This document shows positions 1 to 64,000 of a DNA stretch of 64,000 nt, piece after piece (the first letter of the stretch is position 1; each line of letters opens with the position of its first letter). The stretch lies in contig OY821517.1 in the NCBI GenBank assembly GCA_963682025.1, positions 102,650,412 to 102,714,411 of the forward strand, in the 5' to 3' direction. Under the pieces are notes generated by a model, which saw nothing but the letters and a program-made list of their open reading frames with translations, was not told the DNA's origin and did not search any database. The DNA is from Cordilura impudica. Its lineage: Eukaryota; Arthropoda; Insecta; Diptera; Scathophagidae. The position numbers and the translations under genes are program-made.

Positions 1-915
1 AAGTATTCGGGACGGTACAATTCTGAAAATCTGTTGGTCAACTAGAAAGAAATACTTTCCAATAAAGCATGTGGTCGGTTATTAGCTACAACGTCTATAT
101 TGGTCACAAGAAATCACCATGCCTATTCATATTAAAGATACTGATATTCGTTAACGCGTTATTGTTATTTCTACTAGCATGAGACAGCTATAAAAAAACC
201 CTTAAACAAATTTTCATCTACTTCGTTAGTTTTATTCTTAATTGTCTCCTATAAGACAAAATTTAAAAACTCAAATATTTTACATTTAAACTGTGTTAAC
301 TACAGCTGATGCTAAAAAAAAGTTTCTAATCATTTCTTCTGGATAAGATTCATAACAAAGTTATTTCGAAGGTTACAAAAAACCTGCAGATACATAAAAA
401 CTTTTAAGCTCCAATAATTAGATAAAAAAACAAATGTTTTGGCAGCCAAATCAAGTTTGGTTCACACTTAAAAGTTGAGCCTAAAGACAATTTTCAGCTT
501 AACATAAATTGTTTCTACTTACAAAAACAAAAAACTACACCATTTTCAATATGTTTGATTTAAGAAGTGAAAATAAATTATTGACGAACATATTTTGTCG
601 TATGTTTTTAGTTATCAAAGGGTACATACCGACCGTCTGTGTGTCCATGTAAACCTTGTAACAAAACTACAAAAATAGTTAGTCTAGACCAGTGGTGGCC
701 GTCGAGAGAATTGAATTAGTAATAGCGTTGATGAGCATGTGTTAGTTGTACAACACTGATCGAAATCCATGGACGTAACACAATGCCGATATTGAATTGG
801 CTTGTATAGATTTTGTATGAACATTTATATGAACGACTAAAGGGGAAAATAGTTGAGTTCATTGTCGAAAGGCACATTCATTGCCCTTCATTCTTCCGTG
901 GCTTTCATTTTATTT
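1..915. other. A+T-rich non-coding stretch with a repeat fragment
   Basis: No convincing gene is visible. The only recognisable part is around 618-672, where a CGTCTGTGTGTCC tract followed by a CATGTAAACCTTGTAA segment matches the middle of the INE-1-like repeats seen elsewhere in this window. The rest is A+T-rich sequence with no ORF that resembles a known family. Confidence 0.5.
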
Positions 916-1718
916 TTATACCCTATACCACAATGCGGTGTGGGTATAATGACTTTGTGCTGCTGTTTGTTATTATATTACCAAAAATATATGACCTAAG
1001 CCCATCTTTTATTATACCTATCGACTCAGAATCACTTTCTGAGTCTACTTAGCGATGTCCTTCCGTCCGTCCGTCTGTGTGTCCACGTAAAACTTGTAAT
1101 CAAATTACATGTCGCAAATATGAATATATTTTGATGAAATTTAGCGTGTAAGCTTTTGTTGGCCGCAGGATGAACACTGTTGAAATTGGTGAGAATCGGT
1201 CCATGTTCAGACCTAGTCCCCTTACAAATGACCCATATGAAATCGACATCAATTGCGATAAGATCCAAATTATTATATAGATCTCAGTCAAATTGGGTTT
1301 GTATGTGTTTATTATATCCATTAATCAGCAGTCCAAAAATAATCTCTATAGGACAATTCTTAGTCATAGGCCACATATAGAGCTGCATCCCGATCTTGAC
1401 TTAAATCTATCAAAAAAACAAAAAAATTGCATAGATTATTCTCACATTTGGTTTGTATATATTTTTTAAAAATATAAGTGACTTTACCAAAAATAGTCGG
1501 GATCGGTCCATTTTTCGATCTAGTCCCCATATAAATATAGCACCCGATATGAACTTTTTCATATCTGCAGCCAAAACAATTTATAACAATTCCACTAAAA
1601 TTTGGTTTATGCTAATTTTCTATATCCAATTAGTTGGACCGAAGAGATAGGGTTTCTAAACCATGGTATAGGGTATCGTATAGTCGGTCTACATCGACTA
1701 TAATTTTCTTATTTGTTA
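916..1718 (-). repeat. INE-1/DINE-1-like repeat, full-length copy
   Basis: This is an about 800-bp member of the commonest dispersed family here. It reads in reverse: TTATACCCTATACCAC at the left and a degraded GGTCTACATCGAC palindrome before TTTTCTTATTTGTT at the right. Inside are the GTCCGTCCGTC tract and the segments shared by all copies. The overall plan (terminal hairpin with ATACCC..GGGTAT, GTCC tract) resembles Drosophila INE-1/DINE-1, a non-autonomous Helentron-type element. That relationship is inferred from architecture, not from a search. Confidence 0.75.
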
Positions 1719-1733
1719 AATTTTCTTTTACTT

Positions 1734-1916
1734 TTAATAGTATTTTTTTTTTTCGTTTTCGACAACTACAAGAAGTTTAGGGTGACAGCTTCTATAATGG
1801 CGCTTAAGAGTAAATGCCGTTTTTGTTTTGAATACATAGTTACACACCGGGCACTCCGCCTTATTTAGCGCGTTTAAACAAAGGAAGAAACTACTTTCCC
1901 ATTTTTCATCATACAT
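1734..1916 (-). pseudogene. Short ORF with a BED/C2H2-like zinc finger, probable hAT-type remnant
   Basis: A 60-residue open frame starts with ATG and contains CPVC, fourteen residues, then the H of KRHYRSCH, giving C-x2-C-x14-H-x4-H. A LKRHY..CHP ending is typical of BED-type fingers at the N terminus of hAT transposases and their domesticated derivatives. No further transposase domain follows, and the ORF lies in the 225-bp gap between an INE-1-like repeat and a mariner element. It may be the stub of a decayed hAT copy or one exon of a host gene. No promoter or splice signal decides between these, so the call is tentative. Confidence 0.35.
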
Positions 1917-1943
1917 TATAGCTTTGGTTTTACTAAAAATATA

Positions 1944-3210
1944 AAGGGTCCGCCAAATAACTTTTTTTTTTTTGAAAATGCTATAAAAAAACTACTGAAT
2001 ATTATCTACTGAATATTATCTCAAATTTATTTTTTTATTTGAAAGTACAATCCTTCCGGTTAATAATGGAAAATAATTTCTTTCAAATGGCTGCCTCGGC
2101 TGCCCATGCAGTAGCCTACACGATCGGTCCAATTTTTAAGCACATTATCGATTGTGTGCAGCTGTATTTCACCAATGGCTTCACGAATATTGTCCTTTAA
2201 AGCGTCAATTGTGTCTTGCTTGTTGGCGTAACAATTATCTTTGAGGGCACCCCACAAATAATAGTCCAGCGGTGTCAAATCGCAGCTCCGAGGTGGCCAA
2301 ACGACATCAGCTCTGCGGCTGATAATGCGATCTTCAAAAACAGGGCGCAAAACATCGAGTGTAGCTTCGGCTGTGTGGCACGTAGCGCCACCCTGTTGAA
2401 ACCAAATGTTGTCCTCCTCTTCAATTTTTGTGAACAAAAATAAGTTCAACATGGCCCGATAATGATCGCCATTGACTGTAACGGCCACTCCTTGCTCATT
2501 TTTGAAGAAAAATGGCCCAATTATGCCTCTGGACCAAAATCCGCATCAAACAGTGACTCGTTTTGGGTGTATCGGCTTTTCAAAATATGCGTGCGGGTTT
2601 TCTGTGCCCCAAATGCGACAATATTGCTTGTTTACATACCCGCCAAGATCAAAATGAGCTTCATCTGAAAAGATGATTTTTTTTTGGCAAAATCGGCATC
2701 TTCTGTAAGTCGATCGCAGGCCCACTTAGCGAAGCGAAAACGCATTGGATGGTCAGTTGGCTTCAACTCCTGAACCAATTGGACTTTGTATGGCATCATA
2801 CCATGGTCTTTATGCAAAATTCGTGTCAATGATGCCTCCGAAATGTTCAATTCTTGAGATCACTTTTTGCCACAGCAGCAATATTCTCGGGTGCACGCAC
2901 TTTTTTTTTGGCTTTTCACGCTTTGGGTTAACGATGAGGATACCAGTTTCTTTCATTTTTTTCACAAGATAACGAACATACGGAGCTGACGGTGCTTCTA
3001 TTCTTCCAAAATCCGTACGCAATTTTCGCACACATTCTGCAACATTACCATGATTTTCAAAGTAATGTCGCAATATTTCCCAGCGTTGTTCAAGCGTATT
3101 CGTTCAGCGGAAGGATAAAACTAATTATCTGTCAAATCAGACATGAGCTAAGTGTTACCATTCACGAAATAAGCACTAGTTGAAAAAAAAACGTTAGATG
3201 GCGGACCCTT
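1944..3210 (-). mobile_element. Mariner-family element, rosa-like, complete ends
   Basis: The element is bounded by terminal inverted repeats AAGGGTCCGCCAAATAAC on the left and, in reverse complement, AAGGGTCCGCCATCTAAC on the right. Each is flanked by TA, the target duplication expected of Tc1/mariner elements (1942-1943 and 3211-3212). It is 1267 bp long, about the family size, and carries one broken transposase on the reverse strand. The transposase motifs (QQxGATCHTA, PPRSCDLTPLDYYLWG) match the fly lineage that includes rosa elements (DD41D if the downstream Asp is the third catalytic residue). That subfamily name is from memory. Confidence 0.85.
2060..3073 (-). pseudogene. Mariner-like transposase, frameshifted
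   Basis: Three reverse-strand frames cover one transposase. Positions 2810-3073 hold the N-terminal helix-turn-helix part (HYFENHGNVAECVRKLR). Positions 2632-2850 continue the DNA-binding region and run towards the first catalytic motif. Positions 2060-2488 carry the rest of the DDE/D domain, ending in KEIIFHY just inside the terminal repeat. At least two frame changes separate the pieces. The second catalytic aspartate, normally in a QQDGATCHTA-type motif, reads QQGGATCHTA here, so the product would be inactive even without the frameshifts. The third acidic motif, SCDLTPLDYYLWG, is intact. In life such a protein cuts and pastes its own element at TA sites in the nucleus. This copy could at most be mobilised by a related enzyme. 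Confidence 0.85.
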
Positions 3211-3242
3211 TATTTATGAAATAAAAGCTTTAATAAAATAAA

Positions 3243-3996
3243 ACAAGTAAGAAAATCATACGATACCCTGTACCATGCGTTTAGAAACCTTATCTTTTAG
3301 GCCCAACTAACTGGACATAGAAAATAAGCAAAAACCAAATTTGAGTGGGATTTTTATTAATTTTTTGGCTGCAGATATGAAAAAGGTCATATCGGATGCT
3401 ATATCTATATGGGGACTAGGTCCAAAAATGGACCAATCCTGATCATGTTTGGTAAAGTCTCTTGTATTTTGCAAAAATATATACAAACAAAATTTGAGAA
3501 GAATCAGTGTATTATTTTTGTTTTTAATAGATTTAAGTGAAGATCGGGAAGTAGTCTATATGGGGCAATGGGAACATTTTTGGACTACTCACTAATGCAT
3601 GTAATGAACGCATACAAACCCAATTTGAGTAAGATCTATATGACAATTTGGATCTTATGGCAATTTATGTCGATTTCATAGGGGTAATTTGTATGGTGGC
3701 TAGGTCTAAACATCGACCGATTCTCACCCATTTCAACACCGTTCATCCCATGGCCGATGGAAGCTTATATACCAAATTTCATCAAAATATATTCATATTT
3801 GCGACCTGCAGTTTGATTACAAGGTTTACATGGACACACAGACGGACGGACGGACGGACATTATTAAATCAACTTAGAAAGTGATTCTGATTCGATCGGT
3901 ATAATTAAAGATGGATCTAGGTCAAATATTTTTTGGTTGTTACAAACAGCAGCACAAAGTCATTATACCCAAACCACGTAGTGGTATAGGGTATAA
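3243..3996 (+). repeat. INE-1/DINE-1-like repeat
   Basis: Forward copy running from ACAAGTAAGAAAAT to GTGGTATAGGGTATAA. The 18-bp palindrome found near the left end of other copies is deleted: the sequence jumps from GAAAATCA directly to TACGATACCCTG. The GGAC tract and the 3' ATACCC/GTGG hairpin are retained. Confidence 0.8.
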
Positions 3997-4224
3997 GAAA
4001 TTGTGTGTTGCTGTAAATATTGTCTATGTACATATTAAAAAAATATACATATGTACATGAATTTCAAAAGGCAATGCGACATAGACCTGCTTCCTTCAAA
4101 AGCTTTCAGATGACTGCATGAAATTGTTGTTTACTTTTACTCTTTGGTGAGTATTTTTGTTTTCGTTCGGCTGTATACACATAAGACGCCGAACACCAGC
4201 GTGCTTGGTACGGCCTTCACTGGT

Positions 4225-4840
4225 CAAGACCCATCTTTTGTTATTCTGATCGACTCAGAATCAATCAGAATCAATTTCTGAGTCGATGTAACGATGGCCG
4301 TCCATTTGTTAGTCCATATAAACCTTGGAAATATGAATATATTTGAATGAAATTTCGAATATATTGCCATGTTCAGACGGCAAAATGAACCACTTTATTT
4401 GCTCTCTGAATCGCGATTGCAAACCCTGGTGTTCAGAGTATATGTAGATATATACGTTTTATCTGTTAAATGTTTCTATTTATATTATTGCAAATACTAT
4501 TTTTTTTTCTTTGTTTATATACTCGTATTTTTGACAGCTAGTTCTATAATCTAGCTAGTGATAGTCATTTTATCAAAATTGGAGAAACTTGGAAACCTGC
4601 TGTCCGGCAGAACATAGCATAAGCTTCTATCGGCCATAGCACAAACGATATTGTAGTCATTAAAATTCAGTCGAGTTCGATTCCTATAAGTCCAAATTAT
4701 CATGCAGGACTCTGTCATATTGGGTTTGAGTGTGTTTATAATATTCTTTAATCAGTGGTGCAAAAATAAAACATATAGGGTACGTCTCAGTCATTGCCCC
4801 ACACGAAAGTGATTCCCGATCTTCAATTTAATGCAACAAA
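4225..4840 (-). repeat. Degenerate INE-1-like repeat
   Basis: A diverged copy is recognisable by CCCATCTTTTGTTATTCTGATCGACTCAGAATCA, split over its two halves around 4227-4290, then GTCCATATAAACCTTGGAAATATG and, near 4700-4830, GTCATATTGGGTTTGAGTGTG and CCCGATCTTCAATTTAATGC. The terminal hairpins are lost and several internal segments are missing. Confidence 0.6.
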
Positions 4841-5565
4841 ATGCTTCTTACAAAGGGTAATCATCCCCTCTGGGGAGACAGTTGCCAGTTACATGGTCCT
4901 TACTTGCAAACATTAAACTTTAGTGTCTTTCCCTTTATTCTGTTTAGGTGTATATATTATTTCGACAGGTTGTTAGAGCTGCGACTGTTTCAGGTAGGAC
5001 GGTTTTATAAAACGCTTTGCTGTCCCCACTTTTATTTATGTCTATATAAATAGAGGTGACATCAGGGATATTTCAATAATTGTGCTTTACATTTCTGTTA
5101 CTTGTCTACCGATTTTTAACTCGGCCGCACAGAGTATTATTTGACATTAAAACGTGACTATTATTATTTAAAGTTTATGAACATTAAGTCTGGCTATTTT
5201 AATTCTAATGGGTTGATATTATTTAGAGGATGATGTGGCTAATTTAAGGGAATTTTTGAAGTTGGTTCCGTGATTTTAGTATGATCAATTGTTTTTGACA
5301 GTGTTTTTTTTTTATTTCAAATTCCATCAGTACATCTTTTATATACCCACCCCTTGGGAAGATTTAAATTTTCGTGTAAAAAACGTTTTTTTTTAAATAT
5401 TTTTTATTTAATATATCGAAACCGTATTTTGTTTGAAATTTTATTAGGTAATTGCTTATCCAACTATCGTTTGGGTGATTTTGAATCCATTTCCCATCGA
5501 ATTTTCTAGCAAAATTTATTTTTAATAAATTATTTAATTTAAAATATCGAAATCATTTTTTATCT
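4841..5565. other. No identifiable feature
   Basis: A+T-rich sequence with a few short T-tracts around 5300-5420. I see no ORF, repeat terminus or RNA gene that can be supported. Confidence 0.5.
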
Positions 5566-6060
5566 TCTATCTATATATATAAAATTGAAATTTTGTGGGT
5601 TTGTAGGTTTGACATTAAACCATAGGACCGATATTGGTAAACCATAAAACCTATCTTCTTGAAATTTCCACAGTGTGTAATTAGGCATCGGGAAAGTAAA
5701 AAAGGCTATATTTTTTAATATATGAAGTGGGTGTGGCACCTCCCTTATATGAAAAATATTTAACATCATATATCTGGAGCTCTATGATAACAATAGTCCT
5801 GAAACTTTGTAGGAGTACATAAGTTAGTAATGTGAGAATTCGGGCTAAAAATTGGCGAAATAAAACTAGTGGAAGACAGTATTGAAACCAGGTATGAGTT
5901 CACAAATGATGAGTATGTGAAGTTATGTGAAAAATGGGCGGGATCATAGCAGTAGGCATGGCACCTTCCATACATGGTAAATACATATCATCATAATTAA
6001 CAACAAAAATATTCACTAGAAATATGTTACATGGCAAAACAGCGGTTGCCGGGTCAGATT
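5566..6060 (+). mobile_element. Non-autonomous Helitron with minisatellite motif
   Basis: The left end, TCTATCTATATATATAAAA, has the TC start and TA-rich run typical of insect Helitron 5' ends. The right end has the hairpin GGCAAAACAGCGGTTGCC followed by GGGTCAGATT, close to the usual ...CTAG end but mutated. Inside are two units of the GTGGGCGTGG / GGCACCTCCC / ATATCTGGAGCTCTATGATA motif that recurs in longer arrays at 30.5, 42.5, 47.8, 51-52.7 and 62.5 kb. No ORF. Confidence 0.7.
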
Positions 6061-7545
6061 GTTTTATATAATATCAACTTGATTTAAGTGGACTCATTTC
6101 GCAGGGGGTATATATCAGTTTGTAAATCCATGTGTAGCTAATCGAAATAAATTTCTCATAAAAGGAGAAGTCAATTTGGTAATTTCTGTCTGTCTATCTG
6201 TTTGGGAGCAAAGTTGTGTTAGGTCTGGTAACGGTGATGCAACAAACTAAACCTCCTCGCGGTGCTCGTGGGCAAAGATAGTTAATACTATTCCAGGTTC
6301 ACCAGTGCTATTCTTTTTAAGGGGGATAACTGGTATTATCAAGGATAACTGAAACGAAGCCTCACCACAGGCTATAAATTGGTACTACGGGAAGTCATGA
6401 TTTGCCCAATGAAGTTAATAGGATAGGCTATCTTGACGGAGCTGATATGAGCACTAACACATGCAGAAGAAGCTAGTGCTTAGGCACAACTGAGGTGGTG
6501 AGGAGTCACCCAGAAGAGTTGGTTGGTCACATCTCATAAATTGTGTGTGGTGCATTGGGTGTCGGAATGTCTTAGTCAGTTTACTTTTGGAACCATGGGA
6601 CTGGAACGTTGTCTGCATCAAGCTATGTCTCCCCTGATAAGAAAATCAGTACGATCATTTAGTAAGATTACATTATGGATGCTTTAAATACAAAAGCGTT
6701 GTTGGGATGAAGGATGTGCATGAGTTTAACTTGAATTCGGAGGGCTATTGATGTCACCTCATAGAGATTACAGATACATGGCACGAAGAAGTATTGTGGA
6801 CAAGAGTGGTGTTGGTTGGGCAGAGATATCAGGAAGTTTTTGTGTTGTTGTCCGAGTTATCAATGCTTGATGGTATGTATATTATCTTCAAAATAACCTT
6901 GGGGAAAAGGGTCCCTCGGGTGCTACAATATATATTGTAGAAGAGTTTTAGATAGGCTGGGCCTCTCAACAGGAAGTGAGATCTTGCCTAAAACATATCT
7001 CAAAATTGGTACCATCTTATGCTGGAGCGATTGGGAGACTGCACAGTTTCTGCCTGTTTTCTAATCATCCTGCGATATGCGTTCAAGGTATGAGCTCATG
7101 TAAAGTACCCAGAAACTTTATCTATTGTTGGTAGAAAATAAAGGTAACATGGGTCGAAATCTTTAGGCTTAAATGTTCGCCATAATCTACAGTAGTTTGG
7201 TATTTAATTGGGAGCCTCTAGGCTAACCCAGTGAATAATGACGAACGAAACATAGATCAGTAATGTATCATGAAATTTCATGTATAAGTGAATAGAGATC
7301 ATTAAACTTTAACTACTCCGATGTACTCATTATAAGATTGATTTATAAGTATAAGTTGCAATAAATATGAATCCTACATTGACATCATACTAATACCATT
7401 CCAAGTCTGTTTGATTCATAAGTCAAGTCAGTTTGATTTATAATTTTAGAAAAATGCTTATAAAACTGGTAAGTGATTCAACTCATTCACTTCACTCATG
7501 TACCATAATAATGGAACAGAGCAAACGCACAACCTCACAAACTAT
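6061..7545. other. Unassigned, less A+T-rich non-coding block
   Basis: Between about 6170 and 7260 the base composition is visibly less A+T-rich than the surroundings, with segments such as CCTCCTCGCGGTGCTCGTGGG. There is no ORF above 60 codons. It could be a decayed LINE untranslated region or another dead repeat. I cannot name it. Confidence 0.4.
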
Positions 7546-7878
7546 AATATTAATAAGCTAAACGATTTCTTGTGACCGATGTTTTGTTCTACCTTTTATC
7601 CCGATTTTGACCCAGCGTATATTATTTGAAAGGTATTCCTTCTTAACCGTTTTGTAGATTTACAGATTTTGAATTTTTTTTCTTTATTTTGAGTGAATTG
7701 CATTTATAGTCACTACTAACACATGCATAAAATTATACAATGCCATGTGTGTGTTTATTAAATTTCATAATGTGTTTTTAATAAAAATGAGTTTGTTTTT
7801 TGTGTTGATTTGTGAGTTGGCTATAAAATAAAATTTGCTAGAATTTGCACTCAAATTTCGAGGGCTGGAATTTGCTAG
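7546..7878 (+). repeat. Dispersed repeat family B, copy 1 (Helitron-like end)
   Basis: The unit starts AATATTAATAAGCTAAACG, continues GATTTCTTGTGACCGATG and ends TTTCGAGGGCTGGAATTTG-CTAG followed by T. Two further copies (8821-9204 and 46384-47190) share both ends and the middle (GAAAGGTATT, ACACATGCATAAAATTATACAATGCCATGTGTGTG). The CTAG|T end suggests a non-autonomous Helitron; this is inference. Confidence 0.65.
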
Positions 7879-8820
7879 TAAGTATTTAATTGTTTGTGTT
7901 CGAATTATAATTATATATCTATACACGTTGGTGAAGGAGGGTCTAAATCAACATCGTAATAAATGTTGTTAAGCATGAGTATCAAACTGAAGAGTAAATA
8001 GAAGGTTCGAAAACATTTCAATAAGTATGAATGCGTATAAGTACAAGAAATTCTGAATCACATTTCCACTTTAGTCACTTTTGCATTACTCCTTGCTTAT
8101 CTCTGGTACAAAAATGTGAAGACACTGCGATAAAATAAAAAAATATGGTGAAAAATATTCACAGAACATGGGCATATAAATATGTATCGTCACTGCATAT
8201 ACATTTTTGTATGCTTAATGTTTTTGTTTTTTTTTTCTTTTGTTCATGTGGACGTTCATATCTGCAAAGGATAACTAAAAGCAAAAAAAAAATTTCTTCA
8301 TTGGTACATACATATATGCTCGTTACATTTAATAACACTGTGGTACATTTTTCGAGTTATTGGATAGTGGGTAAAAATTCCAAGACAGGGTGAGTGTATT
8401 AGGCCCGTTAAGTAAAACATCTAAAGGGATGCTAAACTTTTCTTTATAAACTTCTTCATATTAATTTAGTTTTTCTGCTCTAACTCAAAAAACATTGACG
8501 ACTTCTCACTAAGCCTTAAATAAATAATTTTTAATAATAATAGAATATTATGTTAAAATTTTAAAAAGATCACATTTAATGAAAATTTAATGCATATGTT
8601 TTAACTGCACTAAGTCTGAGAAATCCTGGAGCTATTTATCTAAGCTCAGGACCACAAAAAGTTACAAGCATACTACTTTCTAACAAACTGCCATCTTAAT
8701 TATTTAATATTATTCAATATTTTCTTCGCTGGCCAGAAGTCAAAGTAAAATACTCCGCCGAGCATCGTCTTTTGCTATTTTAGCCTAACCTAGAAACGAA
8801 CATATTACACAATTTATACA
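7879..8820. other. No identifiable feature
   Basis: A+T-rich spacer between two copies of repeat family B. No supported gene or terminus. Confidence 0.5.
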
Positions 8821-9204
8821 AATATTAATAGGCTAGGCGATTTCTTGTGACTGATGTTTTGTTCTACCGTTTTATCCCGATTTTGACCAAACATATTTTA
8901 TTTGAAAGGTATTTCTTTTTAGTCATTTTGCAGGTTTACAGATTTATAAATTTTTTCCTTTATTTTGAGTAAATTGCATTTAAAGTTGCTACTAAAACAT
9001 ACACAAAATTATGCAATGCCATGTATGTGTTTATTAAATTAGTTAATGTGTTTGTAATAAAAATGAGTTTGTTTTTTTTGTGTTGAATTTTTTTGTGTTG
9101 ATTTTTGGCTATAATTGATTAACATACTTTTAGGATCTTTATTTAATGAAAAAATAAAATTCCCTAGAATTTGCGCTCAAGTTTCGAGGGCTGGAATCTG
9201 CTAG
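8821..9204 (+). repeat. Dispersed repeat family B, copy 2
   Basis: Same ends as the copy at 7546: AATATTAATAGGCTAGGCG then GATTTCTTGTGACTGATG on the left, TTTCGAGGGCTGGAATCTG-CTAG|T on the right. It is about 50 bp longer because of a duplicated TTTTTTTGTGTTGA segment and extra bases near 9100-9150. Confidence 0.65.
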
Positions 9205-10600
9205 TTTATATAAATGTACCAAGCGGGTTGAGTTCCGTCTGGAGTAATATGCTGGGTAACTCCTAGCAAAAGCTTGTTATTGATCTGAAAGTGCAGGTAA
9301 TAATATCTTTATAGTTTCGACAGGCAACGTACGTTTAACTTCAGGCAAATTGCCGTTTGCCGAAAAAACTTCATTTAATTATCAGAGTCGTTATGTTTAA
9401 ATTTTGAATGCAATTGGAAACTGTGTGCTATGAATATAAATTACTGGCAACTTTGTCGATGTGTTGAAATATAAAACATACGTAAGTACATGTGTTTGTC
9501 AAAGTAACAAATATATAGATATATGAAGATAATTTTTATTTTATAACATATATTTTTCTATGAGAAAATTTATCCACGTGGTTACATACTTTTAACAAAA
9601 GTTTATGTAAGTCTTAAAAGTTTTAGAAATTTTTGCTGCTTAACTTAATTATTTATAAGTTCTTCTTGTTTTATTTTTTTAAACGCACAAAGAAAGAACT
9701 TAAACAGGCTTTACGTTTTTGTTATAAAATGTTTTATGCTGAATAATTTATGTTACAAAGTTTTTTTTTATTTTTACAATGGTCTTTTAGTATATCAGAA
9801 ACGATATAAGTAAGTATATATATATTTTTTTGCGAAATCGTGGTCATAATTTTTACAAGTCATTCTAATTTTTATGCTAAGAAGAACAAAATAATGATAA
9901 GGAATGTTGTAGATATTTTTTTTTTGTTGTACTGGCAACAACAAAAACTTATTTGAAAAAAAAAAACCGTTCTATGTTAGGCATTGTAAATTTGATGCCT
10001 TAAAATAAAAAATAAAATTGCTAAATATAAAGAGAAAAGTTTTTTAAAAAAATATGTAAAGGTAAGCCGTAAAAAATATCTTAGTGAAAACACTTTAGTA
10101 TGACTAAGAAATTTATTCTGATTTGGGTGAATTTGGATATAATTTTTAAAATCAATATCAACAAAAACAAGTGGTTATAATTATTATATTTTTTTAGTAT
10201 AATATTTTTTTTTGGTTTTAATTCAATGCAAATATTTTAACAAGAATTAAAAAAATTTATGGTCAATTAGTTTATTGGAAAATGTGTTTTTTAAATAAAT
10301 TAAATCAATTTAACCACCATAACTAGCTGGACGCCAATGTGGTAAGGCTACAACAAACAGAAATAGAATAATAGGAAATTCAATTCAATTCATATAATTT
10401 TTGATATTATCTACATTTTTGTACATTTAAACTTTCTTAATTATTTTAAATTCAATTGGTACATTGGGATTAGGTTCTATTTATTCAATGAAACCCGAAA
10501 TAACAGATTTTGGTATATATAATGATTTAATGAATTTAATAAATTTAATAATAATTTATTTAATAAATTTACTTCTATCATCCCTAACCTGATTATACTA
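9205..10600. other. A+T-rich spacer, no gene seen
   Basis: Very A+T-rich sequence with homopolymer runs and no ORF of note. A short low-complexity array of AATTTAATAA-type units lies near 10525-10565. Confidence 0.5.
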
Positions 10601-10690
10601 CACTAGCAGTATACCCGCTACGTTGTTACCAAAATTATTATGTAAACTAGCAGTTTTTACCCGGTCTTGCCCGGGATAAAAAGGCCTTTG
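10600..10690 (-). repeat. Two Helitron-like 3' termini in tandem, reverse orientation
   Basis: ACTAGCAGTATACCCGCTACG (10602 on) and ACTAGCAGTTTTTACCCGG followed by TCTTGCCCGGGATAAA (10645 on) are, read on the reverse strand, hairpin-plus-CTAG|T ends like those of insect Helitrons. The second has a clear CCCGG..TTG..CCCGGG hairpin. The bodies of the elements are not recognisable. Confidence 0.5.
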
Positions 10691-11134
10691 AATTGAAAAA
10701 TGGTTCACTATGCTTACCAGGCGCTGAGTACTTAAAAATTTGTATGGGCAGTAAATTAATTTTTTTATTTCAATTCAAAATTTTTTGATTTTTTAATTTA
10801 GAAGTTTTTTAAGATGCTGCAGCAAAAATGCTTCAAAAATAAGTTGCGAAACCGCTTTAAGTATTTTTTAAGTTTATTTATAAACATCAAATTTAACGGA
10901 ATCGTTTGCAAATTAAAGGAATCAGAACTTTTAAAAATTGAATTACTTCATTCAATAAGTGATCATCATTGAGCAGAGACGTCAAATTCAAATTTCAGAA
11001 ATGAAATACTAATGCGACGTTTAATATTGTGTCGCAAGGTTTCTTTAAGCAACTGCTTATAGTATATGTGTGGCCTATTTTGGTCAACAGGTAATTATTT
11101 CACATACGTAGATATAATTTATTATATGACATTT

Positions 11135-11835
11135 CACTAAGCTGTGTTCCGCGAGCGAGTCGCGCCCGATGGCTCGCGTTTGGCAGCCAGACCCGTGCTG
11201 CCGCGCAGTTGTTGTCAACTTATTTTAATCGCCATAATATATTTTTCAGATCATTGCGATATTTTTGCTGAGCTGTGTCCCGCGAGCGCGTCACGTCCGC
11301 ATCAGTCGCGTCCGCGTCCGCGCGCCTTGCGCCGCTTCCTCGCAGCTACTACCCGTTCTGCCGCTTAGTTCTCGTTAACTTATTTTAATTCCTAAAACAT
11401 ATTTTTTGGCGCATTGCGATATTTTAGCTGGGCTGTGTTCCGAGAGTGCGTCGCGTCCGCATCCGTCGCGTCCCGTGCTGCCGCTCAGTTGTTGTCAGCT
11501 TATATATTTTTCAGATCATTGCGATATTTTAGCTGAGCTGTGTTCCGTAAGCGCGTCGCTGCCTCGCAGCTACTACCCGTGCTGCCGCTTAGTTCTCGTT
11601 AACTTATATTAATTCCTAAAATATATTTTTTAGAGCATTGCGATATTTTAGCTGAGCTGTGTTCCGAGAGCGCGTCACGTCCGCATCCGTCGCGTCCGAG
11701 TCCGAGTCCGCGGTCGCGCGCCGCGCGCCGCTTCCGCGCATTTGGCAACCACACCTGTGCCGCCGCGCAGCTGTTGCCAACTTATTTTTATTGTCAAAAT
11801 ATATTTTTCAGATCATTCCGATATTCCAGCTAAGC
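11135..11835 (+). repeat. GC-rich irregular tandem repeat
   Basis: Six copies of a unit begin with GCTGTGTTCC (at about 11141, 11272, 11432, 11537, 11656 and a diverged one at 11834), so spacing varies from about 105 to 178 bp. Each has a GC-rich half (CGCGTCGCGTCCGC, CCGTGCTGCCGC) and an A+T-rich half (TTATTTTAAT, ATATATTTTTCAGATCATTGCGATATTTT). ORFs within it follow the repeat and are not genes. It stands out sharply from the surrounding A+T-rich DNA. Confidence 0.8.
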
Positions 11836-11956
11836 TATATTCCCCGTGCTATTGAAAAGAAAACTCATTTTAAATGCATTTATTGTAGGACATATATTGA
11901 GAGCAGTATGCAAATGTTTACTAAAATAAATATTTAACAAAATTCATTAAATAAAA

Positions 11957-12731
11957 CAAGTAAGAAAATTATAGTCGGTCTAGACCGACTATACGATACC
12001 CTATACCATGCGTTTAGTAACCCTATGTCTTAGGCCCAACTAACTGGACATTGAAAATAAGCAAAAACCAAATTTGAGTGGGATTTTTATTAATTTTTTT
12101 GGCTGCAGATATGAAAAAGTTCATATCGGATGCTATATCTATAAAGGGACTAGGTCCAAAAATGGACCGATCCTGATCATGTTTGGTAAAGTCTCTTGTG
12201 TTTTGCAAAAATATGTACAAACAAAATTTGAGAAGAATCAGTGCAATACTTTTGTTTTTAATTGATTTAAGTGAAGATCGGGAAGCAGCTCTATATGGGG
12301 TCAAAGGGATCATTTTTGGACTACTCATTAGTGGATGTAATGAACGCATACAAACCCAATTTGAGTAAGATCTATATGACAATTTGGATCTTATGGCAAT
12401 TTATGTCGATTTCATATGGGTAATTTGTATGGGGGCTAGGTCTGAACATGGACCGATTCTCACCAATTTCAATAGCGTTCATCCCATGGCCAATAAAAGC
12501 TCATATACCAAATTTCATCAAAATATATACATATTTGCGACCTGCAGTTTGATTACAAGCTTTACATGGACACACAGACGGACGGACGGACGGACATTGT
12601 TAAATCAACTCAGAAAGTGATTCTGATTCGATCGGTATAATTAAAGATGGGTCTAGGTCAAATATTTTTGGTTGTTACAAACAGCAGCACAAAGTCATTA
12701 TACCCACACCACATAGTGGTATAGGGTATAA
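11957..12731 (+). repeat. INE-1/DINE-1-like repeat, near-complete copy
   Basis: One of the best-preserved copies. It starts ACAAGTAAGAAAATTATAG, contains the perfect 18-bp palindrome AGTCGGTCTAGACCGACT, the GGAC tract near 12582-12600, and ends ACCACATAGTGGTATAGGG-TATAA. No lasting ORF; the frames inside are repeat-derived and recur in other copies. Confidence 0.85.
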
Positions 12732-12849
12732 ATATGTAAAAATTTAAGAATGAATTTGGGGATAAGTTAATTTATTCTTTCGATTAAAAAAAAATGGGGA
12801 ATTTGTTCATTTCTTTTGGGTGCCTTTTTTTAAGTTTGGGGAATTTGTT

Positions 12850-13870
12850 CACCGTGTAGCTATTTCCGTGTAAACCAAATTTCAGAGAAATCTGTTGAAA
12901 AGTACAAATTTGTATAGGGAAGAAATATACCACACAACAAAATATGAATTTTATATGAAAATTGGGCGTAAAAGTAAGCGTGGTCGGAAAAATTCAAATG
13001 GTGACCTTCCCTTTAGTATAGAGATCGTGTGACCAAATTTTAGACATCCCTCGAAAAATAAAAATTTCTATAGTGAAAAAATATACAAAAAAACAGAAAA
13101 TTAATTTTGTATAAAAAGTGGGCGTAGAAGTAGGCGTGGCCGGCAAGAATCATATCAGAGAAATCGGTTGAAAAATAAAAATTTGTATAGCGAACAAATA
13201 TACCAAAAAACAAAATGAATTGTGTACAAAAAGTGGGCGTTAATGTAGGCGTGGCCGGTACGAAGCATATGGCGACCTTTCCTGGAGTACAGAGATCGTG
13301 TGTACCAAATTTCAGAGAATTCCGTTGAAAAATAAAAATTTGTGTAGCGAACAAATATACTAAAAACAGAAAACGAATTGTATACAAAAAGTGGGCAGAA
13401 GTAGGCGTGGCCGGTAAGAATCATATGGCGACCTTTCCTGGAGTATGGAGATCGTGTGTAGCAAAATTCAGAGAAATCCGTTGAAAAATAATAATTTGTA
13501 TAGCGAACAAATATACCAAAAAGCAGAAAATGAATTGTATATAAAAAGTGGGCGTGAAAGTAGGCGTGGTCTATAAAAAGTATATGGTGACCTTACCTGG
13601 AGTACAGGGATCGTGTGTACCGAATTTCAGAGAAATCTGTTAACAAATAAAAATTTGTATAGTGAACAAATATGAATAAAACAGAAAATTAATTTTACAT
13701 AAAAAGTGGGCGTAAAAGTAGGCGTGGCCGGTAAAAATTATATGGTGACCTTTCCTGGGGTATAGAGATCGTGTGCACAAAATTTCAGGAAAATCCGTTG
13801 AAGAATAAAAATTTGTATAGCGGTCAAACAAACAAACAAACAAACAGAAAATGAATTTTATATATATAGA
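12850..13870 (-). repeat. Helitron-associated ~158-bp tandem array
   Basis: About six units carry AGTGGGCGTAAAAGTAGGCG, GTGACCTTTCCTGGAGTA, GATCGTGTGTACCAAATTTC and ATAAAAATTTGTATAGCGAA. The GTGGGCG anchor occurs near 12963, 13120, 13231, 13391, 13548 and 13707, so the period is about 158 bp, with one shortened unit of ~111 bp. On the right it ends AAACAAACAAAC then TATATATAGATC, which in reverse is a TC start plus TA run, the 5' end of a Helitron at 13870. The left end was not located. Confidence 0.75.
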
Positions 13871-13896
13871 TCAATTGAAATATAATACTATTTAAA

Positions 13897-14563
13897 ACAA
13901 GTAAGAAATTTATAAGCGGAATAGTGGTGGCATTGTTCATATCGGATGCTATATTTACATGGGGACTAGGTCGAAAAATGGAGCAATCGTGACCATATTT
14001 GGTCGAGTTACTTATATTTTGAAAAAATATAAACAAACCAAATTTGAGAAAAATATGTGGTATATTTTTGTTTTTTGATAGATTTAAGTGAAAATCGGAA
14101 AGCAGCTTTACATGGGGGCTATACCAAACAATTTCCATATGGGGTTTATTTTTGGATAACTGATAAATTGGTGCAATAAACGCACACAAACCCAATTTAA
14201 CCGAGATCTGTATGATAATTTAGACCTTATGGCAATTTAAGTTGATTTCATAGGGGTCATTTGTAAGGGAACAAGGTTTGAAAATGGACCAAATTGCACC
14301 AATTTCAATAGCGTTCATTCTATGGCTGGTGAAAGTTTATGTACCAATTTCCAATAAAGTATATTCATATTTGCGACCTATAGTTTGATTACTGGGTTTA
14401 CATGAACGCACAGACGGACGGACGGAAAGCGCTAAATCGACTCAGAGAGTGATACTGAGTCGATCGGTATAATTAAAGATGGGTCTAGGCCAAATATTTT
14501 TGGTAGTTACAAACCGCAGCACAAACTCATTGTACCGAAACCACATAGTGGTGTAGGGTATAA
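13897..14563 (+). repeat. INE-1/DINE-1-like repeat, diverged and shortened
   Basis: Starts ACAAGTAAGAAATTTATAAG and ends GTGGTGTAGGGTATAA. About 100 bp of the usual left part (palindrome to GGCCCAACTAACTGGAC) is missing, and it is more diverged than the copies on either side. Confidence 0.75.
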
Positions 14564-14725
14564 ACATTAGGAAATATAGTGTGATGGACAATGCGATGGA
14601 AACTGTTAGTAAAATATATTTTTGACGACTTAGACGGTCAATACCAAAAAATTTTATCATAAAATTAAAAACTCTTTAATTAGTTTAAATATATGTATGT
14701 TTTACTTATATAACAGAGAAGAAAA

Positions 14726-15473
14726 ACAAGTAAGAAAATTATAGTCGGTCTAGACCGACTATACGATACCCTATACCATGCGTTTAGAAACCCTATCTCT
14801 TAGGCCCAACTAACTGGACATAGAAAATAAGCAAAAAGCAAATTTGAGTGGGATTTTTATTAATTTTTTTGGCTGCAGATATGAAAAAGTTCATATCGGA
14901 TGCTATATCTATATGGGGACTAGGTCCAAAAATGGACTGATTCTGATCATGTTTGGTAAAGTCTCTTGTATTTTGCAAAAATATATACAAACAAAATTTG
15001 AGAAGAATCAGTGCAATATTTTTGTTTTTTAATAGATTTAAGTGAAAATCGGGAAGCAGCTCTATATGGGGCCACAGGGATAATTTTTGGACTACTCATT
15101 AATGGATGTAATGAACGCATATAAACCCAATTTGAGTAAGATCTATATGACAATTTGGATCTTATGACAATTTATGTCGATTTCATAGGGGTAATTTGTA
15201 TGGGGGCTAGGTCTGAATATGGACCGATTCTCACCAATAGCATTCATCCCATGGCCGATAAAAGCTTACATACCAAATTTCATCAAAATATATTCATATT
15301 TGCGACCTGCAGTTTGATTACAAGGTTTACATGGACACACAGACGGACCGACGAACGGACATTGTTAAATCAACTCAGAAAGTGATTCTGATTCGATCGG
15401 TATAATTAAAAATGGGTCTAGGTCAAATATTTTTGGTTGTTACAAACAGCAGCGCTGTTGGTATAGGGTATAA
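14726..15473 (+). repeat. INE-1/DINE-1-like repeat
   Basis: Very similar to the copy at 11957, with the 18-bp palindrome intact. The right end has lost the ATACCC/CCAC half of the terminal hairpin: CAGCAGCGCTGTTGGTATAGG replaces it. It abuts the jockey LINE that begins about 10 bp further on. Confidence 0.85.
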
Positions 15474-15724
15474 TTATAACAAAATTCAAAAGACATTCTT
15501 TCAATATCCGAAACTCATTTCACTAGAAGAACGTATTTCCAGATAAAAGGTTGCACATTATTGAACTCCAACCACCCCAATAATACTGCACGCGGCGGTT
15601 GTGCTATTGTAATTAAATCAAACATCAAATTTGACGTTGTTGATAAAATCGAAACATGCTATTTACAATCCATATATATATAAGTTATTTGTAATAATTC
15701 TCATGTCATTTGAAACACCAATAC

Positions 15725-16090
15725 CCATTTTCTCAATAGACGATTATCTTTTATCCCAACGAGAAACTGCCGATTAAAAAGAAATTTGGTTTTCTCAATG
15801 TCTGGTTTGCTTCTACTTTGTCGCAAAGCTAACCGGCACTCAGCTGCCAATTATTTATTTATCGTACAGATAAATTATTCCCCCAACTTTCATATCAATT
15901 TTGAGAGGCATTGCCAACTGAAAATGATTCTCCCAGCTTTCATACGTATTTTGAGAGGCATTGCCAACTGAAAATAATGTTTTTGTCGGTTCATTGAGAA
16001 AACCAAAATTGTTAACCGGCAGTTTATCGGTCCAATAAATTTATGTCTGGTTAAGTAACAGGCAGATTGACGATACATTGAGAAAACCGG
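15725..16090. mobile_element. Palindromic MITE inside the jockey endonuclease
   Basis: The two halves are inverted copies of each other. CCATTTTCTCAATAG at the left matches, in reverse, CATTGAGAAAACCGG at the right. An inner pair is GAAACTGCCGATTAAAA with TTTGGTTTTCTCAATG, against CATTGAGAAAACCAAA with TTAACCGGCAGTTTATC. The centre holds a short direct repeat (TTTCATA..ATTTTGAGAGGCATTGCCAACTGAAAAT, twice). It interrupts the LINE endonuclease. No ORF and no clear target duplication. Confidence 0.65.
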
Positions 16091-16750
16091 CACAAGACTT
16101 TAAAACTTTTTTCGATAAATTAGGCTCGAAATTCATAGCTTGAAGTGATTTCAACACCCCCTGGTGGGGTTCAAGAATATCAAATCCTAAAAAAAAAGAA
16201 CTTATCAGTACTGTCAACTGGGAAGCCAACATACTGGCAATATGACCCAAGAAAGCTACCTAATCTTTTCGATTTTGCTGTATTTAATGGAATACCTCGT
16301 CATCACCTCGATATAAAAGATTATTTCGAACTTAGCTCTGACCACTCTCCACTGATAATTTCTTATAGAACATTATTATATCTCGAAATGAACCACTATT
16401 TACTAAAAAAAAACGATGTTAAATCATTTGCTTACTGACTAGAAAAAAATACCAACCTAAATGTATCTTTAATATCTAATGAGGAAATTGAAAACGCAGT
16501 ACAATGTTTTTCAAATCTGGTTGTAGAATCCGAAATTTTATCTACATCGGAGCCTACTTATCTCAACACGAATCAAATCTTCAACATCAACAGAAATAAG
16601 AGATCGTATTAGAAGAAAAAGACAATTGCAAAATATATGGCAAAGAAATTTTAACAAAACTACCAAAGATCTACAATAATGCCTGCAATAATTCAAAAAC
16701 AAAATCTTAGGAGCATTTCTTGAGAATTTAAATCCAACATGAAATGATAA

Positions 16751-18404
16751 CACTGTGCTCGAATTGGAAATTTTTTTTCGTAACAAGCTGAGCACCCTAC
16801 TGGTAAAGCTAATTCGCGTACGCTGAATTCAATGGTGGTAGCGGTTTTTTAAAGTTAACGCTCATATTCGCGATATTCGCGATTTAAAATAAAGTACCAA
16901 AAAAATATATTTTTTATATTTTTGGGATCATTTTTGAATTTTAATCAATCCAACTTTGTTAAATACAATTGTTTTCGAGGAAAAATGTTTTTCCCGGACT
17001 TTTTTTTATTTTATTCATTATTTATTCATCATTTTCAAGCATTTCTTCTTGTAAGTTCCAGCAAATATCACCTAACAGAGAATTCAACTTTTTATCACTG
17101 TATCAGTGTTCAAGTCTAGCCGTCACTTGATGGAATCTCTCCCCATGCTCATCAGCTGGTGATTGTTCAGCAAACTTGTTGACATGAGAATGCAAAAAAT
17201 GGACTTCAAGAGACATTTTTACATTAATACGGTGAAAAGCGGAAATCATTTTTTCTATATAAATACGCCAATCATCAGCTCGGTTAACACTTAAAACATT
17301 GTCAATAACCCCTTTTACAGAGTTCCGTGCCTCAAGCTCTTCAATACTAAGTGCATCTTCAAATAACTTGTCCTTCATCAAGCGACGGATGTCCGGTCCA
17401 TTAAGTATTCCTTTAAAAAACGCAAAATAAATTAAAATTTCTAACATATTAGTATGGAATAATCTAACACAAACCTTGTTTAATTTTCATATTACTTAAT
17501 CTTGGAAAAATGCGACTTAGCTCGTTAAACGCCTTTTCAGTTGGATTAAGCACCTTAATGAAGTTTTTCACAATTCCTAGTTTGATATGTAGCGGGGGTA
17601 ACAATACTCTATCAATTGATACAAGTTGATTTTCAACAATATTATTCACTCGCAATTTAGCGATCTTACCTATTTTCCATCTATTTAATATAGACAAGCA
17701 TCCAGTGCAAACGACAGACGGGGCCCACTCCAAATTACGAAAAACTACCTGATTAAAGTATTGGTTATATAAATCCGCAAAGTCATCGCCGATTTTCCGA
17801 CGAGAGTCTGTAATAGTACGTTTTCCGCAAACGTAGCAAAAGTTATCAAAATCAACATGTTGTTCCATTTTAATAACACTATGTTTATTTAGTGTTTATT
17901 GATTTAATGCAGTGTTTATTTCTAAAAAAAAATGCAAGTTAAATTAAAGAGAACCAACAAATACCAAATGACTACTTACCGCAGTCTTTATCTCCATCAA
18001 ACTGATTTCAATAACTCAACTCAACCCTTTGCCTACATTCTGCCTGTATACAAGTGTAACAGTTTATTTCCAATAACAATAAACTGTTTCACTTCAACAG
18101 GCAGAATGCAGATGCAAAGGGGGACTGCGGTAAGTCGAAAACAAATGCGACACAAAGAGAATCGCTAACTAAATTTCAAATGTAAAAATTTAAGGGCCTA
18201 TGATCATTAGCAAACAAAATTATGATGATCACACAAACATAATGACATAGAATACACTGGCGAACATAATTTAGTTTTAAATCACGAATATCGCGAATAT
18301 GAGCGCTAACTTTGAAAAACGGCTATCGCCGTTGAATTCAGCGTACGCGAATTTGCTTTACCAGTAGGGTGGCCAGCTTGTTACAATTTGCGACTAGCAC
18401 AGTG
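16751..18404 (-). mobile_element. CACTG-ended DNA transposon (CACTA/CMC-like) with TAA target duplication
   Basis: The ends are CACTGTGCTCGAATTGG on the left and, in reverse complement, CACTGTGCTAGTCGC on the right. Both are followed by a long inverted repeat (GTAACAAGCTG, CACCCTACTGGTAAAGC, AATTCGCGTACGCTGAATTC, CGCTCATATTCGCGATATTC) of roughly 130 bp. TAA flanks both sides (16748-16750, 18405-18407). A CACTG start with a 3-bp duplication points to the CACTA/CMC group, but the internal gene is not a recognisable DDE transposase. The element is therefore probably non-autonomous or carries an accessory gene. It is 1654 bp and sits inside the jockey LINE. Confidence 0.75.
17103..17868 (-). CDS. 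Two-exon gene for a 233-residue CxxC protein of the CACTG element
   Basis: Exon 1 is 17868-17475 and exon 2 is 17410-17103 (stop TGA). The 64-nt intron has GT (17474) and AG (17411) ends and the length typical of fly introns. Splicing joins KIKQ to GILNGPDIRRL in frame with no stop, giving 233 residues. The N-terminal half has two CxxC pairs (FCYVCGKRT near residue 12; VVCTGC near 53), probably one zinc-binding module. Then come LPPLHIKLGIVKNFIK and, near the end, HFLHSHVNKF and DEHGERFHQ. From memory these last motifs recur in a large set of uncharacterised arthropod proteins, many in transposons; I know no proven function. The catalytic residues of a DDE transposase are not evident. The C terminus after ERFHQ ends within ten residues, which may be a truncation. 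Intact coding in an inserted element suggests recent activity or selection. Confidence 0.7.
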
Positions 18405-19798
18405 TAATTACTCCTTTTGGAATGCACTCAAGTACCTTAAAAGACCTCAGAAAAGGAACCCAATATTTAAGGATACAAATGGTTTGGGGTGTAAAGCTAC
18501 GGATGAAGAAGCTTTGGTCTTTGCAGATCATTTAAAATAAACGTTTAAACCTTTTAATACCAATTCTGGTTTACATCACGAAAATTATATTAACGAATCC
18601 TTAACTGCAACTTGTCCAGTGGATATCCCCATTAGAATTGTTACATCTTCGAAACAATGAGTGAAATGAAAGAACTTTCTTTAACCAAGTCGCCTGGCTT
18701 AGTTCAAATAAATGCTAAAATGTTTTCCAGAAAAGAGTGTAGTATTACTGACATATATATTCAACGCTATCTTAAGATTAAGTTACTATTCCATACAATG
18801 AAAATGTGCTAAGATAGTAATGATTCCTTAACCCAATAAATCGGAAAAAGAAATAATATCCTATCGGCCTATTACTTTATTGGTAATTTCCTCTAAAATA
18901 TTTGAGAAAATACTTCTAAGAACAGTCTTACCGTTAGCTGAAAAATTTTACATTATTCTAGAGTATCAATTTGGATTCCAACATAAACACGCGACACCAG
19001 AACAATGCCATAGGATTGTAAATTACATAACTGATTCGCTAAAGAATAAAAAATACTGCTTTGTAGTTTCCGTTGATGTTCGACAAGCTTTTGATCGCGT
19101 ATGGCACCAAGGCCTATTATACAAAATTAAACGATTATTGCCAACACCATATTTTTTATTGTTCAAATCATACCTAGCCAATCGTTGTTTTTATGTGAAA
19201 CACAATTATTTATATTCTGAGATATCATGAGATATCTGCTGGAGTACCCCAAGGAAGTGTATTGGGACCTTTTCTTTATATCTTATTCACATCAGATATG
19301 CCTATTGCTGATAATGTACTTTTGGCTACTTTTGTTGAAGACACAGCAATTTTATCCGCTAATACCGCTAAGAATGACGCATCAGCTGCCACTCAAAATC
19401 AATTTCTAAATCTATAGTTCTGGTACAAAAAACGGAAAATTGAAATGAATACCAGCAGATCAAACCACATGACGTTCTCTATGAGGCAAGGTAATTGTCC
19501 ACCAGTCAAAAGAAATGGGGGAGATATTCCTGATAAAACTTGTATTAAATACCATGGGATCCACATGGATAGTAGATTGACTTGGAAATAATATATCAAA
19601 GCTTGTTGCTAAGACCTAAATCAAAACTTAGTGTTGAAAATAAAATAGGAATCTATAAGTTACACTTAAACCCATATGGGTTTATGGAATTCATCTATTG
19701 GGTGGAGAAAGCAAGCAATTCGAATATAGAAATTCTTCAGAAGTTCCAATCAAAAACTCTGCGAATGATGCTTGATGCTCTCTGGTACGTTGCCAATG

Positions 19799-22731
19799 CG
19801 CTGTGGCTGGATTTGCCATATTTTTGGCATAAAGTAAAAATTTTCATGAATGTATTTTCTAATTTTTGCTAGATATTCTTAAATTACATAGTCTTAGTAT
19901 ACATATTTCAAAATTAGAAATAATCTGATGGCAACCCTGTTACTTTACTACGGCTGCAAACTGCAGCTGTTTTTTTTTTTTTTATCAAAAATAGAGGAAA
20001 CTTTTTCTAAAATTCGTGCTACTAGGAAATTGATACAAGTGAACAAAAAAATTTTAAAAAATATGGAAAATGAAGGCCAAGGTATGTAGAACGTAAATTA
20101 TATGTAATTTAATGTCAGTGTTTGTCATGTGGTAATTATGTGAATTATATGTGTTAAGTGTTATAATAGAGAAAACCTAACCAACTTGACAATGCCTCGT
20201 AGACCGAAAACTAACTTTCTGCCAACTTGTGCCAAAATGTATTTATTTACGTGTAAATTAGAGTCTACATAATTTAATATTTTATTAACGTTTTTGCCCA
20301 ATTTTGGCCATTCTCCAAATATTTTGGATTTCCCAATGAATTTAGCTTTTAGCCGTTCAACCTTGCTACATGTTTGACTGGATAACAAGCGAAATGCAAA
20401 CGCTGTTTCAAACTGGATATTTGAACAACTTAGCACTAATGGTATTAGTATTGCTACAAATAGAGGTGTTTTGAAAAAAATTAGGAGTTTTGAACTTTAT
20501 ATCAAGAAAAAATTACCAAAATGTAATAGAACTATATCTACTTTTAAAATTAAACATGCCAAATGGCTCTCATCGACTATGATGGTCAAACTTGATAACA
20601 AAAACGCAGAAACAGATCAGTAAAATCAACTAATAGGACGTCCACGCCTGGCATATAGAGATGCGGGCACACGGCTTAAGAGAAAGTTGGCATCCGAACT
20701 AGCAGAAACCAACGAACATGACACAAGTCTGCTTGTACATGCTGCCACGGTATCAGCAAAAAAATCCAATGAAAAAGAGACAGCATTTATTTTAAAGGAA
20801 TCTCGGCTTACTTCAAATACACCAGCTGAAATAAAAAAAAAAATTATTTTTGAATGAACCCATCTCTCTTACACCAAATGAAGCTCTTTCATTTTTTCTG
20901 GAAAATTCATTAAGTAAAAGACAATATATTAATCTGAGAGAAATAAATAAATTGCATTCTAGTAATATATACCCATGCTATGACAAAGTAGTGCAAGCTA
21001 AATTAAAATGTAGACCAGCTGGAATAATTGTAACAGAAACCGCTGCGCAATTTTCTTTGCAAAATTTGCTAAATCACACTGCCAGACGAATACTACTTTT
21101 GCAAGAGGAAGCATTTGCACAATATCCAGAAATAGCTGATGTCATGCTAGTCCTAAGTTATGGATTTGACGGATCAAATGGACAGGCCATATACAAACAG
21201 CGATTTCAAGGGAATGAACCTTCATCAATGGATCAATCACTATTTGTAACAACAGTTATTCCACTAAAAATAATAGACAAATTGGGAAAGGTTTTGTGGA
21301 TGAATCGTATGCCTCAGTCTGTACGATTTTGTAGACCCCTTAAAATGGAATTTGCTAAGGAAAGCAAACAACATATTATTTCAGAAAAAGAAAAACAAAC
21401 TGGACATACAAATACAAGAATTGACGCCATATATATATTCCATTTTAAATGAAAGAAAAATTACGATTTCTTATAATCTGAGTATGACCCTTATAGATGG
21501 CAAAGTTTTGAATATTTTAACGGGAACTAACTCGTGTCAATCGTGTCCAATCTGTGGTGCTACTGGAAAGCACTTCATGCTTGGATACGCATACTGGAGT
21601 TCGTATTAAAAACTTCTTACAGGATTGGATTAAATAAATGGCAGATAAGGGACAAAAATGAACAGGAGGTTATGAAGACTCGCAAACAATCAATACAGAA
21701 AAAATTAAAGAAAGAAATGGGACTACTTGTGGATATGCCAAAACAGAACGGCAGTGGAAGCACTAATGATGGTAATACTGCAAGAAGGGCATTTTCAAAT
21801 AAAAAGTTATTTGCATCCATTTTGGAATTTGATTTAGGTGTTCTTGAATATTTTCGTACAATTTTAATAGCAATTTCCTGTGAATATAAAATTAATGCCC
21901 TTAAATTCCACCAGTTCTGCGAGAAAACTATGTCATTATATATGTCTAAGTATCCATGGTATCCGATGTCGCCAACAGTTCATAAGATTTTGGTTCATGG
22001 TTCCCAAATTATAGCTGTATCTCCTGTTCCTGTTGGATGCCTCGGCGAAAATGCTTCAGAAGGGCGCAATAAGATTTATAAAGAAGATGGGAAATCTCAT
22101 GCACGAAAAAATAATCGAGTTAGTACTACGGCGGATGTGTTCAATAGGTCAATGGATTCTTCGGACCCTTTACTTTCAGTATTTTTATTAACAAAAGATT
22201 AGGCATATCAAAAAAAAATATATATATTGCCAAAGGAAGTCATTGCGCTACTTGAGTTCCCGGCTTTTGATACTGGCCTAGCAAATTATGTTACCGATAA
22301 TGATTCTGATGAGCAGGACATCGAATTAGATTATGATTCTGCTAACGAAAATTTATATGAATTGCGGTTGAGTTAGATGTCGAAGATGATTAAATAAATT
22401 CTTAGTTCTAAGTCTGGAAAATATTTATGTGACTAAATTGTTATTATTTTTTATACATATTATGGTAATATCTTTTATCTTAGCTTACAGATTGGGGAAA
22501 TATAACGCATGCTTATATTCCAGACATTAAATAAGAAACGTTATTTAGCTAATTAGAACATCTACCTGCAACTTAGCTTTATACGGGCGGTAAGAGTGGG
22601 CGTGGTCGTATCGATCTGAAAATTTTAATATTTCTTAAGAATATCATTATTAGTATATGTACCAATTTACAGTTCTGTAGCATCTTTATTAGACTTTATG
22701 CCAAAAAAAAAATGCATTTCCGGCCATAGTG
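19799..22731 (+). mobile_element. Transib element 1, complete ends
   Basis: The left end is CGCTGTGGCTGGATTTGCC and the right end, in reverse complement, is CACTATGGCCGGAAATGC. Both continue TTTTTGGCATAAAGT, giving a diverged inverted repeat of about 40 bp. A 5-bp duplication, CAATG, flanks it (19794-19798 and 22732-22736). CACTATGG matches the known Transib start CACWATGG, and 5-bp duplications are diagnostic of Transib. At the left end the second base has decayed from A to G. It is 2933 bp, within the family range, and lies in the C-terminal part of the jockey LINE. Confidence 0.85.
20500..22202 (+). pseudogene. Transib (RAG1-related) transposase, frameshifted
   Basis: Reading starts upstream of 20600 (GRPRLAYRDAGTRLKRKL, then HAATVSAKKSNEKET), typical of the N-terminal part. 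A single stop near 20622 and a break near 20855 precede the 200-residue frame 20850-21452. All three acidic positions of the RAG1/Transib active site can be placed. D107 of that frame is in YGFDGSNGQ (21168-21170). The second is in TLIDGKV (21496-21498), 19 bases-equivalents before the SCPICG zinc pair. The Glu is in ASEGRNK (22059-22061). In mouse RAG1 these correspond to D600, D708 and E962. Frame changes occur near 21400 and near 21580, where part of the zinc region is deleted. The C-terminal part (PWYPMSPTVHKILVHG, then HARKNNRVSTTADVFNR) is well kept. The enzyme would excise and reinsert the element as a cut-and-paste transposase. Confidence 0.85.
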
Positions 22732-23085
22732 CAATGACACAATTCATAACGACATAAATGTTCCTACTGTTAAAGAAGAAATATGGCATTATTCTCAAAG
22801 ATACCTTGACAGATTGGACTATCACCCTAATGTTCTAGCAATATATCTACTAGATGAAACAAATGAAAGTAGCAGACTTAAAAGACTGCATGTTCTTGAC
22901 TTCCCATATATAAATTAAATTTTTCTTTTTTATTTTATACAAGTCCAATTAATTCCTATATAGTGATTTTAATTAATGTATTAAATACTTCTGTTATTTA
23001 GTCGTATGTAATTATAATCAAATTTACATAATATCCTCATTTATCAGATAGATTTTAAATAAATAATAAATATAAAAAAAAATTA

Positions 23086-23644
23086 TGCTGTTGATAAAAC
23101 AATGGAAACCTTTATTACAAAATAACACTGTGAAATTAAATGATGATCATGGTCTAGTGGGTAGCTGATTCTTACACCGAACGGCTGTATTAGATTATTG
23201 CAATAAAACCCCCAAAGAATTTGGTCCTGTGTGGATATAAGCAAATTTTATAGCCGCTTAAAGATTTCATTTTTTTGTCAACACTATGCGCCAACAGTAT
23301 TCAAATTCCAGTTCATGTATTCTTTAGCAAGATTAATGCTAGCCAGGCGCTTTTCTGTGATATCAATGGTTTACTCACAGGGCAATGACAACTAAGATCA
23401 GCCTTAATTGCCCGTCGGGCAACAGCTGGAGCATATAGTTTTACTTTCAAATTGTTAGTGACCTCCTTAAGAAGCATTTCTGGACATTCCTAAACCCCCT
23501 TGCTATTAAATTATCCTGCCTTTGACTCGTTTTATGGGATCTGCACCATAAAATGAAATTATGGATTTTTTCATAGAATATTTCTCTGTATTACTATTTT
23601 GCTTACGACCAGCATTAAAATCATCTATTAATCTGATTTCTAAG
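23086..23644. other. No assigned gene; a possible tRNA-like segment
   Basis: Follows the poly(A) end of the jockey LINE. GGTCTAGTGGGTAGCTGATT at 23151 resembles a tRNA A-box region (tRNA-derived SINE head), but no B box or cloverleaf follows, so no RNA gene is called. Confidence 0.4.
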
Positions 23645-24126
23645 GGCGAGGCCACGCAATGAGCGGCAAAGTAGCGAGCGGCAGAGCGATGAGCGGAAAA
23701 ATATTAAAACATGTGAAATACTACTGAAGTGGCCACACCATGAGCGGCATGTGAGCGGCATTTCTGAGCGTTTAAGCGGCACCGCTCAGGAATAGAACTT
23801 GTTAAAATTTTTAGTTGTTTTCTGAGCGGCAAACAATAAAAATGGCAAAAAAAAATAGCTTTTCTTTGTTTTGTCAATCTGTAGCGTGATTCAGTAACTT
23901 CTTTTTAACGATAATTGAATCATTAGAAAAAGAAAACAACAAAATTATCGATTTTGGTGTTCAGTAAAATTTTTAAACGATATTCGCTATTGCTAAAGTC
24001 TTCTGTTGTTATTATCTTAACGACAACTATTTTTGTGTTGGTTTCCAATCGATAAAAAGTTAAAAAGGTTGAAATGTAGTCATACATAAATAAAAATCAT
24101 AAAATAGTGAAAATATTTTGCTTATA

Positions 24127-25047
24127 AAGGGTGATTTTTTAAGAGATATAGGAAAGTTTTCCAAAAAAAAACACATAAAATTCAGAAAAATGCATGAAAT
24201 TTTATTTTAATCGATAGTATGGTCCATATAATTTAATGTTTGAAAATTAGTTCATGCAAATGCTGACCGTGACTGTGCCTCAAATGGTCCATCCGCTTAG
24301 TCCAATTTTGGCATACTCTTTCCAACATTTCGGCCGATATCTCACGAATAAATGCTTCAATGTAGTCTTTCAATGCGTCAATTGAAGCGGGATTGTCTGT
24401 ATAGACATGATCTTTAACATAGCCCCACAAAAAATAGTCTAAAGGCTTTAAATCGCACGATCTAGGCGGTCAATTGACCGGCCCCGAACGTGAAATAAAA
24501 TGTTCACCGAACTCGCCTCTCAATAAGTCCATTGTTGCGCGTGCTGTGTGGCGTGTGGCACCGTCTTGTTGAATCCACATGTCATGCAAGTCAAGCTCTT
24601 GCATTTTGGGCAAAAAAAAGTTGGATATCATCTCTCGGTAGCGCTCACCATTCACAGTTACGTAACGATTCGCATCATCTTTGAAGAAGTACGGTCCAAT
24701 GATGCCACCAGCCCATAAACCGCACCAAACTGTGACTTTTTCTGGATGCATTGGTAGCTCTTCCAATGCTTCTGGCTGAAATTCACTCCAAAGTAGCCCG
24801 AATAGCCGCTTCAGTGGGTCGATTAAACTGACCATAAAATGGAAGAAGCGCGCGATGAACTTTCGTAACAGAGCACGCATTTTGATAATAAAATTCAATA
24901 ACTTGCAAGCGTTGTTCGTTTGTAAGACGATTCATGGTTAAATCATAGACTAAACTGAAGATGTTTGACAATGAAACAAAACAAGAAACGTGCGTCAGCT
25001 GTTTAAACCAGTGCTGCCAAAAAGATAATAGCTAAAAAATCACCCTT
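24127..25047 (-). mobile_element. Mariner-family element, rosa-like, internally deleted
   Basis: Ends AAGGGTGATTTTTTAAGAG and, reverse complement of the right, AAGGGTGATTTTTTAGCTA, flanked by TA. The length is 921 bp, about 350 bp shorter than the copy at 1944-3210. The missing part is in the N-terminal half of the transposase. Confidence 0.85.
24233..24971 (-). pseudogene. Mariner-like transposase, partly deleted, one nonsense codon
   Basis: Frame 24783-24971 holds the start (MNRLTNEQRLQVIEFYYQNA). Frame 24470-24898 has the catalytic core, with VTVWCGLWAGGIIGPYFF and the intact second acidic motif QQDGATRHTA. Frame 24233-24430 is the C-terminal part (LDYFLWGYVKD to ELIFKH). The last two are in the same frame and separated only by one TGA replacing the Trp codon expected in a NWPPRSCDL-type motif. 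The junction of the first two is a frameshift with loss of most of the DNA-binding region. The catalytic centre is better preserved than in the copy at 2060-3073, where the second Asp is lost. Confidence 0.85.
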
Positions 25048-25296
25048 TATTATAAAAACTTTTTATATAAATAATAAAGAATAACATTGACAATGGCATT
25101 TTGACAACTAACCGCTTAGAAATGACGCTCAGTAATAAGCCACTTGCCGCTCAAATTCTCCGCTCTGCCGCTCACCGCTCTGCCGCTTGCCGCTTTGCTG
25201 CTCAATGCGTGGCCTCGGCTTAACTCTTCACAAAACTTTATTTTTGCCTTTATTTTATAATTTATTAAACTTAAAATCTTTGCATATACTCTGACT

Positions 25297-25863
25297 ACTT
25301 AGTAGCGTAGGGTATAATGACTTTGTGTTGATGCTTGTAGCTACCAAAAATATTTGACCTGTAGCCATATTTTAATATGCCGTCCGTTCGTTCGTCCGTC
25401 TATCCAACTGTCCATCTGTGTAATCCTCGTAATCATACCACAAGTAGCAAATATGATGTAGTCCCCTTTCAAATAACCCCTAAGAAGTCAACTTAAATTG
25501 CCATAATATCAAAATAGATCTCAGTCAAATTGGCTTTGTGTGTGTTTATTGCATCCATTAATCAGTAGTCCAAAAGTAAACCCTATAGGTCAATTCTTAG
25601 TCATAGCCCCCATATAAAGCTACTTCCCTATCTTCACTTAAACGTATAAAAAGCAAAAATATTGTACATATTTTTATCAAATTCGGTTTGTTTATGTTTA
25701 TGCCAAAAAGTAAGCGACTTTGCCAAAAATAGTCAGTATCGTTATATTTTTCGACCTAGTCCTCATATAAATATAACATCCGATATGAATTTTTCAGGCA
25801 AGAAAATTAATAAAAACACCCACTCAGATTTGGTTTATGCTTATTTTCTAAACCCAATTATGT
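25297..25863 (-). repeat. INE-1/DINE-1-like repeat, degenerate
   Basis: Reverse copy beginning ACTTAGTAGCGTAGGGTATA and reaching the GGTTTATGCTTATTTTCTA segment near 25845. The terminal palindrome is lost. GTCCGTTCGTTCGTCC at 25381 marks the GTCC tract. Confidence 0.65.
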
Positions 25864-26136
25864 TAAGAAAATGCAGGAACGTACCATTTTTGCACTTTTC
25901 GAAAAAAACTGATTATCTCGGATGGATTCTACACACCAAAAATCATATACCTATATTCATTTGTTACTATTTTCCCCCTATTGACCGTGTTTACACCCTT
26001 AATGTACGAATTTCTAAAAATCCCTTCTCGATGGAACCGAGAGCGGAACCTACTGTCCAAATTGCAAGTTTCTGGGTCGAATGGTTTGGGCTGGACTGTG
26101 ATGATCACCTATGCTACTCTTTCATATAAATAGATA

Positions 26137-26400
26137 ACTGAAACACAATACGGTTTAGCGTATAGATACCAAAGACCTCGTCGACTTGATCCTATCAAAC
26201 TTAAAGCAGCTAAAAATGAGTTCGAATACTTAGTCCAAATAGGTGTCTGTAGGCCGTCTTCGTCTCCTTCTGCATCTCCGTTACACATTTTTTCGAAAAT
26301 AAATGTTAACAATTGAAGACCTTGTGGTGACTAACTACAGAATACTTAACTGCGTGACAATTCCTGATCTTTACCCTTTATCTCACTCATGTATTTGAGA
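26137..26400 (+). pseudogene. Fragment of a Ty3/gypsy pol reverse transcriptase
   Basis: Translation gives RPRRLDPIKLKAAKNEFEYL, then VQIGVCRPSSSPSASPLHIF, and after a frameshift and stop, RPCGDYRILNCVTIPDLYPL. This is the start of a gypsy-type reverse transcriptase (linker plus first palm motifs). The RRLDPEKLKAAK-type linker is characteristic of Mag-like elements and differs from the element at 30.8-42.5 kb. Only about 85 codons remain, with no LTR nearby. It is dead. Confidence 0.75.
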
Positions 26401-26426
26401 TAAAGGTTAACGGGCATTAATTTTAA

Positions 26427-26642
26427 TAATATCAAAATCTCATAAATTCACAACTGCGACCTCTATTTTTATTATAGGGTTTACATTGTCACACAGACGG
26501 ATGGACGAACATCGCTAATTCAGCTCAGAAAGTGATTCTGAATCGGTCGGTATAATAAAAGATTGGTTTAAGTGAAATATTTTTGGTAATTACAACGATC
26601 ATCACAGTCATAATACCCTGACCACTTAGTGGGTAGGTTATA
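26427..26642 (+). repeat. INE-1-like repeat, 3' fragment
   Basis: Contains the CACACAGACGGATGGACG tract, AGAAAGTGATTCTGAATCGG and the terminal ATACCC..CCACTTAGTGGG..TTATAA hairpin, diverged. The left two thirds of the element are absent. Confidence 0.65.
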
Positions 26643-27594
26643 AAAAAAACTTAAATTGCTAAATTCGGCTGTGCCAAATGTTTGGTACCTTCCACATGGG
26701 TTTAACGCTTTCACTAATATCTGAACTTATAACAAATGTAAACAAAATATTTGAAAAAGTTAACAATTTTAAAACTTAAGCTGAATTATTACAATAACCA
26801 CACTGTTAATTTATTTGGGCACATGTCGACACAGCGAGTCCATACTTTCAATAAAGGACTTCTCGCGATAATGAAAAATATTATTATCATAACTTTATCT
26901 AGGTAAATGGTTTATTTTATAAATAAGCGTGTTTTCAATAGGCAGACGGACAAACGGACTGACGTGTATCACTATATCGGCTAGATATAATGCATCTTTC
27001 GATACGTTACAAGCGAAATGACAAACTGATGTAGATGGTTTAAAAAAAGAGACAGAAACAACAAGACAACAAAAATGTGTTTGTATGCGTCACTGACACT
27101 TTTCTGGCCTGTTTTATATAAACATTTTTCACTTTATTTTAGTTCTTTATATTAAGTTCTAGTTCTAGCATTTTTAGGCGAGTTCTTCATATTTTTGTGC
27201 ACATCTTGTAACAATGACGCCCGATTTACACCATTTTCAATAGAAACCTGTTATATACAATGACAGACAGTTAAATATACCAAGCTAATTGGTTAATTTT
27301 GTAAATCATCTTCATTTCAACAGACAGACGGGCAGACGACAGATGGAGAGATGGACTGTGCTATATCGGCTGGAGTTGCTAAACGGATCAATAATATATA
27401 TACCTTATGAGGTTGGAAATTAACTGTTCAATGCGTTGCAAACGGAATGACATGCTTTTTCATTTATAAACATTTAAATTTTTAAATTTAAAATTTTTAA
27501 TTTCGATTAGATTATGCAGTTTAAGCATTTTACATATCTTTCCTATTGAATACTTTCAGATGTTATTCTTAATACACCGCAAGTCTATATACAA
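26643..27594. other. Spacer with decayed INE-like relics
   Basis: Two short stretches (about 26935-27015 and 27318-27450) each carry a CAGACGG/CAGACAGACGGG tract followed by CTATATCGGCT and a GTTGCAAACGGAATGACA-like piece. They look like old copies of a related Helentron-type repeat. No gene. Confidence 0.45.
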
Positions 27595-30470
27595 TGTGGC
27601 CCTTAATAAAAAAAGTGTTCAAACTGTCGGTCTCACCCCCTAGAAATACGCGAATAGCAAAAAAAATGAGAAATACAAAGTTTTGGGCTAGTCAGAAAAC
27701 GTTTATTCGTGGCGCAAAGCTATTGAAAATTTCAAGTGTGTTTATATGGGGAAATATTGACTTTTTTTTTTTCAGATTTTAAGAAAATTTCGTTCTACAG
27801 TAAAATTTTTCCGACAAGCTGTTATATAATTCGGGATCAGTATTAAATTTTCTTTTCAAAAAGCTATAAAACTATAAAATCGACTAAAGCGTCGACAAGA
27901 AATAGCAAATGCCCCAGACCACTTTTGGGCCAAAAAAAACTAGGTCATGAAATTTGATGGAATTTTTTTCAACTTTGAGAAATTGATTAAAGCCACCATT
28001 CTTTTTTGGTCTCTATACTTATAGGTACTCAAATATGAAGTATTGTTTTATTACCACGTCGCTAACTTATTGCACATTGAGGCCGAAAATTGTAAATTTT
28101 TTTGATAAAATTTTTAAAACTCCTTTTTCAAGTTTGAAAAAATTTCCTTTAACGAAATTTAAAAAAATGAATCTGTTGCTTTAAGGTTTTATTAAATACA
28201 TGTTGGAGATTAACTATGTGAATTTTTAAGTAAATCCCTCTGCCAGAATTTTTTTGACAATGATTCAATTTTTGCGGATTTCGAGAAAAATTGGATTTTT
28301 GTGAAATATTCTGTAAATGTACTCTTTCTAAATACTTTGCATCAAAAATTCATCACTTTTCTACTTTTAAATATTATAATTTATCTGAATAGCCTAGGGT
28401 TTCGGAAAAAATAATATGACTCTATTAACCCGTTTGGAATTGGGGTCACATATGACCCCAAACTAATAAAAGACAATTTATTCAAAAAATTCAAATATTT
28501 TGTAAGTGCTGTCCAATTTTTAGATGCGACACTTAAAATATAATAACCAAATATGTAGAAGTTTCGTTCAAAAAATTTGGGATAAATCCGAGAACGTTAA
28601 CCCATTATTTGCCAATGCCAGCTTTGGATTTTAAGATATTTTAAAATAAAAATGACCTAAAACGAGTTTTTCTATTAAAGTCGTTGATACCACTATTTAG
28701 AAATTAAGAAAAATAATTCGGTTAATTTTTATTTGTTTAACGATTCAGTGCTCCTGGGATCAAAATAATCCATTGTGATTTATCTTTGGTGCAATTATTT
28801 GCTTATTGCTCGCGAATATAAATTAAAACAACTTTTAACCAACTTTGTTATAAATTACTTTATGTAATAAAGTAATAGTTAAACTTCTTGCTGTCTCACT
28901 CACCAATTTGGTGGATATTGATAAAAAACGCCAAAAAAAAATTTCAGGTCAATCGGTGAATATGCCATTACTTGTAATGGTTGACATTTTTTGATTTTTT
29001 ATAATCGGTGCTTTATATTATCTTCAATGTCACCTACATGTTTTGAAACTTCTACAATTTTATTTCCCAGTTTTAAATAGTTTATTAAATAAGAGTAAAT
29101 TTCAAATATAATAATATATATAAAAGGTAATATTAAATTAATACTACTCTTAATGGACTAAATTACAAAATTAAATCAATGTGAATTTCAAAAAACGTCC
29201 TTTTATTTAGACATATGACTTAAGTTGTTTTAATTTATATTCGCGAGCAATAAGCAGATAATTGCACCAGAGATATATTACAATGGATTATTTTGATCCC
29301 AGGAGCACTGAATCGTTAAACAAATAAAAATTAACCGAATTATTTTTCTTAATTTCTAAATAGTGGTATCAACGACTTTAATAGAAAAACTCGTTTTAGG
29401 TCATTTTTATTTTAAAATATCTTAAAATCCAAAGCTGGCATTGGCAAATAATGGGTTAACGTTCTCGGATTTATCCCAAATTTTTTGAACGAAACTTCTA
29501 CATATTTTGTTATTATATTTTAAGTGTCGCATCTAAAAATTGGACAGCACTTACAAAATATTTGAATTTTTTGAATAAATTGTCTTTTATTAGTTTGGGG
29601 TCATATGTGACCCCAATTCCAAAAGGGTTAATAGAGTCATATTATTTTTTCCGAAACCCTAGGCTATTCAGATAAATTATAATATTTAAAAGTAGAAAAG
29701 TGATGAATTTTTGATACAAAGTATTTAGAAAGAGTACATTTACAGAATATTTCACAAAAATCCAAGTTTTCTCGAAATCCGCGAAAATAAATCCTTGTCA
29801 AAAAAATTCTGGCGGAGGGATTTACTTAAAAATTCACACAGTTAATCTGCAATATGTATTAAAGAAAATCCTAAAGTGATATAGAGTCATTTTTTTAAAT
29901 TTTGTTTAAGAAAATTTTTTCAAACTTGAAAAAGGAGTTTTAAAAATTTTATCAAAAAAATTTCCAATTTTCGGTCTCAATGCGCAATAGGTTAACAACT
30001 AGGTAATAAAACAATACTTCATATCTGAGTGCTTATAAGTATAGAGACCAAAAAGGAATGATGGCTTTAATCAATTTCAAAGTTGAAAAAAAATGACATC
30101 AAATTTCATGACTTAGTTTTTTTTGGCACAAAAGTGGTCTGGGGCATTTGCTATTTCTTGGCGAGGTTTTATACGATTTTGAAGTTTTATAGCCTTTTGA
30201 AAGGATAATTTAATACTGATCCCTAATTATGTAACAGCTTGTCGGAAAAATTAAATTATAGAACGAAATTTTCGTAAAATCTGAAAAAAGGCATATTTTC
30301 CCCATATAAACACACTTGTAATTTTCAATCGCTTTGCGCCACGACTAAACGTTTTTTGATTGGCCCAAAACTTTGTATTTCTCAGTTTTTTTGCTATTCG
30401 CATATTTCTATGGTGTGAGACCGACAGTTTGAACACTTTTTTTTCCCTCCATATAACGAAGGGCCACCCT
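27595..30470. mobile_element. Large foldback element with ~1.25-kb inverted arms
   Basis: The left arm (27595-28834) and right arm (29221-30470) are inverted copies along their whole length, about 90% similar by eye, around a 386-bp loop. Matching landmarks include TGTGGCCCTT with AAGGGCCACC at the outer ends, GTGTTCAAACTGTCGGTCTCA, GGGGTCACATATGACCCC, and at the inner ends GCTCGCGAATATAAATTAAA with its reverse. Short ORFs in the arms (27594-27782 and 30251-30436) mirror each other and are not genes. The ends (GTGGCCCTT) may indicate a DNA-transposon origin. A possible 7-of-8 target duplication (TATATACA / AATATACA) needs proof. Confidence 0.85.
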
Positions 30471-30475
30471 AATAT

Positions 30476-30813
30476 ACATATATAAAATACAAAATATGTT
30501 TGTTTGTCCTTTATGGACTCTGTAAGTATCTAACCGATGTGACCCATACCGGTTTTATTAGAGAGGTAGTAGTCTAGATTAGGTTTGCGGCTATATATCT
30601 TTTTGATATTTCAAGTGGTCGTGGCCCCTCCCACATAAATTAAATAACATCATATATCTTGACTATTGTCATAGCAAGAGTTCTGAAACATTACAGTAGT
30701 ACATATGTTACTAATGTGAGTAATCAGAACAAAAATGGGCGGTATCAGACAAGTGGGAGTGAAAACTCTCATACAAAATAAATATTTAATATCAAATATC
30801 TAGAGTTATATAA
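30476..30813 (+). mobile_element. Helitron with minisatellite units, left part, split by the LTR retrotransposon
   Basis: Starts with a degraded TACATATATAAAATACAAAA 5' end. It contains two units with GTGGTCGTGGCCCCTCCCAC, ACATCATATATCT, TAATGTGAGTAATCAG, GGGCGGTATCAGAC. The unit is cut at ATAA (30810-30813) and continues after the retrotransposon at 42505. Confidence 0.65.
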
Positions 30814-33733
30814 TGTAATGTTGAATTAGGGTAAAAATATTATGTAAAATTATCTGTTATTTGATTAAAAATTTTCTGACGTTAAACATTTCTTTTGGGT
30901 AAGCATAAGTATTTTTTTTCTAGTTTTAATTTTTGAAACAAAAATTGCATCTTTTCGTATCCACATTTTTTTTTTTTCTCTTTTTATTAAATAAAAATGC
31001 TCATGTTAAGCCAAGGAAGTTACTATTACCCGGCTTTAATATACAGTACATGGTTGGCGTCTCCGCTAAAACATATCTGACAATACCATTAATGATGTAC
31101 TTCAATACAAGCGTAGGAGATTATTATTCTATTGTTTTATTTTTTTTCTTATGTGGAAACTCCAAAAATTGAACCGAATCTAACCCTAGTTAGTCCCTAC
31201 TGGCAATAATATTGCTGTGTCTACAATATATTCCCAGAGTTGCAAATTTGTCGCCTATCAACGCATAGCAACGCACCGTTGCACTGTAAGCAACTCGATT
31301 ACTAAACTATCGACACTTGGTAGAGTTACTCAAATTTACTTAACGTTTGTCATTTCTAAGGTAATACAAAGAAATTCTTTCGCAACGTGGTTCCAACGAG
31401 GAAAGTCGTCTGGACAATTCATAAGAAATTCCAAAATTGTAAAACCAAATTCCCATTATTAACTACATAAATTAAACGTATACTCTAAAGCGTAAACTAA
31501 ATAAAGAGTTTTTGTGCGGAACTAAATATAATTTTAGCTTCCTTAATAATCCAATCGCAACTACCCAAGGTATATTGAATAATATAAAGTTATAGCAAAG
31601 TTTTGCAAAAAAAATCAATAAATTCCTTGGCAGGCTTTTATCCTCAAACGAGTGTTGCTTTACCCGTGATTATTTGGCTTAGCTTAACAATTTTTCCGTA
31701 CTTAACAATTCAAGAAGATCAAAAAAAAAAAAAAAAATCACCAACTGTACCAGTTTCCTTTTGTACTTGTCCTTCAACAGGTAAAATTTTTATAAAAAGG
31801 ATTTATTTTCTCCATAGAAAAATAACCACTCTTTTTTTATACAGAAACAAAATTATAACCTAAAATATTTCTCGTGGTGGACGCATATGAGCGCCACCAC
31901 TGCACGATTTATTACTCTGTTGGAAGTCTTAGATCATCTCGAAACAACCGCATATTCTTGGGTTTAATGATCATTAGCAAGATACCCATTTAATAGTGTC
32001 AACAAACTGCGGTTAACAATTTCAAAGCTAGGGCATATCACAGTGGGTTGTAGTAACTAATATATTAATCGCTTTATAGATTAATTGCACAAATTGAAAC
32101 CATATTCATTGAAAGACAACGACATCTGAGGACCCGTAATTTGGAGGTTACCAAGAAACATCAGCTTCCACGTAGCCCTACCTACATTGTCAGCGTCAGG
32201 CTTCGACAACCTTAACAAACCCTAGCAGTTGGAGTTAACTCAGGAAATTTCAAATAACCAAAAAAAAAAAAAAAAAAAAACGGAATAAGAAAAAACAAAA
32301 AAAGAATTAATAAGATTTTTTTTAAATAAGTGTAAAGTGGAAAAATAAGTCTTCATGTGTCTATATTTTAAATACCTATAAACACAAAATGAAGTCAAAA
32401 AAAAAAATATCAAAATTAGGACAATATAACATAAATAACTCAGCCAGTAAATTTTTTTTTTTAACACCCGCCACGTTATTTTTCCACTAGAACTTTCTGC
32501 TTATTTGAACATAATTTAACTAGTTTAAATTTTCGTAATATCCGTCAATAATTTTTTTTTTGTATATATATGGAAAACCCCATATAGCCACATTGTAAAT
32601 GCAAACAAAATCAGTATAATCCCCTTAACCCCTTTCTTGAAGCACAGTGCACCAGCAGTTTGACGAGGCCTCATCGATCAGCGGTTGCAGAGGGTTAATT
32701 CGGTGAGTCAAAAAAAAAAAAAAAAAAAAATATATATAAAAATATTTATATCTTGTATAATTGTTTTGTTTTGCATATTTCATTTGTAACTAAAAAGGTA
32801 TCAGAAGCAAGAATGAAGTAAAACCAATAACACTTAATGATCATCTGTGTAACATAGAGAACAAGTATTGTCTCTTTCAAATAAATCTCAATTTTTGTTG
32901 TTGCTGATTATTCTAAAATACTGGTTATGAGTTCTTGCTTCTAAATACCCTATATTACGTCGTAAGTTACATATTTAGGTTTGGTCATAATTCCTTTTTT
33001 TTTTGAATTATAATCAATCATTATAATCAATATGCGGTTGTTACGATGCGTTAAATTAAGCATTTACTAAAATAATTACGTTTATTTAGCGTGGGTTATC
33101 TTTCCATGGTAACTTTATAAATAATTCTACCTCACGCTTCATAAAAATTTTTTCATTGAATTATCCAAAATTATATATTTTAATTTTTAAACAATCTTTT
33201 TTGACTACACTAAAAAAAAAAAAAAAAAAAAAATTGTATTATTTGCAATTTAAATGAATAAACTTTGAACTCTAACAATGGAACTCTAAATTTCTTGCTG
33301 TGGTTTCTTACTTGATGTGAACTTAATGTGATAAACATTTAAATAAGGGATCTTAGTATTAATACTGGCGCGACTACAGATCATAGGTAGGGAGGGTTAC
33401 GAGCGCTTATCTCCAACGTCATTCTGGAGATAGAAATAAAAGCTATTTGGGGTTATAGACATATGTTACTGTTTGGTTGATTTAAATAGGGGTAATTAAA
33501 ATCTTTTAGATAAAAATCAACTGTAGGGAGTCTATAATAATTATTTATGTATATACGTTTTAATTTCGGTAAGAGAGATCTGAAAACAACAACCCCCCCA
33601 ACCGACTGACTGCTAGTGGTATTCAATGGCTCCCCTAAGTTTTTCACTTCTCTAAGAGCAGACATTTTCGCCGGATAGTCAATATCTATTTAAGAGTTTT
33701 TCCGAAACTCTAGATATTCAGTTGTTCATTACA
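30814..33733 (+). repeat. 5' LTR, 2920 bp
   Basis: Repeated at 39585-42504. The only differences I can find are T12 versus T13 near 30966/39737 and A21 versus A20 near 32710/41482, which cancel in length. It is unusually rich in homopolymer A/T runs (17-21 nt). It contains TATA-like sequence (TTTGTATATATATGG near 32561) and AATAAA signals (near 31500 and 33257), but the U3/R/U5 limits cannot be set by eye. ORFs of 70-86 codons in it are duplicated in the other LTR and lack family features. Confidence 0.95.
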
Positions 33734-33738
33734 TAAAT

Positions 33739-33756
33739 TGGCGCCCAACGTGGGGC
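33739..33756 (+). promoter_or_regulatory. Primer binding site for tRNA-Lys
   Basis: TGGCGCCCAACGTGGGGC begins five bases after the 5' LTR. It is complementary over 18 nt to the 3' end, including CCA, of tRNA-Lys(CTT) as I recall it. Minus-strand DNA synthesis would start here. Confidence 0.9.
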
Positions 33757-34484
33757 CGAAAGTCTCTAAAAACATTGCTGCAAAGTTAATGTTAATGGAT
33801 TTTCTCTGCTCTAAATTTAATTTGTAAATATCAGTAACATATCAAAGTTTAAATGTTATTCAATTCTGAGTAAATACAACCAATAAACATCAATCTTCTG
33901 TAGATTTTTCGGCTATTTGAGCTACTTCCATTCGAATAGGTCGACTCAGGAGCCCCTGATATTCTTTTGGTGGTGTGGACACGGAGTTGGGTAATACTTA
34001 GAATTTTATTGGATGTTGGTGAAATTTTTAGTTATTTTGTGTGAAATTTTTAACAGGCTATCGATATCCTGGTTTCATTTGGATTTACAATATAATTGCT
34101 AGTTGCGATTTATTGTCCAGTAAAATCAGTTCCAAGCGTATACAAATGAATATCGTTGTGTTAGATTCCAAATCGGGCTGCTAATTATGTCACTAATGTC
34201 TTAGATTAGATTTGTCACTACCATCAACCACATGAATTTTAAAGCTTTATAAAGTTTATCCATTTGTTAGCACATCAAAAAACGTAAGAAACCCAAACAT
34301 TAACATTTATATTTTTGCTCCCTTTTAATTATCTATTTGGGCTATTTCAGATCCAAAAATTGTTTTTTTCTTCTCCCTCTCTACTGCTCTTTTTTGGGCT
34401 TAGCAAGCCAAATTTAGTTATCATATAATCCCAATTGAAATATTGTTTAATTTTGTTTAGTAACAATTCATACAGTTTAATTTT

Positions 34485-36098
34485 ATGATCATGATGGGAC
34501 GCTCCCCTGAGAGAAACCAGGCGGCGGCCTTAATCATTTCACAGCCAGAATCAAGCTGTTTAATTTGTAAGGAGAAAATGTCGGAAGGACAAGAGTGCTT
34601 GCTCATTGCAGAATGTAATCATGCATTTCACCGCAGTTGCATAGAAACATCTATGTCTATTTCTTCCGAGTGTCCGTCTTGCAAAAGAATTTGTACTTTG
34701 TCTGAACTAAAAAAAATTACTATTCAAAACTCATATTCTGTTGTCGATAAATCAAAAACGGCTGCTCGAGGTAAACCTCGTGGTGCCCTATCAAAACAAT
34801 ATAACACTAGAAACTACACCAAAAATTTATTCCCGGAAGGTGCGCATACACCGTTGGTAGATTTCGGTGCAAATCTTCCGCTCGCAACAGAACCAGAGGA
34901 AGCAGCGGCTTCAACTCCCCTTCGAAACTGTCCCCCCACCAATTTTAATCGCTCCCCCCAAAATCGACCAAACCAAAAGAACAGTATGCCAGCCACTATT
35001 GACTATGAAAAAATTAACGACATGATTGAAGGATCCATATGCAGGTTGTTAGGAAATTTAAACTTAATCCCAAATTCTCAACGCCAACCACCACAACATC
35101 CTCCAACGGTTCAACCACTAAGTGATGCTATTAATCGCGATGTTAATAATCGTCCTGGTTCTGGGAGAAGTGACCCCAATAATTCTTCCCGTCCAAATTT
35201 TGAAAACGCGTCCGTGTTTGACGAAAGTTTCGCTATACGATCCACCAAGATAACTTCTATCATCCAGAACTGGAACATTAAGTTTGATGGTTCTGCTACT
35301 GGAATTTCGGTGGATGAATTTTTATATCGCGTAAGGTCATTAACCCGTGACAATTTTAATAATGATTTTACGTTAATTTGTAGAAATTTGCATGTCCTGT
35401 TGAGTGGTAAAGCCCGTGATTGGTACTGGGGATACCATAAGCAAGTTGAGGCAGTTACATGGAAAGAATTCTGTGAGGCCCTTAAATATCGCTACAAAGA
35501 CTTTAAATCAAGTTTTGATGTCCATGAGGAAATTAGAAATCGGAAAATGAAACCGACTGAATCTTTTGAAGTTTTTTATGATTCTATTTCTACTATGATA
35601 GATAGGTTAGACACACCCATTCCAGAAGCGGATTTAGTCGAAATTATCACCCGCAATTTGCGTCCAGAAATCAGGCATGAACTTCTGTTTGTTCCAATTT
35701 ATTCCATTGCCCACCTGAGAAAGTTAGTTCAAATGAGGGAAAATTTGTTAGGTGACGATTATTTCCGTAAAAATATATCCCCGAAAATTCCTCCAAACTA
35801 TGGGGTTCGTCGTCAAGTGGCAGAAGTTGAATATACGAAGAATAGCGAAAAAAGCGATTTCACTGCGATACAGGATGTTTCGGTCGATGCCATTCAACAA
35901 CCTTCTATTTCATACAAGTGTTGGAACTGCGATCAGGTAGGCCATCATTGGGAAGATTGTTTGGAGACCCGAATAATTTTCTGCTATGGGTGCGGCGAAA
36001 AAAATACCTATAAGCCCCAATGTGTCAAATGTTCTGCAAAAAAATTAATACATTCAAAAAACGGGAACCCTCCGAATGTCAGCCGGAACCGTCCATAA
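34485..36098 (+). CDS. gag: Gag polyprotein with N-terminal RING-H2 finger and C-terminal zinc knuckles
   Basis: 537 residues. Residues 25-66 form a complete RING-H2 (C3H2C3) finger: C25-x2-C28-x15-C44-x-H46-x2-H49-x2-C52-x10-C63-x2-C66. This is the fold of ubiquitin E3 ligases. Residues 80-240 are Pro/Asn/Ser-rich linker. About 258-425 is a retrotransposon capsid domain (WNIKFDGS, DWYWGYHK, ALKYRYKDF, LRPEIRHELLF). C479-x2-C482-x4-H487-x4-C492 is a canonical CCHC knuckle. A second knuckle at C500-x2-C503-x4-T508-x4-C513 has Thr in place of His, though C516 follows. The first ATG is used; Met3 or Met4 would also keep the finger. Its 3' end overlaps pol by 79 nt. Gag should assemble the particle and package RNA. 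A ligase role for the RING part is inference. It is open with no disruption. Confidence 0.93.
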   Translation: MIMMGRSPERNQAAALIISQPESSCLICKEKMSEGQECLLIAECNHAFHRSCIETSMSISSECPSCKRICTLSELKKITIQNSYSVVDKSKTAARGKPRGALSKQYNTRNYTKNLFPEGAHTPLVDFGANLPLATEPEEAAASTPLRNCPPTNFNRSPQNRPNQKNSMPATIDYEKINDMIEGSICRLLGNLNLIPNSQRQPPQHPPTVQPLSDAINRDVNNRPGSGRSDPNNSSRPNFENASVFDESFAIRSTKITSIIQNWNIKFDGSATGISVDEFLYRVRSLTRDNFNNDFTLICRNLHVLLSGKARDWYWGYHKQVEAVTWKEFCEALKYRYKDFKSSFDVHEEIRNRKMKPTESFEVFYDSISTMIDRLDTPIPEADLVEIITRNLRPEIRHELLFVPIYSIAHLRKLVQMRENLLGDDYFRKNISPKIPPNYGVRRQVAEVEYTKNSEKSDFTAIQDVSVDAIQQPSISYKCWNCDQVGHHWEDCLETRIIFCYGCGEKNTYKPQCVKCSAKKLIHSKNGNPPNVSRNRP

Positions 36099-39000
36099 TA
36101 ACTTCTTCAAAAAAAATTGAAAACGTAGATGTAGAACCTTATAACTGTTTAGAATTAGATGATAATATAACCATATTGAAACGTATAGAGTCTGCTAAAG
36201 AATTTTATTATAATAATGTTAAATTACAACCAATTTTACCTTATCACACAAAAATGGAAAACTACTTAGCAAAACGTAAGGCAATTTTTGAAGTTTCTGC
36301 ATTGTCTGTTAACCCAAAGGGTAGAAAACCAAAACGATCGTCGATTCGTTTGCGGCAATATTATAGAAACCGGAAACACACTGCAAAATTTGTAATATCT
36401 TCTATTGTAAATAAGTCGTCAGATCGGCGATACTATGCTGCGGTAAAGTTTTTAAATTTTAATGAACTGGGTCTTTTGGATACAGGTGCTAATGTATCAT
36501 GCATAGGCTCTGATTTAGCCAACAATGATTTTTCTAAATTTAAAGAATTTATGCAGATGAAATCGTATGTAAAGACAGCAGATGGTAATTTCCAGCGAGT
36601 TTTAGGGTATTTGCAGGTGGATTTAGTTTTCAAAGAGCAAGTTAGGAAAATGAAAATACTGATTGTACCAACAATTACCCAGCGTCTGATATTGAGGTTA
36701 AATTTTTGGAAGAACTTTAATTTAGCGCCGGAGGTGTTTGGAAACTTTGTTGTTTCATCCGGCTTTGAAACTTCGTTAAGTATTTTGTCCGAGTTGTCCT
36801 CTTTTAGTACGCCGTTTAAAGTTGCGTCTGAAATTAATGAAGAAGTGGTACCTTCGCCATCCTGCATAGATTATCCCTTAACTAATAGCCAACGACAACA
36901 ACTTGCAGCTATTGTGGACTTATTTCCGAACTTCGAAAAGCAGGGTTTGGGACGAACGGGCTTGATCAAGCATATGATTGACGTAGGTGAGGCCACTCCA
37001 ATCAAACAGCGTTTTTACCCCGTTTCTCCAGCAGTGGAAAAAGTGATGTTTGAAGAAATCGACCGAATGTTGGCTTTGGGAGTCATTGAACCCTCAAATT
37101 CTGCTTGGAGCTCTCCCATGCGCTTAGTCGTAAAACCAAACAAGGTCCGTCTTTGCCTTGACGCACGAAAAGTCAATCAGGTGACAAAAAAGGATGCCTA
37201 CCCGTTACCAAATATCGAAGGAATCTTATCACGACTTCCAAAGGCCAACATTATATCAAAATTGGATCTCAAAGATGCATATTGGCAAATAGGCTTAACC
37301 GACGAGGCGAAAGCGTTCACCGCTTTCACGGTTCCGGGTAGACCTTTGTATCAATTCGTTGTCATGCCCTTTGGACTATGTAATGCCCCTTCTACCATGT
37401 GCCGCCTTATGGATACCCTTATACCGCCGGACCTACGCCAATGTGTATTTGGCTATTTAGATGATCTAATTATAGTTTCCGAAAATTTTTCATCCCATTT
37501 GTCCATGTTAGTTCGGATCGCTGAACAATTTAAACACGCGAATCTGACCCTTAACATATCGAAATCAAAGTTTTGCGTTACTGATGTAAATTATCTGGGA
37601 TATATAATAGGGAACGGTGGTATAAAAATGGATCCAGAAAAAATTGATTCCATCTTGAATTGGCCGGTGCCGAAGAATATTAAACAGGTTCGGGGTTTTT
37701 TAGGAATAGCCGGATGGTACCGACGATTCATCGCCAATTTCTCCACAATAGTTTTTCCTATATCCGAAGTTTTATCCACTAAACGGAAGTTTTGTTGGAC
37801 CACCGAAGCTCAAAAATCTTTTGAGAGAATAAAGATCCTACTGACTTCTGCTCCTGTGCTTTCAAACCCTGACTTTAGCAAGAAATTTTACCTACACTGC
37901 GATGCTAGTGACTTTGGCATTGGTGCTGTTTTGGTGCAGTTCGACGAAAATGGTAACGAACGACCAATCGCCTTTATGTCGAAAAAGTTAAATACTGCCC
38001 AACGCAACTATAGTGTCACGGAACGCGAATGTTTGGCTGCGCTAGAGGCTATTAAAAAATTCCGGTGTTATCTTGAAATGCAGGAGTTCGAAGTTATAAC
38101 CGACCATTCGTCGTTAGTATGGCTAATGAAACAGCCAGATTTGACAGGTCGTTTGGCTCGATGGGTATTCAAGCTTCAAGGCTATAAATTCTCGGTTAGT
38201 CACAGGAAGGGAAAAGATAATGTGGTACCAGATGCTTTATCTAGAATCCCTGGCGATGATTTGGCGGGAATAGAAGTTCTTGAACCCGAAATAGACCTGA
38301 ATTCACCGCATTTTAATGATGAAGATTATTCAAGTCTGAGAGCGAGAATTAATGGGAATATTTCCAAATATCCGGATCTGAAAATTATTGACAATTATGT
38401 CTACATTAGAACAAATTATTATTCAGGCGACATACTACAGGAAAATGCGTGTTGGAAGCTCTGGATTCCACGCAATTTACGAAAAAACGTAATTTCAAGA
38501 TCGCACAATGCACCAGTTGCCACGCACGGAGGCCTAATTAAAACGTTAGAACTTATTCGTCGCAATTTCTATTGGCCAGGTCTAGTCCGGGACGTGAGGG
38601 AATATATTAAAAATTGCGAAATCTGCAAAACCACCAAGGCTCCGAATTTTATTATGAAGCCCGAAATGGGTAGGCCTGCGGTAACAAACAGACCTTTTCA
38701 ACGATTATATATCGATATTTTGGGACCATATCCTCGCAGTAAACAGGGTTATATAGGGTTGCTTATTGTTTTGGACCATATGACAAAATTCCACTGGCTT
38801 TTCCCACTAAAAAAATTTACATCCAGTACAATTCAAGATTTTCTACTTAAACAAATTTTCCACATATATGGTGTGCCCGAGATCCTAGTAAGTGACAATG
38901 GGTCACAATTTAAAGCGCATGAATTCAACGCTTTTCTTACCTCTTTAGGTATAACACACATCTACACGGCCATCTATTCTCCTCAAGCTAATGCTGCAGA

Positions 39001-39529
39001 GAGAGTAAATAGATCGATTATAGCTGGTATCCGATCTTATCTTAAAAGTGACCAGACTTTATGGGATCAAAATCTCACTTCAATTAGTTGTGCATTGAGA
39101 AATTCTTTTCATCAAGCCATAAAATGTTCCCCATATCATGCCGTTTTTGGTTTTGACATGATTACACATGGCAGCTCTTATGCCCTTCTAAAAAACCTCA
39201 ATCTGGTTGACGAACCATCAATTACCCTCCACAGAGATGATGAACTCCAATTATTACGTAAAAATTTGAAAAGGAATATTGCACAAGCCTATGAAAATAA
39301 CAGAAATCAGTATAACCTTAGAACGCGACCTATATCCTATTCCATAGGTCAATCCGTATTCCGCAGAAACTTTGCACAAAGTAGTTCTGAAAAAAAATTT
39401 AATGCGAAATTTGCACCAATGTTTATAAAATCTAAAATTAGAGAAAAAATCGGAAACCACTACTATGTATTAGAGGATATGGAAGGTAAAATATTGGGAA
39501 CTTATCATGCGAAAGATATTCGCCCGTGA
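36020..39529 (+). CDS. pol: Pol polyprotein: protease, reverse transcriptase, RNase H, integrase
   Basis: The -1 frame relative to gag, open for 1169 codons; expressed by frameshifting, so the ATG at 36020 is probably not used. Protease: LLDTGANVS with catalytic D154. Reverse transcriptase: LDLKDAYWQI (D416) and the YLDD box at 479-482, where most gypsy elements have YVDD or YIDD. RNase H starts at D628 (HCDASDFGIGAVL) and includes TERECLAALEAI and TDHSSLVWL. Integrase zinc finger is H829-x6-H836-x29-C866-x2-C869. The integrase core carries D899 (YIDILGP), D959 (SDNGSQF) and E994 (NAAERVN), with 34 residues between the last two. All catalytic residues are present and there is no stop. A short C-terminal tail after about residue 1120 has no chromodomain that I can recognise. 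The product copies genomic RNA to DNA and inserts it. Confidence 0.95.
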   Translation: MCQMFCKKINTFKKREPSECQPEPSIITSSKKIENVDVEPYNCLELDDNITILKRIESAKEFYYNNVKLQPILPYHTKMENYLAKRKAIFEVSALSVNPKGRKPKRSSIRLRQYYRNRKHTAKFVISSIVNKSSDRRYYAAVKFLNFNELGLLDTGANVSCIGSDLANNDFSKFKEFMQMKSYVKTADGNFQRVLGYLQVDLVFKEQVRKMKILIVPTITQRLILRLNFWKNFNLAPEVFGNFVVSSGFETSLSILSELSSFSTPFKVASEINEEVVPSPSCIDYPLTNSQRQQLAAIVDLFPNFEKQGLGRTGLIKHMIDVGEATPIKQRFYPVSPAVEKVMFEEIDRMLALGVIEPSNSAWSSPMRLVVKPNKVRLCLDARKVNQVTKKDAYPLPNIEGILSRLPKANIISKLDLKDAYWQIGLTDEAKAFTAFTVPGRPLYQFVVMPFGLCNAPSTMCRLMDTLIPPDLRQCVFGYLDDLIIVSENFSSHLSMLVRIAEQFKHANLTLNISKSKFCVTDVNYLGYIIGNGGIKMDPEKIDSILNWPVPKNIKQVRGFLGIAGWYRRFIANFSTIVFPISEVLSTKRKFCWTTEAQKSFERIKILLTSAPVLSNPDFSKKFYLHCDASDFGIGAVLVQFDENGNERPIAFMSKKLNTAQRNYSVTERECLAALEAIKKFRCYLEMQEFEVITDHSSLVWLMKQPDLTGRLARWVFKLQGYKFSVSHRKGKDNVVPDALSRIPGDDLAGIEVLEPEIDLNSPHFNDEDYSSLRARINGNISKYPDLKIIDNYVYIRTNYYSGDILQENACWKLWIPRNLRKNVISRSHNAPVATHGGLIKTLELIRRNFYWPGLVRDVREYIKNCEICKTTKAPNFIMKPEMGRPAVTNRPFQRLYIDILGPYPRSKQGYIGLLIVLDHMTKFHWLFPLKKFTSSTIQDFLLKQIFHIYGVPEILVSDNGSQFKAHEFNAFLTSLGITHIYTAIYSPQANAAERVNRSIIAGIRSYLKSDQTLWDQNLTSISCALRNSFHQAIKCSPYHAVFGFDMITHGSSYALLKNLNLVDEPSITLHRDDELQLLRKNLKRNIAQAYENNRNQYNLRTRPISYSIGQSVFRRNFAQSSSEKKFNAKFAPMFIKSKIREKIGNHYYVLEDMEGKILGTYHAKDIRP
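36038..36062 (+). promoter_or_regulatory. Gag-Pol -1 ribosomal frameshift site
   Basis: In the gag frame the codons read GCA AAA AAA and, six codons on, TCA AAA AAC, giving two slippery heptamers: A AAA AAA at 36038-36044 and A AAA AAC at 36056-36062. The second is a classic highly efficient site. Pol lies in the -1 frame and is open from upstream of both sites. I see only a weak TCCG..CGGA stem downstream; any pseudoknot needs folding. Confidence 0.8.
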
Positions 39530-39584
39530 ATTTCTTACTGATTCCTCCTTATACTATTGCCTAACAGGCTAGTATTATGCGGTT
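39530..39584 (+). other. Gap between pol and 3' LTR without a recognisable polypurine tract
   Basis: The 55 bases before the 3' LTR end CTAGTATTATGCGGTT. The longest purine run in them is four bases, whereas plus-strand priming of LTR elements normally needs a run of about ten purines directly upstream of the LTR. Confidence 0.8.
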
Positions 39585-42504
39585 TGTAATGTTGAATTAG
39601 GGTAAAAATATTATGTAAAATTATCTGTTATTTGATTAAAAATTTTCTGACGTTAAACATTTCTTTTGGGTAAGCATAAGTATTTTTTTTCTAGTTTTAA
39701 TTTTTGAAACAAAAATTGCATCTTTTCGTATCCACATTTTTTTTTTTTTCTCTTTTTATTAAATAAAAATGCTCATGTTAAGCCAAGGAAGTTACTATTA
39801 CCCGGCTTTAATATACAGTACATGGTTGGCGTCTCCGCTAAAACATATCTGACAATACCATTAATGATGTACTTCAATACAAGCGTAGGAGATTATTATT
39901 CTATTGTTTTATTTTTTTTCTTATGTGGAAACTCCAAAAATTGAACCGAATCTAACCCTAGTTAGTCCCTACTGGCAATAATATTGCTGTGTCTACAATA
40001 TATTCCCAGAGTTGCAAATTTGTCGCCTATCAACGCATAGCAACGCACCGTTGCACTGTAAGCAACTCGATTACTAAACTATCGACACTTGGTAGAGTTA
40101 CTCAAATTTACTTAACGTTTGTCATTTCTAAGGTAATACAAAGAAATTCTTTCGCAACGTGGTTCCAACGAGGAAAGTCGTCTGGACAATTCATAAGAAA
40201 TTCCAAAATTGTAAAACCAAATTCCCATTATTAACTACATAAATTAAACGTATACTCTAAAGCGTAAACTAAATAAAGAGTTTTTGTGCGGAACTAAATA
40301 TAATTTTAGCTTCCTTAATAATCCAATCGCAACTACCCAAGGTATATTGAATAATATAAAGTTATAGCAAAGTTTTGCAAAAAAAATCAATAAATTCCTT
40401 GGCAGGCTTTTATCCTCAAACGAGTGTTGCTTTACCCGTGATTATTTGGCTTAGCTTAACAATTTTTCCGTACTTAACAATTCAAGAAGATCAAAAAAAA
40501 AAAAAAAAATCACCAACTGTACCAGTTTCCTTTTGTACTTGTCCTTCAACAGGTAAAATTTTTATAAAAAGGATTTATTTTCTCCATAGAAAAATAACCA
40601 CTCTTTTTTTATACAGAAACAAAATTATAACCTAAAATATTTCTCGTGGTGGACGCATATGAGCGCCACCACTGCACGATTTATTACTCTGTTGGAAGTC
40701 TTAGATCATCTCGAAACAACCGCATATTCTTGGGTTTAATGATCATTAGCAAGATACCCATTTAATAGTGTCAACAAACTGCGGTTAACAATTTCAAAGC
40801 TAGGGCATATCACAGTGGGTTGTAGTAACTAATATATTAATCGCTTTATAGATTAATTGCACAAATTGAAACCATATTCATTGAAAGACAACGACATCTG
40901 AGGACCCGTAATTTGGAGGTTACCAAGAAACATCAGCTTCCACGTAGCCCTACCTACATTGTCAGCGTCAGGCTTCGACAACCTTAACAAACCCTAGCAG
41001 TTGGAGTTAACTCAGGAAATTTCAAATAACCAAAAAAAAAAAAAAAAAAAAACGGAATAAGAAAAAACAAAAAAAGAATTAATAAGATTTTTTTTAAATA
41101 AGTGTAAAGTGGAAAAATAAGTCTTCATGTGTCTATATTTTAAATACCTATAAACACAAAATGAAGTCAAAAAAAAAAATATCAAAATTAGGACAATATA
41201 ACATAAATAACTCAGCCAGTAAATTTTTTTTTTTAACACCCGCCACGTTATTTTTCCACTAGAACTTTCTGCTTATTTGAACATAATTTAACTAGTTTAA
41301 ATTTTCGTAATATCCGTCAATAATTTTTTTTTTGTATATATATGGAAAACCCCATATAGCCACATTGTAAATGCAAACAAAATCAGTATAATCCCCTTAA
41401 CCCCTTTCTTGAAGCACAGTGCACCAGCAGTTTGACGAGGCCTCATCGATCAGCGGTTGCAGAGGGTTAATTCGGTGAGTCAAAAAAAAAAAAAAAAAAA
41501 ATATATATAAAAATATTTATATCTTGTATAATTGTTTTGTTTTGCATATTTCATTTGTAACTAAAAAGGTATCAGAAGCAAGAATGAAGTAAAACCAATA
41601 ACACTTAATGATCATCTGTGTAACATAGAGAACAAGTATTGTCTCTTTCAAATAAATCTCAATTTTTGTTGTTGCTGATTATTCTAAAATACTGGTTATG
41701 AGTTCTTGCTTCTAAATACCCTATATTACGTCGTAAGTTACATATTTAGGTTTGGTCATAATTCCTTTTTTTTTTGAATTATAATCAATCATTATAATCA
41801 ATATGCGGTTGTTACGATGCGTTAAATTAAGCATTTACTAAAATAATTACGTTTATTTAGCGTGGGTTATCTTTCCATGGTAACTTTATAAATAATTCTA
41901 CCTCACGCTTCATAAAAATTTTTTCATTGAATTATCCAAAATTATATATTTTAATTTTTAAACAATCTTTTTTGACTACACTAAAAAAAAAAAAAAAAAA
42001 AAAATTGTATTATTTGCAATTTAAATGAATAAACTTTGAACTCTAACAATGGAACTCTAAATTTCTTGCTGTGGTTTCTTACTTGATGTGAACTTAATGT
42101 GATAAACATTTAAATAAGGGATCTTAGTATTAATACTGGCGCGACTACAGATCATAGGTAGGGAGGGTTACGAGCGCTTATCTCCAACGTCATTCTGGAG
42201 ATAGAAATAAAAGCTATTTGGGGTTATAGACATATGTTACTGTTTGGTTGATTTAAATAGGGGTAATTAAAATCTTTTAGATAAAAATCAACTGTAGGGA
42301 GTCTATAATAATTATTTATGTATATACGTTTTAATTTCGGTAAGAGAGATCTGAAAACAACAACCCCCCCAACCGACTGACTGCTAGTGGTATTCAATGG
42401 CTCCCCTAAGTTTTTCACTTCTCTAAGAGCAGACATTTTCGCCGGATAGTCAATATCTATTTAAGAGTTTTTCCGAAACTCTAGATATTCAGTTGTTCAT
42501 TACA
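39585..42504 (+). repeat. 3' LTR, 2920 bp
   Basis: Copy of 30814-33733 with the same TGTAATG...CATTACA ends; see the 5' LTR for the two length differences. It is followed directly by the ATAA duplication. Confidence 0.95.
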
Positions 42505-43400
42505 ATAATAGTTAGAGCCTTTAAACTTTGTAGGAGTCCATAAATTGTTAATATTAGTAGTCGAAATGAAAATGGCCGTGATTGGACAAGTGGGCCTGGC
42601 AGATCACATACAAAGTGAATATTTAATATCATATATCTGTAGTATTATGTATACGTTTCTAATGTGAATAATCAGAGCAAAAATGGGCGGGATCGGACAA
42701 GTGGGCGTGGCAGCATTTTCTAGTTGGAATCAAAAAAATACAATAACAAATGTACTATTTAACTTATTTTACTATTAAGCACTTTTATCATTTTTGGGTA
42801 TAAAACCCCCAGCTAGATAATGAATAAAACTAGTAATAGGGCATAACTGGATGTTTAATTACTATCATCACCTTTTAAGTTCAAATGCTTGAAGGGATCA
42901 AAGGAATAAAGATTAATGTCAGTACGGATTCATGTGTGCGGGCTGATCAACATTAACTTAATTTCTTCATCAACACAAAACATATATTATCATAACATTG
43001 GTAATATATATACTGTGATAGGTAGAGCCTTGAAACTTTTTGAGTGTTCTCGTGATGTTAGTGTGAGTAGACGTGCTGAAAATGAGTAGTATCTAATCAG
43101 TGGGCGTTTCACCTTCCACACAAAATAATAAGTATCATATATCTCGAATAATATGATAGGCAGAGCTTTTCAACTTCACGTGAGTTCATCTGTTATTTAT
43201 GTAAGTAGCCGTATCGAAAATGAGCAGAATCGTGTAAGTTAACGTGGCACAAAGTGCATTTTTAATAACATATATCTCGAGTACTGTGATAGGGAGAGCT
43301 TGGATGACGTGATCTGTTATTTATTTTGATAGCCTTTCCGAAAATGGGCAGTATCAGATAAGTGGGCGTGACACCTCCCATGATCTATCATTCTTATCAG
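42505..43400 (+). mobile_element. Helitron minisatellite array, right part
   Basis: Resumes the unit cut by the retrotransposon (AATAGTTAGAGCCTTTAAACT) and continues with units containing GGGCGGGATCGGACAAGTGG, GTGGCAGC and ATATCATATATCT. A 260-bp unrelated stretch (42726-42990) separates two blocks; units then continue to about 43390. The 3' terminus is not clear. Confidence 0.6.
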
Positions 43401-43748
43401 AAATTGTGGTTATTTTTCATCTAGAAAACTCAATATACTGTTTATCCGCTAGCATTAACCCATTATCGGCCGCTACCAGAAATCGCAGGAATTTTTTGAA
43501 TTCCTTTTAAATGCCTACTTTTAAGAGCTCAATTTAGAAAAATTTAAAAAAAAATATTTTTTTTAATTGTTGTTCTCTAGATATGAAGTGGTCGAAAAAT
43601 CGACCATTGGCCAGAAGTCAACATCTACATATATAAATAAAGAAATGCGCTTTTTTACGAATATTTAACTTTAATTCAATTTATTCGTTTTTAGTTGTAG
43701 CAAAAATTTTATTTATTGATAAGATACGAATAATTAACGCAAAAAAGG

Positions 43749-45182
43749 TTAGATAGTTTGGTGGTATTCATCAAAACATTTGGTGTGCAAGTAAACGTTA
43801 CATTTTTTGCATGTAAAAATTGTATGTTTTTTGCATACTATGCAGCTACAATATTTGTTTTGAGGGCTTTTTACCACAATATGGTTTTTTTCGTCGATCC
43901 GTGGGAAACCAGGAGGGCATTCTTTTTGATCAACATCAGCAGACCGATATTTTTATCATGGGGAGTTGCCGAGCCACCGTATGTATGGAAAAAAATAGAT
44001 ATCATTGCTCTGGACACAAGCACCATGATTTGAATCCGAACCGAATCGGTTTTCCGCGAATAAACATCTTGCACGAGTGTCTTCCAAAATAGGGTATCAT
44101 CTGTTCATCTATAGATAAGATGTGGCTGAAAACTCCGAACTGCATAAATTTTTCATTGAGAGATCAATAATTGGTCGGACTTTCGCAAAGCGGTCTGCTA
44201 CGTTCAGATTTTTGTTATCCGAGAGGTGGAGAAATCTTTTTATGACTGAATCGATTTCGGCTCATCGCTTGCTTCACCATAGGTACTCCCATGTCCTGCT
44301 GAACTGACCAATAATTATCGATGTGTGGCAGCGTGTGATACCCTGATAGGTACAATATACCAATGAAGCGCCGCATTTCATTTGGTGTCACATCAATGGT
44401 TACATTATTTTGAGTGGCATATAAATTCGTGATGTGAGTAATATCCTCGATCAATGTTCCATCAAAATACAATGAAAATATGTCATACGGTGGCATACCA
44501 CCTACACAAAGTCAAAAACTAAAAATTAAGACTCTAAAACGACTAAGGCCCGGTTGTTCAATAGTCAAACAACTCATGAATAAACTATCTATCGAATAAT
44601 TTTTTAAATTCTGTCAAATTCAATACAAATTTTACAAATTTATTCGCTAGAAATCTGAGGTTTGTTTGTCTATTGAACAACCGGGCCTAAATGATATTAA
44701 AAAAAATTGTTCACTTACCAATTTTTGCGCAAATTTCTTCCTTTTTCAAACTTCCCACGTTGACTGGTGCTCTGGTGTAAGTAAAATCCCCAGGTTTCTG
44801 CCAATCAGGAACTTCAAAATCTGCCTTTCCTTTGAATAAGGATGGATTAACAGCTTTTTTGGGTCTTCCACGTCTTTTTGCGGCTTTCGATGTTGATGGT
44901 TGCGGCTCTTCAGTATCATTAGCTATTAGGTCATTGTCTCGAACGTACTGTAACTCCACTTCCCCGGTAATTTCATTCGCACAATCATCATTGCCATCAT
45001 TTAGAGCAATTGTGATTATCGTCGATATCTTCTTCATCAGTCACATAGTCTACTTTAGGTGGAATATACACGACATCAACATCTTTTGAACTCATAATGG
45101 CTTGATCTTCCTCGTCATCCGAACACGGCTCGTTCAAAGCAGCCATGATTTCTACCATGGTTAACACTTTTCGAAAAGACAT
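43749..45182 (-). pseudogene. piggyBac transposase, frameshifted and internally deleted
   Basis: The ATG at 45182 starts MSFRKVLTMVEIMAALNEPC, an acidic N-terminal region (45203-44997 and 45037-44711) ending in a GRPKKA basic patch. The frame 44496-44215 shows the family core start (ITNLYATQNNVTIDVTPNEM, RRFIGILYLSGYHTLP, AMSRNRF). Then IHLSDNKNL and SIDEQMIPYFGRHS, carrying the first catalytic Asp, follow near 44210-44080, and KMFIRGKPIRFGFK near 44060. About 200 residues containing the other two catalytic Asp are missing. The Cys-rich C-terminal finger (NKYCSCIVCKKH, CKKCNVYLHTKCF) is present and ends at a TAA at 43749. A MITE at 44547-44687 also interrupts the gene. It is inactive. Confidence 0.88.
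44547..44687. mobile_element. 141-bp PIF/Harbinger-type MITE inside the piggyBac gene
   Basis: Perfect outer inverted repeat GGCCCGGTTGTTCAATAG at both ends (one more base pair differs further in), flanked by TAA on both sides (44544-44546, 44688-44690). A 3-bp TWA duplication with a GGCCCGGTTG start is typical of PIF/Harbinger MITEs. No coding capacity. Confidence 0.8.
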
Positions 45183-45248
45183 TTTCTTTATATAAAACCA
45201 CACCGAAATGCAATTATCTCACTTTTATTTGCCACACACACGTCTGCT

Positions 45249-45442
45249 CTGCAGAAAAGAATAACAATTATGGCAAAGCAACAGCGAAAATAAAAAAAAA
45301 TTCGCAGAATTTTTCACAGCCTACTAGCAAAATTTCAAATTCAAATTCTGCAGAAATGAATAACAAATATCACAAAGCAACAGCGAAAATAAAAAAAAGT
45401 CGCAGAATTTTTCACAGACTACTAGCAAAATGTCAAATTCAA
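45249..45442 (+). repeat. Tandem duplication of about 99 bp inside the piggyBac element
   Basis: CTGCAGAAAAGAATAACAA at 45249 is repeated as CTGCAGAAATGAATAACAA at 45348. Both copies run through GCAACAGCGAAAATAAAAAA and CGCAGAATTTTTCACAG to CTACTAGCAAAAT. It lies upstream of the transposase start. Confidence 0.8.
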
Positions 45443-45843
45443 TTAAATATCTACTTGACGACTTCTGGCCAGTGGTCGATTTTTCGACCACCAAAAATAA
45501 CGCTCTTCTGGGAAGTAGAAAACTTTCAATATTGTTGCGGATATCAATTGATTATTATTATTTGGTCTTTCCGCTTCCTCAACATGCAAAAATAAAATAA
45601 GTAATTTTAGTTTTAAGACTTTTTACTGAATTTTGAAAATTGGTCCAAAAAAAGTCCTTTCTTCTTCCTTTCACGAAAATCTGCAACCTTTTATTTTTTT
45701 ACGAAAAGCTAAAATCAGTGCGTTAACAAAAGATCAAAATTGTCTTATCCATCAACGGTTTAAACAAAACATACCTAACGTTTGAGTTACATCGCTTCAA
45801 AGTTGCTGGTCGAAAAATCGACCAGCGGCCGAAAATGGGTTAA

Positions 45844-46383
45844 GATAAAAAAGTTAATAAATAGATAAACAAAATTTTCTCTTTTTCACACACACGCATA
45901 TAATTTTTTTTTGCGTAGTAGCACACGCCGGGTATTCATTAGTGTATTTTAATAGTTGCTTTAAGTTTATATGTTACTATTTTATTTTAATTGTTTTTAT
46001 ATTATTTTTTTGCTACAAATGTGTTTTTTTTTTTTTACTAAACAGTAGATATAATATTCATTTTAAGTTTTAATGATTCAAGCAAGTCTGAAATTTGCAA
46101 GATTTCAGTAAAAACTTTTTTGACATATCTCATAAAATATTGCAAAGATTGATCCCCCGCTAGGAATTTGGGTATTCTGAGGCCGACTGTGTTAGAAAAC
46201 TATTTTTGTTTGGTGTCTTATAATATTATCCTAATAACATTTCTACTACAATAAGATAAAAAAAAATCAAATTTTTCACGCAGAAGTTCATTATATACAA
46301 AAACCATAATGGTTTTTTATCAAATAATAATAAATGAGAAACTATAGTAAATAATTATAACTATCATACTTCTAGAAATCTTT
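45844..46383. other. No identifiable feature
   Basis: A+T-rich spacer between the piggyBac element and repeat family B; long T-runs, no ORF of note. Confidence 0.5.
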
Positions 46384-47190
46384 AATATTAATAAGCAAGG
46401 CGATTTCTTGTGACCGATGTAACTTTGTCAGTTTTACCCGGACTTTCACCGAACGTACCTCATTTGAAAGGCATTTCTTTTTAGCTGTCCACCAGATTTA
46501 CAGATTTTTACATTTAAAATTTTTTTGGAGTACAATACATTTAAAGTTGCTACCAACACATACATAAAATTATACAATGCTGTGTATGTGTGTTTATTAA
46601 ATTTATTAATGTGGTTGAAAAAATTGTATATGAAATGCCCTGTGTTGATTTGAATAATAATTTTGGACGTAAACCAATAATGACAATAACACAATCGATA
46701 TTTAAAAAGTGTTGAATAGTGAGTTGTCTAAAATCGATTAGCATACTTTTAGGGTCTTATGTAATAATTTATTAAATGAAAAAATAAAATTTCCTAGAAT
46801 TTTCATTTGAATTTCGACCGATTTTGACCAAAAATACCACATTTGAAAGTTATTTAATTTTAGCTGTCCACCGTATTTACAGATTTAAACCCTCTGCAAC
46901 ATATCTTTGGGGTAAAATGCATTTAAAGTTGCTACTAACACATACATAAAATACGTACTTAAACTTCAAATAAAAAACTAGACAACTCTGTGTGTGTGTT
47001 TATTAAATTAGTGTTGAGTTGTGAATTGGCTAAAATTGATCAGCTTACTTTTTGGCACTGATAAAATTATTTATTAACAAATCCAGTTATATAACTTCTG
47101 TGTGGTACAACAAATATTTATAATTGAATGGAAAAACAAATTTTCCTAGAATTAGCATTTGAATTTCGAGGGCTGGGTGGGCTCTGCTAT
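46384..47190 (+). repeat. Dispersed repeat family B, copy 3, partly duplicated
   Basis: Starts AATATTAATAAGCAAGGCG and ends TTTCGAGGGCTGGGTGG-GCTCTG-CTAT. It is about twice as long as the copies at 7546 and 8821. From about 46800 the body restarts inside the ATTTCGACCGATTTTGACC motif, so this is a head-to-tail partial dimer (about 46384-46805 and 46806-47190). Confidence 0.6.
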
Positions 47191-47784
47191 GTTTTACTTA
47201 ATATTAAAAATATCGTGCATACGTATACATCTCTTTTAGAGTAACTAATAATCATACGCCCTGAATCTGTTATGTTATTAAAAAAATTGATTAATCGACA
47301 GGGGAAAAAATTAAAATTTCATCAAGATCTAATTCGATAAAATTAGTTTAACTTGATTGGCTGAAGCTATTTGCTGAAGAATGAAATGAGAAATCATCAA
47401 TGGTTCTTGAGTTATAGCTGAAGAAATGATCAAGCAAACATCAAGGTAAGTAGAAATATAAAAGGGCACAATAAAAGTTTGGCCTGAAATGAAAGTTTGG
47501 CCGAGTATGTTCAAAATTTATTGATTAAGCTTGCGTTGGTTTCTGAGTTATAAATAAACACACAAATACAATATAAAATTTTTTACAAAAAAGTAAATTT
47601 GAAATTTATATTTTAGATTGTTTCAAATAATGAAATTTACGCCAATTCATTAATTTACAAAAAAAGTTGACAAAGCTTAATTCCAACAAGACTTTCATTA
47701 CAAGAGTTTTATAAGCGGTAAAAATAAATGATTAAACAAATGTAAATATATAAAATTATATTTAAAAAATTACTTAATATTTCT
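47191..47784. other. No identifiable feature
   Basis: A+T-rich spacer with no supported gene, repeat end or RNA. Confidence 0.5.
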
Positions 47785-48512
47785 ATTTTATACAAAAAAT
47801 TTTTAACATCACATATCTGGAGCTATATGATAGCTAGAGCCGTGAAACTTTGTAGTAGTACATAAATTGGTAATGCGAGAAGTTGGGCTGAAAATGGGCG
47901 TGATCAATCCCGTAGACGTGACACCACCCATGCGTCGTAAATACATATCATGATATATCCAGAGTACTGCGACGGCCAGAATCTTGAAGTCATTTGCTTG
48001 TTAATATGAGTAGGCGTACCAAAAATGGGCGGGATTGGGTTGGTGGGCGTTGCACCTCCCATACATAAATTATTATCTGGAATACTATAAACTCGACAGT
48101 CTTGAAACCAGGTGTGATTTCAGGAATGATGAGTGTGAGAAGTTACGTGAAAAATGGGCGGGTTCAAACCAGTGGGAGTGGCACCTCCCATATATGTTAA
48201 ATAAATATCATCATATATCCAAATCACTATGATGGCCAGAATATTGAAACTTTCTGCACGTCAATAGGTTGTTAATGTGAGTAGTCGTGCTAAAAATGGG
48301 CGGGATTGGCCCATAAAAAATATTATCTGGAATACTATAAACCCCACAGTCTTGAAACCAGGTGTGTGTTCAGGAATGATGAGTGTGAGAAGTTATTTGA
48401 AAAATCGGCGAGATCAAACCAGTGGGCATGGTACCTTCCATACAGAGATGCATGGAAATAAGTTATATGGCAAAGCAACGTTTGCCCGATCAGCTAGTAA
48501 TATTATATGACA
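47785..48512 (+). mobile_element. Helitron with minisatellite units, intact 3' end
   Basis: Four to five units with ATATCTGGAGCTATATGATA, GAAAATGGGCGTGATCAATC, GTGGGCGTTGCACCTCCCAT and GGAATACTATAAACTC. The 3' end is GGCAAAGCAACGTTTGCCCG followed by ATCAGCTAG and T, that is a hairpin plus CTAG|T, the Helitron 3' signature. The 5' TC end was not found. Confidence 0.7.
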
Positions 48513-50671
48513 TATTTTTGTGTAAACGTCTATGCGCTCAGGCGGGTAAAAATCTAGTTCACATCGGTGTGAGGTATATGTAAGTGTATTGGTACAAAGA
48601 TTATGATTTAAATTTACTAAGCTGATTCAACAACCAACAGAAAGCGCCATGAATGTGTATCAAACATCTGCAACTATCAAGTATAACAACCATAGCAATT
48701 GCTTGCTATGCATAGATGGCGCCTACTGTTTGATTTTAATTGATGTGTAAATAGATGTTTAAATAGATGTTTACACATCTCACCTCACATAGTTTTTTTT
48801 TTAATATTTCGTCACACATGCCCTAAAAAGTTATATTCATTAGTTAACAACAGTGGCCACCACGTGGTGCTATGCTATAATTTTGGTCAATTTTATGTAC
48901 GTGCTTGACACAGACTAATAAATCTAGTAAATATACTAAAATGTTGGTAAAGGTTAAATACGATGAATAGTTGCAAACATCAGCGTAAAACCATTATATT
49001 CTAACCTTCCCAAATATTCAAATTTAAATATTTGTGTGTTTGTTAAAAAAAAGTAGGCACTTTACAATTATTTACGGTGTATAATTTTCCCTTATTTATT
49101 CAATTTTCTTCCAAAATATATGCCTTTGTAAAACTAAATCAACAACTAGTGGGAACTAGTTTTATTTTTTCACCATCATTGCAACTTCTACGGTTTGCCT
49201 ATTATTATCATACGTACATTATTGTGTGCCTTCGAAGATGTACCACAAAAAAGGAAAAAACAATCTTTACATTACCAGTAGATAAACAGTACTGTTGGTA
49301 GTATTGAACTCAATTAAATTGCATTGCATGAAACCAAAAGATTTATCGTAAAACCATTACAATTTTACCAAATTAACCTCAAAAGAAGTTTGGATCGATA
49401 ACTATTTCTAACTATGTACACTTTAAGACACACACGCTTTTTTCTATGCATAACCCAGCGAACAGTTTAAATGTCATTTTTAAGTTTATATTCCAAAACC
49501 AATTATTTAAAAACTAAACACAATAAAAGAGACCAGTTGATATGCAGCTTAAATCGTGTATACTTTTTATCAAACACCTCATTAGATAGACGGCAAGAAA
49601 AGGCAACCCTGTGGATGCTTCTTGGAAATTAACAACAGGGTTCGAGGCCTAAGTTTAATGAATAAAAAGCCTAGTATAACTTTAAATGATAGAGTGATCA
49701 AAAATTATAACTCTGTATAATTTATTATGTAATTTAAAAAAACTAAATATTCGTATACTAGTTTTTTTGCGCGCCATTGTGTAAACTTTGCTTTGCTAGG
49801 TTTAAAAGTAATTGTATGCGTTTGTTTTTGTGCAATTATTCCATTTAATCTGCCACTGGTATCGTAAAGATTCTTGTTTAATTTCGTGGAAAAACTGTGT
49901 TAAAATTGTCGATATTTTTATTGTTTACGTAAGTTGTTTTTCATTGATTCAATAACAGGACCTAAAAATTGAACAATACAACGATTATATTTAATTTTTT
50001 TTTAATTAAATTTCTTTTTTATTTAATCACTGAGTTGTGGTTGATTTTAAATTATTACGGTTTCATAGTTCACAAATATAATAAATTGCATTTATATAGT
50101 GTTTGTGTGCTTGTAGTGCAAACAAACGTGACAAGGATCTATTTTAATAATTTAAAGAGAAAACAAATGCAATAAATATTTGTATGTGATTGAGCATTGA
50201 TGAGCATTGATGAGCATTTTGTGTTTATTTTATTGTGAATTAATTAAAATAAATTATTAGTCTACATTTAAATAAATAAAAGAAATAAGCATGAAAGCTA
50301 TGTATAGTAGTCTAGAAAACATATTCAACATCCTACATAATGGGTTTAGGCAAAGGGTCTAATGTATCTGAACATGGTAATTGGACGACTTATATTGTTA
50401 TGCATTTTTTTCTGGCAGATATGTTAAAGTTTATATCGGAGTTCAGTGAGGCTGCAAATTGTATCAGTTTTTAATTCATAAAACATCTATGAACCCGCTC
50501 ACAGTACATATGTTTTTTATACATTTTAGAGAGCAGAAGGTGAAGCTCTTGGGGCTGCTTCATGCAAATCCAGATAACAGGATAGCAGTTAAAAAACTAT
50601 CACATTTTTTTTTTGGTATTTCTTTACTAATTGAATCTTCACTTATTGTGAACTAATAATAGTTCTTCAAA
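48513..50671. other. No identifiable gene
   Basis: More than 2 kb of A+T-rich sequence. A short inverted repeat around 48740-48790 (GATGTGTAAATAGATG..TAGATGTTTACACATC) and a triplicated TGATTGAGCATTGATGAGC motif near 50189-50216 are the only structures noted. No ORF resembles a known protein. Confidence 0.45.
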
Positions 50672-51070
50672 TCTTATGCCGTTTTCTTTTCTGACAAAAA
50701 ATGTTGTTCTTTTTTGCCCTTTTTTGGAAAATTGTATTTTTTTGTATATTCTGAATTAAGGAAACCTTATATTATATATCAATCGAAAGGTCATAAAGTA
50801 CTGTCTTCATAATTTTGATTATTATCCTCTTGGAAGTCATAGGGTGAAAATATTCATAAAAGGGGAACAATGGCGAAATTTTCTCACACTATGACCTGAA
50901 AGAAGTCAACGACTGGAATTTTTTGTGATTTACGAGGGCTCTACTTTGAGACCTTTCAATTGATGTATAAGATAAGGTTGGTCTTAATTCAGAATATATA
51001 AAAAATACACTTTTCGAAAAAAGGGCAAAAAAAGAGCGACATATTTTGTCAGAAAAGAAAACGGCATTAG
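50672..51070. mobile_element. Foldback MITE of about 400 bp
   Basis: The arms 50672-50800 and 50930-51070 are inverted copies: ATGCCGTTTTCTTTTCTGAC, TTTTTTGCCCTTTTTTGGAA, GTATATTCTGAATTAAGG and ATCAATCGAAAGGTC all recur in reverse on the other side. The ORFs across it are arm-derived. It is followed by a run of 13-14 C at 51069-51089 and then Helitron units. Confidence 0.75.
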
Positions 51071-52727
51071 ACCCGCCCCCCCCCCCCCAACGAATCGTTT
51101 TGAGAGGGCTTACGCAAAGTCCCAAGGTTCTCACTAATACAGTAATTCAGATAAACCACATAACATTAAGTTTGCGTAAGGGTGTTACGCGCATTTGTTC
51201 AATCCCGCCCATTTTTTTGTCTGACTACTCAACTTAAGAACAGATGACCTGAGACAAATTTCCAAAGCCTTCTCTATCATATTAATATATACGATATTTA
51301 AAATTTTCTTTGTATGGGAGGTGCCACGCCCGCTAAAAATATTTAAAAAAAATTACAGCCTGTAGTACTCTCATATCCGCTGTAAGACGCTGTGAAAATT
51401 TCAGGAAGGTCAGATGAGTAGTTACGGAGATTACCTCCTACAAACAAACAAACATATATTACCTCTTTATTATGTTAGTATGGATTATTAGCATAGATTC
51501 GAATACTTGCTGATATACAATGGTACAAAAATTATCAGATTTTTCGGCGTTCCTACCCTGGAGCAAGGTACATGTAGCTCCCATGAGAAGAAGAGGGATT
51601 ATCAAAATTAGATCTGGCAACACTTAACTATTGGCCTTGAACTTAGAATAACATTTGGCAATTTTTCTTTTTAGCGTTTTTTGATTTTGCCCATTTTTGC
51701 TTTTGAAGATTTTTTGGGCGATTTTTTTTTTTCGCAATTTTCGGTTTTGGCGAATTTTTGATTTTGGCGATATATTTTCCACGACAAATCACATAGATAA
51801 CTAATGTACTTGTCGAAAGACTTTTGCTTTCGTAGTACTTCATATTATTTATATAGGAGGTGCCACGCCCACTAATCCCATCACGCCCATTTCATTGTTC
51901 GACTATTCATACGAAGAACCTATTGGCTCATGCAAAGCCACAAAGCCCTCTCTTTTACAGTACTCCAGATATATGACATTAAATAGTTACTTTGCATGGG
52001 GAATGCCACGCCAATTTTTTGTCCGACTACTCATACTAAGATCTGTTGGTGTCGTGCAAAGTGTCAAAGCATACCTTTTTAAGTACACCAGGTATATGAT
52101 ATCATATATTTACTTTTTACGGGCGGTGCCACGCCCACTGCTCCGATCACGCCCATTTTTGGTCTAACTTATCACATGAATAACTTTTGGGCTCACACAA
52201 AGTCCCAAGACTATCACTATAACAGTACTCCAGACATATGGCATTTTATATTTAATTTGTATGGCAGGTACGATGCCTATTGGTCCGATACTGCCCATTT
52301 TTTTCAGACTACTCACATTAATAATAGGTGACACCAGACAATTTGGAAAGCTCTCTCTATCACAATACTCGATATATGTATATTATATTGAATTATTACT
52401 TGTATGGGAGGTACCACGCCCACTTGTCCGATCCCGCCCATTTCCGGCGTAGCTACTGATATTAACAATAGGTGACCTCATACAAATTTGCAAAGCTCTC
52501 CCTATCATAGTACTCAATATATGTTTATGATATTAAAAATTTACTTTGTGTGGGAGGTGCCACGCCCACCAAAAATTGTGAAAAAATTATAGCCTATAGC
52601 ACTTCCCATATCCGCAGTAAGACTCTGTGAAAATTTCAGGAATATCAGATGGGTAGTTACGGAGATTACCTCCTACAAACAAACAAACACACATTACCTC
52701 TTTATAATATTAGTATAGACTAGTATA
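51071..52727 (-). mobile_element. Helitron minisatellite arrays, reverse orientation (two elements in tandem)
   Basis: Reverse-strand units with GCCACGCCC, GATC(C/A)CGCCCATTT, ACTCTAGATATA and AATAGGTGAC repeat from 51190 to 52620. Two nearly identical 3' blocks (51420-51480 and 52650-52727) read GGAGATTACCTCCTACAAAC, AAACAAACA, ATTACCTCTTTATTATGTTAGTAT. This suggests two copies placed head to tail. Its right edge coincides with the end of the jockey LINE 2 sequence. Confidence 0.65.
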
Positions 52728-54049
52728 GATAATGTCCAGCCAATGCAAAATTTCAACTGCTCATTTATATAATTACGAATAAAAATATTTTCATAATCGT
52801 CCTTTATATGCCTGAGTGAGTTTTCAGCTGTGTCCAACCTTCTTAGGCAGAGGTGACCACGGTTATTGTGTAGATTTCGGGCTAGTAAGTTAGGGTGAGT
52901 TAAAAGTTTTTGCAAATATCTTGCACTGTGTCTCATAATTCCGTCTTTGACCAATTGAACATTTAAGTCATTATGAATGTTAGAATTTGTAACATACCAA
53001 GGTGCACCTGTACTCATTCTTAATCCTTTCACGACCAAACCTAAACTGATGGAAAATATTTATTTTTTTTTTGGTGGATTCGCACTTAATGACCCAACAT
53101 TTTTAAACAAACGTGTCGTCAAAAATATTTTTTTTTAATTCCTTCAAGGAAAAAATCCATGGCTCATATAACCAATTGGCCGTCAACGGTCAAAATTAGC
53201 GACATATTTTACATAAACAACTGTAGCTTTGGTTTTGTATTTCTTGTAAATTTTTCAATATATATCGCAGAGAATCGATTACTACGTTTTTAGTTTGTAC
53301 TAGAAATGGAAATAATAATCGCTCCTTTTGTAAAAACCTTTTTGTTTCACAAAAAACTGTAATTGCTTCGAAGATTACCATAATTGATTTTATATTCTTG
53401 AGATATTTAGAATTAATATTTTTGTAAGCCTATTCATTTATAGTGTAATTAATTGTTGATTTAATATCATGAATTTTTTTAATTTAAAAAAAATATAAAA
53501 GTATGAAACATTTTTTTTACCCGTACCGAATTTTGCTGAATAATAAACCGATTCCAAATATTTTGGTGTTTCTGAAAACCATAAACACTGGTCCAAGTTA
53601 TTTTGTGTTTTCAATTCAATAACGTTCGAATTAATGACATCCAAATATCATTTAAAAAAAAACACGATTTTCAGATTTTAGGGACACCGTCTTAGGTCCT
53701 TATGGTCTGAAAGCCAAAACTATATTTTACCGACTTAAGTCAGCTTTAAAAAATCGGTTGGAAAATGTGGAAAATATAAGAAAAAATAAAGACGGGACAT
53801 GTACGTCCCATTGGTCGTGAAAGGGTTAAAAGTCTATTTTGTTTTCTTTGCAATTTTTTAACATTGGACGCGGAGGCAGCGCCCCATATCTGAATATCAT
53901 AGCACCATATGGGTTTTATAATAGAGTTGTATAGCAGCAGTTTACAATCCAATCCATGTTTCGAGTTTCAGCCTATGAGCCATGAAAGTTGTTTAATTTT
54001 CAACTTGATTTGGGTAAGTTGCGCATCTATATAAGGCTTCCAAGTAAAA
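52728..54049 (-). pseudogene. Jockey LINE 2 C-terminal region, split by a MITE
   Basis: Reverse-strand frame 53830-53952 reads DCKLLLYNSIIKPIWCYDIQ, then KKLQRKQNRLL. After the MITE, 53023-52728 continues RMSTGAPWYVTNSNIHNDL, RHSARYLQKLLTHPN, RRLDTAENSLRHIKDDYENI. These are the conserved C-terminal motifs of jockey RT proteins. The frame closes near 52694, where Helitron sequence begins. Confidence 0.8.
53024..53825. mobile_element. piggyBac-type MITE, 802 bp, TTAA target
   Basis: Ends TCCTTTCACGACCAA and, reverse complement of the right, CCCTTTCACGACCAA, flanked by TTAA at 53020-53023 and 53826-53829. Only short frames lie inside and none resembles a transposase. It interrupts LINE 2 between KQNRLL and RMSTGAPW. 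Confidence 0.82.
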
Positions 54050-54054
54050 CGGCG

Positions 54055-54093
54055 CACAGTGGACCATTTGACGAGAAGGCAGTCAAAAATATA
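54055..54093 (+). promoter_or_regulatory. Transib 2 left end: heptamer, 23-bp spacer, A-rich nonamer-like block
   Basis: CACAGTG (54055-54061), a 23-bp spacer (54062-54084), then AAAAATATA (54085-54093). The vertebrate V(D)J signal is CACAGTG, 12 or 23 bp, ACAAAAACC. The heptamer and spacer length agree exactly; the nonamer only in its A-run. Confidence 0.8.
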
Positions 54094-54675
54094 TAACAAT
54101 TGATTGGATTGGAATTTTGATATGCGTTTTTATTTGTTTGGTAGGTGAGACTTTAGTCTTTAAGTTTTGCTATAAAACGTAATTCTCGACCGAAAATAAA
54201 AAAAGTTACGGAGGGTTTAAAATACATTTTCATTTGTAGTTTAATTTTAGTACAAAAGTGAAGTTTTAAAAGTTAAAAAAAGGTTTTTTTTTTTAATATA
54301 ATGTCTTATTTTTTCAGTTAATTTTACAACTAATAATTCTTAACAATTTTTTAAGTAAGTTTTTTCAGAAAATGCCAAACTTTGGCCCCCGTAAACTTTT
54401 TAGTCCTAATGTGCGCAATGGCCAAAGGTTTTTTTTTTTAAAGATCCCGAGTTAAAATATAATTTATTAAGCAGCGAACGTAAAAGTTACCTTATACTAG
54501 TTCAATATAGAGAAGTTTCAATAAAAAACTCGTATGATTTTGCTTTAGTTAAACTTTTTTTTATTGTCTTTTTAAATATTTCTATATCAATTTTTATGGT
54601 AAATTTATGAAATATAACAATTTTTATTGTAAATTTACAAAATATATCAATTTTTAAATAAAGAAAATTTTTTAG

Positions 54676-56256
54676 CTATATAAAAAAAGTGTAACTTATT
54701 GTTAGTGTAACGAAAATGTACTTTAAATCAACAATTTTAGTAAAAATTTCTACTAAATAGCCTTGATTTTCAACTTCTAGAAGTTGTTTAGCTTCTTCGT
54801 CTAATTCAATAGAGGTAGTTTTCCATTTTTGACGAACGTTGGACATATATGAATCTGAAGTGCACAACAAAATAGTGATAAGGTCTTCATTAGTACAACA
54901 TCTGGACATTTTCCTTGTGTTGTGCTCGCGAAAGAATCTGTAGTCTTTGTTCCTTTTTTCTTGCGCTTCTTTAGATAGATCTCCTATTGGTAGCATATTG
55001 TTTTGAATTACTTGTTCCCCATGGTACAAAATTTTATGATTTGGATGGAATATATATCCAAGAGTATTTTTCATTATAAAGTATAGCTGTTTTATTGGCA
55101 TACTCTCCAAATTTTTTTGCATTTATCTTTCTGCTGCATGCTAAAACTTGTAATATGATTTTGAATCGTCTTATTAATTCATGATCTACACCTGTGATAG
55201 ATGCTGCAGTTTCCGGATCGGAAAAAAATATCCTTGCAGTATTTCCATCATTTGTGTTTCCTTCCCCTTGTTGTGGTTGGTCGATTACGACTCCTAGCTG
55301 TAGACATTTTTGTTAAATTTGTTTTTTTTGCTTTCTTTTTTCTTCATTTCTTCAAATTCCAAATCATAACCCAATTTAAGGATATGCTCCATGAAACGTA
55401 TTCTAGCATGAAGAGGGGACATTCCAAATTCGTAGGCTTCCTTAAAACTATCGTCTTCTGGTGGGGGTTGGCTAAATTGACTTGATGTCTTTTGGCATAT
55501 AATGCAGCTTGACGTTGAATTTGTTCCAGTTAAAGCTTGTGCAACTTTTCCATCAATCATTGTGAGACACATTTTAAAATGTACTTCAATGTCTTGGTCA
55601 TCAAATATAAAAATTACGGTTTGAAGTTCCTTAAACTGATCTTTTATTTTTTGAAATTCCTCAGTTATGGCATCTTTGGTTTCCTTTTTGAGTGCAAATT
55701 TTATTGGTCTGCAATACTTTGTTGAAGAAGGAATTTCATTTTTCCATATAGCAATTTCTGTTGCTCTACTAGTTGACGGCTCTAAGACGCTATAACTTTT
55801 TGTTAAGCGCAATGGAACTAAATATACCATAAATAAATTAGCATCTGATGAATTCTCGGCATCAAATTGCTTGTATTGTTTCTGACCAGAGGATCCATCA
55901 CATTCCCATTTAGAAATTAAAGTAATGCTGGCATTACCAATTTTTTTTAAATGATCAATATCAATCGTATTTAGCAATCGTTCTGCAGTATGTTCAAGGA
56001 GATCTTGCAATTTTATTTCTGCTGATGTTAAAGGTTCACTAGTAGCAGGTTGTAAAGGTAAGCATTCTTTTTTGGCAGAAACTAAATCTCGATACTCTGG
56101 AAAAATCCCACAATTCTTTTCATTGGTTCGCTTCCGCAATTCCTTATATTGATTTTTGGTCAATTTCAGATCCAAAAATAGGGCGAACGCTTCTTCCGGC
56201 ATAAATTTCTTATCTTCAATTGGTATAGGAATGCTTTTCAAAATCTTCTTTTGCAC
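54676..56256 (-). pseudogene. Transib 2 (RAG1-related) transposase, frameshifted
   Basis: Frame 56256-55294 (320 residues) carries the first two active-site acids: D120 in WECDGSSGQKQYKQ and D235 in LTMIDGKVAQALTG, followed 16 residues later by the zinc pair CIICQ. It continues through SPLHARIRFMEHILKLGY. Frame 55122-54676 carries the C-terminal part: YHGEQVIQNNMLPIGDLSKE, then the Glu of QEKRNKD (54958-54960). The D-D-E order and the CxxC between match RAG1 D600, D708 (19 residues before C727) and E962 by my alignment from memory. The piece between (55294-55123) still encodes TNDGNTAR- and INAKKFGE-like motifs in shifted frames, so only a few frameshifts separate it from an open gene. An INE-1-like repeat lies upstream at 56571. 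It is inactive as it stands. Confidence 0.88.
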
Positions 56257-56570
56257 CTTGGGCTCGCTTCTACTTCTACTTTTTGCAATTATTTCAATTT
56301 AATTTTTTTTATTTTGGGTTGGTTGAATTTGGTGCGAAAATGAATCCTTAACAATTCTTTGAGAAATTTCTTCATTGATATTCTCCAGCTTGCGCCTTCA
56401 AGATCTTTCACTACATCCGTCAATTGGTTTTGTTCGTCGACCCTTTTTTCCAATTTCGTTGGCAAAAATAAGTTCCTTTATTAACCAGTCTTGGTAACGT
56501 TTGTACAGCTTTGCCTTGCTATGAGAGCATTCAATGTACCGTCTTTTCGAATTCGATGCAAAATTAGTAA

Positions 56571-57379
56571 TTATACCCTATACCACTATGTGGTTTGGGT
56601 ATAATGACTTTGTGCTGCTGTTTGTAACAACCAAAAATATTTGACCAACACCCATCTTTAATTATACCGATCGAATCAGAATCACTATCTGATTCGATTT
56701 AACGATGTCCGTCCGTCCGTCCGTCCGTCCGTCCGTCTGTGTGTCCATGTAAAGCTTGTAATCAAACTGCAGGTCGCAATTATGAATATATTTTGGAGAA
56801 ATTTGGAATTTGATCTTCTATCGGCCATGGGATGAACGCTATTGAAATTGGTGAGAATCGGTCTATGTTCAGACCTAGCCCCCATACAAATGACCCCTAT
56901 GAAATCAACATATATTGCCATAAGATCCAAATTATCATACAAATCTTAGTCAAATTGGGTTTGTATGTATATATTACATCCATTAATCAGTAGTCCAAAA
57001 ATAATCCCTATTGGACAACTCTTAGTCATAGTCCCCATATAGAGCTGCTTCCCGATCTTCACTTAAATCTATCAAAAAATAAAAATATTGCACTGATTCT
57101 TCTCAAATTTTGTTTGTATATATTTTTGCAAAATACAAGAGACCTTACCAAACATGGTCAGGATCGGTCCATTTTTGGGCCTAGTCCCCATATAGATATA
57201 GCATCCGATATGAACTTTTTCATATCTGCGGACAAAAAAATTTATAAAAATTCCACTCAAATTTGGTTTATGCTTATTTTCTATATCCAGTTAGTTGGGT
57301 CTGAGAGATAGGGTCTCTAAACGCATGGTATAGGGTATCATATAGTCGGTCTACACCGACTATTATTTTCTTACTTGTT
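56571..57379 (-). repeat. INE-1/DINE-1-like repeat inside Transib 2
   Basis: Reverse copy from TTATACCCTATACCACTATG to TTTTCTTACTTGT. It has an expanded (GTCC) tract of six units at 56709-56737, the longest in the window. The right palindrome reads AGTCGGTCTACACCGACT, one mismatch from perfect. It inserted after the Transib. Confidence 0.85.
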
Positions 57380-57889
57380 TTTCCTTTGTGCATTTCAATG
57401 TCTTCTAAGTTACAATTCTTAAAGAAGTCGTTGCTCACTATGTGCAAAATTACATCGTCTACATCATTTCGTTGAAAATAAATATCTGCCAGATCTCTGT
57501 AACAGTACTTAGCCATTGCACAAATTGTAATGAATAATAATTGTGGAAACACTATTATAAGTACTCTCTCTTGTAATTATGTAAAATAAAAAATTTTATC
57601 TTTTATTACCACTTTTAGAAGCATAAAAAACCCACACCTTAACGCCTTTTAAAAGGTGAAGCATACCTGCTCATATCTTAAAGTGCTATGTCGCAATAGT
57701 TTTTTTTACCATTTACCACTTAATTAAATTGTTTCCCATTTTGTCAGGTATTTAAAGTATATAACTCTAATTCAGACTATTAATGTTTTTGAAAGATAGC
57801 TATGTAAATGTACCTGTAACAATTAAGCGCATTATATCTCAACCCTTTTTTATAAGTGTACAACAACTCTTGACAACTCTATCGACATG

Positions 57890-58080
57890 AAAAAAAATAC
57901 ACCGCGATGCACCGGTACGACCAACTTTTGTATTCATAACACTCAGACGGACGGACGGACATCGTTTAGTCGACTCAGAAAGTGTTTTTGAGTCGATCCG
58001 TATAATAAAAGATGGATAAAGGTCCAATATTTTTGGCAGTTACAAACATCACCTCAAACTTAATATATCCTAACCACAAG
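57890..58080 (+). repeat. INE-1-like repeat, 3' fragment inside Transib 2
   Basis: CAGACGGACGGACGGACATCG, split about the tract at 57947-57963, then CGACTCAGAAAGTGTTTTTGA and GTATAATAAAAGATGG, and a worn CCTAACCACAAGTGG end. Only the right quarter of the element remains. Confidence 0.65.
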
Positions 58081-58602
58081 TGGACAACATTTGTATTCAT
58101 AAATTTTGCAGAAAATATCTAATTGTTCTGGTGAACACGGGCGGAAACTGGCGGGTATATAATGGGGTATAGTAGTGTAGGGGAGGGTTCGTACTATAGA
58201 AGAGTGCAAGATTTTTTCTGACTGCTTTTGACTGGCAGGAGTTATGCTCTATTAAGTAGGAGATTTTCGAAAAATTTGGACCTTTCTTAAAATTTTTTTT
58301 TTTTTAATTCCGGAATGACTCAGTGATTTTACGTTTTTAACATTAATAGTATGGAAGCCACAAAATTATACAAAATTTATTTCACTTCAAAATCTTTTAA
58401 ATCCAAAAAGTGACAGTCATACAAAATAAAAATTTACAAAGAAATTTTTAATTTTAACAAAATACTGAGAAAGCCCATTTTCGAAGACCCTGTTCGCTGT
58501 GATATAGTTGAGACAGAGTCGCAATTTTTTGGCTCATGAGGTTTATTAGTATTTGCTTTCAAATGAATAACATAACTTTAAAATCGGCAACAAAAAAAAA
58601 AA

Positions 58603-58641
58603 ATGATTTTTGGCCGCCTTCTAAAAATATGGTCCACTGTG
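58603..58641 (-). promoter_or_regulatory. Transib 2 right end: heptamer, 23-bp spacer, A-rich block
   Basis: On the reverse strand: CACAGTG (58641-58635), 23-bp spacer, AAAAATCAT (58611-58603). The spacer shares GACCAT and AGAAGGC with the left end at the same distances, so the geometry is conserved between the two ends. Confidence 0.8.
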
Positions 58642-58646
58642 CGGCG

Positions 58647-60450
58647 GTCGAAATGGATTTCGAGATATTTGACATTTATACGTTGTGGTATATCGTGGTT
58701 ATTAATCTGTACTGGTGGGCATGTTTCGCTTCTTAGGGTGAAAGTGATACGAATGCATTTTCGTTCATTAGCTTTGACTTTCCATCTCTCCAGCCAATTT
58801 TGTAAATCCTAAGTGTGGGTTTGTAAAAATCTAGATGCTATTGATGGGTTTTCATGACCAACTAAGATTGCCATGTCATCAGCAAAAGTCGAGGTGCGGG
58901 TGTTTACATGTGTTGGTAAATGAGATATGTAGAGTACATATAATAATGGCGCCAGAATACTCACCTGTGAGACTCCGGCTTGTATATCTTGTGGTGAACT
59001 TATATGGTTATTTTCCTTTACTGTGAACTTACGACCTGTTATATAGCTTTCTTGGAGCTTATGAGTGTTGGGTGGTAGCACCTGTTTAATTTTATAGATC
59101 AAACCATCATGCCAAACTTGTGACACATCAATAAAAAGAGCAGAGCCATATCGTTTTTCACCAAAAGTGTTTCTTATAACTGTGACCAGCCTGTGAACTT
59201 GCTCAATGGTGCTGTGTTTTCCCTGAATCCGAACTGATGATCTGGTACAAAGTTAATTTGATTTACAGCTAGGGTTAGTTTATTCATTAGCAGTCTTTAG
59301 AAAAGTATTGAAATATTCGATAAAATACTTATTGGCCTATATGACTCGACTCTAGTGTTATCTTTGCCTGGATTGGGTATCATTTTTATGAGTGATACTT
59401 TCCATTCTAGGGAATAATATTAAAGGCATATAATAGCATAAAAAATATAAAGAATTATTCTTAAAGCTATTTTGGGTAGTTCTATTAGCATCTTATTACT
59501 GAGCTTGTCGATCCCTGGTGCTTTGTTTGAGTTTAAATCAGTTATAGCCTTTTTGACTTCTCGTACCTCTAACCTGAGTGGATTATTTTCTCTTTGCTGA
59601 GGCGTTACTGGAAACAGCTCCACTATGGAGCTTGATGTGTTTGGTGGGAAAACATTCCTCCAGTGCTCCACGAACAGTTCAACTTTTTCAGAGACACTTC
59701 TTGCCCAATCTCCATTTGATTTGCGCAAAGGAGGCTTTATCATGATGGGTCTTTTAATATTTTTTGTTACACGCCATAATAGGTAATCGGAGCTCGGTTT
59801 GTTATCAAGGCTCTTAAGGAAATTATTTAAAGATTCGATTCTCTGGGTCTCCAATAGGGATACGAACCCTAACACATTCTTTTAACACATTCTTTTAATC
59901 GCATCTAAAGTTGTGGGGATCTGTGCTCTCCTTTAAAATAAAAGTTTTCAACATGTGCTGAAGGAACATTATACTGTAGGAACTTGAATGGCGAGTTTGA
60001 GATTTAATTCAAAATTTTTGATTGAAAGGTCAATATTTTCTGGAGTTCTGAGCTGTAAGTTCTCTAAGAAATGTGTATTGATAATCTTTTTGTATTTTAA
60101 CCAATTTGTTGTTTTACTTGTCACCGCGAAGTCACCGATGTGTTTTACAATTTTTTTTTAGGCTTTAAAAAAGTAACAATTATAGGTGTGAGATCTGAAG
60201 AGAGTTCTAATGATGGTTCGACATGAACTAGGTGTCTAGATAGATATAGACTTTGTCACTCCGAAATATATTAGTTCCGGTATTTTGTACCTATCTGATG
60301 GCCAATAAGTGGGTTCTACGCTTGAGATCACATCCAAATTCATTTTAGAAGTTGTATTATACAATACACTATGTTTAGGGGTAACTAGTGAAGACCCCCC
60401 AGAATTTATGCCTTATAGTCACCAGCAGCTAAAAAGTGTGTGCCTAATGA
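58647..60450 (-). pseudogene. Jockey LINE 2 endonuclease end and reverse transcriptase, decayed
   Basis: Near 60330-60400 the reverse strand reads MNLDVISSVEPTYWPSDRYK, the end of a jockey endonuclease. Frame 59420-59875 (151 residues) is the region before and at the start of the RT (LEVREVKKAITDLNSNKAPG, the typical ...SNKAPGxDxL motif). Frame 58809-59126 has the RT palm with DGLIYKIKQVLPP, GRKFTVKENN and the intact catalytic box FADDMAIL. The GVPQGSVLGP motif is altered to GVSQVSILAP. The stretch between the two frames has shifts and stops. The thumb part continues to 58647 and, beyond the Transib, at 54049. It is older than its insertions and inactive. Confidence 0.85.
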
Positions 60451-61222
60451 TTATACCCTATACCACTATGTGGTTTGGGTATAATGACTTTGTGCTGCTG
60501 TTTATAACAACCAAAAATATTTGACCCAGACCCATCTTTAATTATACCGATCGAATCAGAATCACTTTTTGAGTTGATTTAACAATATCCGTCCGTCCGT
60601 CTGTGTGTCCATGTAAACCTTGTAATCAAACTGCAGGTCGCAAATATGAACATATTTTGATGAAATTTTGTATATAAGCTTTCGTCGGCCATGGGATGAA
60701 CGCTATTGAAATAGGTGAAATTCGGTCCATGTTCAGACCTAGCCCCCATACAAATTACCCCTATGAAATCGACATAAATTGCCATAAGATCCAAATTGTC
60801 ATATAGATCTTACTCAAATTGGGTTTGTATGCGTTCATTACATCCATTAATGAGTAGTCCAAAAATGATCCCTTTGGCCCCATACAGAGCTACTTCCCGA
60901 TATTCACTTAAATCTATTAAAATACAAAAATATTGCACTGATTCTTCTCAAATTTTGTTTGTATATGTTTTTGCAAAATACAAGAGACGTTACCAACCAT
61001 GGTCAGGATCGGTCCATTTTTGGACCTAGTCCCCACATAGATATAGCGTCCGATATGAACTTTTTCATATCTGCAGCCAAAAAAATTAATAAAAATCCCA
61101 CTCAAATTTGGTTTTTGCTTATTTTCTATGTCCAGTTAGTTGGGCCTAAGAGATAGGGTTTCCAAACGTATGGTATAGGGTATCGTATAGTCGGTCTAGA
61201 CCGACTATAATTTTCTTACTTG
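60451..61222 (-). repeat. INE-1/DINE-1-like repeat, near-complete copy
   Basis: Reverse copy with both end structures: TTATACCCTATACCACTATG-TGGTTTGGGTATAA at the left and the perfect palindrome AGTCGGTCTAGACCGACT before ATAATTTTCTTACTTGT at the right. It cuts the 5' part of jockey LINE 2. Confidence 0.87.
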
Positions 61223-62464
61223 TTTTTTATTTAGCGAATGTATTTCGATGATTTTTTTTTTTTCATTAAGATACTTCTTTATTTCTGAATCTTATCTAGC
61301 AACAAAGTAGTGAAAATGAAACAATTTAAAACGGTAAATTTCTCTAACTCCCAAAGAGTGAAATACTTAGAAATAGTTAAAATTTTGTTTTAGCTAAGTG
61401 ACTTTTCTCGGTTATAACAAAAAAAATTTGTTTTTTTTTTTTTTGGATTTATATATAATGGGTCGGGGTGAAACCTTGATACAAGAATTGATTGAATTTT
61501 TGCATTTCAGCTAAAAGTTATTCTAACCACCCAAATCAGAACAAAATTGGTCAGCAATTATCAGAATGATCTACAAAATTATGGAAATGCTAAAAACAAA
61601 ATGCGAGCACAGTTCAAATGTTGAATTCTGCTGCATCTATATAAAAGAGATAAATTTCAACTTCTGCTCATATTTGCGTAGTAAAAAGAGTGGTTTAGGG
61701 TTGTTTATATCTTAAATCGAGGAAACTTGACATTTATGACCCTCGCTACATTGGATTACTTCCTGTCTTATTTAAATTTAAAGAAAGAATGGCGTAGGGT
61801 AATATTTTAAGACAAAAAACAAAAAACAAATAAAAAATAAACGAAATGTAACTTGGATTGACCTGATGGTCTTCAATATATCTTTCATGATTTGAGAAAA
61901 TCTGAGCGACTTTTATCGCATCGTTATTGGGCTGATGGTACCATAATGGTGTGAACTGTAATTTCATTTCGTATCGCCATACATAAAGTTAATTTTGGAA
62001 AAATATCTAATAGTCAAAGATGGACTTCTCAACAAGGCAAAGCGTACATCTTTATAGCTGGATATATAAGACAGTGGATTTGTGACAATATCATGAAATT
62101 TCTGGAGTGACCTCTTTTACTCCTGACCTATGCATAATTGTAAAATTGTGAGGATGCGTTTAATTTATGGAGAAGATAATCCAATTTAAAAAAGAACATG
62201 GTTGGTTAAATCTATTCAAGATGCTTTTGAGCAAATAACAATAAATGATGAACAAAATCTGTACAGATCTCTTCTAAACAGACTTGGAGTTGTTTGCAAT
62301 AATGAAGGACCAAAAAAGTTACTAATTAACATTAAAATATATTTTAAAAAATTGAGAATTTTTTTAATTTTACTTTTTCTAGAATGTTGCGCGGAAGCTG
62401 AAGGTGAAATTCGAGCGGCTTAATATATAACAAATTTTGTATACATCAATTTGAGCAGCTGCCT
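61223..62464. other. No identifiable gene
   Basis: A+T-rich; the 73-codon frame at 62202-62423 has no recognisable motif. Nothing supportable. Confidence 0.45.
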
Positions 62465-63009
62465 CTAGGGCCGTGGCAAATGTTGTTTTACCATATAACC
62501 TATTTCTAGTGAAAATTTTTGTTGTTAGTTGTGATGATATGTATTTACCATGTGTGGGAGGTGCTACGCCCACTGGTTTGATCCCGCCCACTATTTACAT
62601 TAGTTCTCATACTCATCAATTGTGAACTCACATCCGGTTTCAAGATAATTTTTTTGTATGGAAATTGCCATGCCCACTAGACCAATCGCGCCCATTTTTG
62701 GTACGACTACTCACATTAACAACCAATTGACGTGCAAAAAGTTTCAAGATTCTGGCCATCATATTACTCTAGATATATTATGATATGCATTTACCATGTA
62801 TGGGAGGTGCCACGCCTACTTCTTTCATCTGGCCCATTTATAGCCCGACTTCTCATATTACTAACTTATGTACTCCTACAGAGTTTCAGCACTCATGCTA
62901 TGATTAAGGTCCAGATATATGATGTTAAAATACACACTGAAAATTTCAAGGAGATAGCCACTTATTAATGTCAAACCCACAAACAAATTTTCACTTATAT
63001 ATATATAGA
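62465..63009 (-). mobile_element. Non-autonomous Helitron, both ends present
   Basis: Read on the reverse strand it starts TCTATATATATATAAGTG (63009) and ends GGTAAAACAACATTTGCC, then ACGGCC and CTAG (62465). In between are three minisatellite units (GGGAGGTGCTACGCCCACTG, ATCCCGCCCA, GGGAGGTGCCACGCCTAC). This is the most complete copy of the family in the window and links the 5' and 3' ends seen separately elsewhere. Confidence 0.78.
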
Positions 63010-63205
63010 TTACACTGTGGAACATTTTCGGGGTAATTGCCTGGGAGATGAAAAATTCCAAGTGAAAGATTGGCGTTCTCAGGCCAAAATTTACAAACTT
63101 TTATATTTTTTTTTAAGCTTGCTTGTTTAGTTTTTCAGCTGTAACTCAAGAACCCTTGATAATTTTTAATTTCGTTTCTCACCAAAATTATATATACAAT
63201 TTTTT

Positions 63206-63389
63206 TACCCTACACAGCTATGTGGTCACGGTGTAATTACTATATGCTGATAATTACCAAAAACTTTGACCTAGGCCCATCTTTTATTATACTGATCGAC
63301 CCACAATCACTTTCTGAGCACATTTAGCGATGTCGATCCTTTCATCCTCTGCCCGTTTGTCTGTGTGTCCATGTGAAGCTTATAATAAA
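63206..63389 (-). repeat. INE-1-like repeat, partial reverse copy
   Basis: Starts TTTACCCTACACAGCTATGTG and runs through CCCATCTTTTATTATACTGA and GTCTGTGTGTCCATGTGAAG, then is cut by the forward copy that begins at 63390. Confidence 0.7.
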
Positions 63390-64000
63390 ACAAGTAAGAA
63401 AATTATAATCGGTCTAGACCGACCACACGATACCCTATACCATGGCTTAGAAACCCTATCTCTTCGGTCCAACTAACTGGATATAGAAAATAACAAAAAC
63501 CAAATTTGAGAAAAATCTGTGCAATATTTTTGGTTTTTTTTTTTTGCTAGATTTAAGTAAAGATCGTAAAGCAGCTGTATATGGGGCCTCTGACTAAGAA
63601 TTGTCAAATTATTTTTGGACTACTGATTAATGGATACAATAAACACATACAAACCCAATTTTACTAAGATCTATATGATAATTTGGTTCTTATGGCATAG
63701 GGGTCATTTGTATGAGGACTAGGTCTGAGCATTGACCGATTATTTCCAATTTCAATAGCGTTCATCCGATGTCTGATAGAAGCTTTTATACCAAATTTCA
63801 TCGAAATATATTCATATTTGCGACCTGTAGTTTGATTACAAGGTTTACATGGACACACAGACGGACGGAAGGACGGACATCGTTAAAACGACTCAGAAAG
63901 TGATTCTAAGCCGATCGGTATAATAAAAGATGGGTCGAGGTCAAATATTTTTGGTAGTTACAAACAGCAGCACCAAGTCATTATACCCAAACCACATAGT
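63390..64000 (+). repeat. INE-1/DINE-1-like repeat, runs off the window
   Basis: Starts ACAAGTAAGAAAATTATAAT then CGGTCTAGACCG, and ends at the window edge within the terminal hairpin (ACCCAAACCACATAGT), so perhaps 15 bp are missing. It is inserted head-on into the reverse copy at 63206. Confidence 0.85.

What the first reader, a model, noticed from the sequence alone, without database searches (positions are those of the whole stretch)
54055..58646. Transib element whose two ends are 23-RSS-like, with an exact CACAGTG heptamer
Both ends read CACAGTG, 23 bp, then an A-rich block (AAAAATATA and AAAAATCAT), flanked by the duplication CGGCG, and the element carries a RAG1-related transposase. 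Transib is the accepted relative of the RAG1/RSS system, but its usual start is CACWATG. An exact vertebrate heptamer with matching 23-bp geometry at both ends is notable. Heptamer, spacer lengths and duplication are read directly; kinship with RSS is established for the superfamily; the nonamer match is only in the A-run.
Basis: partly seen in the sequence, partly recalled or inferred. Interest (0 to 1): 0.85.

Follow-up and report, generated by a model that had tools for sequence, protein, structure and literature searches.

The report
High-copy fly Transib with CACAGTG ends
This is a decayed copy of an abundant jumping gene (a Transib, the known relative of the enzyme that assembles our antibody genes); its ends really do carry the vertebrate CACAGTG signal, but RSS-like ends are already described for Transibs and the match to the full vertebrate signal is weaker than it looks.

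Summary
Both ends of 54055-58641 read CACAGTG, 23 bp, A-rich block, between CGGCG duplications. The interior is a broken Transib transposase. Genome-wide, 1955 exact CACAGTG left ends stand against 19 CACAATG.

Two papers already say some Transib ends equal RSS heptamers and nonamers. In the vertebrate nonamer register the spacer is 21, not 23 (7 of 9 matches against 4), within the described symmetric 20-22 bp class. Both ends are alike, so there is no 12/23 pair. A sister family in the same genome, with 677-aa open frames, ends in CACTGTG and CACAGTG; another Transib in the window ends in CACTATG. Positions 4-5 thus drift, and exact CACAGTG looks like a modest coincidence (inference). New member of a known kind.

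The parts
54050..54054 (.). left 5-bp target site duplication CGGCG
54055..54091 (+). left terminal inverted repeat (heptamer 54055-54061, A-run 54085-54089)
   Evidence: family majority
54727..55038 (-). transposase remnant, C-terminal part with the third catalytic acidic position (E)
   Evidence: tblastn of P0004; HzTransib match and weak RAG1 match of the ORF 54676-55122
55058..55303 (-). transposase remnant, middle piece, in a different frame from its neighbours
   Evidence: tblastn of P0004 and, in part, P0012
55360..56571 (-). transposase remnant, main piece with the first two catalytic D positions and two in-frame stops
56571..57383 (.). unrelated ~815-bp repeat inserted into the transposase gene (same family as copies at 912-1723, 3258-3996, 11949-12735, 14722-15453, 60450-61227)
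57388..57516 (-). transposase remnant, N-terminus (starts MAK..., 53% identical to P0001 over 43 residues)
57939..58083 (.). fragment of the same ~815-bp repeat, opposite orientation
58605..58641 (-). right terminal inverted repeat (heptamer 58635-58641, A-run 58607-58611)
   Evidence: family majority
58642..58646 (.). right 5-bp target site duplication CGGCG

Best explanation
A dead copy of a cut-and-paste Transib transposon, one of a family with about two thousand left ends in a 1.49-Gb genome (probably a fly, inferred from named relatives such as Stomoxys). The transposase, a RAG1-like DDE enzyme, would have bound the 37-bp inverted repeat at each end: the outer CACAGTGGACCAT block at the cleavage site and the inner GAGAAGGCGGYCAAAAATC block further in. 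It would cut at the 5' side of CAC, leave hairpins on the flanks, and insert into CGNCG sites with 5-bp duplication. The two ends are symmetric. Shown here: ends, duplications, target preference, family majority, transposase kinship. Inferred from HzTransib and RAG: the chemistry, and which protein parts touch which block.
Against: No copy of the window's own family with a full open frame was seen: in 18 copies the longest ORF was 321 aa, so the family may have been moved by the sister's enzyme. Sampling was biased towards copies most like the window copy. In 1 of 18 copies (L045) the right A-block is missing, and 4 of 18 duplications are imperfect. No cleavage was tested.
Confidence: 0.93

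Rival explanations
1. The ends are genuine 23-RSS equivalents: the exact heptamer and 23-bp geometry reflect a special closeness to the vertebrate RAG/RSS system, and vertebrate RAG1/2 would use them as 23-RSSs.
For: The heptamer equals the RSS consensus CACAGTG (PMC8289069 passage) and is fixed in the family. The N-terminus of these transposases has a GRP motif that a profile aligns with the start of the RAG1 nonamer-binding domain, in a region that the HzTransib structures do not cover. HzTransib protein with mouse RAG2 is reported to act on mouse 12/23 RSS (PMC8355894 section 6).
Against: The nonamer fits at spacer 21 (7 of 9), not 23 (4 of 9); a score of 7 or more somewhere in 28 offsets arises in 8.5% of random stretches, and the two ends are not independent. 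The spacer itself is largely shared between the two ends (18 of 23 positions, from the majority letters), unlike RSS spacers, which PMC8355894 calls highly variable (section 6). The sister family has CACTGTG at one end (808 exact). The profile of relatives matches HzTransib at E 1.3e-123 and RAG1 at best 8.5e-8.
Confidence: 0.06
2. A variant of the best explanation: the family is non-autonomous now, its own decayed gene is irrelevant, and its ends are mobilised by the sister family's enzyme, whose ends they resemble.
For: No intact frame in 18 copies; sister copies with open frames exist; both families share CACWGTGG, GAGANNGCGGYCAAAA and CGNCG targets.
Against: All 18 copies are long (2.3-5.3 kb) and still carry transposase matches, and ten copies of 3.66-4.19 kb are alike along their whole length (medians per 200 columns 96.7-99.0% to their majority), as expected of a family that had its own enzyme. 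Only 18 of about 2000 copies were examined for frames.
Confidence: 0.35
3. Chance: a CACAATG-type Transib in which one copy mutated to CACAGTG.
For: The window copy is the most diverged of 30 (95.96% to the majority).
Against: 1955 CACAGTG against 19 CACAATG left ends genome-wide, out of 2262 inner 19-mers counted without the heptamer.
Confidence: 0.01

Closest known systems
HzTransib (Helicoverpa zea; PDB 6pqn, 6pqx and related)
   Different: The transposases here have about 150 more N-terminal residues with a GRP motif than the solved HzTransib chains. HzTransib's own end sequence was not read in any call.
Subgroup II Transibs as defined in PMC9435367 (passages)
   Same: An N-terminal region with GRP, reported there for both subgroups; subgroup II includes most earlier Transibs and has both symmetric and asymmetric TIRs. 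The transposase here is nearest, among solved structures, to HzTransib.
   Different: Subgroup assignment was not tested by its own markers (alpha11-alpha12 region, CTT type).
Vertebrate RAG1/RAG2 and the 23-RSS
   Same: Heptamer CACAGTG, A-rich element about two helical turns in, GC-rich 5-bp target duplication (PMC11844651 passage), related DDE core.
   Different: No 12/23 asymmetry, nonamer best at 21 not 23, spacer largely shared between ends, transposase much closer to HzTransib; no RAG2-like ORF of 200 aa or more in the element.
Drosophila melanogaster transib1-4
   Same: Dipteran Transibs with TIRs of 40-45 bp (PMC10299278 table passage).
   Different: 3-27 annotated copies each in D. 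melanogaster; 1955 exact left ends here.

Membership tests
Transib superfamily | RAG1-like DDE transposase related to known Transib transposases | tested here: met
   HzTransib is the best solved match; 26 database relatives align
Transib superfamily | 5-bp, GC-rich target site duplication | tested here: met
   CGGCG in the window; identical in 14 of 18 other copies; CGNCG preference
Transib superfamily | terminal inverted repeats starting CAC | tested here: met
   28 of 30 left and 36 of 39 right ends are exact CACAGTG
Autonomous (working) Transib copy | one open frame holding all three catalytic acidic positions | tested here: not met
   the window gene is broken; the letters sit in separate pieces. 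The copy is therefore not filed as autonomous. Met in sister copies L090-L092
Vertebrate 23-RSS | heptamer CACAGTG | tested here: met
Vertebrate 23-RSS | nonamer ACAAAAACC at 23 bp | tested here: not met
   4 of 9 at 23 bp; best 7 of 9 at 21 bp, both ends
Vertebrate 12/23 RSS pair | one end with a 12-bp and one with a 23-bp spacer | tested here: not met
   both ends have the same geometry; 3 of 9 at 12 bp
Vertebrate 23-RSS | cleavage by RAG1/2 with a 12-RSS partner | not testable with these tools
   needs a bench assay
RAGL transposon (RAG1L + RAG2L) | a RAG2-like gene beside the RAG1-like gene | tested here: inconclusive
   no ORF of 200 aa or more in the element other than the transposase piece; no RAG2 search was run
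RAG1-type nonamer-binding domain in the N-terminus | GGRPR-type motif followed by helices that bind the A-rich element | tested here: inconclusive
   profile aligns the GRP region with the RAG1 NBD start, but that stretch alone has i-Evalue 6.9; six RAG1 rows align from model residue 96-124 to RAG1 392-410, at rmsd 8.9-13.1; model residues 87-97 have pLDDT under 50

The most novel reading that the evidence does not exclude
Insect Transibs exist in which a nonamer-binding-type N-terminal domain and an RSS-like end (exact heptamer plus A-block two turns in) occur together and are under joint constraint, so that this enzyme reads a bipartite signal the way RAG1 does. The two sister families, one with CACAGTG at both ends and one with fixed CACTGTG/CACAGTG, would be a natural test of what heptamer positions 4-5 do.
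Probability: 0.15. Interest if true: 0.6.

Novelty: new member of a known kind. Interest (0 to 1): 0.3.

Why it matters
Modestly. It gives a large set of little-diverged Transib ends with the exact vertebrate heptamer, a strong CGNCG target preference, and a sister family with open frames whose two heptamers differ at position 4. That makes end-recognition by RAG-family enzymes testable with natural variants. It does not change the accepted picture that RAG1 and the RSS come from Transib-like transposons.

Tried and rejected
Rejected: one-copy chance mutation to CACAGTG. Rejected: a 12-bp register (3 of 9). Pfam gave no match above its curated cut-off for the window pieces; the C-terminal piece had a sub-threshold RAG1 match (PF12940, E 0.011), and database relatives gave nothing above cut-off either. 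Relatives are listed with PF26100 in the protein database; that this Pfam copy lacks that model is my inference. Rfam: no match in the window. No relatives in viral or prokaryote contigs. Kapitonov and Jurka 2005 is not held, so its end alignments were not read. The tree places the window copy with P0001, P0002 and P0003 (supports 100/98, 100/98, 100/99); the second Transib of the window has a long, unsure branch. The Foldseek list agrees. Two scripts stopped with an error after part of their output; one search was redone, and only the table printed before the error is used. Not obtained: copies of the second window Transib, the count of CACAGTG at the sister's 5' end, the genome-wide count of the family's right end.

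Literature searches; one search for 'Transib' with 'CACAGTG' listed three papers, of which I read passages of one. Passages were read of PMC8355894 (also section 6), PMC7204232, PMC1852546, PMC6941560, PMC11844651, PMC8289069, PMC4411706, PMC2686171, PMC10299278, PMC9435367, PMC13056857. All other papers were seen as search listing only.
Full report
What is there. The element runs from 54055 to 58641, between copies of CGGCG at 54050-54054 and 58642-58646. Its ends are CACAGTG GACCATTTGACGAGAAGGCAGTC AAAAATATA and CACAGTG GACCATATTTTTAGAAGGCGGCC AAAAATCAT. CACAGTG-N23-AAAAAT occurs in the 64-kb window only at these two places and in none of 100 shuffles. The gene lies on the minus strand: N-terminus at 57388-57516, main part at 55360-56571, then 55058-55303 in another frame, then 54727-55038. 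The ORF of the main part matches the HzTransib structure 6pqn with E 3.4e-44 and the last ORF with E 3.4e-18; the last one also matches RAG1 weakly. The gene is dead: two in-frame stops in the main piece, a change of frame around the next piece, and a repeat of about 815 bp inserted near its 5' part, other copies of which lie elsewhere in the window.

Is CACAGTG the family's end? The genome holding the window has 1.486 Gb in 855 contigs. A 301-bp left-end query gave 948 candidates, of which 40 were scored and 30 cut out as loci, the window copy among them. This sample favours copies like the window copy. Of the 30, 28 read CACAGTG, one CATAGTG and one CCCAGTG; position 5 is G in 30 of 30 and the distance to the A-block is 23 in 30 of 30. 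Right ends were sampled separately: 614 candidates, 40 scored, and the 39 besides the window copy fetched. Of these 39, 36 read CACAGTG (others CAGAGTG, CACAGTA, CGCAGTG), position 5 is G in 39 of 39, and the distance is 23 in 39 of 39. Without conditioning on similarity, the exact left 26-mer CACAGTGGACCATTTGACGAGAAGGC occurs 1955 times (read backwards 0), the same with CACAATG 19 times, and the inner 19-mer alone 2262 times. A genome-wide count of the right end was not obtained.

Anatomy of the family. Of 20 fetched copies, 18 have both ends within 6 kb and two (L040, L044) do not. The 18 span 2280-5265 bp. Their right heptamer is CACAGTG in 17 (L042 CACACTG), and in one (L045) the right A-block is gone. 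Reading the listing, 14 of 18 have identical 5-bp duplications, three differ at one base and one at two. The flanking five bases fit CGNCG strongly: left C28 G24 N C27 G27 of 30, right C36 G35 N C36 G34 of 39. Left ends (about 545 bp each) are a median 98.5% like their majority, and the window copy is the most diverged at 95.96%. Ten copies of 3.66-4.19 kb show medians of 96.7-99.0% to their majority in bins of 200 columns along the element (table printed before the script stopped). All 18 copies carry transposase matches, but no ORF above 321 aa was found in them. The two majority ends agree at 32 of the first 37 positions, in two blocks, 1-13 and 19-37, apart from position 29.

How RSS-like is it? 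The heptamer is exactly the RSS consensus given in PMC8289069 (passage). The rest is less so. Slid along the family majority, the RSS nonamer ACAAAAACC scores 7 of 9 at a spacer of 21 at both ends, 4 of 9 at 23 and 3 of 9 at 12 (spacers 8-28). A best score of 7 or more over spacers 8-35 occurs in 8.5% of random stretches of this AT-rich window. So the 23-bp figure depends on starting the nonamer at the first A. PMC8355894 describes Transib ends with symmetric 20-22 bp spacers as one class and ends with 12 or 23 +/- 1 bp asymmetry as another, and says of the latter that some heptamers and nonamers are identical to canonical RSSs (passages and section 6). PMC6941560 says that some Transib elements have heptamers and nonamers identical to those recognised by RAG, with spacers of various lengths (passage). 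PMC8289069 says most Transib families have symmetric TIRs, such as Hztransib's, which resemble the RSS heptamer but hardly the nonamer (passage). The finding fits the symmetric class. Whether a symmetric family with CACAGTG at both ends is already in print I could not establish, because the primary paper is not held.

A sister family in the same genome. The best database relative of the transposase, P0001, is 78% identical by BLASTP over 93% of the main ORF and falls beside it in the tree (100/98). Searched in the window's genome it gave 88 scored places at 94-96% identity (of 31531 loose candidates); six of the 88 rows have an open frame of 625 aa or more without stops (read from the table). 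Four copies were fetched. Three have ORFs of 677, 677 and 652 aa, with the DDE acidic residues at 276, 391 and 601; the fourth has 487 aa. The ends are CACTGTG GTCAATATTTTGAGATAGCGGCC AAAACTCCT upstream of the gene (heptamer in 3 of 4; L092 CTCTGTG; L091 differs at one spacer base) and CACAGTG GTCAATTTCGCGAGATAGCGGTC AAAACTCTA downstream (4 of 4), with perfect CGNCG duplications in 4 of 4. Genome-wide the exact 26-mers number 808 for the CACTGTG end and 775 for the CACAGTG end; the count of CACAGTG at the upstream end was not obtained. The difference at position 4 between the two ends thus looks fixed. A third Transib, at 19799-22731 in the window itself, ends in CGCTGTG and CACTATG with duplication CAATG; only this one copy was seen. 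What stays is CAC..TG; positions 4 and 5 drift between A/T and G/A. Given that it is a Transib, hitting CACAGTG exactly is then a modest coincidence. This last step is inference from few families.

Mechanism, with status. Shown: ends, duplications, target preference, family size, kinship of the enzyme. Inferred from HzTransib and RAG (PMC6941560 passage): nicking at CAC, hairpin on the flank, cut-and-paste. Inferred only: the outer block is read by the core and the inner A-block by the N-terminal domain.

Verdict. The claim of an unusually close 23-RSS match is weakened. This is a new, abundant member of a known kind.

Noticed in passing
window 19799-22731: A second, different Transib on the + strand: transposase matches 20868-22178 (broken), ends CGCTGTG and CACTATG, duplication CAATG on both sides; 36% identity at best to the rows of the tree. 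Its family could not be counted.
   Followed up: partly
window 30814-42504: What looks like a young LTR retrotransposon: two 2.9-kb direct repeats 99.93% identical, with open frames of 537 and 1169 aa between them; gag- and pol-like by eye only. Only described.
   Followed up: no
window 912-1723, 3258-3996, 11949-12735, 13935-14571, 14722-15453, 56571-57383, 60450-61227 and fragments: A repeat of about 800 bp with GTCC runs and a TATACCCTATACCA...CTTGTTTT outline, seven long copies in 64 kb; one sits inside the Transib gene. No clear duplication was read; class not settled.
   Followed up: partly
L093:1123-1140; G000:C1 near 22370022 and 8664293: Ends of the window family and of the sister family lie head to head exactly 5 bp apart: in L093 the five bases are CGACG; two more cases come from comparing the first listed places, letters between them not read. 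Each insertion duplicates its CGNCG target, which may draw the next Transib in. Not counted genome-wide.
   Followed up: partly
genome G000: Exact ends number 1955 (window family, left) and 808/775 (sister family). PMC4411706 (passage) gives one or at most a few copies for autonomous Transibs; how many copies here are autonomous is not known beyond six open frames of 625 aa or more in 88 scored sister places.
   Followed up: partly
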